Source of the DNA: Pegea sp. RAD2-039
Lineage: Eukaryota; Chordata; Thaliacea; Salpida; Salpidae
Assembly (NCBI GenBank): GCA_034620365.1
Contig: JAQGEQ010000186.1
Coordinates: 1,116,001 to 1,180,000, forward strand
Reading direction: 5' to 3'
Length of the DNA stretch: 64,000 bases
Positions 1 through 64,000 of the stretch are shown one piece after another (position 1 is the stretch's first letter; each line of letters opens with the position of its first letter). The notes beneath the pieces were generated by a model, which was not told where the DNA came from, did not search any database, and saw only the letters and a program-made list of their open reading frames with translations. The position numbers were made by a program, and so were the translations under genes.

Positions 1-120
1 TTGTATCGACATTGCACAAGTAACTTCAAATATTTTACAAAATTATCAAACTTAAAAATTGGTTTGAAGGTTTGTGATGGATTTAATGATTGTGATGATG
101 ATGAAGATGGTTGTGAGATA
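1..120 (+). other. LDL-receptor class A fragment (domain of mosaic gene)
   Basis: The frame from base 1 reads CDGFNDCDDDEDGCE, matching the acidic calcium-binding end of an LDLa module (C-DG-xDC-xDxxDE-xxC). Its start lies upstream of the window. Confidence 0.7.
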
Positions 121-3100
121 GGTTGGAGATCTGATGGTAGGTTTCTGATGGAAAATTCTTTTTGGGAAACTTGTACAACCGTCATAGCAAATAAAGTGAT
201 GTAAATATCATCAATTTGAATCTTATATTTGTTCAGATGACATTTTTACAGACAACAGAGCAAGTGTCCTGGGAATAAAAACAAGCGGTTACATGAGTAT
301 TATTGGGTTTATTTGAATGGTTTAATTCAACATAGTAGCAGTGGTTTGTGTTTGCAAGCTCTACCTACAAAATTAACAACTTTATATAATAAAAACATTA
401 GATCAAGTCCACTAGTTGAAATGCGAAACTGTGAAAGATCAAATTTATTACAAATATGGGATTGTATGTCACATAACCTATTCGACCCAGAATTTTTAGT
501 TAGCTTGTATTATTAGGTGTTGATGGGTTCTTAGGTGTCAAACTACGGTATTCAATAAAAGGGACGAGTGATGATGCCTTCTACAAATATCTTGCTTTTT
601 ATGTACCAGAAGAAATCATCAACATTAATAATTTAGTGACAAACTCTAGAGATGATATTGGAAGCTTCTTTTATCTATCTATCAATTATCGTCAGGAAGA
701 TAGTTGGTTTGAGCAACGATACACATCAAAGTGTATTTGTTGTGAAAAATCTCATTCTTCTACTAGTCAGTATTCTCATACAGTTGACAATTTATTCAGA
801 TTTCTATTCTATAGATGAACAAGTCCCTAAACCTCTAACTTCACAACATTTCTCTTGTTCTAAATCATGTGGTGGTGGAATTAAATATATCCGTCGAAGT
901 TGCGATGATTGTTCTGATGATAATCATTATGATATAGACCCATGTAATACACAGCCATGTACCACTTACTGTCCCAAAGGTTTTTATTCATTGAAGCAAT
1001 CAATTAATGAAAAAGATATCGTCTGTATTCGAGTACGATAAGATGATGTTAACAACAATACTAATTAGTTTTTATTTTAGGTATTTGAGTATCCAAAGAC
1101 TTTTAATGAAGCTTTATCTTTCTGTAAACAATATAATTGGAGTTTAGCTGCTGTAAAAACTGAAGAACTTCATAATTTTATACAAAAAATATCACCTCTC
1201 AGTAAAATGTATATAGGTATGTTTCAAGTTTTTCAACTCTGCTACAATTTATCAAACTGATGCAGGTGTGGCTGAAGATATGACAAAAAGTCCTTCTAGA
1301 TTTGATCATTCCTTAACATATATGTTGGATGGTTTGGCTGTTGGTAGTTGGCAACCATGGAGGAAAGATATTGGTTGTTGGAAAGATAATAGTTTGAATA
1401 ATAGTTATTCAGTATGTGAAACACCATATAAATCAACTAATGGTGTTTACGAATATTGCCAAACGTCAGATTGCTTACAGATACTTTCGAATGATTTGTA
1501 TGTGACTAATATCAATGATTTGTATTTTAACTTTATACATGTTCACAGTAAAGTTAGTGAAGCACATCAATTCCTACTTCAATCTTCCACAGGAACAACG
1601 AAACGTTTTTGTCTGAGTGCAAACTTAAGTAGTGACACTATTCAGTTAGTTTCTTGCAACACAACTGATATCAAACAACATTTCTTCTGGTTTACTAACC
1701 TCACTATAGCTTCGGTCGAAACTAAAAGATGCTTAACAGCGATTGACACCAATTTAGTTCAGTTGAAACCATGCCAACGTGCGCTATTTACTAGCAATCA
1801 ACATTGGTTGAGTTATGCAGATTTTTTATTCAATGGTAGAACTGAAAGTAGTTACAAGATGAAGTTTTATCAAAAAACTTTAACTTTTCTTCCTGGTGAA
1901 GAGACTGTAAGTTTCGAATTTGTAAAAGAACTTTTCTATTATTGTTACCAATCTACAGTTTGGATTAGGGCTCCATGATTTGGGTTTATCTTTATTCGTC
2001 TTATCTAAAGTCGAAGCAATTCCAAAAGATGAGGATTTTATCAGCTTTAGAAGCAGTGTACCAGTTGGTAAAAGTTTTTTCGTCAAAAATTGTGGCAAGT
2101 GTTTAACTCACAAAGAAGGAAGTGTTTTACCAACTAATGAAGATTGTAATAGATTGAACACCAATCAGAGGTTGATATCCAATAATTTCTTATTTATTTA
2201 CTTTTAAACATAAACAAAGATGGCAGTTTCTGGGCAATGGCTTATTACAAAATATCCAAAGTACAAAATGTCTCACCACCTATTCTATGAAAGCTTATAC
2301 TTTAATGAGAACTTGCAAATTGAATGAAACCAAACAACAGTGGATAATACGCAATCTGAGTTCTATATCAACTTTCGAACTGATTTCTTCTGTTAAAAAC
2401 AAGTGGAGTTCTTACTATCTACATTGTTCTTGTAAAAGTAACTTTCATCAATTTGTCACTCTCAAATTCCAACCATTCACATATCAACAGATAAAAATGA
2501 TGTTTGTCTAAACCCTGGTACCGTGTCCACGAAAAGCAGCTGGTTGTTTGTCACGATGACACAAACATTTGAAGTATTACGTCATGATGACGACAAGTAT
2601 CTCGATGTAGTTGGCAGTTTTTTTCTCATCAAAACAACTTCGAAACCAGCAAAATGTGCGATGCCTCGTTATTTTAATGACCATTTTTACATTCTTTTTG
2701 AGACCTGTCATAAAAACGATTCAACATTTTGGTGGTCTTTTACTGGTTTGTTGCTGATTACATCACTATAGTAACTGATTACTATGTTGGTTGCTATGTA
2801 GGTGATCTTGTTCGATTACGACACAAAGATTTAGATCTTTGCATCGATTCCTTATTGGGAGCATCTCAATCATTTCCTTATCGTGTCACACTTAACAAAT
2901 GTTCATCAATAAAGTTATCACAACACTGGTCGTTTCATCAACCACCTCTGGTTGAAGATGGTGGTTTGAATGGTGTTTTTATCAAACCATCCCTCGATGA
3001 AAGTGTACATTTAGAAATAGTGATTGAACCCACTTTATCTCAGCGCCATTTTGTTCTAACTCTTCAAGTAATTTCAACTTCCTTCATCTTCTTTTAATCA

Positions 3101-6100
3101 TTAAATATCAATTTAGAAAAAGATCCACTTAATGAAGTGGCAAGCTGTGACCATTAAAGAACAGCTGGCTGTCCAAGTTCATCGAATGCAGGACTGTTTG
3201 CCAATATGGACCAGTCCAAACCTCTACCGTGGTTCCAGGTCTTTTCCTACAATATCCAACAATTTACTCAAATTACTGAACATTGTTTAGGTCGTGGTCA
3301 CGTGATGGAATAAACTGCCAAGATTGGTCCAAACAGGACCCACATCACCATCCATTCAGCCCAGATAATTTCCCTGACCATGACTTGTCTAGCAACAACT
3401 GTAGGCGACCCCCCGGTCTACCTACATCTGTCCTGGACATGGAAAAGACCTGGTGTATTACTACTAACCCGGATGTAAAGTGGCAAGATTGTGACGTCAG
3501 CAGGTTGGTCGAGTCCTGGTCGTACGTGATGATGACAAACGGACCTGTTGCAGCTGCCCAGTACCATCCAAGATCGTTTTTGACTCCGTCACTAATCAAT
3601 GGGACACTAATAATGGCCAACAAGAGCTCCCTTTCATATGCCAGTCACGTGGTAACTGCTACACTGGTTATGGTCAAGATTACGAAGGTAAACGCGCGAC
3701 TGATGACGTCATCTAATCATCCACTCTTAGGTGATTTATCTTTTACGGGAACTTCATTTTGTTTGAATTGGAATACGATTGATCCTAATTTACCTGACCA
3801 CAATTACTGTCGTAACTACGAACCACAATACATGAAGCCCTGGTGTTATGTAGCACCAGGAGTTAAACAATATTGTCAAGATCTTATCAAGTGTCCACAA
3901 ACATGTCCGCGTCCCACATTTCCACTGACTGGGTTTGTACCTTCACTGTTATCAGCATGTTTTAACTTCATGAAATGTTGATAGATATAAGTTAAAACAT
4001 GTTGTCTATGGAAGTTCATCTCCTGGTTATTCTATTGGTACTACAATTTTGGTTGATTGTGAACCAGGCTTTCAACCATCTTTTAAACCATCTTACAATA
4101 ACTGTACAAAAGAAGGTTGGTTAGATCGGTTTCTTTCTCAACAACTGATTTATTATCATAGGAATATGGTCACCTGGTTGGCACCATTTTACTTGTAAGA
4201 AGATATTTTGTGGTGAACCACCTGAGTATGAACACCAGCAACTGGTTGCAACTAGCCACCTGTACCATGTTGGTGATCAAGCAACTTATGTATGTGTTGA
4301 TGGTTCATTAATTGGTCGAGATGTGGACCATATATCAATTACTTGTCTTCAAAATGGTCAATGGTCCAAACCGACAAAAACATGTCAAGTTGGTTGTCCA
4401 AGTGGTTGGATACCTTACAAAGATGGTTAATGGTGGTTTTTTTAATGGTTTTTCAACTTTTTTTGTCTATTCTAGATTGTATGCTTGTAAAGGAAAGTTT
4501 ATCTGAATATCGAACCTTCAATGAGGCAACTGAAGAGTGTGAACTTCATAAAAGTTCTCTATTTACTCCTGATAGTAAAGAATCATTTAAAAGTCTTCAT
4601 CATATCATCAACATCTCCACCACCAACCTTCCAATAGGTAAGCGAGTTGCTATAGCAACCAAACAACCTTCGCCTTTCCTAGATACTTTTTATTGGCTTG
4701 GTATTGTCGATAATTCATCGTCATTTACTGAACCAACTAAAAGAAATTGGGTCACTTACCAAACTCACCAACAACTCCAACCACCTCTATTAAGTGGTCA
4801 CCAACAATTTACCAGTTTTAAGCTGAAAAATTTCGGGAATTTTATGAAACCTGGAAACAAAATCACTTTTAATGATTTGTAAGTTTCCAAAATTTCATCT
4901 ACAACTAATTGAAAGTTGACATCGCAGTTGTTTACATGCAAATGTCGATGGTAAAGTTGATGTGTTGTCTTGTAACCATAACAACAACCAACAACTAAAG
5001 TGGGCCTGGATTAACGAAGACCATTTGGTACATGTAGTGACAGGTGAAGTTGTGGACGGTGGTCGGTTTGGTCATTTAATACCATTACTTACCACAGAAA
5101 AATGTTTAAGTTTGAGAAACGACCAGTACCATCTAGCAAGCTGTGACCTGGAAGCACCAGCCCAGAAGTTCACATGTGGTCCTCATAGTCCTAATATATT
5201 ACGTAGCTTGTAAGTACTGACTTGTAATTGGTCCAATTGAACCACCAAGGACCAGAATTTAAACTGTAGGAGTGGTAAACGCATCACCTTACTTGTATCT
5301 GATAACAATGAACACGTGATACAAGCAACAGATGCAACAAGTTACTATTCATCACATTCAAGTAGTATGTGGTTAACATCACCACATGACTCATATCCAT
5401 GTCATTTACGTTACAAACCACCAGGTTTCTATCAATCAATTCCATCTAACATCAAACTTATACTTACTTCTAGAGTCCTACTTCGTTTCACATATGGGAA
5501 ACATCCCAAATTTCCTCAGCTTTACTTCACAACATCAAAAATTCTGTTCTTATCGATATGCTAGAGGTCAAGTCGCGTATGATGATGACGTCACAACAGA
5601 TGGTTGGTTGTCAGTGGTTACTACTGGTCTAAGATGAAATATTCACCAGATATCAAATATTGTAATTGTCAACATGTGATGTCTCGAAAAAGTAATCAAA
5701 TCAAACAAGTGAAGTTAGAAGGTTCAATTTGTGGATTCAACCAATCAGCAACTATAACTGATTGCTCTTCAACTAATCACGTGATCATGTGACTCATAAT
5801 CAATCAATTAAATGTGATGAAGGTTTATATAAAGGTTGTAGCTGATGGTTTATGTCGACGAAATGATGCTTGGATTCTACATCAGCCCCCAAAAACTTGT
5901 ATGTCAATCAAAATTGACCCAACAAGCCACCAACTCGTGCCCCATTTCTGCCTTACTCCTTTGTCGGGTTACATCTGCTTAAAAAAAGCCAGGTAAGCCC
6001 CACACTTTCCACATATCACTCAAGTACGTGTCCACCGTGACAGATTGTCATGTGGAGGGCCACAACTGAGGTCAGGGGTCATCTTGGACTGGCCATCTCA

Positions 6101-9100
6101 TTATCGCCTTGCATTTATCTTTGGTGAAGAAGTTCGAATCAAATGTTTAGAAGGTCACGTGCTTAGCAACCATCGCCAATCAGCAACCATTGTTTGTAAC
6201 CAACGACTCAATTGGATGGTTTGTAATTAGTTGCTAAGCAACAGTAAGCTGAAAGATGATTTTTAGATGAAACGCGAAAGAAGAAATGACGTCATCAACG
6301 TGAATTTCTTTGTCGATGATATAGTAATGCGAGAAGATGAATTGAAAGATCTACGATGCCTCATCTATAACTGCTCTCAACCTCCAACTGTTCCTGGTTT
6401 ACTCCTCACAATAAATCAACAAACCACTAAAGGGGGCCCAAACTCAACTTTTACTTTCGGGACCACTGCCACCTACAAATGTCCTGCTGGTCAGGTCCTT
6501 ATTGATGGACGCAACCATCATAACGTCACATGCTCTACTGGTAACTCATGGCAACCAATTATAGCTCTCTATTGTTATCCGGTGAGTAACTGAACTTCGA
6601 AAAGTCATCTTTTGACGTGATGACGTCATAGTTGAGTTGTCGCTACCCGTCTTTGATTCCAAATAGTGATCTGAAGATTAAAACTTTTGGATTTAATTCA
6701 ACGGCCAGGTACCAATGTTATCCGGGTCACTGGTTGACCAGAGGTCAGGATACTTTGAATATCAGCTGTGGGACAGATGCAAGGTGGGCTGCAAGTCAGT
6801 TAGTCCAACCTTCTGGTCCACGGTCGCTGTTTTTAGATGGTTTCCTGATCCTAAAACGCGAAGCTGCGAGAAGATCACTTGTACGACACCTAGTGGTGAC
6901 TTGTTGCAAAAGTTGAACGCAGAAGAGTTGAGGAAACGCGATTACGCGATTGGGGATCGAATCCATATAAGATGTCGACAAGGATTTCACTTCGACAAAA
7001 ATCTTGTTTCATTCACGTTGACTTGTCAACGCGAAGGTCGATGGAAACCATGGCAACCACATGAGATGCGTTGCTACCCAATTAGATGTCCGCCTCCACC
7101 TATATCGCGTCACCTCACTATTATCGCGTTTGATACACATGATGGAGCGGTTGCTAGGTAACCACAAGCGTCCTTTCTAACTTCTATTCACCACAATAGT
7201 TCGCCAGATATCGATGTCCACGACGTCATTGGATTCGAGGCAGTTTTCGTCTTTTCAATCATCTGCGACACACGTGTCTACTCGTCGATGACGTCACCGG
7301 TGTCGCCCGCTTTCACTCGTCATGCCCGACTGATCAGCAGTTTGTTTGGAAATGGGAAGATCACGTCATGCACGAATCTTCGGCATTATGTTTGACTGCG
7401 AGCGCGATACCAGTCTTCGATGTTCGTATCACTTCGCACGTGATCGTCACGTGTCTAATATCGCGTTTGTGACGTCAGAACGAATTCTTCGATGTCGTAT
7501 TTCGGCCGTGTAATCAGAGTTCGATCTTTCAACGTTGGAGCTGTGACCTCAGCGATCCTCATCACTCTCTTCTTCTTCTTTCACGCGCCCCTTCACCTGC
7601 CTACGTCATCAGCTCGTATGCAAATGAGGTCGCGATGAAACTACAAGTAGCAGGTTGGCGAAGATGTAGGTTTCTGATGATGCTGACCAGTTGGTAGTTT
7701 TTTCCTATTTAGACGTGACCAAGCAACAGTGGTCCGCCCTTGATGTGGCTGGACAGAAAGTTGCTGATGTTTGTCGCTTCAAGCAAGGACAGTTTACGCG
7801 AGATATTGCTTGCAAGTCGGTCGATGACGTCATTGACGCTATCGAATCAGAATTGATTTTGTAGAAATGGAGACTGGCAACCCTCACCTGATACACTAAA
7901 ATGCTTTCCAATCGAATGTGGCCCTGCCCCACATCTTCAAGGCGCCAATTTATTACAGTACTTTGACGCTGTACGCGGTGTGACGTCATCAGCGCGAGTA
8001 GTAGGTGAGACGTGAAAATAGAAAAAAGATGATTAAAATGAAACGATACAGAAATGAAATATGAATTGGGGTTGAGGGCTGATTATTCATGTTTAAGTGG
8101 TCTGACCAATAGACAAGGTCTGGTCCATTTCTCACTTTACTGTCACCATACAGGCGAATGGCAGAAGAGCGCGAGTCTTTTATACGAACAAGTGACCTTT
8201 TTTCAGATTATTTTCTTTTATAATTCGTGTTTTTAGTTAGAAGAAAGTAATTATTGTGAACAAAGTGGTTGTCAGATACAATTGCCCATCAACCACCTAT
8301 CCACTGACCTGTATGTGTCCACTTCTCATTTCAATGTGTCCACTAACTCTTGGAAATATGTCGCCAATATTAACCAGACTTTACGCGTCGAATTTGGAAC
8401 GAAAATCTTTTTGGTGTGTGAAGATGGTTTTTGGGTTACCAGTAAAAACAAGTGAGAACCAACAAGTTGGTGATTTATGCTAATTACTTTCATTGTAGTA
8501 CATTTGGAATGAAGCAAGCGACTATCACATGCAGCAACAATGGAATGTTACAATTGCCGCAAAAAACAGCTGCATTTGCAGGCTGCAAACCTCTGCAATG
8601 TGTTCAACCACAAAATGATTGGATTCCAAATTCGAATCTGATACTTCAACATCAACCAGCAATTTGGTTGTTTCGCTCATTAATCGCTTATCGATGCAAA
8701 CAGGTGGTTGTCATTGGTTACCATGACGTCACACCATCATTTACCACAGGGCTTTTGGTTTGCACCATCACATCAATATTTGGAATCAAGATGCGATGCT
8801 AACGGTAAATGGTCACCATCACCAACCAAACACCGTTGCTTAGCAACCAGATGCAAACAACCTGCTCACGTGGCAAACGCGCGACGAGTCGGAAACGACT
8901 ACGGTGTCAATGCTACTGTAAGTTCTTAACTCGAATAGTTGTCATGGTAACCAATTGACTTGTGGTCCAGGTCACGTACACATGTGTACGTGGTCGAAGA
9001 TTCATCAGTGGCTTACAAATCCAAAAAATCCGATGTGAGGCAGATGGATGGTGGACACCTCAACCTCAAATGTTTCGATGTTTGCTGACGTCATGTCCGC

Positions 9101-10832
9101 CTTTTTATCGTTACCAACATATGCAAATTGATAATGTGGAACATTTAGTCAGTGGTCAGCATTACTATGGTGACCAAGTGGTGGTTACATGTCACCATGG
9201 TTACGTGTTACAACCACAAATAACTGAAGTCACATTTACATGTGGTGAAGATGGTATTTGGTCACCAAATTACCATCTATCTCAACCACTACAATGTTAC
9301 TTCGAATCTTGTACGCCACCTGCTGTACAGCTTACGGATGGTTCACGTCGTGATGACGTCACTAGAAGTTTTGCGCGCGGTGATTACGTCATTTACAAGT
9401 GTCCACCCGGTTTGTACTACAAGCGCACCAAACTGACCGTCAAATCATTAAAATGTGGACCAAGCGATACTTGGCAACCTGTTGCTACGGACCAATTATG
9501 TGTACCACTATCTTGTCCTCGACCACGTATGTTGTCATGACAACTATTAATCACCAAATCACGTGATTTATTTACAGCTATTGTGCAAAGAGCTACAATG
9601 ACGTCATCTCACGATTACAGCTACTTAAGAGAAGTCACCTATGTGTGTGATAGAGGATACAAAGTTGCTGCATCAACTGCTTTCAATCTCACCGCTACAT
9701 GTGGTCCAAAAGCACGATGGAGTCCAGACCCTCATAAAATTCGATGTGTGAAGGTCACGTGTCCTTTCAACACCATCTTTCCAACAAATCTCTTCATCCA
9801 CAATAACCAACCGTGGACTACTTACTTCTATGGTGACGTCATCACGCTTGAATGTGACGATGGTTTGTATATTCAATATCAAGATAATCAAGTGACGTAA
9901 GTTGATAGTGATGATGACGTCATCACTTGTTTGAATTCGATATGTGAATAGAGAGGTGCGCGCGAAAATGACCACGTCATGTGACTTAAATGGCAAATGG
10001 AGCATCGAAACATTTGAAAATATCAATTATTGTATCCAACTGAAATGTAAAGTTCCAAACAATCTACAAATATCAGCTGAGCAGGAACGTACGTGATTGG
10101 TCGATTTAATTTTGTGGTCAGCATCTCTATTTTATTGTTTAGTTCAACTTGAGTATTTACCTGGAAGTAAATATCATATTTCATGTGAAGATGGACAAGT
10201 TCTTTCAACTTATGGTGTTCAAAAGAAGACCATCATATGTGGTGATGATGGTGTGTTGGTTTGATTCCATAAAAGTGAAATAAAATGGAAATATTCAACA
10301 GGAAATTGGGAACCTTTCAATCTTGATACTGATATCGTTTGTGTCTCTTTATATTGTAACGAATTACCTGAAAGTTTATCTGAACAACAACAAAGTATAA
10401 GTGACATCAGTGTTGGAACTCGAATACATTTCACAAATACCAACAATCTATTAGTTGCCTATCAATGTATGCTTGATGGCAAATGGATTCGAGTAACTGA
10501 TCTTAATGAAGCAACTGATACTCGCAGGTTTGATTGTTCATCTTTAGCAATTAAATTACAGATGATATGATAGAGCTAAGAATGGATGTGAAGCTCCAGT
10601 TTTAGATGACAACATCACTTCTAAAGATCAACTTTTACAATGGTATCAAATTGGAACTAGTATTGAACTAATTTGTAAGCCTGGTCATAGGTTTTCTGAT
10701 GGTAATTATTCAGTAGTGATCACTTGCACAAGTACGATGAATAGTTAGTTACTTTACTGTTTCCATCAAATATATTTTGATCTTAGATTTGAATCAATGG
10801 AAACCTTCATGGAGTATATGCAATCGTATCTG
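1..10832 (+). CDS. Large secreted mosaic protein (LDLa/ricin/TSP1/CTLD/kringle/sushi), 3' part, many exons
   Basis: The window opens inside this gene; the stop TGA is at 10,830-10,832. Translated exons give, in order: an LDLa fragment, a ricin-type repeat, a TSP1 repeat, a C-type lectin domain, about six ricin-type repeats, two kringles, two sushi (CCP) modules, a second C-type lectin domain with ricin repeats, then sushi modules to the end with one more ricin block inside. Several joins were checked by phase, for example 1033-1080, 1217-1265, 2171-2219, 3239-3290, 3504-3553 and 3688-3730 as introns. The last module ends WKPSWSICNRI then stop, with no membrane anchor, so this end looks secreted. 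All modules are extracellular, Cys-rich and typical of carbohydrate or protein recognition. I do not know a named family with this order. Exons between about 5.2 and 6.0 kb and 7.2 and 8.6 kb are only partly solved. Two adjacent genes rather than one cannot be excluded. Confidence 0.75.
313..516 (+). other. Ricin-type (beta-trefoil) repeat, first block
   Basis: The reading frame gives a CLQAL segment, then a Cys and an LQIWDC motif, the QxW signature of ricin B-type repeats. A further exon (about 538-780) follows in frame and ends in a Cys cluster (KCICCEK); I could not assign it to a family. Confidence 0.6.
825..975 (+). other. Thrombospondin type-1 repeat
   Basis: The translation shows FSCSKSCGGGIKYIRRSC and then DPCNTQPC. 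That is the CxxxCGGGxxxRxRxC...C..xPC pattern of TSP1 modules, although the usual Trp residues are missing. The same exon runs on to CPKGFYS and a donor at 1033. Confidence 0.7.
1081..1440 (+). other. C-type lectin-like domain 1
   Basis: Exon 1081-1216 reads TFNEALSFCKQYNWSLAAV and then TEELHNFI, the start of a CTLD. The next exon begins at 1266 (phase 1, joined as MYIG-VAED) and carries DGLAVGSWQPW and CWKD. The calcium-binding EPN/QPD and WND motifs are not obvious, so calcium-dependent sugar binding is doubtful. Confidence 0.7.
1530..3067 (+). other. Six ricin-type repeats, probably two beta-trefoils
   Basis: Successive repeats of the Cys-Leu...Cys...Q-x-W type are visible: FCLSAN..., RCLTAIDTNL...NQHW, KCLTHKEG...NQRW, KCLTTYS...KQQW, KCAMPRYF...TFWW, LCIDSLL...SQHW. 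The third joins the fourth through intron 2171-2219 (AG+A gives Arg, then Trp). Six repeats would build two beta-trefoil folds. Ricin-type trefoils usually bind glycans. Confidence 0.65.
3205..3558 (+). other. Kringle domain 1
   Basis: Joining exons across intron 3239-3290 gives YRGSRSW, then CQDWSKQDPHHH, NFPDHDL, NNCR, TWCITTNPDVKWQDCD. A 50-base intron (3504-3553) leads to VSSC, completing the kringle end CDxxxC. The core CQ-W-Q-PH-H and WC-TTNP-W-CD signatures are all present. Kringles are protein- or lipid-binding modules of secreted proteins. Confidence 0.88.
3640..3897 (+). other. Kringle domain 2
   Basis: A short linker with PFICQ precedes CYTGYGQDYEG. Intron 3688-3730 then splits Glu-Gly, and the next exon gives SFCLNWN, NYCRN, KPWCYV, QYC and a closing KC. 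It is a somewhat diverged kringle: the PH-H segment is shortened. Confidence 0.8.
3900..4395 (+). other. Two sushi (CCP) modules
   Basis: CPRPTFPLTG opens the first module, with VDCEPGFQPS in its centre and a split IWSPGW-C end. The second runs from KIFCGEPPEY through YVCVDGSL and ITCLQNGQWSKP to TC. Cys-Cys spacing and the Trp before the last Cys are typical of CCP modules. Confidence 0.8.
4395..5215 (+). other. C-type lectin-like domain 2 followed by ricin-type repeats
   Basis: CPSGWIPYKDG starts the lectin domain. It continues with TFNEATEECELHKSSL and FYWLGIVDNSSSF...NWVTY, a good CTLD match. The next exons show CLHANVDGKVDVLSC...LKWAW and KCLSLRNDQYHLASC, that is, ricin-type repeats. 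This repeats the CTLD-then-ricin order of the first copy at 1081-3067. Confidence 0.65.
5216..6040 (+). other. Unresolved exons of mosaic gene plus a probable sushi module
   Basis: Coding-like frames continue (KRITLLVSDNNEHVIQATDA; YRYARGQVAYDDDVTTDGW), but exon joins and family are unclear. From about 5640 the pattern YCNCQHV...ITDC...IKCDEGLYKG...WILHQPPKTC is compatible with a sushi module. Confidence 0.45.
6045..7165 (+). other. Sushi (CCP) modules, first long array
   Basis: Modules are visible starting at about 6054 (CGGPQLRSG...IKCLEGHVL), 6370 (CSQPPTVPG...YKCPAGQVL), 6635 (CRYPSLIPN...YQCYPGHWL), 6880 (CTTPSGDLL...IRCRQGFHF...GRWKPW) and 7087 (CPPPPIS, continuing after an intron as YRCPRRHW). 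Each has four Cys, a Gly after the third segment and the late Trp. Confidence 0.85.
7200..7860 (+). other. Ricin-type block interrupting the sushi array
   Basis: Frames here give QQFVWKWEDH, then ALCLTASA, then CNQSSIFQRWSCD, then TKQQWSALD, all of the ricin-repeat type. Exon edges are uncertain. The stretch is unusually CpG-rich for this window. Confidence 0.55.
7865..10832 (+). other. Sushi (CCP) modules, C-terminal array, to stop
   Basis: About ten to eleven modules follow. Examples are CGPAPHLQG (7920), CVQPQNDW (8598), CKQPAHVAN (8850), CPPFYRYQ (9095), CTPPAVQL (9310), CPRPR (9515), CPFNTIFP (9760), CKVPNNL (10045), CNELPESL (10355) and CEAPVLDD (10585). Several are encoded by one exon each and others are split mid-module. 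The final short exon at about 10,788-10,832 supplies the closing Trp-Cys and the stop. Confidence 0.85.
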
Positions 10833-10887
10833 AGTTTCAATTTTTAAGCACTGTTTTCATGTTGCTTGGAACCAGATTTTAGTTTTA

Positions 10888-10893
10888 AATAAA
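10888..10893 (+). terminator. Poly(A) signal AATAAA of mosaic gene
   Basis: AATAAA lies 56 bases after the stop codon, in a usual place for cleavage and polyadenylation. Confidence 0.5.
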
Positions 10894-13510
10894 TTGTTTT
10901 AATTATGAATTTCAAAATAATTGTAAGGAAACTCACAGAAGTTGGCGGGACCTAAATGATCTCTTTACTCTAAAAACACATCAGTTACTTGTAAATGAAA
11001 TGCAGACTTAGTAATTTGATCCTTTTAATCTTGTCTTTACAAGAAATTAGTTCCTTGATTTAAGAGGTAGAATCAGCAAATGTGTATTTAGTTGTGACTT
11101 TTTCTTAAATTATAAACACTTTGTGGTGCCTTATGCAAAATGCCCAAAAAAGTTTGCTTAAAAAATTCAATTAAAAAATATTTTTTCAAACTTCTTCGTC
11201 ATGAGTTTATTGAAGTTTAAAATAATTTACAGTTTGAATATTTGATTACTTTGAAGACTAAACTTACATTTAAAGTCTTCAATGTGTTTCCTTATTCAAG
11301 CTTTGATTTAAAATATTGTAATTATCAACTCACTATAATTATTGTCAATTATAGAAGTTTTAGAAAACAACCTGATACTGAAGAAGTTTAAATAAATCTT
11401 TTAAATTTTAATTCAATCAATACAGCGACTAATGTGTGATTAGATGAATGATTAGTAGTATACTTTCTTGATTAGTTCTTTGAGATCAATACAATAAACA
11501 TTACAATGTACCATTAATAAGTATTTAAATTATTACTAATTGATTGCTACTACTGAAAGCCGATTAAAAAAAACTATATAAATGTCTAAGTTTTCTACTC
11601 CTGGTAATTATTTTGAGTGGATTTAATCATGGTCTGGAGTTAGTTTGTATAATTAATTACTTAATAAAGTATAAAAACTAATGAAATGTTTAATTATTTT
11701 ATACTCTTATTTAATATACTAGAAGACCGAAAATATGATTTATCTTTACCCTAAAAAGTTTGCCCGAAACTATAGGCTGTCTTTCTAAGTACAAAAAATC
11801 ATCTTTGTATAAAGTTGTAAAAGTATTTCCAAGACTAAAGCACAAAATCAGAAATTTGTGATAAAACTGTTCTAGCATAGTCACTATTACATCTAAAAGT
11901 TGCTAATTAAAATTTTTAGAACAAAGATACTGAGACAGAATTTGAGTCTGAACAAATCAAAGATAATCACAGTTAGTGTTAGGCTTCTTTTCATATATTC
12001 ATAGCTATAATTAAATGACAACATTTATTTATGTATTGATTAAATACATTTTATAAAAACTTTGTTCAAAATTTAACTACAAAATCAACTATTAACATCA
12101 TCAAGTTTTAGCTTTAATAAACTCTGTTGTTACAACTTTCATATCTTGTTCTTATTTTATTTGTTGCTATTTATACTTTGGTCAGGATGATTGAAAACTT
12201 TCCAAATAAAGTTGACAGCTAAAAAGCTCTTCAGTATAAAATAATGATAAATAATATACTTAACCATACATCGGTATTTTCTCCTAGTTCTAAATGACGT
12301 ACAACTAAAATAACAATTTCAATCACCCAAACATAATTTCAGCTTCTTGCGTAGACAACGTTTCTTCTTTTGATCTCAAATTGTGAAAATATCTTCGATT
12401 GCTTTTACATTGATTGTTGCATTATGATAATAGTGTAAAAGTTAGAATTTTTTTAATACTACTTCAATTTAATTTTGTCAAAAATTATTTTGATGTCTAA
12501 AAGCTTTTCTCAGCTGACTTGTATAAAAACTTGTATTGAAAGATTTTTTCTTAGCTTTGTACATAAGCTGTTGGAATTTTGTTATTGTGGAACCCTTTTT
12601 TCAACTAATTGATTTTTTTTTTAAGATCTTGTGAACAACATCTAAGTTTGAATTTAATTTAAAACTAAACTTATGACTTTAAAACAAAGTACAAAAAATA
12701 GTCTTAATTTTTCTATTCAAAAGGCTAAGGTGAAAATTTTAATTATTCGTTGTATAGTTTCTGTTTTTTTGTGGCCCTTATCTCAAAATTGTTAACAAAA
12801 AAAAACATTATATTAATTCACAAAAAGTAATTTAAAGATTTAGAAATTTAATAATTTTAATGACATGTCTTGATTTCTTTTTATTGGCGTTTCTATGTAT
12901 TTTAAATCCATAAAAAACAAAGTTTAGCAAAGAACTCTTCAGATAAAATGTTCTTCAACTGTTGAACTATTTCACGTTTTTTAGTAATTCAATCGACTAT
13001 AATAATAGTTTAAATAAGAAACTACTTTATAGTACCTTTTAACTTGTATTTCTTTAAGACAATGTTAAATAATCTAAGGGATAAAATTAATTAAATATAT
13101 TTTTAAGTTTAATTGTTTTAGTTCACTTACATATGAAAAAAATTGATGTAAAGTTTTATTCTTAGATTTGTTAAAGCATTTTAAATATTTTTGTCGAAAC
13201 TCAATTATCAATAAATTAAAATTCAAGATAAGTAAGACTAACAATTTCTTGATTAAAAGGATAAACTAAATTGCAACGCCAAAAAGTTTGGAACCCATTT
13301 TAGTTGAAGTGAATTTGTTAAAGCTATAAGATGCTTATCAAATTTAGAAATCAGAAATTCTGCTTATATAACTAAATACATTGATTCTAGAAAAAATTGT
13401 AAGATTTATTCGTGTATATTATATCTTACAAGATATTTTAAATATAATGAAATATAAATATATTTTTATTTGCATTTTAATTTAAAAAAAAGCTCTTTTT
13501 GTTTGTTTCT
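10894..13510. other. AT-rich intergenic spacer
   Basis: No open frame with coding character, RNA gene or repeat array was seen on either strand. GC content drops sharply compared with the sushi gene to the left. Confidence 0.6.
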
Positions 13511-15658
13511 TCATTTTCCATTTAGTTTACTTAGAAAATCTTCAACTCTTGCACGTTGGCGATATTCTACATCTTTAGCTTTTTGTAAAAGTTTTTCGCG
13601 GTTTAAACGTTCTCTTTAAAATAAAAAAAAGATGCTGGTTTTTACAAATAAATTTGAAAACTATCGCAGACTACCTGTGTGATTTCAAATTGAAATGTTT
13701 GACAATATCTACAGATGTATCAAAAGGTAATTCGTTTTTCTGCAAATTACCTTTTGCATCTTTTTTGTAAACTGTTACATCGTAGATCTTCCCAGGCAAT
13801 ACCTGATGAACAAAAATTGATAGTTTAGAAGATTCAACCTCCTAATAAACAAATTAATTTTTTGAATAATTTAGTTTTTAAGTAACCAATTTTCAGTTTT
13901 TATAGAGAGCTACTAATCTTTAGTTTGAAACATTTACCTGAATTGAGGAAAACTCCAAATTTCTTCTTTTTTTCTTTTCCACTTTTATCGACTTTGGTTT
14001 ACAATCAGTTAATATTTGAATTTCTGGTAAGTGATCTTTATCATCAATATTTTGTACATTGAAATTTTCATCATTTTCTGCATCAAAATCAATAAACTGA
14101 TCTTCATCTAATGTATAGAGCTTTTGTAAAGGCTTGATTGATTTTGGTTGATTCACAGATTTGTTTATATCCACATTTAGTTGTTCTTTATTTCTACAAT
14201 CAAGCGTAATATCTTCATCTGCATCATTCGGTTCATGAGCTGGCAAAGAAAGAAAGTTTGAACTTCTGTTATTTAGATGAGGAAGAACCGAACAATTTTC
14301 ACTACAATTCAAGCTTTCCACAATTCTAATTGGCTTCCAACTATCTTCTTTTAACTTCATAGGAGCCTCATCAACCAACCAATCACTTTTTTCAAAAGCG
14401 CTTAGCTCGCAGTAAGATACCAGAGGTCTTACTGGCGTAATGATGAAGTTTTCAGAGTTGAGAGTTTCTCCGTTCCTGCGATCTCTTCTTTTTGATCTCG
14501 CCCATTTTCTTTGAGTCTGATTATCAAATATTCGACTTTCTCGGCAATTTTTGATTTTCTTTTTGGCGAGACTTAGTTTTAACAAAGCTTGATAAAGATC
14601 TTCTTCTCTTTGATTCATTTTGCGGATGTTGTAGTTCATTTCTTTGTGCCAAATGTTTAACTGAAAGTTGTTAAAAGAAACATCTTTAGGACTTTATTTC
14701 AATTGAAAGGTGTTCTAGATAATATTTACGAAACTTCCTTCAGCTTTTTCTTAAATATTTTTATTTGAATATTTTACTTTCAAATATTTCATTTATTTTT
14801 CATCGTAGCTTATTTGTTTTTATATAAAAATCAAATAAAAATTATTCATTTTTATACTAAAATTTTCAAGCAATAACCACCTACAGCTTCTAACTTGCAA
14901 AAATTTTTTTGTACATAAAGCAAAATCCCAAAGTCAGATTATATTTTGTTTTTACAAAAAAATATTTAATTTTTAAAGCAAAAATGGTTTGCTTTTATTT
15001 GGAGAATTCGCACCCATCAAAATCTATGTCTACTTCATCAGATCTTTTGAAGTAAAAAACCATCTTTTGTTTTATTGTATCTGAGGTTAGGATGAAGCAA
15101 TTAGAGAAAGTTTAAGTAGTCAATTTGCGACTAACTCAACAAAATTAAAAATAGAAGTCGGTTTTTGATAAAAGTCAAAGTAAATACTTTTTCTTAAAAT
15201 ATTTAGTAACTAGCTGTTTACTCCGAATAGCCTAATTGATTAAGTTGTCAAATTTATACAAAATAGAAAGTTTTATAATAATTGTTTTTAGCTGCTTGTA
15301 ACTATTTGTATTTATATCAACCAATTTGATTAAATTATTATTATTTTTGCTTATCCCAAATCATTTTACAATCTCTAAAAGATTGATTTTATCTCTTCTT
15401 AACTTCTCTTTTTAAATAATATAAATAAAATATATTTAACCATAACTGAAATACATTAATAAATATAACTATGTTAAACTAAATCTACATGTGTAGCTTT
15501 AATAAATTTTGTAAGATAATAAATAATATTTGAATACAAATAAGTCTTACTGCTCCATTTAAGGCATGACTTTTTGCGAGGTTTGTATTTTTCACCAAGC
15601 TTGATATTTCACTAGTTCTTAAGCAACGCAGAGACACATTCTTTGTTCTTCCTTTCAT
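13511..15658 (-). CDS. Unrecognised 366-residue charged protein, four exons
   Basis: Exons on the minus strand: 15,658-15,551, 14,660-13,938, 13,841-13,675 and 13,613-13,511. All splice sites are GT-AG, phases agree, and the total is 1,101 bases. The protein starts MKGRTKNVSLRCLRTSEISS. It is rich in Lys, Glu, Asp and Asn, with an acidic Asp-rich middle, a basic run (VEKKKRRN) and a compact C-terminus. The last 100 residues look the most ordered: PGKIYDVTVYKKD, then LPFDTSVDIVKHF, then an alpha-helical tail LNREKLLQKAKDVEYRQRAR ending in KLNGK. No signal peptide or membrane segment is present, so it is likely nuclear or cytoplasmic. I do not recognise the family. The first exon is the least certain part; translation could begin at the in-frame ATG at 14,639. 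Confidence 0.75.
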
Positions 15659-16438
15659 CTTGACATTAGTTTGAAGACTAATACGAACAAAAATATAAAT
15701 ATAAAAACATAAAAAAATCTAAAAAACATTTAAAGATTTTATAGCTGATATAAAAAACGTAATGATAGAATGATTTAAAATAAGTCTCTTTTTTAGATAT
15801 ATCATTACTAAAAAATCACAAATAAACTCTTCAAATCTGATTCAATTTTTATAAGGATTAGAATAAACCTAATATTTTGATCTAACTTTAATGAAGGAAA
15901 TATATTTTAAGTATTTCGTCTCTGAAGCAAGCACAAAATAGTGAATACTACTCATTGCTATTCATATAAACTTCATCACGTATAAAACCTTATAACTTTT
16001 TTTCTGTAACAAAATAAAGTGACAACAAAAGAGACGTTATGTTGTTGTGTTTGTATTCATACTTAAAGTTATCAACTATTTTATAGTTTAAGAATTTTAT
16101 GTAACAAAAACCTTGCTATGTAATTTAAAGCTAAAGTTGAAAAAAATGTTGGTAAAAGTTAAAGTTTTGTAAAAAAAGAATTCGCAATAAATAAATTTTC
16201 ATAATGCTCATTTTATATTTAAAATACCCAGCAAATAACCCTAGTAACTTCTCTATCAAGCTCAAAACTAATTGAAAAGATCGAAGTCATATACAGTTAG
16301 TAAATATCCTCGCTAAAATTAAAGTTGCAACAAATTCGAATCATGTTGAAATTTAAAGTTTTCTTTATTCTCATAAACTACTAAATTGCTAAACCTTATA
16401 TAAACAACATTTTTTCTAATGTTTCGCCCCACTTTAAA
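15659..16438. other. AT-rich spacer
   Basis: Upstream flank of the minus-strand gene. No feature can be supported. Confidence 0.5.
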
Positions 16439-16557
16439 TCAGTTTCTGTTACTAAACGCTTGTTCATCTAGATGTAGCTTTTGTGCAAGCTTCTTGGCTT
16501 TTTCTTGTTGTAGTTTTCGAGTGGTTCTCAAGTCTTCTGAACATTCCCATGAAATCT
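16439..16557 (-). CDS. Possible terminal exon of an unknown minus-strand gene
   Basis: The minus strand reads about 39 codons of coding-like, charged helical sequence (ISWECSEDLRTTRKLQQEKA, then KKLAQKLHLDEQAF) to a TGA at 16,441-16,439. An AG acceptor precedes it. No upstream exon was found, so this may be a terminal exon of a gene whose other exons I missed, a decayed exon, or chance. Confidence 0.3.
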
Positions 16558-18661
16558 CTTATATGTGACAAAGTGATACAAATAAACTTTACCACAAAAC
16601 CTGAAAAACAAAAATGTAGTTTTGTGCTTTATTAACAGCTAAGATTTATTCTAAAAACTGCTCTAGTCAAATTTTTGAGTCCTATATAAGATAAATTTTG
16701 AGAATTTAGTTTGTGAATGTATGTATAACTTACAACTAAAGTAATATAAAATTGATGAGGTCTTGTACTAAATCTTCTAATATTTTTTATATTTTTGAAT
16801 AGCAAACTTTAAATATGATTTAATTATCTTGATAGCAAAATTTTACAAGTTTTTATAAGCTTTTCTGTAATAGTTTTACAAATTTTTTGAGTTAATTAAT
16901 GTTTTTGGTTTATTTAGTTTTTTTTTCTAATTTTGAAAGCTTAAAAGATTAAATTCCAAAAATGAGAAGTTTAAAAAATGTATTTTAATTCAAAACCCAT
17001 TTAACAATCTGCTTTCAGAGAATTGTTTTTTCTTTTAAATCTTTGTTTATTTTATTTTCATTTATTTGGGCTTGAAAGTTGTCGTGTTTAGTAAATATAT
17101 TTGGTTGCTTGACTTTGCATAGAAAGAATGTTAATGTTCAATTAACCTTCTGTTTACTTTAGAAAAACTGATCTTTATTAAGCAACATACTTTATAATGA
17201 AACAAATTTAAAAATTATATAGTTTAGTTTATGAAATAGAGTCGCTTTCTTATAGAAAAAATGTAATTTTTCACATGTCGCTTCTATTTGGTTTAGCCTT
17301 TTAGAAATTCAAAAAATTATTAACCGTAAATTTGTTTGTACAATGAACATAGCTAAGGGTAACTTGCTGTTTTAAATCAGTTGTTTTAAATGTGAAATTG
17401 AAAATAACTTGGGCCAATTTCATTGAGTGGATAGTAAAGCTAAAAAAGATTGAGAAATTGTTAAAAGAAATGTTTGTTCGTCACATTTGTAACCCTTTCT
17501 CTAAATATCTTGTTAAATTTGAATGTAAAACCAAAAGAAGTTACGACGTAAATGTTTAATAAATTGTACTACTTTCATTTCATGTTTTTATCAAACTGGA
17601 ATAAATGTTTAACAAGGGTATACGGATATCAACTAAGACTGAGTAAAAAATGTGCAAATTATTAGATCTCTGGTTATGGTTGCTTTTTTAGTAGCCATCC
17701 ACAACATTTTAAAAGCTAGTAATAATTTATTCAAAGTTTGAGTACATGAGCTTTGTTTAGTAACAACCTATATTAGCAGACAGGATATTCTAGTGTTTAA
17801 TGTGTTGTTTTGATATGCTTTATTTTGCATCTACAGAATGGCTAAACAAGAAGAAGTATACAGTCTGTTTCTATACCAAATGCCGTGAAAACAAAACATT
17901 ACTTTACGAGATCATAAAAAAGTAAACTTATAGATTAAAGATGAATGTTAGTTTAGATTTAAAAATACCAACTGGAGCTTGAACTGTTAATCTAACCAGA
18001 TTTGTGTATTATTAAAGTAAATAATATTAAAACCTAATACTACATGAGGTATTTACATGAAAAAGTAAATAGGAAATAAAATACTTACAAGGTAGGGGAA
18101 GAAGTAGAAAAAAATGCTTTCAAAATTGAAGAAATAGCTGTTTAGTTTTAAGTAAAGCACGAATAGTTAGTTGTTTTTAGCAATAGTTGAATCTAATACT
18201 CTAGCGTATTATGTGATAAGATTTTTTGTTATTTTTGACCTGGTATTATTAAATTATTGACATTAGATATTCATAGAGATATAGTTGGGAATGTATTTTT
18301 AGTTTTTATGATTAATGTTATGAAGCATTTTACTTTTGGCATTATAGTTCAAGATTTCCTTATTAAAGCTTAATTTTTTTTTTTATGGTTTACTTTTTAC
18401 AGGGAAGTAAACAATAACTTAAGTAAATGTAATTGATATAAAAGCGTTGTGCCAGTATTAAAAAGAAGTCAACAGGAGTATAATTTAGTTATCGTTTAGA
18501 AATTAATAAAATAGTTTATTTTTGATTACCAAAAGTTTAAAAATAGTCACAAACTTTAATTCGTGTTTTTTATAGTGATTTATTACAACTGATCAAAATT
18601 GAAAATCAACTTCATAAAAAAGATTATTTTGTAAACAAACTAGATTATCTTTTCAGACGAA
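16558..18661. other. AT-rich spacer upstream of fucosyltransferase
   Basis: Nothing with coding character beyond a 16-codon ATG frame at about 17,839 on the plus strand, which I do not call. The splice-like TTTTCAG just before 18,662 suggests a 5' UTR intron of the next gene. Confidence 0.5.
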
Positions 18662-20368
18662 ATGATTACAGCATCAAAAGTCTTAATAGTTATCTTCGCA
18701 AGTTTTTCATTCGTCATAATATATTTAGAATACCAAAAATTATCCACCTCAAGAATTTGCAGCAGTTGGAAGCAAGTTAAAACTCGAAAACAAGATCCTA
18801 ATCAGCTTCTTATACTGAATTGGAAACGTTTATCGAACAACAAAAACCTTCAAGAGAGTTACAGTAGCAATAAAATGTGTAAATGGACTAATGATATATG
18901 TCTTTTACCAAATGCTCATATTGTAGTTTTTTCATATGATGAAATTTATGCTAGAGATATGCCATGGAAATTTTACAGGTACTTGCTAAACTAAGAGTTT
19001 ATCTACTGATGTAAGAATAACACTGTATAATCAACTAAGCAATTCACAGTAATTACTTCACTAATATTTTTAGAGATGAGAAACAGGTTTTTATCTGGAG
19101 AACAGATGAATCTCCTAGTGGAATGATGTCTAACAACTTTGATTTAACAAGCTATAAAAACTTTTTCAATAGGACTATGACACACAAAAGAAACTCAGAT
19201 ATTGTTGTACCTTATGGGTCACGTGATATACTCAAAAGTCAAATTGTTTTTGGTTCAGACGCTGTTGACAAGATACTTGTAAAAAAAAAGGAAGTTGTGG
19301 TGGGTAGCTTGTGATATTCGAAAAACGGTTATAAACTAGTAATAGTATTGACTTTGTAGTTCACTAATTAGTTAAAATCAAACTAGTAAAAATGGTTTGA
19401 ATTTATTTCACACGAATTTTAAAATCAGCTAACATCAGCTTTTGTATTTTTTTTATCAAAGTGGTTATGTAGAACAAATAATAAAACGGTTTACTCAGTA
19501 GTTTTGTATGATTCATCAATCTTAAAAACTAGTGTCACAAACTTTAGTTATATATTATTTAGAAAACTGCAATCTTCAATCATTTACTTAAACCTATTAA
19601 AGCCATTAAAGACATAAATAAATACAAAAATATTCAATTTATTTCATCAAGTTTGTTTTAGATGTTCACGCTTTTCAAATTTCTTACAGCAATAAATTGA
19701 AAAGTATTTAATTTTTCTAGATATGGATAGCAAGCGATTGCTCGTTCACACCAGGAGCAAAGAGAAGATACAAAATTAGTGAAGATTTAATAAAAGCTGG
19801 ATTGAAGCTGGATCGTTTTGGATATTGTTTTGGAAACTCAAATAAATTTCCAAAAAAAGAAAATATCTGCGAAAGCGAAAAGTTACAAACATACAAATTC
19901 TATTTAGCATTTGAAAATTCTTTTCATTGTAGCGATTATATTACTGAAAAGTTCTGGACAAATAGTTTGCGCTGCGGATTGGTTCCAATTGTGTGGGGGC
20001 CTTCTAAATCTGATGTCATTGAAGTTGCCCCAAGAAACTCATTTATTCATTTTGAAGATTTTGACTCAATTGAAGATTTAGTTGATTACATTTCATATTT
20101 AGACAATAATGATAAAGAGTATCGTGAATTTTTCAAATGGAGAGAAAACGGAACCACAATCATTCAAAGCTTTGAAAAAGAAGAAAAATATGATAAGTTT
20201 TCAACTGATCAAGTTTGTGAAGATTTATATAAAGTAAGAACAAAAAGACAAACTATAGAATCGATATACGATAATTTCCTAGCCGGGGAACCCCCTGTAT
20301 GTCTTGAGGTTACTCTCTTTCGTAAATTTGTTGGTTTTATTCGTAAATTGTTTGGAAACTACTTTTAA
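18662..20368 (+). CDS. Alpha-1,3-fucosyltransferase (GT10 family), three exons
   Basis: Exons 18,662-18,978, 19,074-19,299 and 19,721-20,368 join in frame to 396 residues. Residues 6-23 (KVLIVIFASFSFVIIYLE) form a signal anchor, giving the type II Golgi topology of this family, which transfers fucose from GDP-fucose to N-acetylglucosamine in glycans. Family motifs are clear: FFNRTMTHKRNSDIVVPYG (acceptor side), IWIASDCSFTPGAKRRY, GLKLDRFGYCFG, and the donor-binding YLAFENSFHCSDYITEKFW followed by GLVPIVWG and SFIHFEDF. The length is usual for the family. The stem region is short. The exact acceptor linkage cannot be read from sequence. Confidence 0.93.
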
Positions 20369-20411
20369 CTAGAATCTTTTTTTACTGATTTATTTTTATT
20401 TAAATTTCAAT

Positions 20412-20417
20412 AATAAA
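20412..20417 (+). terminator. Poly(A) signal AATAAA of fucosyltransferase
   Basis: AATAAA is 44 bases after the stop. Confidence 0.5.
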
Positions 20418-22216
20418 TACTAAAGTTTCATGATTTAATACAAAAAAATTAATTGGCGGTTTTGTTTAGGAAAAAATCAAATTCTTATCGTCAATAAAGA
20501 ATTTGTTTATATTGATTAAAGAAAAATAAATATACCAGCAAACTATTATCCAAATAGAGGCTTTATAGCGAGCAATAAATAAATTAGAAATTACAATCTG
20601 TAAGACAAAGTTCTTTTGGTTTAGTTTTGTGAGTTAGAAGAATACAGTTTTAGATGGAATCTACCTAAGTTAATGTTCATATAAGGTCTTATACACCAGT
20701 AAAACTGGCTGTTTGATATGATTGTTATAAAATTTTATCAAAACACTAATTTTTGGTAAAAATTGAGAGATAGAGTATAATTGTATTATAATTATACATT
20801 ATATATATATTATATAAAGTGGATGCAACAATATGACTGCAGAGAAATACTAGAAAGGTTTCCAGTACCACAATTTAAAATTATATGCAGATATGTGTCA
20901 ATAATTATAATTGTATTTAAGCTGCTTATGGATAGTTTACTGTTGAGTTTTGTTAAAGTTGTTCACAGCTAAAAGGGTTTATAATTAAAAAGTTAAAACC
21001 TCAAAATATTGTTGTTTATTTTTTATTATGATAATCTGTTTATTTATCTTATTAAAAAGACATCAAAAGTAAGTGTTCTTTGTAGTAAAAAAAACTTTGT
21101 AGTTTTTATTAGTGTAGTAACTTTTAGAATAATCTTTCTTATCTTATTGTAATGTACAGATAAAAGTTGATAGAGTTACAAAATAATTCTTCTAGTGTTT
21201 TATTTTGTTTGACATTTTTGAAAATTGGAATTTGTATAAAATGCAAATAATTTTCTTGTAATGATTTATATGTTTGATTATTTTTTAACTTTTCAATAAG
21301 ATGAAGACATTTCATAAGCAGATAATAAAGTTGACCCAAAGTTTTGATGAAAACTACAATTAATCAAAAAACATAACTTTTGAAAGTTGGTCTTTTCAAT
21401 CTATAGTTTTATTATCTATCTCATCTCACACAATTTGCCGGTATAACTGCTAATACTGAAACAATCTCTATTAAAAAATTGTAAAAACCGAAAAGTGATA
21501 AAAGCTTAATAGTTTAAGTGTGGTCAACTTACGAGTGGCAAAGAAAATAAATCAAGTATAAATTAAATTTGCGTAATTATTTATTACAATAAATGCATAA
21601 GGAAGGTTCCTGAAAAGAGCACCTCTCGCTAACACACATTCTTACAAACAACATCTGTTAAGTTAGAAATATAGAAAGAAAAAGATGTAACACATGGCAT
21701 TTCAGTAGCCCTCAAAGCATATAACAGTAAACAATTACATAGAATTATAGTAATATTTAAAAAAATGAAAAAATCACAGTTTAGAAATGGTAGTGTTAGC
21801 AATATTATAACGGTTCATCTTCTGCTTGAACAACATAAGTGATTCTGACATGATAATGTCTGATGGCAGCTGGTTCCAAGTACTAATTGTATGGTATGAG
21901 AACAAAATTTGTTTTAATTAATGTATCAGGTGATATTACAAAGTATTTTTTTCTTGAATTAGTTTAAAAATACCAGGTATAACTTTAAAAACATTGAAAC
22001 ATGAGTAATAAGGTATAAGCCGTAAAAATCAGGTAAATAACAAGAAAATAACGTAAATGCTTAGGCTAAAACAAAATATTACTAATAAATGTTGAAACTA
22101 ACGTGAAGTACTGAGTTTCCTCCATGACAAATGAAACATCAATTTATTGAATTAACTACTTCCTGTGTTATCAACACTGTTCACAGAATCTTCACAATTC
22201 ATTTTTAGTTAACACG
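20418..22216. other. AT-rich spacer with a TA-rich low-complexity tract
   Basis: A tract of alternating T and A occurs at about 20,775-20,818. Short frames here are low-complexity and not called. Confidence 0.5.
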
Positions 22217-24494
22217 ATGACCAGTTCAGCCAAGTATCTGACCATTTTGTGGATATTTTTTCTCAGTTTTCAAGGTAATTTTAAAGTAATTCTAAAAATA
22301 AAATATATAAAGAGTAAGTTTTATTTAGCGGTTAGTCTTTAAAAAAATTATTTCAAGTATGATAGTCGTGTAAGGACAAACTTTTAATTGCTTTTTAGTC
22401 GACTTCTGTGTTTCCACTCAAAACGATGGAATCTCTCTTCAATGTGAGCCTAACGTGATGATATCGTAAGTAAGACTTCGAATTTAGTAAATCCTCAGTC
22501 ATTGAAAATAAGTTTAATCTTTAAAATAACAACTTGTGCTTTTAAAGCTGATTTGGATTCTAATTGTTTTTAGGCTTAATAATGATACTTATGAAGAATA
22601 TAAAGGCTCAGATTCTGTGTTATTTTTGGGTCCAACTGAAATATGTGATGGGGTAACTCAGGACAATAGCTCTGAATGCTACGGATCAGCTGATGGTTCA
22701 GGATGGAGGTTTAATTTAAGTAGTCCACAAAGTTGTGGAAGTAGAATTGTTTACTCTTCGGAAGTAAGATTATTAAAGTAATAAAGCTTAAAGTAGTTTA
22801 TATTTGGTGTAAACCTCGTCCAAAGTTCTCGCACTTGAGAATAATTTTAGTCCTTCTGGTAAAGTATGGATTATTTAACAAATAAATCATTTTAGAACAA
22901 CACACTTACTGTCGAGTTCCTTATATCTCGACTACTTAGTGATTCAAGCGCTATAAGAAGATCAATGTGTGGCTGTATTTTAGTCTCATGTATATTTGAA
23001 AGAGAAAGCCTTACAGTTACTCAAGATAAATTAACAATTGAAGAGAAGTGAATAATTTATGAAGCTATTTATCTAAATAATATCAACAATTTTAATCAAT
23101 TAGAGTTATCACTTTGAGTGGAGTAAATGAAACCGCAAATTATACGACTCGAATAAGATACACAGACAGCACTTTTTCTAATGATCTCTCTGGCAATCAA
23201 GTTTCTGTTACTGATACATTATATTTGGAAGCAACTGTCAACGAGGCAAATAGTCTTTCATATAAAATTGGGGTGAGCTAGTCTATGACTTTTTTTAAAT
23301 AAAGCTAACTGGTCGGTCATTATTTATTTTATTTCTTACAGGTAAAAGACTGTTTCGCTGCACAATCAGAAGTAGATTCGTCCCACACATATTCTCTTAT
23401 AGATGCAGATGGGTACAAAACAATTTAAATTAACCAAATAAATTTTTATTTAACTTTCATACATAGATGCCCTTTAGAATCAGTAACTATCGTTAAACAG
23501 TCAGATACAGCAGCTCAATTTAGCTTTCAATCTTTTCTTTGGAATGATGCTTCACTCAGTCCAAGTGAACAGACTATTTACGTTTTTTGCACAACGGTCG
23601 TATGTGCTGAAGGATTTAATTGTACTGATGGTATGCCGGATCTAGCGGTTCGTATATATGTATAGCTCCGTACCACTAAAGAAAAAAAACTGTTTTACAG
23701 CTTTGTGATAGAAAACGACGTTCAATAGAATCAGAGAGGAACTATCTTGAAAAAAATCATCTTAAAATAGGGCCTTTGCATGTTAAAGATAATAGTTATA
23801 AAGTTGTGTTGGAAAATTCAAAGACTGGAAAGCTGAGGATTCCTTTTTGCAATATTGTATGTAAAGCTGAAAAATGAGTTTATTTTAAACTGATATTTTA
23901 GGAAAAGATAATTTGTAGCTTAATCGAAATTTTATTTTATTTTTAGAATAATGGTGGCTGTCAAGATATTTGTATCAATGGTTTTGAAAAGAAATCTATT
24001 TGTGCTTGTTATAAAGGTCGGGTCTTGAATGAAAATGGATATTCATGCACAGGTTAGTTTGCTTAAAACAGATATTCTGATGAATTTAATTTTTTGTTGA
24101 AAAAATAAAATTATGTATTGAAAAAATTATCAAATAATAGATAGACAGTAAGTAAATTAAAAAACAAAATCTAGTACGATATAATTTTAGAAAAACTTGC
24201 TATACTTGTTTTAAAGTCATATAAATCAGTACAAAAACGAAGATGTTGTAAACTCTGTTGTAAATATTTTCTTGGTTTTTATTTCTTATACAAGATAATT
24301 TTGTCTTAGATGTACAACAACTTGATTTTCCAAAAGAAGCAGCTTATGAGATAAGAAGTGAATCACTGCAAGATATCTATAAAGGATCATTTTTCTTAAT
24401 TACCACTTGTGTGCTCTTTATTTTCAACTTAATCTTAATCGCTTATATGATTTTAAAGAAAAACAATGTTTCATTTTCCAAACAAAATATTTAG
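22217..24494 (+). CDS. ZP-domain type I membrane protein with furin site and membrane-proximal EGF
   Basis: Ten exons join in frame: 22,217-22,274, 22,399-22,465, 22,574-22,763, 22,896-23,047, 23,104-23,272, 23,342-23,412, 23,467-23,647 (or to 23,659), 23,701-23,856, 23,947-24,052 and 24,310-24,494. The product is 444 or 448 residues. A signal peptide is followed by a zona pellucida domain: CGSRIVYSSENNTLTVEF, then KDCFAAQSEVDSSHTYSLI, DADGCPLESV, FSFQSFLW and IYVFCTTVVC. A dibasic CDRKRRS, the usual furin cleavage position after a ZP module, comes next. Then one EGF-like domain (NNGGCQDICINGF...CACYKGRV...YSC), a transmembrane helix (SFFLITTCVLFIFNLILIAY) and a short tail follow. ZP proteins polymerise into egg coats and other extracellular matrices. 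The donor after exon seven is ambiguous (GTTCGT or GTATAG). Confidence 0.88.
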
Positions 24495-25870
24495 TTTTGA
24501 ATAATAATCATCACCCTATATGATCTTCAAGTAATCTTTTTGTTTATTGCACGCAAATATAAATATATCCTCATCAAAACTCAAAAAAATTATGAGAGAC
24601 AGTAAAATCGATGTTTATGTGCTTGTCACATTTTTATATTTGAGCATATAAGCTTTAATTAAAACATCTATTTAAACTATTGTCGTTATTCTCAGCAAGA
24701 GTAAAATACAGTTTTATTTTATATCATAAGATAGTTTATTCAGTTAAAAAAATGTTCAAGCAGCAAATATTCTATTCAATTATTTCATTCAACGCGTGGT
24801 TATAGATGAAAAATTAGACAGCTTTTGTGGTAAAAAATAAGACTGAAGAAAGATAATGAATAAATCTCAAGTTGTTTATATAACTAATTTTGTTGGAGAG
24901 GTGATTCAACTTCAATTAAGTAATTTCTTTAATAGACATTCTAGCCATGTTGGTAACATATATAGATTTTTATTATAAGTTATATAATTATTATTATTTT
25001 ATACATATATTATTTTATTAAGCTATATGAAATTCAGATAAACTAAGCTTCCTTAATTTAGTTCATAATTAGATTTTCTTATGAATTTTAGCAGATAAGC
25101 ATTTTTGAAATATTCTGAGACAAAGTACATTAATAAAGTTTCTTCAAAACCACAGAAACAAATTAGTTAAGCAAAAATTGGTTTCATCTTGAAGATCTTG
25201 TCTCTTATTCTTTGTGACTTGTAATGCTTTTTACTACTTCAAGCTGACAGTTTGAATACTAGACATCAAAAATATTTGATTCTTAAAAATGCTTTATTTT
25301 TCTATGAAAACAGTCTATAAAACAAGTAAAAAAATACAAACGATAACAGGGCTTCTTTTTTTAAAACCAAACACTTTGAAAAAAATAACTAATATTGGGC
25401 GAATTTGTTTTAAGTATTAATGTTGCTGTGGCAGTAACATTTCTCTAAAAGTTTATAAACACTAAATTTTGAACGTTACAAATTCTAACTTAAGCTTTTA
25501 TATAGTTTGAAATTCTTTGACTATAAAGTAACAAAGATCAAATTGTTATATAAATTTTGTTAAAAAAACATTTGAAAAATGAAAATATGTTACAAAGTTT
25601 TGGTTTTATTCTCTTAAAACTAAAAATTCAAGTCTTGTCTTATTCGCCAGTTTCAACAAATATTTTGTGTAAACCACAGATAGTAGATGTAAACAAATGA
25701 ATATCGGTTTACTGAAAATTAAATATATATAAATGGTGAAAGGTTATTATTAATAATATTATTATTATAACACTTTAATAATAAGTTATTTAGTTATTAT
25801 TTTGTTTTTCAAAAATTTTGTTTCAAAATAATAAAGATTTAAAGTTAAATTTTTTAATCTATGAAAAGCT
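24495..25870. other. AT-rich spacer with TTA/TAA low-complexity tract
   Basis: A run of TTA/TAA trinucleotides lies at about 25,744-25,770. A distant AATAAA at 24,859 might end the ZP transcript. No gene was seen. Confidence 0.45.
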
Positions 25871-28800
25871 ATGGATGAAACAACTGAAAATAAAGAAGTT
25901 GTTCAAATAGCAACTTTTGTTGTTGATGCCATGCCAGAATCTATTCCCAATATACTAAACAAATTGAAAGGTAGTTTTCTTATTTATTTATATTCCTTAT
26001 TAATCAAGTCATCATTTTTATTCTGAACCATTTTTTTATTAAAGGCATTTTAGAAAAATTAAAGCATGACAAAAAACAATTAAAAATTGCTCAAGAAACT
26101 ATATGGAAATATGATTTATTAAATTGGTGTGTAAGTGTCTTGTGTATGGATCGTATAATCAAGGTAAATCATAATCTAGGTTTTTATTTACAGCTTCTTT
26201 AATTTTAATTAATTTTAAAAAAGCTTTATTATATAAATTACCAATTTTATGTTGATTAAAAATAATGATTATAATTAAATCATATATTTTTAGAAAGATA
26301 CAGATTTCGAAACATTGAGAAATATTGTCAATGTATTATTTGATTGTTGTATCAATATAAATATTGAAGAATCAGAAGAATTTTCGTCGGTTTCATTACC
26401 TCAAGCAGTTACAACAAGCTTACAGTTAATTAGACTAATACAAGATAATACACAGGTACTTAACACTTCTTGTAATGAATTTTAAATTATTATCATCTCA
26501 GGTGTTATTGTAATCTGTTTGTTTTATCTAATAACATGACAACAACCTAGATAAATAATTTATATCTTTTAAAAAGATCAGTTAAAGTTACCTGAAAATT
26601 CAAATCTAAATATTTATAACTTTAATTTAGTGTGTTCAAAATGACTCAGCCTTCTTACTTCAAAACGATCTCTTGTGTTATCTAAACATAATCAGTACTC
26701 AATATCCGTACATCTCCATTCATATTCTCACCTCTAATGATATGCTGAGATTAATTATGGACGACGAAAAACATCAAGCTTTGAGTATAAAAATTATCAA
26801 GATTGTTAAAAAAGCTGTTCAAGCTAATAAGTAAGTCAAGTTTTTGATATTTTTGCTTTTTATATTTTATACAATAGTAGATTTTTTCCAATTTTCCAAA
26901 TATATAATTGATTTGCTTTTTTAAAGAAAAGCTGTTAAGACTGCTTCTTCAAAAAGCATAGAAGTTTTAATGGATGAACTTGTCTACAAGTTGACTTCTT
27001 CATCTGATGAATTGATAGTAAAACATTCAATTGAGTTACTACTATTAATTGCTAACCAACATAAACCTTATAAAACTATTATGAAGAAAAGATACAGGTT
27101 TATTTTAACTTAACTTCATCTCATGTCATTCAGTTGCTGAATTTTAACAGAGGGTTGAAAGCTGTCTTAAAAAGATGGGAAGGTTTGGGAATGGATGGAA
27201 ATATTTTGAATTTGTCAAATATTTTAGAACCAGTGACATTGAAAAATATTCATGATGTTAATTTAGAAGAAAAAAAGAAAGCGGTTGAAACTATTTGGGC
27301 ATATTATCAAGTTAGTTGTATTTCTTGTCACATATCTTTCAAGCCTAATATTAAACGCTTGTTTTGAGCAAAGTCACATTTTGAACGGCTAGGAAATAAA
27401 TGAATCAATTATTTATTGTGCTTTGAACTTATGAAGTCCACGTTTGTTGTTGTTGTTCTAAAGAGTGAAGATAGCTCAGCATACGCTGCTGTCTATTATG
27501 ATCAAAGCGCATGCGCAAACAGGAATGCTCTGTCAACTTCCTACCATCTTAACTGAACCATAAGCAATTAAAAGTTTTAGAAAACTTGTTTGTTCTTTTA
27601 CAATTTCATTAAAAAGATGCAAAATTCTTATCATATGAAGGGTTGGAGAACAAGAAGATCTATATGCGCTCTAGGTCGAGTTGTTCTTAAAATTCAGCGA
27701 CGTTTTCGGTGGAAACAGCGAGAAATTCGTGAAAAGGAAATCGAAAAAAGACTTAAAAAGTTACAAGATCAAATGAAAGTTAGTGCAAGATGTCAACTTA
27801 CTCGGTTTGCAAACGAAAGAAAAATGAAAGTAATTGAAGATACTCCAGCAGGTTTGTAACGTGTAAGCTTTTGATTCTCTAATATTTGTTTATCTTTTTC
27901 TTGAAGATCAACTATTTTATCATCTGGAAAAAGAACGAAATCTCGCAGCTTGTTGCATCCAATCAAATTGGAGAAGCTATAAAGCAAAGAAGTTATATTT
28001 AAAACAGAAAGACGAATTGGTTAAAGACAAGGCCGCCCGTGTACTACAACAAAATGTAAAATATATAAAATAATATATAATTAATAAAACAATTGATTAC
28101 ATTTAAAGTTTTAAAAACCAGTTTAAAAGTTTAACTTCAGTTTGTTCTGTTTGTTTTCAACTTCCTTCTATGAATAATGTGGTGATTGAAGGTTTCTGTC
28201 ATAAAATATTTTTATTTCACAAAATCTAGGTTGTCTTCAAGTATTAGTAATTCTATCTTCCTGTTTCCTTCGTATTATTCTTTGACTTTTGTTTGTCTTC
28301 TTTGGAAGATTAGTAATAATAAATAAGTTTTGATAGCCTTTCAACTTCATGTTATTTATGTTGATTGTTTTTGGAGCATTTGAACACTACAGTTTCTTTT
28401 GTTTTTATAATATTTTATTTATCCAAAAATTCATTCTCATGTTTTTAAAGATAAGAAAATACTTGATGAAAAAATTCCAACGAAATAACGACAAGAAGAA
28501 ACTGAAGTCACAACTAACTTGTTCAAGAATTTTTCCAGAGATTAGTAAAGATGAAAGAAACCAGTTTGAAATTGACATTATGCAGTGGCAAGCAATTCAC
28601 AAAGTTAGTGTTTTATCTTCAACAAACATAACAATTGTAATTGTTTTAATCATTAAAAATTTGTAACTTTAGTTATTTAACGCATGGCTACAGATAACAA
28701 GTTATTCAACCCTTAAAACACAAAAGAATATGATGTAGAAGTAAAAATATATCTTAAGTACCACTATTCAGTATAATTAATGTAGAAAATTAGAAACATT

Positions 28801-29644
28801 TACAAAAGCGTAATTCAGAAATAGAAAATAAATGAAGAAAATGCATCATTTGTTATTAAAATTACTCTAACCACATTTCTTAAATATGTTTTTATAAGAC
28901 CTGATAGAATTTGAGTGATAAATTTTGGAAGAAGATTATATTATGAGTTTGTTTTAGATTAATTTAACATTTTGCTCATTATTTTTAAAATTTATTTATA
29001 TGAATTTTTGAAATTTCAAAACCTTGAATATAATCATCTATAATAGTTTGTCAACAAGACTTTTATAATCACTTCACACTAAAATTTAAACTGAAATAAA
29101 TATCTATTGATGTAAATAACTTGAAGCTTTAGATAAAGACACATAATTATAAATATAATCTTACAATGTATCGTAGAGATTTGGCGTTCTCAATGAAGAT
29201 GTAATTGAAACACATCGTCAAGCACAGCAACAAATTGCTTCATATTACCGTTTGCGTTATAATGAAGAACACGAAGACAGTCATCTAGATGCTATAATAG
29301 CTCGCATTCATCATCAACAAGATCTCTTACAGCGTAGGTTACTTCTTTGATAAAATCATGTCTTTAACATATTTGGAATTTTTCACGGATTTTTTTGTAA
29401 CTTTAAATTTTGGATAGTTACTAACCACGTGGTCACCAACTTATATCTTAACTGATTAATTTTAGATATGCCAACTTTATCCGAAGCAAAAGCTGAAGAT
29501 ATTTACAGGTTATCATCATGTTCTACTGCTGTGCAATTAGCTGCTGAAATTGAACACTCAAAACAAATGAGGTTGTTAACTGTTCCTTGGTGGAAAAAGT
29601 TGCGTGATGAAGAAGAAGTAACAATAGATATTGAACCATGTTAA
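25871..29644 (+). CDS. IQCB1: Nephrocystin-5 / IQ motif-containing protein B1, eleven exons
   Basis: Exons: 25,871-25,970, 26,045-26,163, 26,294-26,455, 26,631-26,830, 26,927-27,097, 27,151-27,310, 27,617-27,851, 27,907-28,055, 28,451-28,603, 29,177-29,333 and 29,466-29,644. They total 1,785 bases or 594 residues, against about 598 in human. The N-terminal half is helical and armadillo-like (AMPESIPNILNKLKG; SIELLLLIANQHKPYKTI). Basic IQ-type segments follow: VVLKIQRRFRWKQREI, CCIQSNWRSYKAKKLY, ARVLQQNIRKYLMKKF. The C-terminus carries VPWWKKLRDEEE, close to the PWWKKLGEE end of the vertebrate protein. NPHP5 acts at the ciliary base, binds calmodulin through its IQ motifs and partners CEP290 in ciliary gating. 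A ciliated animal is implied. Confidence 0.9.
27507..27516. promoter_or_regulatory. GCGCATGCGC palindrome (NRF1-like site) in an IQCB1 intron
   Basis: A perfect ten-base palindrome matching the NRF1 consensus sits in the intron before the first IQ exon, in a locally GC-richer patch. It could mark an internal promoter or enhancer; sequence alone cannot show this. Confidence 0.35.
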
Positions 29645-30537
29645 ATACGTCTTGATTTAATAACTATCTCTTTTTTTGATAATTGTTTTAGTTTATTGTC
29701 AAATCTCATTTAACTCAAAGTATATATTTGCAAATTTAGTGTAAATGGTAATTTGTTAGTTTAATTCAATATTGAATTTTTTGTAACTACACTGTAACCT
29801 TTGATATGCTTGTTGGAAACTTCGTATATAAACATTAAAACTACAGTGTTAAAAATACAGTGAAATACAGAAGACAAGCTTTTTAGGGTTTCTTTAAAGC
29901 AGGGTTTTCTCTAACTTTCAATTGTTTAAGTGGTAAAGATCACCAATCGAAACGATCTACTGCAATATCCTCCCAATAGAGCGATTTCATATCGCGCTTG
30001 CAAGTATCCTTTAAGCGAAGTTCATAATGAAATACGATCCAAAAAGTACTTGGAGTAAAATAACAATTTTGTTTTGATAATTTGAATGGATTTTGTGTGT
30101 CAATTAAAAATGATAAGTTTTTCTTTGAAGAAGTCGATATTTTTTCAAGAATTTTTAAATAAATTTAAACAGTAGGAAAAACGAACAAGGAAATGTTTAC
30201 GTAAGCTACTAAAATAAACATTTTACTATAAGTACCATTAAAGCAGCTACAAAAATATGTTTTTACTTAGATAGTTCTGAGGTAACTTGATATAAGCTTA
30301 TATACCACATTTTAACAGTATTGATGATAATATTAAAGTATTTTTAGTTATAAGCTATTTAACATCACAATTTATGTATACGAATACTATGTGGGTTATT
30401 TGAATAAATTATAAAAATATATATAAATTTATACCATCTATAGACTGATTATTAAAACTAACTTACTATACTGAAAACTCTTATACAAAAATCCCAACAA
30501 TTATTTTTTGTTATCTTAAATTTAGCTGATCGATGAA
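29645..30537. other. Spacer with a GC-richer patch at about 29,925-30,045
   Basis: Mostly AT-rich. The patch includes TGGTAAAGATCACC and GAGCGATTTCATATCGCGC and could be a repeat copy or RNA gene, but I cannot fold it into a known class. Confidence 0.4.
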
Positions 30538-31547
30538 ATGGAAAAGAAAATTTTGATACTAATCTTGATTTTAACTTTCACTTATACAACTGAAGGGAGT
30601 TGTTGGCGGAAATGGTGGCACAAAACAAAAAAGCAAGTCAATTTATAAAATCAATTTTATTTATTCATAGTTTTATTTAAGATAATATGTCATTAAAAGT
30701 TTATTTATGATATCTAGAAAAACATAATTCTATTAAATGATAGATAATTTGGAATAAATTTATTCTATATATTTTGAAAACTAAGTTTAATTTTTGTTGT
30801 CAAAATTTTCAATTATCTTTTAGTTTAAAATTAATTTTGTAAGCAGAAAAGTTTTGCATCCCTTATCTTCTTTGGCTCTGCTCAGAGATGTAGATGTAAG
30901 TAGTCATCTATTTCTAAATTTTCAGTTTCAATTAAAGTCTTAAGAATTTGATAACAAGTTTAGAATTCTTTTCATAAAACCTAGTATTTGTTAAAGCCAA
31001 AATATTGAGTAAATACGAAGTTTTTAAAGTAGTATTATTGATACAAATAAAATAAAAATAATATATTTGATAATCTACTTAATTTTACGAACTTTACAAC
31101 AGACGCTTTTTGATGATTCAAACATGGAGCTTTCATCTGAGATGTTGAAAGGCGATCCAGAAATATTATCAAAAGTAGTTTTTAATTTTGATCTTTAAGT
31201 TTATCTTTATATTTTAGAAAATCAATAAATTATTATTCTAAGTTTTTAGCCACATTTTCATATTTCAATTTTTAGTTAGATATTTTTTGGTATTTCAACC
31301 CACCACTGTAAAACTTTTAGAGAAATTTTAAATATTTTTCCAGTGATTAAAACCTTTGTATTAAAAAGTTGTATTTATCATCAAATATTTTCAAATTAAT
31401 AACTATTAAAAACTGTCGATATTGAGAAGAATAGTTCTAACAACAGAGTCTTTTCACATATTTATTTCTAATTTACAATCTTCTCATTTACAGAAAATCT
31501 TCGATAAAAACAATTTTGATTTATCTGAATTTGGTGGAGATGAATAA
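30538..31547 (+). CDS. Small secreted cationic/acidic peptide precursor, antimicrobial-like, four exons
   Basis: Exons 30,538-30,632, 30,847-30,895, 31,103-31,174 and 31,494-31,547 join in frame to 89 residues. The first intron uses a GC donor (AA|GCAAGT), which is needed to keep phase. The product begins with a hydrophobic signal peptide (MEKKILILILILTFTYTTEG). A strongly basic, Trp-rich stretch comes next (SCWRKWWHKTKKKVLHPL), leading into SSLALLRDVD. The rest is an acidic tail (FDDSN, ELSSE, DLSEFGGDE). Signal, cationic amphipathic block and anionic propiece is the organisation known for tunicate antimicrobial precursors such as styelins and clavanins; the size is also similar. Similarity is of layout only and I claim no sequence homology. 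It could instead be a neuropeptide-like or matrix peptide. Confidence 0.6.
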
Positions 31548-31605
31548 TATCAAAAGTTGTTTGAAAATAATTTTTAAGCGATCGATATTTTTTTAATTAA
31601 TAAGG

Positions 31606-31611
31606 AATAAA
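31606..31611 (+). terminator. Poly(A) signal AATAAA of the peptide gene
   Basis: AATAAA is 58 bases after the stop, supporting a short independent transcript. Confidence 0.5.
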
Positions 31612-32950
31612 CATAGTTGTACAAAATACTTGACTTTAAAAATAATCATTTAGCTTGAAATAAAACGACCTTGGAATATTTTATGTTCTTGTGTAATTAT
31701 TTGATTCATCAATTTAAGGTCAATAGATTGAGATTAAACTAATTCCTTGATACAATTATAGCATAACATGTCGAGCATTTAGAAAAAAAAACTTAAGTAA
31801 AATGACTCTAATACTCATCTGAAAAAGTTTAAATAAAAATTTGGTAATAGTCTTACTATATATAATACAATTAGCTTGAAATAAATTTTAATTTTTTCAA
31901 GTAATCTAGTATTAAAGTATAATTTTACTTTTCCGTATACTATTGACCTCTTATCTTAGTGAATATGAGTTTAAACGACCCAGATTGCTTGAACAAAAAC
32001 TATGTACTTTATTGAAAGTATTGTCGGTAATTTAAAACATTTTATTGATATTTCCAACTTTTAGATCACTTAAGTTTTTTTGTGGGACTAACTGGGAACC
32101 AACTATTCCCTTAGAGAGTTCACACTGCTTGAAGGAGTAACATCTAACTTAGATCAAACTTAATTCATAAAATTCAATTTATTGAAAGCTAAGCATAAAA
32201 CTTTGATTAGTACCAAGATTCTATATTTAATGTTGTATAAAAAGAAGCTGTAAAAAGGACTTGGAAAAAAAAGATTTTTTCTGTGAATAAAAAGTTTGCT
32301 CAAAAACAAATTTGGAATTTGCTGCAATGTTTTGTCTTGAACAAAATGTAATAGAAATAAATGTTATGTTGTATAAATATTTAAAGTAAATATTTTATTC
32401 TTTTTATTCAACTTTAATTTCTATTTAATAAAAAAGTAAAACTTTATGATAAAAACGTATTTATTAAAATTTATTAAGTAAACAAAATTAAAAGCAATTT
32501 GCAGAGTATTCAATTTAGTTAGTAGCTAAAGTAGCAAAATCTTCTTGAGTAGCTGGAAAAATGAAAGCTTTATTAGTTAAAGTTGATAAAGTGAAATATA
32601 CAACTACAACAAATTACAATAACGATCTTTAAACACTTAATTGAAGATTACACTCTGGCAGAAGAACACATGTTTAAAACAAACCACTAAGAGTCGTAAT
32701 AGAGTAATTAAAGTAGGATGTATCTTGAACGAAGAAAAAAGTCTTTAACAGATAACTAACGGTTAAAGCTAGTAAATGAAGAAAACACTCATCTGCAAAT
32801 TTTAATGTGAGCTTTGAAGACAATTATAAAAACCTAGCAGCTAAAAAAACGGCATTTAGTTTGTAAATTTTCAGTTAGACTTTCTACGTTTTTGTTTGAC
32901 TTTGAGGAAGCCATTTTTTTGTAAAAACGACTGCAGATCAAACGCTAACT
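31612..32950. other. AT-rich spacer / promoter side of zinc finger gene
   Basis: No open frame of note. This is the presumed upstream flank of the exon at 32,951. Confidence 0.45.
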
Positions 32951-35900
32951 ATGCCACGAATGAAGCAGCAAAACCCTCGCCATATCATGGAAGCAGGTGA
33001 GTTTGTTACAATTGTATTTTGATATCTTTGAGAATACATTATCAAATACCTTAAGTTGAACTACTTTGAATTTCAAGCAAATAGTTCAAATTTAGAAAAT
33101 CCAGTTTAGCGGTTACTTTAAACAATCAATTAATCAATCAATACAATATTAATGTGTTTAGGATACAGCTTTTAGTTTAATTTAGTTTTAATTTATAGAT
33201 TCGCAATAAATGAGTTTTTGAATTTTATAAATGTATTTGCAAACAATTTTATTCCAAAATATTTTTAAACAAATAAAAAAGTTGTTTATTTTTTAATTAA
33301 TAGAAATATTTTTGAGTAATTTTGAAATAAAAATACTCAAAGCTTTAATTTAAAAAGAGACCAAAACTTGTAAATGGCGTCTGCTATTTAAACAAAAAGT
33401 TTAATGGATACAGACTAAACATGACTGTCACCTAAAAAACCCTTGTAAAATACAAATGTACTTCTTTAAAACTACATTCATAGTTTTTCGCTTGTATAAA
33501 TGCTTTGTTGGCATTATCTCATGATGAATACAATCAGTTCACTGATAAATTGTAAGATTAGATTTGTATTATACTTAAATTAGCTGTTTTGAAAATATCA
33601 TAGCCTGCCGAAGTTCAATTACAAAAAACAATAGAAACAGTTTTATGATTCAGAAATTTAATGAGGTCTTATCACTGCCTTTCTCAGCTTAGAACATAAG
33701 AAAAATCAAAATTTACAAATCTGATAAAATAAATTATGGAAATAAAAACTATAGAGTTCGCCAATTTTGTTGGGAAACAAAATTTGTCTTTCTATTTGAT
33801 CAACATTTATAATAATAAAAATTACAACAAAGATGTGATTTGACATTTCTAAGAGATTCTATTTCTTAGCTCACTTATGATACTAAACTTCACAATTTCT
33901 TATTAACCAAATAAGGCTCTGAGATTAATGATTTATCTATTTGTGATTTAAAGTAATGATCAATGATATTACCTCGCTAATTGCAAGTATTTTCTGAAAT
34001 TAGAAGCAAGTGTTGAGTTTACAGTAAAGTTTATATGTTGTACTAAACTATAAAGTTGACAAATAAGTAAAAGTTTTTCGGTCGTAAAGTTTTCTAAATA
34101 TAAAAAATGTGTTGAGTGTTTACCATTTATAGAGATAATATTTTAATTCATCATAAAAGTTTGATACTTTCTGTTTCTGTCAATTTCACATTTGAAACTG
34201 TTCATTCTCCTCTAACTTTCAATGAAGTATTAGTTTTTAAGATGACACAGATAAACAAATAGACTCGATGAATAAAACAACAAACTTTTAACTCGATAAA
34301 TCTTCGAGAAAAAAACTCTATCAAAATGTTTACCAAAATGTTTTTTCGTTTCATCTTTTGAATAAATTTGTTTTCCTTCAGCTTTCAGAATTTTAAAGAG
34401 TATTAATAAGACCTCAGCTTTATCTTTGGTCTATATAATTAATGAGTTTTTTTATTACTACAAAAATTCCTTTAGTTTTGTGACAACTTTTCTATGCTTT
34501 AGCAAATCAAAATATAAACTCATCATATAGCCATTCACTCTATTATTAAGCAATAAAAAGGTATTTGGAATACAACATCTACATTATTCAATATATTACC
34601 CTTTAGACACTTCTGTAAACTTGTGAATAGTTTTAATTGATATGCAAAATAAATTACACGTATGCAGTTCACAGAATATTATTGATGGTGCTTTTAGTTT
34701 TACCTTTAGGCAATTAAAGGTACGAGGATTATGTTTCAAAGTAAAACAATTAAAACGTTGAATCTAGAATTGAAATGACTTTAAGTTAGCAATAAAATTT
34801 TGTATCGTATTCAAAAAGGCTTTTATCTTATAAATTAGTCTTTTATTATTAAGCTATTGTAGGGAAATATAGTTTATAAATATTAATATATTTGTAAAGC
34901 GTTTGAAGTTTCCGTTTTAATTTTTTGAAGTGAATAAATAGCAAGTTACTAAAATAATTCAATTTCTTAAACCCGAAAAATATAATTTTGTCATTTTTAA
35001 TAAAAATTCTTCTTTGTCGCATTTCAACTACGATTTACTTACATTTGTTTAAACAACCTCAAATCAAATATTTTTGATCACAAAAAATAAATAAGACTAA
35101 AGGTATTTAAAGCTGACTGAGTTGTCACCATTGATTTAAGACATTTACTGAATTTACAAAATAATAAGTTTGGTATTTTGTAGATAAGAAAATTTGAAAG
35201 TAGTTGGTTTACTGGAATATTTGAAATTAATTAAATAATACCTCGACAAGCGTCAAAAGAGTAACAGACATTGATTGACAAAAAAAAGCTTTTATCAAAT
35301 TCTTATTAACGTTTTTTTATGAGTTCTAATTAATATTTTCCTAATAAATAACCTGATGAATGATCAACTCAAAACTAAAATTTTTAGTAAAAAATTGATG
35401 AAACTGATTTAATCTGTTGTTTAAAAATAACTGATTCAAATAAATATATTTAATTTTAAGTTTACAAGAATATGCAACATAACCTGATAATAATAATTAA
35501 AAATATTAGTTAATATGACAGAACTAGGTACCTTACATAATCGAAAAATATTTTTATTCAAGCTACAAATTGTAACCCAGTAATAACCAACTTTGAATAA
35601 AACATAAAGAATAATAAGATTATAAAAGTGAAAAGTTTCGCTAAATGCTAAACATAATAGTAAAATAAATTTTGTATAAATAAAAAGAATGGTAAGGAAA
35701 ACATTAATGGTTTTTAAGTTTTTTTGAAAGATTTTTGAGTTATGAGTTTTAAGGATGTTTGAAGATTTAATTGTCAATTTAATCATCATTTAAGTGATCG
35801 AAAGCAAAACAGTTTATATTTAATGATCAAAATTTCTACTTATATATAATTATATTTACGAAGTTTCTGTTCAAGCACTACACTTTGGCAATAAAAAATA

Positions 35901-38900
35901 ATTAGATGTTTATTCCCTAATTTAAATTCTAAATTTTAAAACTTTTTCTTAACCAAAAGCACACATAAAAATAAAATAAATCTAAAACTATTTCCCACAT
36001 CATGAGAAAATATTTTTTCCGAGCTAATCACCTCAGAGAAAGTCTTGATAACAAGAGACAAAAGTGATTGGTTGTTATGATAAATTTAAAAGCATTTAGA
36101 TTTCTTTTCTCGAGTAAAATAGAATAATTTGAAAGTAAAATAAGGGAATAATGATATCAATCATTACACTCAGTAAGGAAACGACTGTTTGCTGGAACTA
36201 ACAATCTGAACAAGCAGTAACTTTGTACTTTCAAAACCTTATCTACACGCATCAAACTTTCTATAATGTTGAATTAACTATTGTTTCATTTTTTCAACAA
36301 CCCAAACACTTAGTCTATATTTACTTGTTATAATTCGTAAAGGTTGAACACTTTACTATCTTTAGAGGTTATTATGAGCTAATATGATGTACATAAAACT
36401 TTCTCACTTGCTTTTAATACCTTACATTCATAACAGTCTTCAGTAATGACTCCATTTCACGCTTTATGCTTCTGAGGGCTTTTTACCCTGAGTTAGAAAG
36501 CAATTTACTTTCGTGAGCAAACGCCTAAAACTTTGTCTGAGAAACATATACGCTATGTGATAGACATATGAATTATAGAGCTAATTTAGGTTAGTGGTTT
36601 TTACGTACTATTCTTATATCGGAACTTTTGAAAGTATTATTTAATTTTCTATGGCCTTGGTGGATTCAAACTTAAAAGTTGTTTAATTAAACGTTTACAG
36701 AATCCCCTCTTTTCTGTTTTAATATTTTGATATGTATCAGTCAACATTTAACACCTTTGACAAGTTGATTTACAGTATTTGGTGTTTTTAATGAAAAATG
36801 TTTATGTGATAGTTCTCTTAATGCAGTTTAGAGAAGGTTTTTAGTACTAATAGATTTTTGAAAAAATGAAATCGAAACAAAAATAGAAAGCTTTTAGTTC
36901 AATTTAATTTGGGGCTCAAACGTTTTAACTAAAAGAAAAATTAAAGCCTAAAAAATAGTTTTTTAGCAGCAAGATGAATGAGGTAGATCTGTTTTTCATC
37001 TTAATTATAATTGAACTAAAACCTCTTTAAATATCAAATTTAACAAATAAATTTGAATGACGATTTTTTTTACTTTAGAACCAAAAGCTGAAACGACATC
37101 TCGAAAGAGTGAAGATTCAGTGATGAAAGAAGTTAGAGAACTGACAGTTTATAAAATGGTGAATATTATATTTGTAGTTGTTTCCAAATTCTCTAAGTTT
37201 CATCTCTACTACATTCAAAAGCTTTCTTGGGTTTGAAAAATTACACATTCATTGATAGAGTTAAAATGAATGATTTAAAAGTATCAACTTAGCTTACAAT
37301 AAGTTCAGAAATACTCCAAAATGGACTTTTTCCCTTTTTGCTCGCTTTACTACATTAATTCAAACTCTCTTTTAAAAAATGAATTACCTAATTTAAGAAA
37401 CGGAGGCTGCATTTATGTAAGCAGAAACCCTTTTATAGCTATGTCGTAACTCTTCATCACATATAAACAGCAGGAAATATTTTTTGTATAACACAAATCT
37501 ACCAACAAGCTACAATCTACTGAAGCAAAACAACGTCACGAGCAGTGATATGAGAGGGGGTAATGACTAGCCGTTTCCGGGGTTAAAAGCTTACGTGTTT
37601 TTTACGGCTGCTTGACCTAGGGGGGTAAATGTGAGGGTCATAACCGGACGTAATAGATGGAATGCCTCGCTGGTAATGGGTTATTTTGACGCTCAGTCTA
37701 CAGATTAAGACTGACTAGTACAACTTGTCCGAGTTTCTAGTCTAAGTTAAAACCCTTTCAGCTTATGGAGATATGTTCGGCCGACAAACTTTGAGTTTTC
37801 TGTTTTCTATTCATGTTTGATATCATGTTCGTGAGAATTCTTTTTTATTTTGAGCTTTTTACTGGCTATTAAACCAGTGAATGTTATCTGCATTAGAACC
37901 TCTAAGAGTAATACATAAGGCCTTTGTAGTAAAAAGCCATATCTGTCATTGTATTTTTTTAATCACATCTTTTTCAAATATATGATCCATATCACAACTT
38001 CTTTAATTAGAAAAAGTTTCAAAATGATGTTTTCTTTTATCATCAGTTTTCTACAACATATAAAGATAATTTTTACAAATAATTAATATTATGTTTGTAG
38101 TTTCAACCTAATTGTATTAATAAGCAAATAATTTAATCAAATGGACAAATATTTTTTGCTAGGATGCACCTAAGGAAGATGTTTATAGATCTAAAGACCT
38201 GAAAAGTAAACTCATAACAGGTTAGTTAATAAAAACAGAAATTAAAGAACTCAGCGCAAAATGCTGTCATTTTATTTAATTTTTTCATCATTATAAATGG
38301 AATCAAAAATTTGTTTGTGGTTAAATTTGTAAGTTCAAATTAAATAACTACTTATTAGTTTATCTTGTGGATCGTTTCGAAAGTATTTGATATTTAAAGG
38401 TAAAGAAGATTTGGTACAATTTAACTTACTAGAAATTCAAGAAACCAAACAGCCAGTGATTAAAGAAAACTCAAACGACATCTTTGGCAGTACAAGCCAC
38501 AAAAAAGCAACAAAATCAGAAATACCAATCGACACAAGAGATAGTTCTCGTTCAAAAGAAGCAGAGCAACATTTGTTCTCACCAAAGATTGAAAGAGGAT
38601 GTAATATTCTAAATGAGCAAAAAGCAACATTTCCAAATATTAAATTGGATAATCCTTATCTAACATACCCCACTTTTATCGAACAACACCAAGAAGATTT
38701 CTTGAATTATGTGCACAGCTTTTATCATGAACAAGCCAATATCATCAAAAGATATTTTGATGTTTCAACTGAACCTATACGTCAACGTGACTTTATAGAA
38801 GCAATGACGTCATCACTTAATTACATTCCTCCTACCTTTAATGAGCAAGAAATTAGCTTTAATTTACACCACTCAAATAAGAAATATTGTAAGTTATCTG

Positions 38901-39907
38901 ACCAAGCAGCTGCATTTAACAGACATGCTCCTTACACTGGATTACAGACGTATAACTCTTTACAATCCAATGAAGAACGTCAAAAACTTTATGATAATTT
39001 CATATCGACTTCAACTTTGAACAAAAATTTAAATTTATCCTCTAGATCTTTTTTATCAGATCTTTCTATCAGATCTCTGAGACCTTATGAATCAGCAAAC
39101 AAAAAAATTACTCAGAAAAGACAGAACAACGAATCTAACAGGACCGACAAACCAACTCTTATGAAACATTTAAACAAAAACCAGAACTTTGATGATTCCT
39201 TCAATAAAAGTCAATCTGGTTCTCAAGGACTTAAGAATCATCTGATCCAAACAACATCAACAGCTAAAAACAATATTCACAATACCAATGGAGTCTCAAT
39301 AAATCAAAATAAAGATCATTTTAAGAGTCATGATCCTGAAAATATGTATATTCAATGCCCTATTTGCCAAAAAAGAATTAAACGTCTTTATCACTTCCAT
39401 CGCCATATGAGAATCCACACTGGTGAAAAGTCACATCAGTGTCCGTATTGTCACTATAAATCTGTTCGCAAAGATAATTTAAAGAGTCACATGAAGACAC
39501 ATGAAAAACACTTTAAAGTAGATGGATGTTTGAAAAGAGAACATAGAACTGATACACAGAATCAAAGCTCGAAGCCAGATGAAGTAAAAACTTCTTTATT
39601 TCCGATTTGTAATCAAAATAGTTTTAATAAGATTTCTTCTTGTAGTAGTAAATTTACTTCTCAAAGATATTCAAATGAGTTAAAAGTAACAAGAAAGCAG
39701 CAAAATAATATTTCCGAATTTTTCCAAAATATACCTTCAAATTCGCTAGCACATCAATTTAAGCTTCAAAACCCAACTCTACATAACCCAATTTCATTAG
39801 AGAACAGTTTGTTTCATTTGCAAACACGATTACCAAATGTGAATGCTTCAATGTTTCCATTTGTCCAACCATCATATTTCCATTCTCATTTTTATGTTGA
39901 AAAGTGA
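32951..39907 (+). CDS. Two-finger C2H2 transcription factor with N-terminal FOG/SALL-type repression motif
   Basis: Exons 32,951-32,996, 37,079-37,158, 38,163-38,220 and 38,400-39,907 join in frame (46+80+58+1,508 bases) to 563 residues. The first exon encodes MPRMKQQNPRHI, which resembles the MSRRKQxxPxxI motif at the extreme N-terminus of FOG, SALL and BCL11 proteins that recruits the NuRD complex. The large last exon is polar and mostly disordered. It carries two adjacent C2H2 fingers near residues 375-430: CPICQKRIKRLYHFHRHMRIH, joined by a TGEKS linker to CPYCHYKSVRKDNLKSHMKTH. The first exon is separated by a 4.1-kb intron. It is likely a nuclear repressor. I cannot name the orthologue. 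Confidence 0.82.
32997..37078 (+). other. Long first intron of the zinc finger gene
   Basis: AT-rich with no supported gene. The longest frame inside (minus strand 35,436-35,789, 117 codons) is hydrophobic but low-complexity and not called. Room for regulatory DNA is ample. Confidence 0.5.
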
Positions 39908-40044
39908 GGCTTTTTTTGACATTTTTCAATTTATAAGTCGATGTTTTAGAAATATCTGTGAGTTTTTTCTTCAAAAACGTAAACAAATTAAACGTTTTAC
40001 ATTATTGTTCTATTTGCTTGTAAAGCTTTTTTCTTCATTTTACT

Positions 40045-40050
40045 AATAAA
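40045..40050 (+). terminator. Poly(A) signal AATAAA of the zinc finger gene
   Basis: AATAAA lies about 140 bases after the stop at 39,907. Confidence 0.45.
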
Positions 40051-42600
40051 CAGCTCAATTTTTTATCGTTTTCTTTTTATTTGGTAGAAGACAATCTTTG
40101 CAAATCATTTTTCTTTGATCCACAAATTTGAATTGATTTTTTGTCATATTTTTGCCCATCATACAATTATAAATATATCATTCAAATACCGACTTTTATT
40201 TTATTACTTTCTGTAACATTTACTGGCAAAATATAACTAATTTTTTTTTGATTTCTTTTATTAATATATTTAGTGTTTTAAAAGATGGTAAGTAAAGTTA
40301 GTAATTCTTAAATTCTAATAGTCAGCTGGTCTTATAAAATGCCTTTTTTCAAGTTGCTACAAAGTAATAATCAACTTTTCGATCAAATTATAAAAGTAAA
40401 CAAATAATAAAGCGTCTGTTTTTGGATTACAGTATTGTCCTGAAACTAACTGTAAGCAAAATTTAAATGTTAAAACCTAAAAAAGATTTCAAAATGAGTC
40501 TTCTGTATAATGAAAGCGTAATCTGCGGTTAAAGTATAGAAAAACTTTTAAACTGGAGTCTAAAATAACGAAAAAAGCACATCAATAAAGTGTTCCTTTC
40601 AAAGTAGACTTTTGTAGCGAAACTTATCTTATTGAAGGGCTAACTTGGAACGACAAAACAATGCCTGCTAAATCTGGATAAGTTTGATCTAATGAAGGAT
40701 AGTTTTTTTTTTACTTTTTGTCTGCAAGATGACAAAACTTTTGAGTGGAATTGCTTAATCTTGCAAGCAACTATTAGTAAATGCGTGCAAAGTTATTTCC
40801 ATGATAATCTTGTTAAGTCATCACGAATGGATTTTCTGCTTGTAACTCAAAGTAACTTTTCAAAATATTGTCCGACTTATAAAATTAATTTCTTATTTTA
40901 TTTTTTTTTCATTATTGATAATACTTGTTTAAAGTTTACATAGATAATTAGTTTGATTTAATTTTAATTATTTCTAATACAAAGTCAGCTAAAACTGAAA
41001 ATAAACTTGACTAAGTACAAACAAATACAATCTTACACCAATGATCAAATGGTAATCAGTCACCAATTTTTAAAATTACGATGAATCATTTTTTCTAGGT
41101 CAGCTTACACTACCATTTAATCAAATTCATTTAGCAAATTCACTTAAGAAATGATGTTTTTAAAATATTTAATAAATTCTGAGAAATTATGTAACCTTTA
41201 TACAAAATATCTTTTTAAAATATCAGTTTATATCACAAAGAGCTTTGTCGTAGATATAATCATTTCTATCAATATTTGATGACTAGCTAAATGTTTACAT
41301 TAATTAGTGGAAGATTCGATCTTCACCAGTAATCTTTGTTTAGTTAGATATATGAGAAAAAGGTTTTTTGTACAAGGACATTTTAGTAACAAAATTTTTA
41401 GAAAGTTTTTATCATATCAATTTTAAACCAAAGAAATTCTAAATGATTATATTTTGTAAGAATTAAAAATCTGCTGCATTTCAATTTTCTTGTGACTTTA
41501 GAGATTGTAAATAATTTATATGCAAAGATCAATTGATTGAATTTAGATCAAAACCTGGCTTTCGGGCTAATCGTAAATAATTGTCAAATTTTTTTACCGT
41601 ATGAAAAAGAACCTATATTTTAATCAAATGAAATGTCAAATTTGATTTACAAAATGTTTGTAAAGCTAGCAATTTATCTTGAAAGGATTTCTTTGCATGC
41701 ACGCTTAAACAATAAGTGTACACAATCTTAGAAAATTTTCATCTATGATTTGTCACGAATTTCTATTTTTCATATTTTTATTAAGTAAGCAAAAAGGTTT
41801 TTCTGGTAAAAAACCAAAGATTTTTGCAGCTAAACAAAGTTTAAATAATTGTAGGTATCCCCATAGAATGAAATTAAACTGGAACTTTACCTAAATTAAA
41901 TTTATTTGCAAATCAATAAGCAGTTGATATAGTTAAAATAAAGCTTAGCTCTAAGTAGATAACAGTTGTAGAAGCTTATCCACTAAGTAATTAGTAGGTT
42001 TTTCAAATAGTTTTATATAGAGATAGTTCACATATTTGGTTTGTAAACCGTTAAATCTTAAACAAAAAATTAGTAATTTGGAAATTTTATTTCCTTAAGA
42101 AAGATAAATTTTGACAAATTGTTAAGAACAAATTTTAAAAACAGCTTGCTAGCTACTTGTGGTGTACAGTGATTATTTTGAAGATAGTAAGTTTATTTAA
42201 AATCATTTAAATGAACAATTATTAGTGGGTGTTATCTTAAACTGTAGAAAATCTTCGGTAAATTATTAATTTATCATGAAATATTATATTCATAAAAAAG
42301 TTATTTAATAGTTCAATTTTATAATCTACCTCAGGCGTTTAACATCAAAAACATCTATATTCTTCTATAAGGATATGTAGCTTAAGTTATAAGTGAAGCA
42401 TTTGGTTTTAACATAATGGTAAGATGTTTTCATGAAAGAAAGAAGAAACAAAATAGATTTAAATGTTTTACAAATATTAAGAGTGATGAACATTTCAACA
42501 CAAATGGAAATAAATGTATAAAGTAATATAACATCAATTGTGTAAAGAACAAGTAGAAGTTTCATATTGTTCGGGCGAAAAGTTATTCAACATTTTTCAA
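40051..42600. other. AT-rich spacer
   Basis: No gene supported. Hydrophobic frames at 42,365-42,565 (minus) look like by-products of AT richness. Upstream exons of the micropeptide transcript may lie here unseen. Confidence 0.45.
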
Positions 42601-42625
42601 TTTCTCTAAAAGATACTAATTACAG

Positions 42626-42730
42626 ATGAGTTTTATTTTAATTACAGTTTCAGTAGGCGGACTTCTGCTGCTAGTACTTCTTGTTCTTTTATATCAGATA
42701 ATTAGAAAACTATTGGTTGGAATTAAGTAA
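42626..42730 (+). CDS. 34-residue single-transmembrane micropeptide
   Basis: A short frame begins at an ATG directly after a strong splice acceptor (TACTAATTACAG, with its own branch-point-like TACTAAT) and ends in TAA at 42,728-42,730. AATAAA follows at 42,740-42,745. The peptide is MSFILITVSV, a Gly-Gly, then a Leu/Val helix (LLLLVLLVLLY), then a basic end (IIRKLLVGIK). It thus holds one membrane helix with positive charges after it. Size and topology resemble muscle SERCA-regulating micropeptides such as sarcolipin or sarcolamban, but I see no sequence match. Acceptor, frame and poly(A) signal together suggest a real terminal exon. It could also be the 3' exon of a longer transcript. Confidence 0.45.
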   Translation: MSFILITVSVGGLLLLVLLVLLYQIIRKLLVGIK

Positions 42731-42739
42731 AATTAAGAA

Positions 42740-42745
42740 AATAAA
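42740..42745 (+). terminator. Poly(A) signal AATAAA after micropeptide
   Basis: AATAAA begins ten bases after the stop codon. This is close but acceptable, and another similar hexamer lies about 50 bases on. Confidence 0.4.
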
Positions 42746-45700
42746 ACTAAATTATTATTTTCAGAATAAGTTGACTTCATTTTTGAAGATTAAAAAATAA
42801 AATCAGATTTTGTCAGCGAATATAATCTAATTTTTTTAATAAAGCAGCTGTCCTAACAATGAGGGTTTAACTCAGTTTTTTGAGGTCTTTCATAAATTTA
42901 AACTGACATCAATACGTCATCACTACCTTTCCTCTATGTCATTAAAACTTGACAAGAAGTGCAAACATTTTAGCCAAGACATACTATGTAAGATTGACAT
43001 TAAATCTTGATAGGAATGCACGTACAGGATTTGTGGATTGTACTATCTCCTATATATGAATAAAACGTCCTATCCCTTAGCAAACCCTTGTGCTTGTTGA
43101 TCAATATCATCTCAGTCAATGAACAAATATGTATACGCCCATCTCATCATCATACTATCACCTGGTTAGTTGATTTTATTTGTTCTTTCGTTTAAGTCTT
43201 GTAACGTAAGTCAAAGTTCTTTTTTAAGCAGTTCGTCGTCCGTTCTCTGACATTCTACTCTTGAAGTGCTGTATAAATAAGTTGAAGTAAGGAACTAAGC
43301 ACAAATTTAATCTTCAACTCCGTTAAGTTTTAAGAAAGAATCGAAATTAATCAAAGTGAAAAAGATTTATACATCAACCTAAATGTGAAATAAATACTGA
43401 ATTCAAAATAAATATATGACAAATATTTTTCCGATTATTTGCACTTTACTTTTTAAGAAGTTCAAAAAATTTGTTGTAACATATTAATTTCATTTCTAAA
43501 AATTTTTGAAAGATTTTTAAGACATTTATAAAAAAGATCTGGTTTGATCCTTATTGATGAATATTTAGTAAACAAAAACAATAATTTTAAGTCTAAAATT
43601 TGGCAAAACTTATAGAAAAAAACTAAAAGATTTACTTAAATGTTAGATTTAATAATTTGAAAGTCATGTTTATGCTCAATAAAATTAGAAGTAATTCTTT
43701 GTTTATTATATAAAAGTAGTAATAATCATTTGTAGTTAAACTGAAAAATCAAAACAGAATCAGCATTACTTTGCTAAAAAGTACACTCCTAAAAAAATAA
43801 AGTAAAATTTGTTTTATTTAAATACCAATAGGTGACAACTTAATTTTTGAGTTATAAATTTTTTGAGAAAAATCTTTTGTGAGAATCTAAATAAAGTATG
43901 GAAACAAAAATTTCAAATAATTACGTTAAACCCAGATAATAAAATCTATTTAAAATTGGCATATGCATCTGTTAATACAATCGCTCGACTAATTGCTTTA
44001 ACGTTTATTAATTTAATTTTAACGACTTTTTTTTTTAACTAGATGAACAGATTAGGTTTTATTTTAAAAGCTAAATGTTTGTGAAAGTTGCCTTAATTGA
44101 TATCTTGAAAAATCCTTTTTAGATAAAGCTGTCTCAATCAATAAATATCAAATCTGATCAGTCCATAAAAACTTGTTTAGAGTAGTCTATAATGGGTTAC
44201 GTATTGTTTAAAGAGTTGCTCATAATTTTAAGTCATGTAGTTTTACAAAAACCCTTAATAATAACTTTTGTTTTTCAAATACCGATACAACGAGTAATGC
44301 ACTGATTTCGAAAAAGGTCACCTGTAAGTATAAGATAAAGTGTCCGCCTCAGGCACCTTAAATATTTCACGAAAATGCAATAAAACAGATGAAAATAAGA
44401 TGTACGATGATATATAGTGCCTTTTATTAACAAAAATAGTCATATAAACGTGTCAATAGGAAAATGAGAAACAACAAACATATTTTAAGTAGAAGACTTC
44501 CTTTGTTGATTTAATGATTAGAAAACCTCCTAGTTATCCTGATGTAATCAGTTAAAAGAATATTTATTTCATTGGTAAATGAACTTAAACTTTAAATAAC
44601 AGCTGTTTTATGTGTTTATTGTAATGATGGTAATTGTTTTTATCTGTAAAAATTATGTTTATAATTTTCGAAATAATTGGAAAATATTTTGTATTTGCAA
44701 ACTGCATGAAAAATATATTTTCAAGCTTGCTATCTTAAGCAATTTTATACTTTGTCTCATAAATTTTTTAGATGACGTTGTAAAGACCGACAAGTATTTA
44801 ATTTGGTGTCTTAGCCCTTATTACCGACTCTCGAATTCAAGCTGAAAATGTGGAAGAAATATCTCTTGTCGACTGTTGCAAAGAAAAGTCAATGAAAGGC
44901 AAACAAACGTGATGATTCAAATTGTATGGAGTTGAAACATTGGCATACGCTGTACCTCATCAGATGAACATATTGATGTGTTTGTAGTCTGACATGGACA
45001 AACGTTAAAACAAACAACGAAGAAACTGAGGGTTTGTTTAGAAGGGATAGGACGGGACTATTTTTTAAACTGTTGAAATTTTGTTTTGATTGTTTAATTT
45101 AGGTTAAGTTTATTTTTTCATTTTAAACTTTATAATTTAAACTTTGTACATGAGACATAATCTTTATAGACATATAGTTTTAAAAATTGGTAGAAAATGA
45201 TACCAATAAAACAATCAAGTCGAAAATAGATCAAATCAAATAGAAAGTGAATTCTTTTAAATGTATAAAAATATCAAATAGGTTTTTTGAAGATAAAAAA
45301 TTAAGTTTTCTTTTAATGATTATCTTTTACAAAAAGAAGAATTTTGTTTAATTGTGCCAGCTGAAAAATGTAAATACAAATTTGCAAATAAGTCACAAGC
45401 CTTGGAGCAACTTTCTTAAACAATTGTTTCTGGAACAGTTAAAACACATAAAAAAATATAAAATTGTAAAAATCTATATGAGTTGTTATAAATAAAACAA
45501 ATGTCAAAGTAAAGTACATTCAATTCATCACTTTTAATTTTTAGAACCGAGTAGATATTCAAATCTTATTTTTGCTAGTTTAACCACAAGCAGGCAAATA
45601 AAAAAAATAATATACTTGAAGTTGGCTCAAAAAATTAGATTAATATATGATGCACAACAATGCATATACTTGAAAATCAAAAAATGTTTTTTGAAAAATT

Positions 45701-48700
45701 TATCTTTTTAATAAAATGTTGTAATAATCTTAAAGTATTTTGTTACTTTGATAAATTACTACTTGTCTAACTGAGTCACGTTTAAGTTTAATGTATTGTT
45801 GTATGCTAAGATCATGTTACTAAAAACAACAGTTTTTGCAATAAATAAATATTACACACTGTTGCAATCATTCTGATGGTGTAAGTAAACTTTATTTGCT
45901 CTCTGTGTTCCACAAAGTGGTAAGCAAATCGTACGGAAGATAATTTACTGAAGACAGCCTATTGACGTTTTATTTCTAGAAATATATTTGACGATTTGCT
46001 TTTAAAGATTGTTGTAATTCCATGAAAATGAGCTTTTTTTATTTGGTACTTAATGAAATCGATTTTTTTAATTTGTTATCAAAATACTATGTAGCTATAC
46101 TATTATAACTGGCTATCGGGTTTACTATAAGTTTTTATTTTTTAGTTAATACTAATTATTAAGAAAAGAAATTTAATATTTTTTTATTTCTGGATATAGA
46201 AAATTCTGCAAATATAGAATGATTTAAGTTTCCAAGCTAAAAATTTATAATTTTATTAAATATTAAAAGAAATATTTACTAGCTAGATTTACTTATGTTA
46301 GATTAAATTTAGTTTAACAGAAATGTCTGATAATGTTTTATCGAACATAATACAGTCAATAATAATAGTTCAAAATTTTAATTTTAAACTAAACTTTGTT
46401 TTTGTAGTTTATTGAATATATCAGTATATGCTTATTCATTTTCACTTTTAATAAATATCTGATATATGTATATAAATCTGCTGCATTTAACACGAACATA
46501 ATTACATAAATATTATAAAACCTTTTTATAATGTGATGCAATCAATTATTTAACAACTGTTATTTAAAAGATTCTACCAACAGGCCAACTCTTTACTTTA
46601 TACTGAATGTTAAACGAAATATTCTGTTATTGTTACAACATTTTTGTAAACCTGCTTGTGTTTTACGTAATTTATTGATTAGATAATGACTAATTCGCCC
46701 ATTTTCCATAAAAATCCCTCTGATAAATTAGCTGTATTTTCTTTACGATCAAATTCAATTATGAAGTCTATGTTTAAACAAAAATTTCTACTCTCTAGTG
46801 AATAGTCTAGATTAGATTAAACATCTATTTAAGCTTTTAATAATGATGAAATACTGTGTGACAAACCAAATTATAGAAAATACTCCAACATCTAATTGAC
46901 TAAAATGCTTTTTAAAAACGAAAAAACAGAAAATGTTTAAAAAATTCAAACTTCAAATATTTTCTAATTTTTATATCAATCATCAAATTTTTATCATTCC
47001 TTATTTTAGTTGGTTTGAATTTATTACAGATATAATTAAAACTGGTAATATTTTATTCCATTAAAACAAGCTAAAAACACAGTTTAAGGTGACATTAAAA
47101 AATTATCACTTTGGAGATGTTTATCCAAGTTAAGAGTTTAAAAAAAAACACAAATAAAACCTAAAGTTTGTCAAAACGTATCAAAATATTAAATATCACA
47201 AAATAGTAAGTTCAAGATGTATTTTTTGATTTTGTTTTAGTTTGCATATACAATATTTTCCACTTAATAGAATAATAATTTGAATTCAGCTTTTTCTATT
47301 TTAAATCTTTATATATTGTAAATGTATATCTATGAACTATAAAAATGTATTTTCAAAAGATAACAAAATTATCAGTTATAAAAAAGCAATCAACTATTTG
47401 TTACCAACTAAACACTTCTAATAAACCATTGAACAATAGTTTTATAAATTCTATATTTGATAAAATACTAACAGAATGAAATTTTTGAGTGAATACTTAA
47501 ACAGTAATAAAGTGGCATCCATAAAAAATCGTTTTGAATATTTCTGCGATTATTGAAGTATAATTTAAATGTCAGTCCAAAAAAATGATTAATATTATAT
47601 CTCAAATATCGATATGTATTTTCAAAGAAAACGTTTATAAAGATTGTTTAACGCAATCAAAAACTAAAGTTTATATATTACAGTATTTAAAACTCAATAT
47701 TTAAAGCAATAAGGTAGAAAATAGAATAGACCTCATTTATAACCTCGCCTAAATAATAGCTAAGGTTATAGGACGCTACAGCCGTGTCTAATTTGTTTTC
47801 CGGTAAAATGAAAAAAATACCTCACAATCATTTAGCGAATTGTACAAGTCAAAGCATCTGCTTATGTGAATAATGACCATTATATCTGTAAGCAATTATT
47901 GTTACGCATTTGAAGTATAATCAATATCACTACTAACAAATTGGGGTTGTATTGTAGCTTTAACGTCTTTGGTGGTATTACTTTGTCGGTGGGCTCGACA
48001 AACCTTTGCATTCGGTATAATTTGTCTTTTCTTTCTCATCTCTTGTTTTATTACATTAAATGCTATATTATATGACGTAGACTTGTTTAGTCACGGTGAT
48101 GCTTATTTCTGTACGAAAATCTTCATACAAATCTAATACTTTGCTTAGAAGTGGTTATAGTAAATGTAAAATTGTTCGATTTTACTTTTTGAAGCTATTA
48201 TTTCATTTTTGTAAACTTTTGTTCAATCACTTTCTTGGTTAAAAGAAAAAGTTCAAATTACTAAAACTGTAGCCTTTATTTGCAATATAACTTCGATGTC
48301 TTCGTTCCTTAAAACTGACTGTAATTTCCCTAAAAGAAGAAATTATTCAATTATAGCAAAAAAATACATTTCATAACATGCATATAAAAACTGCTGAGAT
48401 TTTTGTACCTAAATGAGAAACTGTTTGTAATAAAAGACAAGTTTATTATCTACTATTTTTTATAACAACTGTTCAAAATATTTTGTTAGAATTAATTAGA
48501 AGTTTTTCACAATTTCAATTAAGTCTTGTAACTTACTTAGCAATAAAATATTCAACAAAATTCTTTAATGACATATTTTTATAAAGTTTTTTATCCAACA
48601 TTTTTTTAAAGCATTAATTTTAATGATGTTTTTATTAAAATGAAAACAATGATATAAATTGTCACTTACTGTGTGAAGCATAATTACATTACTATTCTTT

Positions 48701-50998
48701 GCGCTTGTTAGAAACTAAAAAATCCAATAATCATATAATCTTTCTAAAAAGATCATTTTCTTGATACTAACCTGCAAAAAGTATTTAATCTTTTATAAAT
48801 TTTGATTATACATGTTTTAAGCATAGTTTGCAATTTGGAAAATAGTTATAAAATATTAATATTTTTTGGTTGATATTTGAAACTTGCATTATTAAAAGTA
48901 TTTTGGTCGCTATGAATATAGCGGTTAGGTTATTAACTCGATGAATCTAAAAATGTTTGTTAGCTTATAGAGTATTTACCCAAATATGTTTTCAGTTTCA
49001 ATTTTGATAGAAAGTCAATATATACAATTTTTCATTCAGTTCTTTATTATTGATTTATATTTGACCGATAACAAACATTACAACAATCGGTATAGTCATT
49101 TAGTAATTTTCTTTATCAACTACTTGAATGGTTTTGGGAGTTTTTTTTAAACTTTTACCATTAATGAAACCATTTAATAAAAACTTTTATCTAATCAAGC
49201 TATAAATTGTAAACATATTTCAAAAAATTGAAGTTGTTATGCAACAAGTTAAAAAGTTAGTTTTATCAAATGAATTATTTCTTTAATCTAAAGCCATCAT
49301 TTTACTACTTCGACTTTAAAAAGGCAAATTCAAAGTAAAATTTTATGTTTTAAAAAAACATTGTAGTAACATATATTTCTACTTAAATATCTTGTTTGAG
49401 ATGTTGCTTTAATGATCTGAAAAAAAGCTATTCTATAATGATATATAGATATTTATTGAATAAGCAGAAAAAGTCTAAAAAGAAATTCAGCAGAATTTTT
49501 GTAATTTTTAAAAACTTCATCATTTGAATTACACCAAATAATACTTTATAATAACAATTTTATGAATTCTAAATGTAGTTTTTGATGAAGAATCATAATT
49601 TTTAGGGGATCACACGCTGTGTAATTACTAATTTAATGTTGAAATAAAATTTTTGCCCAATTTTTTGTAACTAGAATTAAGAGAAATGATTTGTATAATA
49701 ATTTTACTTTTAAGTAATCGAATGTTTGATTGTTAAGAATTTTTTTAATTATTAGCCAAGTTAAATACTACATTAAGCACAAAAGTTTTTGGAATCTATT
49801 TTTTATGGATTAAATTGTATTCTTGTTAATTCTAAGTCAAAACTACTTATTAATAAAACCTTTGATTAGTACCTTTGAATGGTATCTCATAAGATCCAAA
49901 TGAAAGCAAGTAAAGCATAATAAAATACCAGCCTATTATCTTAACCACAGGTCCATTGTGTCGTTAATAGTTTTAAAATACTGCTCAATAATCATAATTA
50001 ATTTTGTCATTATTGAAAGTTAAACATGAAATTAAAACTTGTAGCATTCTACTTTCTAGTTTACTTTAATAAATCGACTGACTATTTTTCCTGATTTACC
50101 ATTAACTTTAGTCAAAGTATATTTTATAAATATTAATTCTTATTTTGTAAATATTCAAATTTTCAAACAACTCTGTATTGAAGTTGTACTCTAACAAAAG
50201 TGGCTTTATTTTTTAACCATTATTATTTTAAAGCCAAAATTGTTTGAAAACATCTGAACACACCTATATAAAAAAAAACTTCCTTCTTCCATATTAGGAC
50301 AAAAGATTTTCTCATAGTTTATTTAAAGTGTTAAATGTTGAGTGTTGTGACATCTTTTTAATTTATTGTAATAAAATCCCATCAGAATTTCAACAATTGC
50401 TTATGTGAAAGATTGTTTTTAGTTAGTTCTTGTGTGTTAAACTTCATAAATTTTGTTTTCAAAGTTTTTTTTGATAATTTTATTTTGTAATTTATTCCTT
50501 GTTAAGATGTTTCCAATAATTTTATAGATTCTTTTTGTAATTGCTATTTTAAAAAAAGTTTTTGATTTTTTTGATAATTTTTAGTTATGAGTTAAGTTAG
50601 AAATAATTCTCTAGCAGAATAGCTAGTAGTAATGAATTAGTTTCATGTGGCAACAACAAATAAAAAATATATTTATATTATTTGAATTTTATACAGTTTA
50701 TTACTAATGACTATTATATGATAATATAATAATAATATAATAATCTTATGCTTATCTTTCAAAGTATATTTTTATAATATTTAGATATTTTTATTTTGAA
50801 TATTTTTATGTGGTTTTAAAATAGAATTTTATGTTTAGAGTTTATGTAAGATAAGAATAAGATTATATTAAATATTAAAATAAGGTTTGATGATACAATT
50901 TGTTAGTTTAATAATTGAAAACAGTTTAAAATGTAACTGATTTATATGTTTTTTCAGCTCTGAATATTTTAGTTTATTTGATACTGATATAATTCAAA
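42746..50998. other. Long AT-rich gene-poor stretch
   Basis: No gene with coding character on either strand. GC-richer islets occur at about 43,030-43,290, 44,850-45,060 and 47,720-48,080. A TAA-rich tract is at 50,721-50,744. A 77-codon frame at 44,612-44,845 is hydrophobic and not supported by splice or codon evidence. Confidence 0.5.
43272..43279 (+). promoter_or_regulatory. TATAAATA box, possible promoter
   Basis: A good TATA box sits in a GC-richer islet, followed about 30 bases on by an A/C-rich segment. No coding frame follows within several hundred bases, so a non-coding transcript or a chance match is possible. Confidence 0.25.
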
Positions 50999-53900
50999 AT
51001 GGGTCGAATCAGCAAATGTAAGTTTAAATAATATTGGTTTGAGCAATTTTATTGATAAATAATATATATGAGATTAAAATCTTATTTCTTTTTCATTTTA
51101 ACCTTTACATTGTTCTCCTACTTTGTATAGAATTATTATTCTGTAGTCACTTTTTGTTATGTTTATTTTATATGATTTATTATGTTTAGCTTTCATTATT
51201 AAACAAATACTTTTTATTTCATTCTAAAATAACTTTTCATAGAATTGAGGTTTATTTAGTCAAGGTCTATTTTCGATTTTTTAACATTTTTAATAATAAT
51301 TGTTTAATATTTTCAAGTTGAAACTTTTCCTGGACTACCCAACACTTCAAGAGCAACTGCTTATGTTCTTGGAGGAGATCCAAAAGGAAAAAATTTTGTT
51401 TATTGCACTGAAAAACATGTCATTGTCAGAGATGTTGAGGTAAAACTCAGCTTCATATCATTACAACTATCAGAACAAATGTTTTATAACTAAGACTTAT
51501 TTTTTGCCATTTTTAAATACTATTTTTCAATTTATGAAAATGAAATAGAATTCAATTTAATAATTTGACATTTTTTTCTGAATTCTTTTAGTATTTTACT
51601 GATTTTATTTACAATAGATTATTTTAATTATAAAATTTATTATCAATTTTAGTTTATATTACTGAAACTTATTCAAAAATATTCAACTTGATTTTTAGGA
51701 CCCTAAAAAAAACTTTGCTTACATTGAACATCAAAAAAGACCAGTTTGTGCAAAGTATTCACCATCTGGATTCTATATGTGTTCTGGTGATGCTGGTGGC
51801 AAAATTCGAATCTGGGATACCACCCAAGATGAACATATATTGAAGGTTAGAGATCAGATTTTGTGAAATTATTTATTTGAAAATTTATTTCTTGTTTATC
51901 TTTATCAATATTGTAAAAATGAATTTTTCTACAAACACATTCAAACTTTAATTTGTACTTTTAGTATGAGTACCATGTCATATCTGGTCCAATCACTGAT
52001 ATAGCTTGGGATGGGGACAGCAAACGTATTGCTGTATGTGGACAGGGAAAGCAGAAGTAAGTTTGATTTATAAATTAGAATTATTCTTTTTAATTTTCTT
52101 TTTAGTTTTGCAAAAGCAATTTTGTGGGACTCTGGATCATCTGTTGGTACGTTAGATAAGATGGAAAAGCACTGCAATTCTGTAGCTATCAAATCTACCC
52201 GTCCATACAGATGTGTTGTTGCTTCTGAAGATTATTCTTCCTACTTCTATCAAGGCCCTCCATTTAAATTAATGAAAACTCTAGGGGTTGGTAGTTAATT
52301 ATCTGAATTAACTTGATTTGCTAATCACTTCTGTCTTATAGGAGGGAACTAATTTTTGTAACTGCGTTAGATTCGCTGCTGATGGTTCAGTAATGGCTTC
52401 TGCTAACTCTGATGGAAATGTTTATATCTATGATGGAAAAACTGGTGACTTTGTAAGTTTTTTTCACTTTCGAAATAGAAAAGATACTAATATGTACAAC
52501 AACTTTGAAAACGATTTATTAAATTTCAAATTGATTTGTCAGATTGGTAAGCTAGATAGAAATGGTGAAAATGCCCATAAAGGAGGCGTTTATAGTTTGG
52601 ACTTTAGCCCAGATAGTAAAGAACTGGTGACTGCTTCTGGTGACAAACATCTTCGCGTGTGGAATGTTGAATCGCGACATATGATTCAGTAAGTTTCGAT
52701 AAAATTCCACAAAATAACATTTGAAAATAGTTTCTTTTATTCATCAACTTTCTATTTAATTAGTTTATAATTTTACTTTTTTACAATTTACTATTTTTAT
52801 GATATAAAATTTCGTTTAGTTTCGATTTAGAAATATTTAGAAGCTGAATTGATGATCAGTTTTATCCAACATCTTTTAATGAAATATTCTTATACAGAGA
52901 AATTAACATGGGCACTACAATTGAAGATCAGCAACTTTCTTGCTTGTGGCAAGGAAACAACATATTTTCTGTGTCTCTTTCTGGTGATATCAAAATATTC
53001 GATCGTTCTGACCTATCTGCATCTCCTCGAGTTTTAACTGGTCATAAAAAGAATATTACAGCAGTTTCAGTTGGTCAAAATGATACCATCTACACAGGCA
53101 TGTACTCAACCACCTGCTGACAATTCATTATTTTGTTTTTTGCTTTACAGCTAGCTTTGATGCTAACATGGTTTGTTGGAATTCTTCCACCGGGGAAGCA
53201 ACCAAATTCACCGGGGTGGGCCACAAGAACAGTGTAAGTGGTTTCGAAGTATGCTTATAACGAGACAGCATCAAGTAAGTGTTGATACAGGTCGTGAAGA
53301 TGCAATATGATGCCGCCAATAACCAACTGATTACTATCAGCATTGATAACACTTTACGATACACGCCATGTGATGGAACTACTTTTACACCTGAAGACTC
53401 CGTTGCTTTGAACTCTCAGCCTTCATCACTATCATTTGTGGATTCTACTCAATATATTATCATTGGTTGTGAAGAATCGGTAAAATTTGTGTGTTATAAA
53501 ATGGTTTAATTTTTAAATGGTTCAAATTAATTAGAAACAAATTATTACGTAAACAACGTCAGCTAGTCCACCTTCCTGCTAACTTTATTACACTAAGATT
53601 TTTATTAAACAAGTTTTGTTTGATTCAAATTTATTCTTGCCCAGATTAATTTAGTGAAAGGCAAAAAAATAGTGGACAGCAAAAAATGGAACAAAGAAGC
53701 CTTCCCAGTTCGTGTCAGCTTGAGTTGTAACAATCAAGTTGCTGTTACTGGAGTGGTAAGTGGCTGTTTTGAAGTAGTTGATGACACTTAACTACTTGTC
53801 ATCAAATGAAACTTTCCAACTTTTTAGCATTCAGCGGTTGGCGGTGTTGAAAAGCATGAAGTTGAAATATTCCAAGTTGTTGATGATAAAATTGTTCCAA

Positions 53901-54444
53901 ATACTGATGTGACAAAATTAACTGGTTTTAAACATGTCGCTGAGCTACAATACTCGCCTGATGGTGCTCGACTAGCTGTAGCTAATCAGAAAGAAGTTCG
54001 TGTTTATGAAGTTGCTTCTGGCTATGAGGTAAGTAATTGTTATTATAAAATATTTGATTGTTGATATTATTGTTGATCAGAATCCGAAAGTGATGTCAGG
54101 TATTTCAACTCGAGTTACTGGAATGGCTTGGGCTCCTGATAATCGACATCTCGCGACTTTCAGCATCGATTCATCGATTACTATTTGGGATGCTATCGAA
54201 GGCAAAAATATTGCTCAAATCTCAAGTAAGACTTATTTTTTCAATGATGTTATATTTTAATAATATTATTTATTAGCGAGGTGATCTTTTCAGGCAACCT
54301 CTTTCACGTTTATTGTAATCAACAAATCTTTTTTTAGACTCACATGCTAAAGCTAATGTCAGTGATCTTGCTTGGTTAAAAGAGGATGTAGTTGTGTCTG
54401 TTGGTAGTGACTGTGCCGTGTCTCAATGGAAGATCACTTTTTAA
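50999..54444 (+). CDS. WDR1: Actin-interacting protein 1 (WD repeat protein 1), fourteen exons
   Basis: Exons: 50,999-51,017, 51,318-51,439, 51,699-51,845, 51,965-52,056, 52,106-52,286, 52,342-52,452, 52,543-52,688, 52,898-53,097, 53,151-53,233, 53,291-53,479, 53,645-53,755, 53,828-54,028, 54,081-54,225 and 54,338-54,444. They give 617 residues (human about 606). Family signatures are strong: [33 protein letters not shown] with [49 protein letters not shown] and the end [12 protein letters not shown]. The protein folds as two seven-bladed WD propellers and promotes disassembly of cofilin-decorated actin filaments in the cytoplasm. Exon 8 ends at a GC donor (CAG|GCATGT at 53,098), required by phase and by the conserved Tyr-Thr-Ala-Ser join. 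The first exon has only six codons plus one base. Confidence 0.95.
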
Positions 54445-57400
54445 CTCTTTGATTAGACTTGTAGTTGGTGGATGAAACCCTTTTCTGTTAGAATTTATTA
54501 TTAATTTTCATCTTTTTTTATAAACAAATCAATCATTAGTAAATGATTATTCAAATTTTATTTTACAATATCACCTAATTACTTTCTCATCTATACAAAA
54601 CTTTAATCATTTTATAATATTTCTCATCTGCAGTAACTTGATTTTCTAATCTTGTTTTCTTGCATTATTCGGCAACATTTTATAAAAGTAAAATTCCGTT
54701 GCATAATCAAGTAATCATTTCCGTTGTGTTCCTTTAATCTTTCTATGCTTATTTTAAAAGATACAATTATATATTTTTACAACTAGTAGTCATAAAACTG
54801 TTCAGTTTAAGGATCAATTCATGAAAGTTCAAATAATTTGATTTTTGCGTAACTTTTAGTAGACAAAAACAAATAGAAAAATTTTTTAATTTGGTTTTGG
54901 CTGTGATTAGCATCAATTTAAAATATGAATAATTAGCAACTTAAAGAAAGTCATCATAAAAATTGTTAATTGTTTGAATTTGATATATATTCATCATGTG
55001 ATTTTTATTTGGGATGCAAATATAAATAAGAATATTTCAATAAAATTGTAACATTTTACTACATAAAACTTCAAATGATAAATTAACTTTTTGAAGAGTT
55101 TGAAAACTCAAGTAGAGAGTAGCTAACAACAAACATTTTGGATTATATTTGAGTCCAACTTTATAAAAACATACTTTTACAAGTAATAGAATTTGTACAA
55201 AAAAAAATGTCTGTGGATTTTATTAGCAAAAGCCCTCATTTGTGAAAACCAATAAACTAAATTGATTTGTATATCCTTCTATTATGACAACTTTATTTAC
55301 ACACGATAAAGTTAAGGGCAAAGTTTAACCTAATATAGTTATGATGAAATACATATATATAAAAATAAGAAATATATTCTAAATCTTTTCATTATTTCAT
55401 CATTACATTTTTTCAGTTGTTTCTGTGGTCATTGTTTATTAAAACAGAGTTACACTGTAACAACTAATTGTAATTCTTATATTCACTATTGCTCTGATAT
55501 TTTTAATCTAAATACTTATGAGAATTGTTTTATTAACTTTGATTAATCTTTATTATCAAAACAAAACGTTAGAGATTACAATTTTTTGACAGCAATAAAG
55601 CTTCTGTTATTTTAGATTTTCTAAATCATTCGACTCGATCATATTCAGAGACTGATGATCACTTGTAGTACTTGATTATAACTGTCATAGCGTGAATGAG
55701 AAGATTGGAGTAAAATTCGATTTTAAGACAATATAGTATGCAGAATAGAGAAAAAACTAATAACTGATGTACAGTTACAATTTTTTATAAATATACAAAA
55801 ATATGTCTTAAAACCATGAAAAATATAAATACGTTTGAAATCTGCTTAAATTCAATAATAAATCGTGTATTCTAGAAATATTTAAAATAAATTTAAAGTT
55901 ACTAAAGTTCAACATCTCATCAAACAATTAACAAGTGACCTTAAATATTGACTTTTTGAAAGATCAGGACAATTTTGAACACACATATCTCAATCTGCTT
56001 TAAGTTTAAAATATAACTAACTTAAACTTATCATAAACTAGATTTTGATAGATCAATACGTCAACAATAATATAAATATATGACATATTTATTACAATCA
56101 GGTAAATCTTTTAGAACGCATAGGATACAACAAGCAGCTACTGTAAAACGGTTATCGCTTATATATAGATATAGCTGCATGCTTTCACAGTAAGGTTTAA
56201 CTCCAACAAAGTCCTAATGAAGAAATTAAGTTAAATGATCAATGGACGAAATAGCAGATACAAATTTCATAAAAATGCACTAAAGGTATTATCTATATCC
56301 GAATAAAATGTACATTGTGTAGTTTTCCCTTTGATATGTTTTGAACAAATTAACATTACAAGTTTAATGACATAAGTGATTAATTAATGTATATATTGAA
56401 GAATGTATTATGATGCATTTTAATTTTGCATTCTAGTTGTGATTTACATTAATGAAATAGTTCCAATCCAAAGTTTGTATGCTTAAATTAGTATGCAAAG
56501 ATGCTAGATAAGTCAAGTAGACACTTTCTAATTTATTAATTTAATGAACTAAGTTACTTTTATTCGTGAAATTTTCCTTTCGTAACAGTACTTAGGTAAA
56601 GTATCAGTTCTAACAAATAATTTTGGGTTTAGATTTATATTTTATAGGTTGTTATTTCGCAAAAAATCTGTAAAATTTTGAGTATAGTGTGGAGTAGCGT
56701 ATGTTGAGCATTCAAAACTTCTTGAATCCAGTGATGTGACTGAGTGAGCTGAGACAATGATATAGAGCTCAACGATTTACATGTTTTATGTCTAGGTTCG
56801 TTACCATAGCCAGCTGCTAGACAGTACCACATTTTACTTGTTTAATGGAAAGATACCTACTGAAATAAGTGGTTTTATATAGCGGAGTTTATCTTTGACA
56901 ACAAGGAAGAATTCGAGCTTACGCATGTAAAATACAACAGGCTATCCGTCAGTTGATTTGATAACTCTACGCCTTCTCAAAGCGCTATAAGTTTTATAGA
57001 TACTATAATTTTATGAATTCGTGCATTTAAAAGTTCATTTAAATCGAAAATTGGTCGACCAATTAAAATAACTAATAACAATTAAATTTCTAGTTTTAAT
57101 ATCTATAAAAATTAAGCAGAAATATTAATTAGCTATGGTTATTTAGTTTTCAAATAATATAAAAGTTTATGATTGGTTTATTTAAACAAAAAATTCACCA
57201 AAATAATTTTTATTGTTACCACTAGTTCTGCGATGTTGTCAAAGACGTGTTTGGCGGCAATTAACTAAAAAGTTAAACTATTATTTGATTTCAAATAGTC
57301 GGCCCATTTTTGTAAGATATCTAGTTTTATTCTAATTTTTACGTAAATATCTAAATGCTAATCACAAATAGTTTATCTATTTTTTTTTACTAATTTTGTA

Positions 57401-58150
57401 TAAATATAAAATGTAGTTTATTGTATTGGCTTTTTTTTTTAATTTAATATTTGTTAAGTTTTTGAAAATTGGTCTTGTAATTTTTGATACGTACTCAATG
57501 TTAAGTTTGCAAAAAATCAAAATAGATTTTATCTGTTTTATATAAATAGAAATTGTCTATCTTTGCATTGATCGTATAATAGATTTTATTATAGTATCTG
57601 TAATAAAAATAAATCTTTTAACTATTTTCATGCTTTAATAAAATATGATAAAATTATAAAATGATTAAAAGATATTATTACACTTTTAATTTTTAAATTC
57701 TAATAAAAATATTTGACCAATTATTAAAACCCTAAAACTTATATGTCAAGTTTTATTTTTATTTTTTTTACACATTTTTTAGTATCAATAAAAATTTTTT
57801 ATAAAATTCTTATAAATAACTGAAATATTTTCTTGTTTTGTAATATGTATTCTCATATTACTATAGATATTTTTCTTCACTGTTATGTTTTTAGTTAGCT
57901 TTAGGTTTTATATACTAAAATGATGTTACTTCATCTGTTTTTAGATAAATAGCTGAATTTTTTTCTATTGTGTTTCATTTTGAGAAATATAATTATCACT
58001 ATTCTTTGTTTTTTGACTTTTATTAAAACTTTTGATTTAAATCATTATTAGTTTATATATTTTTCATTAAAATATCTTATTTATTAGTTTGCTGATTGTT
58101 ATTAAAATTGTATTTAAATGTATAAAATTTAACAACTAATTATTGGTATA
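54445..58150. other. AT-rich spacer between WDR1 and LEM-like gene
   Basis: No gene is supported. A GC-richer patch at about 56,690-56,960 has a 65-codon minus-strand frame and a GGTTCGTTACC word resembling a polymerase III B box; I do not call it a gene. Confidence 0.45.
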
Positions 58151-58183
58151 ATCCATTTTTTTCAGTTTTACACAATTTTATCT

Positions 58184-58219
58184 ATGCCACTTAAAACATG
58201 GAAAACCCTGAAAAACTAA
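58184..58219 (+). promoter_or_regulatory. Upstream ORF overlapping the LEM-like start codon
   Basis: An ATG 14 bases upstream opens an eleven-residue frame (MPLKTWKTLKN) that ends after the main ATG in another frame. If the transcript starts upstream of it, this would reduce initiation on the main frame by leaky scanning. Confidence 0.4.
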
Positions 58220-58962
58220 CTGTAGCAAAGTTAATTAGGGTACTGAAAGATAATGGTGTTCAAATTTCGAAGCGAAGATATTTGAAGAGTTATTATGTTG
58301 ATCTATATCGTAAACACATTTTGAAATCTGCAGAATTTTCGTCTGAAGAAGATGAAAAAGATGATCTGAAGAACAAAGAAAAGCTCTCTAATAATGATTT
58401 GAGTCCTGAACCAGTTCTAGAAAGTACTAAGCGTTGTAATCTGGTGAAAATACAAGATTCATTAAACGAAGATAGTAAAAGGTCTGCTGGTTTTAGTGAT
58501 GGTGAATGTGACCTCCAACCAGTTGTGAGATTAACCATATTGAATGATATTGAAAAGTACAACTTAAGAAGTTGTCAAGTTGAAAGGGAAAGAAAAAAAC
58601 TGAACAAATCAGAAAATGTTAATTCTAAAAAAGAATTTAATTCTATAAAAGATAATATTGTGACCACCAACACTCCCAATGAAGATCATGTGATAAATGA
58701 ATCATTTGAATATGAAAAAGTGATTGCAGAAGAACAAATTTCTATACCATCTGCTCGAAAACGTAATGTTGCTGCATTTACGGCAAAAACAGAAGATACT
58801 CCAAAGGTTAAGTTGAATAGCTCTGACTTTTCAGTGTGTGGAAGTATAAGGAAATTTATTTTCTTTCTATTTATTATCATTATAACCTTTTTAATGTTTA
58901 TTTTAATTCATGATGCTCTGGAAATGTATGCTAAGGAGATGGAAATGAATATTTCCAATTAA
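58198..58962 (+). CDS. LEM-like domain inner nuclear membrane protein (LAP2/emerin-like)
   Basis: A single coding exon of 254 residues follows a TTTTTTCAG acceptor. Residues 6-45 (KLTVAKLIRVLKDNGVQI, then YLKSYYVDLYRKHILKS) fit the LEM-like fold seen at the N-terminus of LAP2, where LTKDKLKxxLxxNxV and YVQLYLxHL occupy the same places. LEM-like domains bind DNA, and LEM domains bind the chromatin protein BAF. The middle is polar and acidic with many Ser and Asn. One C-terminal membrane helix lies at about 220-242 (FIFFLFIIIITFLMFILIHD), followed by a short luminal tail, as in tail-anchored inner nuclear membrane proteins. Identity as LAP2 rather than emerin or otefin is uncertain. Confidence 0.72.
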   Translation: MENPEKLTVAKLIRVLKDNGVQISKRRYLKSYYVDLYRKHILKSAEFSSEEDEKDDLKNKEKLSNNDLSPEPVLESTKRCNLVKIQDSLNEDSKRSAGFSDGECDLQPVVRLTILNDIEKYNLRSCQVERERKKLNKSENVNSKKEFNSIKDNIVTTNTPNEDHVINESFEYEKVIAEEQISIPSARKRNVAAFTAKTEDTPKVKLNSSDFSVCGSIRKFIFFLFIIIITFLMFILIHDALEMYAKEMEMNISN

Positions 58963-59073
58963 AAGCTTTTTGAAGAATAATTTTTTTACTCAATTTAGAA
59001 AGATCATAAAATGCTATGTATATAACCTATTACAAATTGTTGAAGAAAGATTATGAAAGCGTGTTGATGGCTG

Positions 59074-59079
59074 AATAAA
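59074..59079 (+). terminator. Poly(A) signal AATAAA of the LEM-like gene
   Basis: AATAAA is 111 bases after the stop. Confidence 0.5.
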
Positions 59080-60427
59080 AACGCTACTAATAAACTAATT
59101 AGGGCTTTGATTATCTTTAAATAACATTTATTTGTTTATATTAAATGTTAGATTTTTTAATTAAAATTAGTTTGGAACTGTTAGTTTAAGTGGTCTTATT
59201 TAGCTCTAATAATTCCCAACTTATATATCGAAATCTTAAGTTCCCCAAGTTTTATCTTTGTGTGTTACTAAAATCACAGAATTTTTACAAATCTATTGAT
59301 TAATTAAATGGCAATTTTTTGACTACATATAACCGTTTTGATGATCATATTGAAATATTTATTTAACAAATAGAATGAAATTGATGTTTTTAACTAAGTA
59401 TTCTTGGAATGCAGTTTTAAGTTGTTATGTTTTTTTAAAGAGATACTTAGCACCACGATTATTTTGTCTTAACAAACTTAACTTGTATTTTCGTTTCTTA
59501 AAAAAAACTTCTAATTAATAAATAAAAGATTTTTCTTTTATCGATATTTATCATTTATATAAAACTGAAAACGATCAAGTCACTGAATAGTTTATTAGCG
59601 ATTCATGTAAAGTCTTCCCATCCAAGCTCTTAACCATCATCATACTTGTAGGTCAAGTATGTGGACAGGTCCTAAAAACCTTTTTGTGGGCTGCCTTAAT
59701 TTTCCAGTCTGAAATTGTCGCCCGCAAAATTAGGTTTATTTTCGGGAAGATTTCTGCAGCAGCATCTTACAAGTTGACAACCAAAGATTTTTGTACCTTT
59801 AATCTAAATCTTGGCAAATTTCATCTGTAAAATTATAAATTTAAACGAAGTTATTTATTTTAGCACTTCTCGTATAAGTGAAATATTCTAATTTCTCAAG
59901 AAATTTATTAAATATTTAAAATATTGGTTTCAAAAAAGGATTAATAAAATTACTTTTTTATTTAGAAACTTTTAGTGGTAGATCAACTCTTTCACCTAAA
60001 AATTGACTCCTAGTAATCAAAAAACTTTTATTTGAAGTTAAATAAAACTGATCTGATTCTAACTTTTACTCAGCTGGCTTCTATGAAATAATTTACGAAT
60101 ATTTTCAGCATATTCCAACCAAAATGAAAAATTTAATGAGTTAACCAGCATACAAACATACCAAATGAAAGTATATAATACTTTAAATGAAATTCAGTTA
60201 TAAAAAAATACGTTTTAAAGGTGCTGACCAAAATAAATATGAATTATAAATGTATACAACTATATATGTGCAATATAGTGAAGAAAACAATTGAATTTAA
60301 CAGTAGAGAATAACAGAATCTATTCAATGAAAGGTTTGAAACTAAGAAATAAACTGAAAATTTCAGACATCAATATATCTACGACAATAAATCAATTATG
60401 TTGTATACTAGTTGAATATCGAGATGA
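59080..60427. other. AT-rich intergenic region between convergent genes
   Basis: The LEM-like gene and pyruvate kinase point toward each other across this gap. A GC-richer islet at about 59,590-59,780 has no open frame. Nothing else is supported. Confidence 0.45.
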
Positions 60428-63211
60428 TTATATTTGAATAACTCTCATTGTATTAGTGAAGCCGGAACCAGGTTGCCAGCCAGTCACAATTACAACAAAG
60501 TCACCAGTAACAGTGAACTTCCGTTCCTTAGCAATAGCGATCGCGAACTTGACTCTTGCATCAACATCATCAGACCAGGGAGAGATTACTTTATCCTACA
60601 AATCATCAAGTTTATTTGCTGAATATTTGAGTAACAATTTACCTTAAAAACGCATGGAAAGCAACCTCGGTAAAGATGAAGCTGCCTGGCAGTTTGTTCA
60701 AATCTAGTGACAGCTAATATTGGAGCTCGTGGCTTGTAAGATGAAATGAGAGAAGCAGATTTACCACTTCGTGTCAAAACAACAATTGCAGCTATAAACA
60801 TTCAATTAGTTGTTATCTGATGAGGATCAGTCCAAACCTGCGTTGCACATAAATGAAGCTTCTACAACAGCGCTAGCAAGAGCTTCGGTCGGATCTTTTG
60901 CTAATCCTCTAGATTTGTGAAGCTCTTCAAATAGCTAAAAAAAATAAGTTGAAAAGAGAAGATATTAAGTAAGAGATAAAACCTTGCGATGCATGATAGC
61001 ACCTTCTGCTTCTCGTGAAATTTGATGTTGCATTCGGACACACTCTAACGGGAATTGACCTGGAAACAAAAACTAAGTAAAATGACCACTAGATGGCGTA
61101 CACCAACCTTTAGCAGTTTCGCCACTTAACATGACACAATCAGCTCCATCAAGAACAGCATTAGCCACATCAGAAGCCTCAGCACGGGTGGGTCTTGGCT
61201 TGGTTACCATACTTTCTAACATTTGAGTAGCACAAATCACTGGCTTTCCTTTCAGGTTACATTTAGCAATCAACTTCTTTTGAGCGATAAAAACCTGAAA
61301 GTAACAAAACTATGAGATGGTTGAAGACACATTTTCAAATATTTACTTTTTCGGGTGGAATCTCGATACCCATATCACCGCGCGCTACCATCACACCATC
61401 ACTAGCTTCAATAATCTCATCAATACGAGTTACTCCTTCATGGTTTTCAATTTTCGATATGATCTGTTGGAAAGTAACTTGTTTGAACTACATCGAGGTA
61501 AAGAGATTGTAGTTTTTTGTTGTGGTCTACACTGCGGCGTTTCATCGCGCGGTATGTCGTTACTACGACGACGAGGTGGGAGTAGAACTCAATCAGTAGC
61601 CACTCGTCCATCTCGTCGCCAACGATGTTTACAAGAAGCGAAATTAGTTCACAAGTGTTAAAATCGAATGAATTTTAAATCATCCGCAATAGATCTTTGA
61701 TGATCATCATTGCGCTGCTCCGAAGCACGTTTTGACCACCAAGAGCTACTTGGAAATTAAACCAGCGTAACTAGTCCTACTAATCGAGAAATTTATCGGA
61801 TCGCCAAAGATCGATTTATTGGATTAATAAAAAAGATCTCTCAACGAAAAGAGATTTTTCACAGAGACAAAAGTGAATGTTGTAAAGTGACAATATACAG
61901 ATCAGCTAACCAATATATTTTTTCCATCTTCACCAAGTACATCACGCACTGCTTTTACATCATCAGCTTTACGAATGAAGCTTGCAAAAACCATATCAAC
62001 TCCTTGGTCGACTCCAAAACGTAAATCTTTTCTGAAATAAAAATAAGTGAAAATTTTACAAAGAATAGTTGAATGTCGATCAACTACATCTAACATTTGT
62101 GATAAATATTTATCTAAGTAAAAATAATGCAACAAAATAGGATCTGCAGATGATGATCATCAATCTAATCATAATTATTTATTTTATATAAAATTCTATT
62201 GATGGATTCGAACAAAAAGTAATCTTCTTTCTAACTGTTAGTGCCAACATTAAAATTGTAATCTACAACTACATATCTTTTATATATTCACTAGTACAAG
62301 TACTTACTTGTCTTTTTCACTAACGGCAGGAAGATCGACACTAATTCCTGGCAGATTAACTCCTTTACGAGATCCCAACATTCCCCCATTTTCAATTTCA
62401 CAAATACAATGGTCATCAGCAAGAGTTTTCACTTTCAATGATATCAAACCATCATCAACAAAAATCTGAATCCAACAACCCACTTTTGCTAACCGCCAAA
62501 ATAGTTCATATAAATACTTACTCTGCTTCCAACTTTAACTACTTTATTCAAGTTCGAATAATCAACATAAATACAAGAAGCAGTTCCACAGTCTTTATGC
62601 TTCTCATTCAGCGACAGTTTAATTTCTTCACCACGAGTTAAAGCCACTTCAGCACTGCCGCCTCCCTTCAGAAGACCTGTTCTGATCTCTGGCCCTAAGA
62701 ACAACATACGTCTTTACAAATATCTTTTAACATGAATAAGTATAAACTGCACTTTGGTCTGTATATAAAGTTTAGTGCTGAAAAGAGAAAGCAAAAAAAA
62801 TAAGTTTGAACCTTTGGTGTCAAGGGCAATTGCAATTGGTCGATAAAAGATTGGGTTTTCACTAAAACTTTGCTCAGCAAGACGAACGTTAGCAATTGTT
62901 TGTGAATGGTACTCATGAGATCCGTGGGAAAAGTTCATTCGTGCCACATTCATACCAGCTTTGATCATATTTTTCAAAGTTTCGACTTTATTTGATGCTG
63001 GTCCTGGAAAGTGAAAATCAGCAAATATAAAATTTGCTAAAAATTATTAAGTAGACTTACCAATGGTACATACAATAGATGTAGCTCTACATAGTAATGG
63101 TTCTACATCAATATCAAGACCAGCACAGTATTCTAATGAAGTTTCTAAACTTGAGCTGAATGCACCACGATTTTGAGCTTGATAAAAAGCATCAGCGTTT
63201 GATTGACTCAT
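60428..63211 (-). CDS. PK: Pyruvate kinase, eleven exons
   Basis: Minus-strand exons: 63,211-63,061, 63,003-62,812, 62,694-62,522, 62,465-62,308, 62,031-61,911, 61,463-61,347, 61,294-61,108, 61,059-60,983, 60,934-60,838, 60,791-60,643 and 60,595-60,428. They sum to 1,590 bases, 529 residues. The enzyme makes pyruvate and ATP from phosphoenolpyruvate and ADP in the last step of glycolysis. Conserved sites are intact: [58 protein letters not shown] (catalytic Lys), [37 protein letters not shown] and SGETAKG. The C-terminal [14 protein letters not shown] matches the fructose-1,6-bisphosphate loop of allosteric animal forms. All introns are GT-AG. Intron 5 (61,464-61,910) is unlike the others in composition. 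Confidence 0.97.
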
Positions 63212-64000
63212 GATTAGATTCTAAGTTTAAAGTAATTAACAAAATAGAAATAAACTGTAAATGAAAATTAGTTTTCAATCAAGTAACTAACATCTAAATC
63301 TATTAAGCAAGCTGAAACTTATATTCATATAAAGTCAACATTTATTGATTTGCATAGATTTATTCAAAGTGATGTTTTGTCAAAAAAATGATAAACATTT
63401 TTTATAATGATAAAACACTTGCTTCATTCAAAGATTTTTGATGAACTTTTTCATTCTATCTAGAACTATACAAGCACATAAAGTAATAAAAACCTTTCTT
63501 ATATTCTTGCTTTCTAGTTTCTGCAATCATTTTTCAAACTAATTCTGCTTTAAAAAATCTATAGAAACTTTTCCACAGGACAACAACACAATAGGATACA
63601 CAAAGCAGTTATTTATACTAATAACAATGTCACTACTTATACAAAGCAATCATTAAACATTTTTTTGAATTAAAGACAAAACTTCAAATGTTAAATAAAT
63701 AGGATAACTAAAATAATCAAATAGATAAGATAAGAAATAAGATAACCAAATAGATACTTAAAATACAGTAAAAAAGGAAGAAAAATTAATTTAGGCTTAT
63801 TTCAAAATATATTACAAACTTTTAAAACTGTTTCCAACTTTTAAAGAAAAATGAGTTCAAAATGTTCTTAAATTCATTATGGTTTTTATAAGTCCTTATG
63901 GAGATTAAATATTTAATGTGTATGTATGAATAAAATACAAAAACAAAAATATTTTTCAAACTCACATTTACAAAGTTTCAAATAAATTAAAAAGTTCTGT
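63212..64000. other. Upstream flank of pyruvate kinase
   Basis: AT-rich. A promoter or 5' UTR exon is expected here, but no diagnostic motif can be supported. Confidence 0.4.

Follow-up and report, generated by a model that had tools for sequence, protein, structure and literature searches.

Organization of the candidate gene

Four short exons of 95, 49, 72 and 54 nt on the forward strand of the window (the whole stretch of 64,000 nucleotides that was analyzed) can be joined to a frame of 270 nt, and translation of the joined exons gives a precursor of 89 amino acids. An 89-residue, four-exon precursor at this place had already been proposed in a sequence-only reading, with the layout signal peptide, Trp/Lys-rich cationic block and strongly acidic C-terminal tail. 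The precursor could be rebuilt from the same exons and all three parts of the layout are present in the sequence. The features of the locus are as follows:

30506 to 30525, + strand: possible acceptor of a 5' UTR splice or of a spliced leader, 12 nt upstream of the ATG (weak, score 3.7)
30538 to 30632, + strand: exon 1, signal-peptide-like residues 1-20, then SCWRKWWHKTK, with which the Trp/Lys-rich block begins
30633 to 30846, + strand: intron 1, GC donor (AAA/GCAAGT, score 7.5) and AG acceptor (score 5.7)
30847 to 30895, + strand: exon 2, remainder of the cationic block (KKVLHPLSSLALLR), then DVD as the predicted cleavage place
30896 to 31102, + strand: intron 2, GTAAGT donor (score 8.5) and weak acceptor (score 2.0)
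31103 to 31174, + strand: exon 3, acidic propiece
31175 to 31493, + strand: intron 3, weak GTAGTT donor (score 3.8) and strong acceptor (score 10.9)
31494 to 31547, + strand: exon 4, last part of the acidic propiece, then the stop codon
31606 to 31611, + strand: AATAAA, possible poly(A) signal, 59 nt past the stop

In a simple-rule signal scan residues 1-20 show a basic start, a long hydrophobic run and small residues at the cleavage point, and, judged by simple rules alone, no further membrane span follows the signal peptide. It is quite likely that the predicted product is secreted. If a second cut precedes Asp46, residues 21-45 would form the Trp/Lys-rich block with a net charge of +7 and three Trp, and residues 46-89 the acidic tail with a net charge of -9 over 44 residues. 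Cys22 is the sole Cys after the signal and would be residue 2 of the predicted mature peptide. A poly(A) signal had also been reported behind the gene. AATAAA is indeed found at 31606, but this is weak evidence, as the hexamer is often expected in such AT-rich DNA, and further copies lie at 31659 and at 31224 (inside intron 3).

Several other genes were recognized in the window. A GC-richer stretch at 640-10000 on the + strand (up to 46% GC, versus about 23-28% around the candidate) carries ricin-type lectin-like, kringle and sushi domains and possibly belongs to a single large gene or to several, of secreted or complement-like type. A fucosyltransferase (glycosyltransferase family 10) gene is located at 18644-20368 (+), and an IQ-motif (calmodulin-binding) gene at 27581-29644 (+) apparently ends about 0.9 kb upstream of the candidate on the same strand. 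An operon with the IQ-motif gene was considered and rejected, because the gap from 29644 to 30538 far exceeds the limit of under 100 bp given for Ciona operons in the accessible text of PMC2760879. Neither Rfam nor a tRNA scan gave a match in the window.

Splice sites and alternative gene models

Splice sites were scored with a matrix based on 20 introns of the WDR1 and pyruvate kinase genes in the window, which were placed by eye; the WDR1 introns of this training set were checked via the translated joined product, the pyruvate kinase introns by eye only. On this scale the acceptor of exon 3 (2.0) is weaker than any of the 20 training acceptors, of which the lowest scores 4.4. The donor of exon 3 (3.8) lies below 19 of the 20 training donors. 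The candidate acceptor upstream of the ATG likewise scores lower than every training acceptor.

The GC donor of intron 1 had been described as having a full GCAAGT consensus. On the intron side the GC consensus is complete, but the exon side ends in AAA and not in AG. The WDR1 gene in the window (51965-54444), whose joined product is open throughout and aligns over its full length with WDR1 of other animals, has a GC-AG intron at 53098-53150 (+; ACAG/GCATGT), while its other nine introns that were read are GT-AG. For Ciona, 556 of 113,879 introns are given as GC-AG in the accessible text of PMC2760879. With GC-AG introns in WDR1 and in Ciona, a GC donor is plausible for the candidate as well. 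The frame is, however, not closed by this donor only, as had been claimed, since the GT donor at 30637 together with the acceptor at 30824 also gives a closed frame (98 aa), although with a lower score. The GC donor is the best, yet not the sole, route to a closed frame.

In total, exon 1 allows 157 spliced completions; 47 of them reach 75 residues or more, among which 15 are acidic-tailed. Among these 15 in-frame models the 89-aa model has the top splice sum (36.1). The alternative models include:

90-aa model, + strand: acceptor at 30844, splice sum 33.4
98-aa GT-AG model, + strand: donor at 30637, acceptor at 30824, splice sum 30.3
79-aa three-exon model, + strand: stop at 31198, splice sum 21.8

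The alternative sites of the 98-aa model score 2.9 (donor 30637) and 2.7 (acceptor 30824). The codons added in the 98-aa form (-2.9 bits) look non-coding, and those added in the 79-aa form score -1.7 bits. When a stricter donor cut-off is applied and an acidic tail is not required, a 60-aa model with a third exon of 25 nt reaches a splice sum of 41.4 and therewith lies above the 89-aa model; the 89-aa model is left out at this cut-off of 3.5, which sits just above the exon 3 donor (3.48 in a second scoring). Read without splicing, exon 1 encodes a peptide of 36 aa with the stop just past the donor.

Chance expectation and coding signal

All criteria of the chance tests were fixed after the candidate had been seen. 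A scan for a signal peptide followed by a net charge of at least +5 in the next 14 residues finds two sites in the window and three in total in 25 shuffled windows; the second site in the window, at 18662, is the membrane anchor inside the fucosyltransferase gene. When three Trp are required in addition, one site is found in the window and none in the 25 shuffles. With slightly relaxed criteria, the signal/cationic scan gave no site in 180 kb of other DNA from the same genome. The shuffled windows give 0.12 sites per 64 kb, which scales to about 200 exon-1-like sites in the 105.7-Mb assembly (387 contigs).

Given exon 1, completions of at least 75 residues are common and occur in 234 of 400 shuffles and in 143 of 238 joins to other DNA of the window. 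Acidic-tailed completions of at least 75 aa were obtained in one of the 400 shuffles and one of the 238 joins, and none of them equals the real splice sum. In a first splice null with the donor cut-off at 3.5 the real sequence was likewise without an acidic-tailed model; the null was rerun with cut-offs that admit the exon 3 donor.

Codon scores were trained on 4695 nt, which include the ORF 58195-58962, without strong family match, and a zinc-finger ORF matched over a small part only; the sample for the nulls is presumed non-coding. The four exons together score +18.4 bits, a value that 11 out of 2000 non-coding sets free of stops also reach. Individually, exon 2 (+5.1 bits), exon 3 (+8.0 bits) and exon 4 (+9.1 bits) are equalled by 44, 32 and 16 of 1000 nulls, respectively, and exon 1 (-3.9 bits, reached by 514 of 1000 nulls) is not coding-like. 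The arrangement at this locus is probably more than chance.

Search for related sequences

No database family had been claimed for the precursor, and in agreement with this none was matched in the protein database (two word-sharing candidates, none at E ≤ 10), in the PDB (no match) or in Pfam (no family). A protein search of the own genome at E ≤ 10 gave four matches, all of them exons of the candidate gene, and the DNA of exon 1 had a single match, which is itself. A degenerate codon pattern for WRKWW gave three matches in the genome and no paralogue: the candidate itself, another frame of a fibronectin-type-II-like sequence and a place with stops close on both sides. In the fibronectin type II-like sequence (G000:C32, around 1142487; judged by eye) the exact stretch of 15 bases encoding WRKWW is found again in the other frame. 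Because the protein search requires shared five-residue words and similar length, fast-evolving relatives could escape it. That no relatives were found is in line with a rapidly evolving defence peptide.

As a control, the WDR1 protein of the window was used, which confirms that the database reaches tunicates: among named species it matches Clavelina and Phallusia (both 45%) and Ciona intestinalis (42%) best, and also five further database entries at 55-75%. In a tree of 19 rows, including 18 hand-chosen proteins of the 120 listed, the window sequence groups with the five entries of 55-75% (support 100/100), and this group is nested in a clade that also comprises the ascidians and one further entry (100/100). 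The WDR1 matches, this tree and the glycoside hydrolase gene described below identify the host as a tunicate. The related entries stem from contigs of 2-3 kb, probably transcripts, of sequence-read and metagenome collections, and a pelagic host such as a thaliacean is possible. For COX1 no match was obtained in the assembly.

Regarding regulation, no support was obtained for control of the NF-κB type: NF-κB-like sites are absent between 22438 and 37658, and the whole window contains 34 matches at up to one mismatch versus 28.5 expected. Two Ciona genes of the linear cationic antimicrobial peptide kind are likewise without an NF-κB site according to the accessible text of PMC7387483. A limited literature search on Thaliacea, including the accessible part of PMC5465252, yielded no description of a thaliacean antimicrobial peptide.

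Elsewhere in the assembly a gene of glycoside hydrolase family 6 was noticed (G000:C14:72994-76218), in which a hydrophobic stretch precedes the catalytic part; the family match reaches 27.5 bits (cut-off 27), and 35 bits with the longer frame. Among animals, glycoside hydrolase family 6 is not known outside the tunicates.

Physical properties of the predicted peptide

The published screen for antimicrobial peptides in Ciona, as given in the accessible text of PMC7387483, selected precursors of 50-100 residues with a signal peptide, no further membrane span and no Cys after the signal. The cationic segment of 18 residues had to have a hydrophobicity of 0-0.6, a hydrophobic moment of 0.1-1.0 and a charge of 3-10, and the anionic segment a hydrophobicity of -0.7 to 0.4, a moment of 0-0.5 and a charge of -10 to -3. 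Our code for hydrophobicity and moment reproduces the published values for seven of seven Ciona peptides in the table of this paper. Of the filters of the paper, which also include residue-count limits, secondary structure and aggregation, the numerical thresholds for hydrophobicity, moment and charge were applied to the candidate. Residues 21-38 (hydrophobicity 0.45, moment 0.50, charge +6) lie inside the published ranges for the cationic segment, and residues 46-63 (hydrophobicity 0.32, moment 0.22, charge -6) inside those for the anionic segment. Since 6.3% of the shuffles of the 18-mer of residues 21-38 reach the same moment, amphipathicity alone is weak evidence. The Pro in the cationic block would bend a helix.

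With regard to known motifs, the 89 residues contain no KHK motif, and no amidation Gly follows the cationic block, where Asp46 comes next. Also a Gly before a basic pair, which is a feature of amidated neuropeptides, and a repeated peptide are absent from the 89 residues.

Proposed function and alternative explanations

From its sequence the locus is very likely a real gene. We lean towards regarding it as a four-exon tunicate gene, of which no second copy was found, for the precursor of a secreted linear cationic antimicrobial peptide, and an antimicrobial activity of the predicted peptide appears reasonably likely. In such a precursor, signal peptidase would cleave after residue 20, and the acidic tail would neutralize the cationic block during storage, probably in granules of blood cells or gut cells. 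By analogy to styelins and clavanins, a protease may then cut just before Asp46. The released Trp/Lys peptide of about 25 residues would lie helical on bacterial membranes, insert and break them, and the single Cys may join two copies, as in dicynthaurin and halocidin. If this is true, an orphan sequence would be added to the antimicrobial peptides of tunicates, and it would suggest that the layout of signal, cationic block and acidic tail is conserved while the sequence is not. More speculatively, the gene might belong to a new family of defence peptides restricted to one tunicate lineage, possibly a pelagic one; its peptides would be single-Cys and Trp-rich, stored with an acidic partner segment, forming a covalent dimer and missed by screens that discard Cys; this we consider possible but rather unlikely.

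The evidence from exons, codons and splice sites is silent on function, so that a real secreted peptide gene might also serve another role, as neuropeptide, hormone, adhesive or tunic peptide. The basic runs KTKKK and SKK could be cut by convertases, which would lead to different products. However, neither a repeated peptide nor a basic pair preceded by Gly occurs in the 89 residues, the charges are arranged as in antimicrobial precursors and both charged regions fall within the published thresholds; such a role is unlikely, though not negligible. A different doubt concerns the product: the gene could be real and encode the unspliced 36-aa peptide, the 98-aa GT-AG form or the 79-aa form with three exons, or a product in which exons 3 and 4 are different ones. 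All these forms are open in frame, the 60-aa form tops all splice sums under the stricter cut-off and the three-exon form would go well with the AATAAA at 31224. Nevertheless, the codons that the 98-aa and 79-aa forms add have negative scores, in contrast to the +8.0 and +9.1 bits of exons 3 and 4, and the splice sums rank the 89-aa model first among the 15 with an acidic tail; another product is improbable.

The least probable explanation is that there is no gene at all, i.e., that a decayed gene, or open frames arranged by chance in AT-rich sequence, were read as one. It would agree with the absence of relatives and paralogues from the databases and the genome searched, with the roughly 200 exon-1-like sites expected genome-wide and with the fact that the window was picked by a reader seeking such features. 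Against it stands the rate of acidic-tailed completions, about one in 400 or one in 238 nulls, at which chance would be expected to give roughly one such case or fewer per genome, even before Trp is required. In addition, exons 2-4 are coding-like in their codon composition.

Comparison with known tunicate antimicrobial peptides

For Ciona, the accessible text of PMC7387483 describes an anionic C-terminal part in 17 of 22 antimicrobial candidates, with the order signal, cationic block and anionic part. In its length range (89 aa) and in the order of its segments the candidate is like the Ciona precursors Ci-MAM, Ci-PAP, KH.S921.1 and KH.S1531.4 of this paper. According to the same text, basic cleavage motifs are absent at the boundary of the cationic and anionic parts of the Ciona precursors and an acidic residue directly follows the cationic block, as Asp46 does in the candidate; in styelins and clavanins cleavage takes place just before acidic residues. 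In contrast to the precursors admitted by the Ciona screen, which excludes Cys, the candidate has Cys22, and the screen would for this reason have dropped it. If the candidate is indeed such a precursor, this would point to a blind spot, as every Cys-containing candidate was thrown out. In alignments with 13 published peptides and nine Ciona anionic parts, KH.S1531.4, one of nine Ciona peptides compared, gave the best result, which is equalled by 26 of 1000 shuffles and is not significant over 22 comparisons; none of the nine anionic parts aligns with the candidate above chance.

Dicynthaurin and halocidin, which are described as disulphide dimers in the accessible parts of PMC8719109, PMC10608444 and PMC2866484, resemble the candidate in having one Cys in a short cationic peptide, which in their case is helix-forming. 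Their Cys is located mid-peptide, whereas that of the candidate is residue 2, and these two peptides are not Trp/Lys-rich. No sequence similarity to the candidate was detected for either of them (626 and 870 of 1000 shuffles, respectively, do as well).

Styelins and botryllin were compared by their described features, as given in the accessible parts of PMC8659048, PMC9966394 and PMC8719109. Like the candidate they consist of a signal, a cationic mature peptide and a C-terminal pro-piece, and they have a Trp near the mature N-terminus. Differences are the KHK motif shared by styelins and botryllin (PMC9966394) and the amidation Gly of styelins (PMC8659048), both of which the candidate does not have, as well as the length of the propiece (26 residues in styelins versus 44 in the candidate) and of the botryllin precursor (158 aa versus 89 aa). 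Although it does not appear to belong to any named family, the candidate, as far as can be judged from these comparisons, resembles the ascidian precursors of linear cationic antimicrobial peptides.
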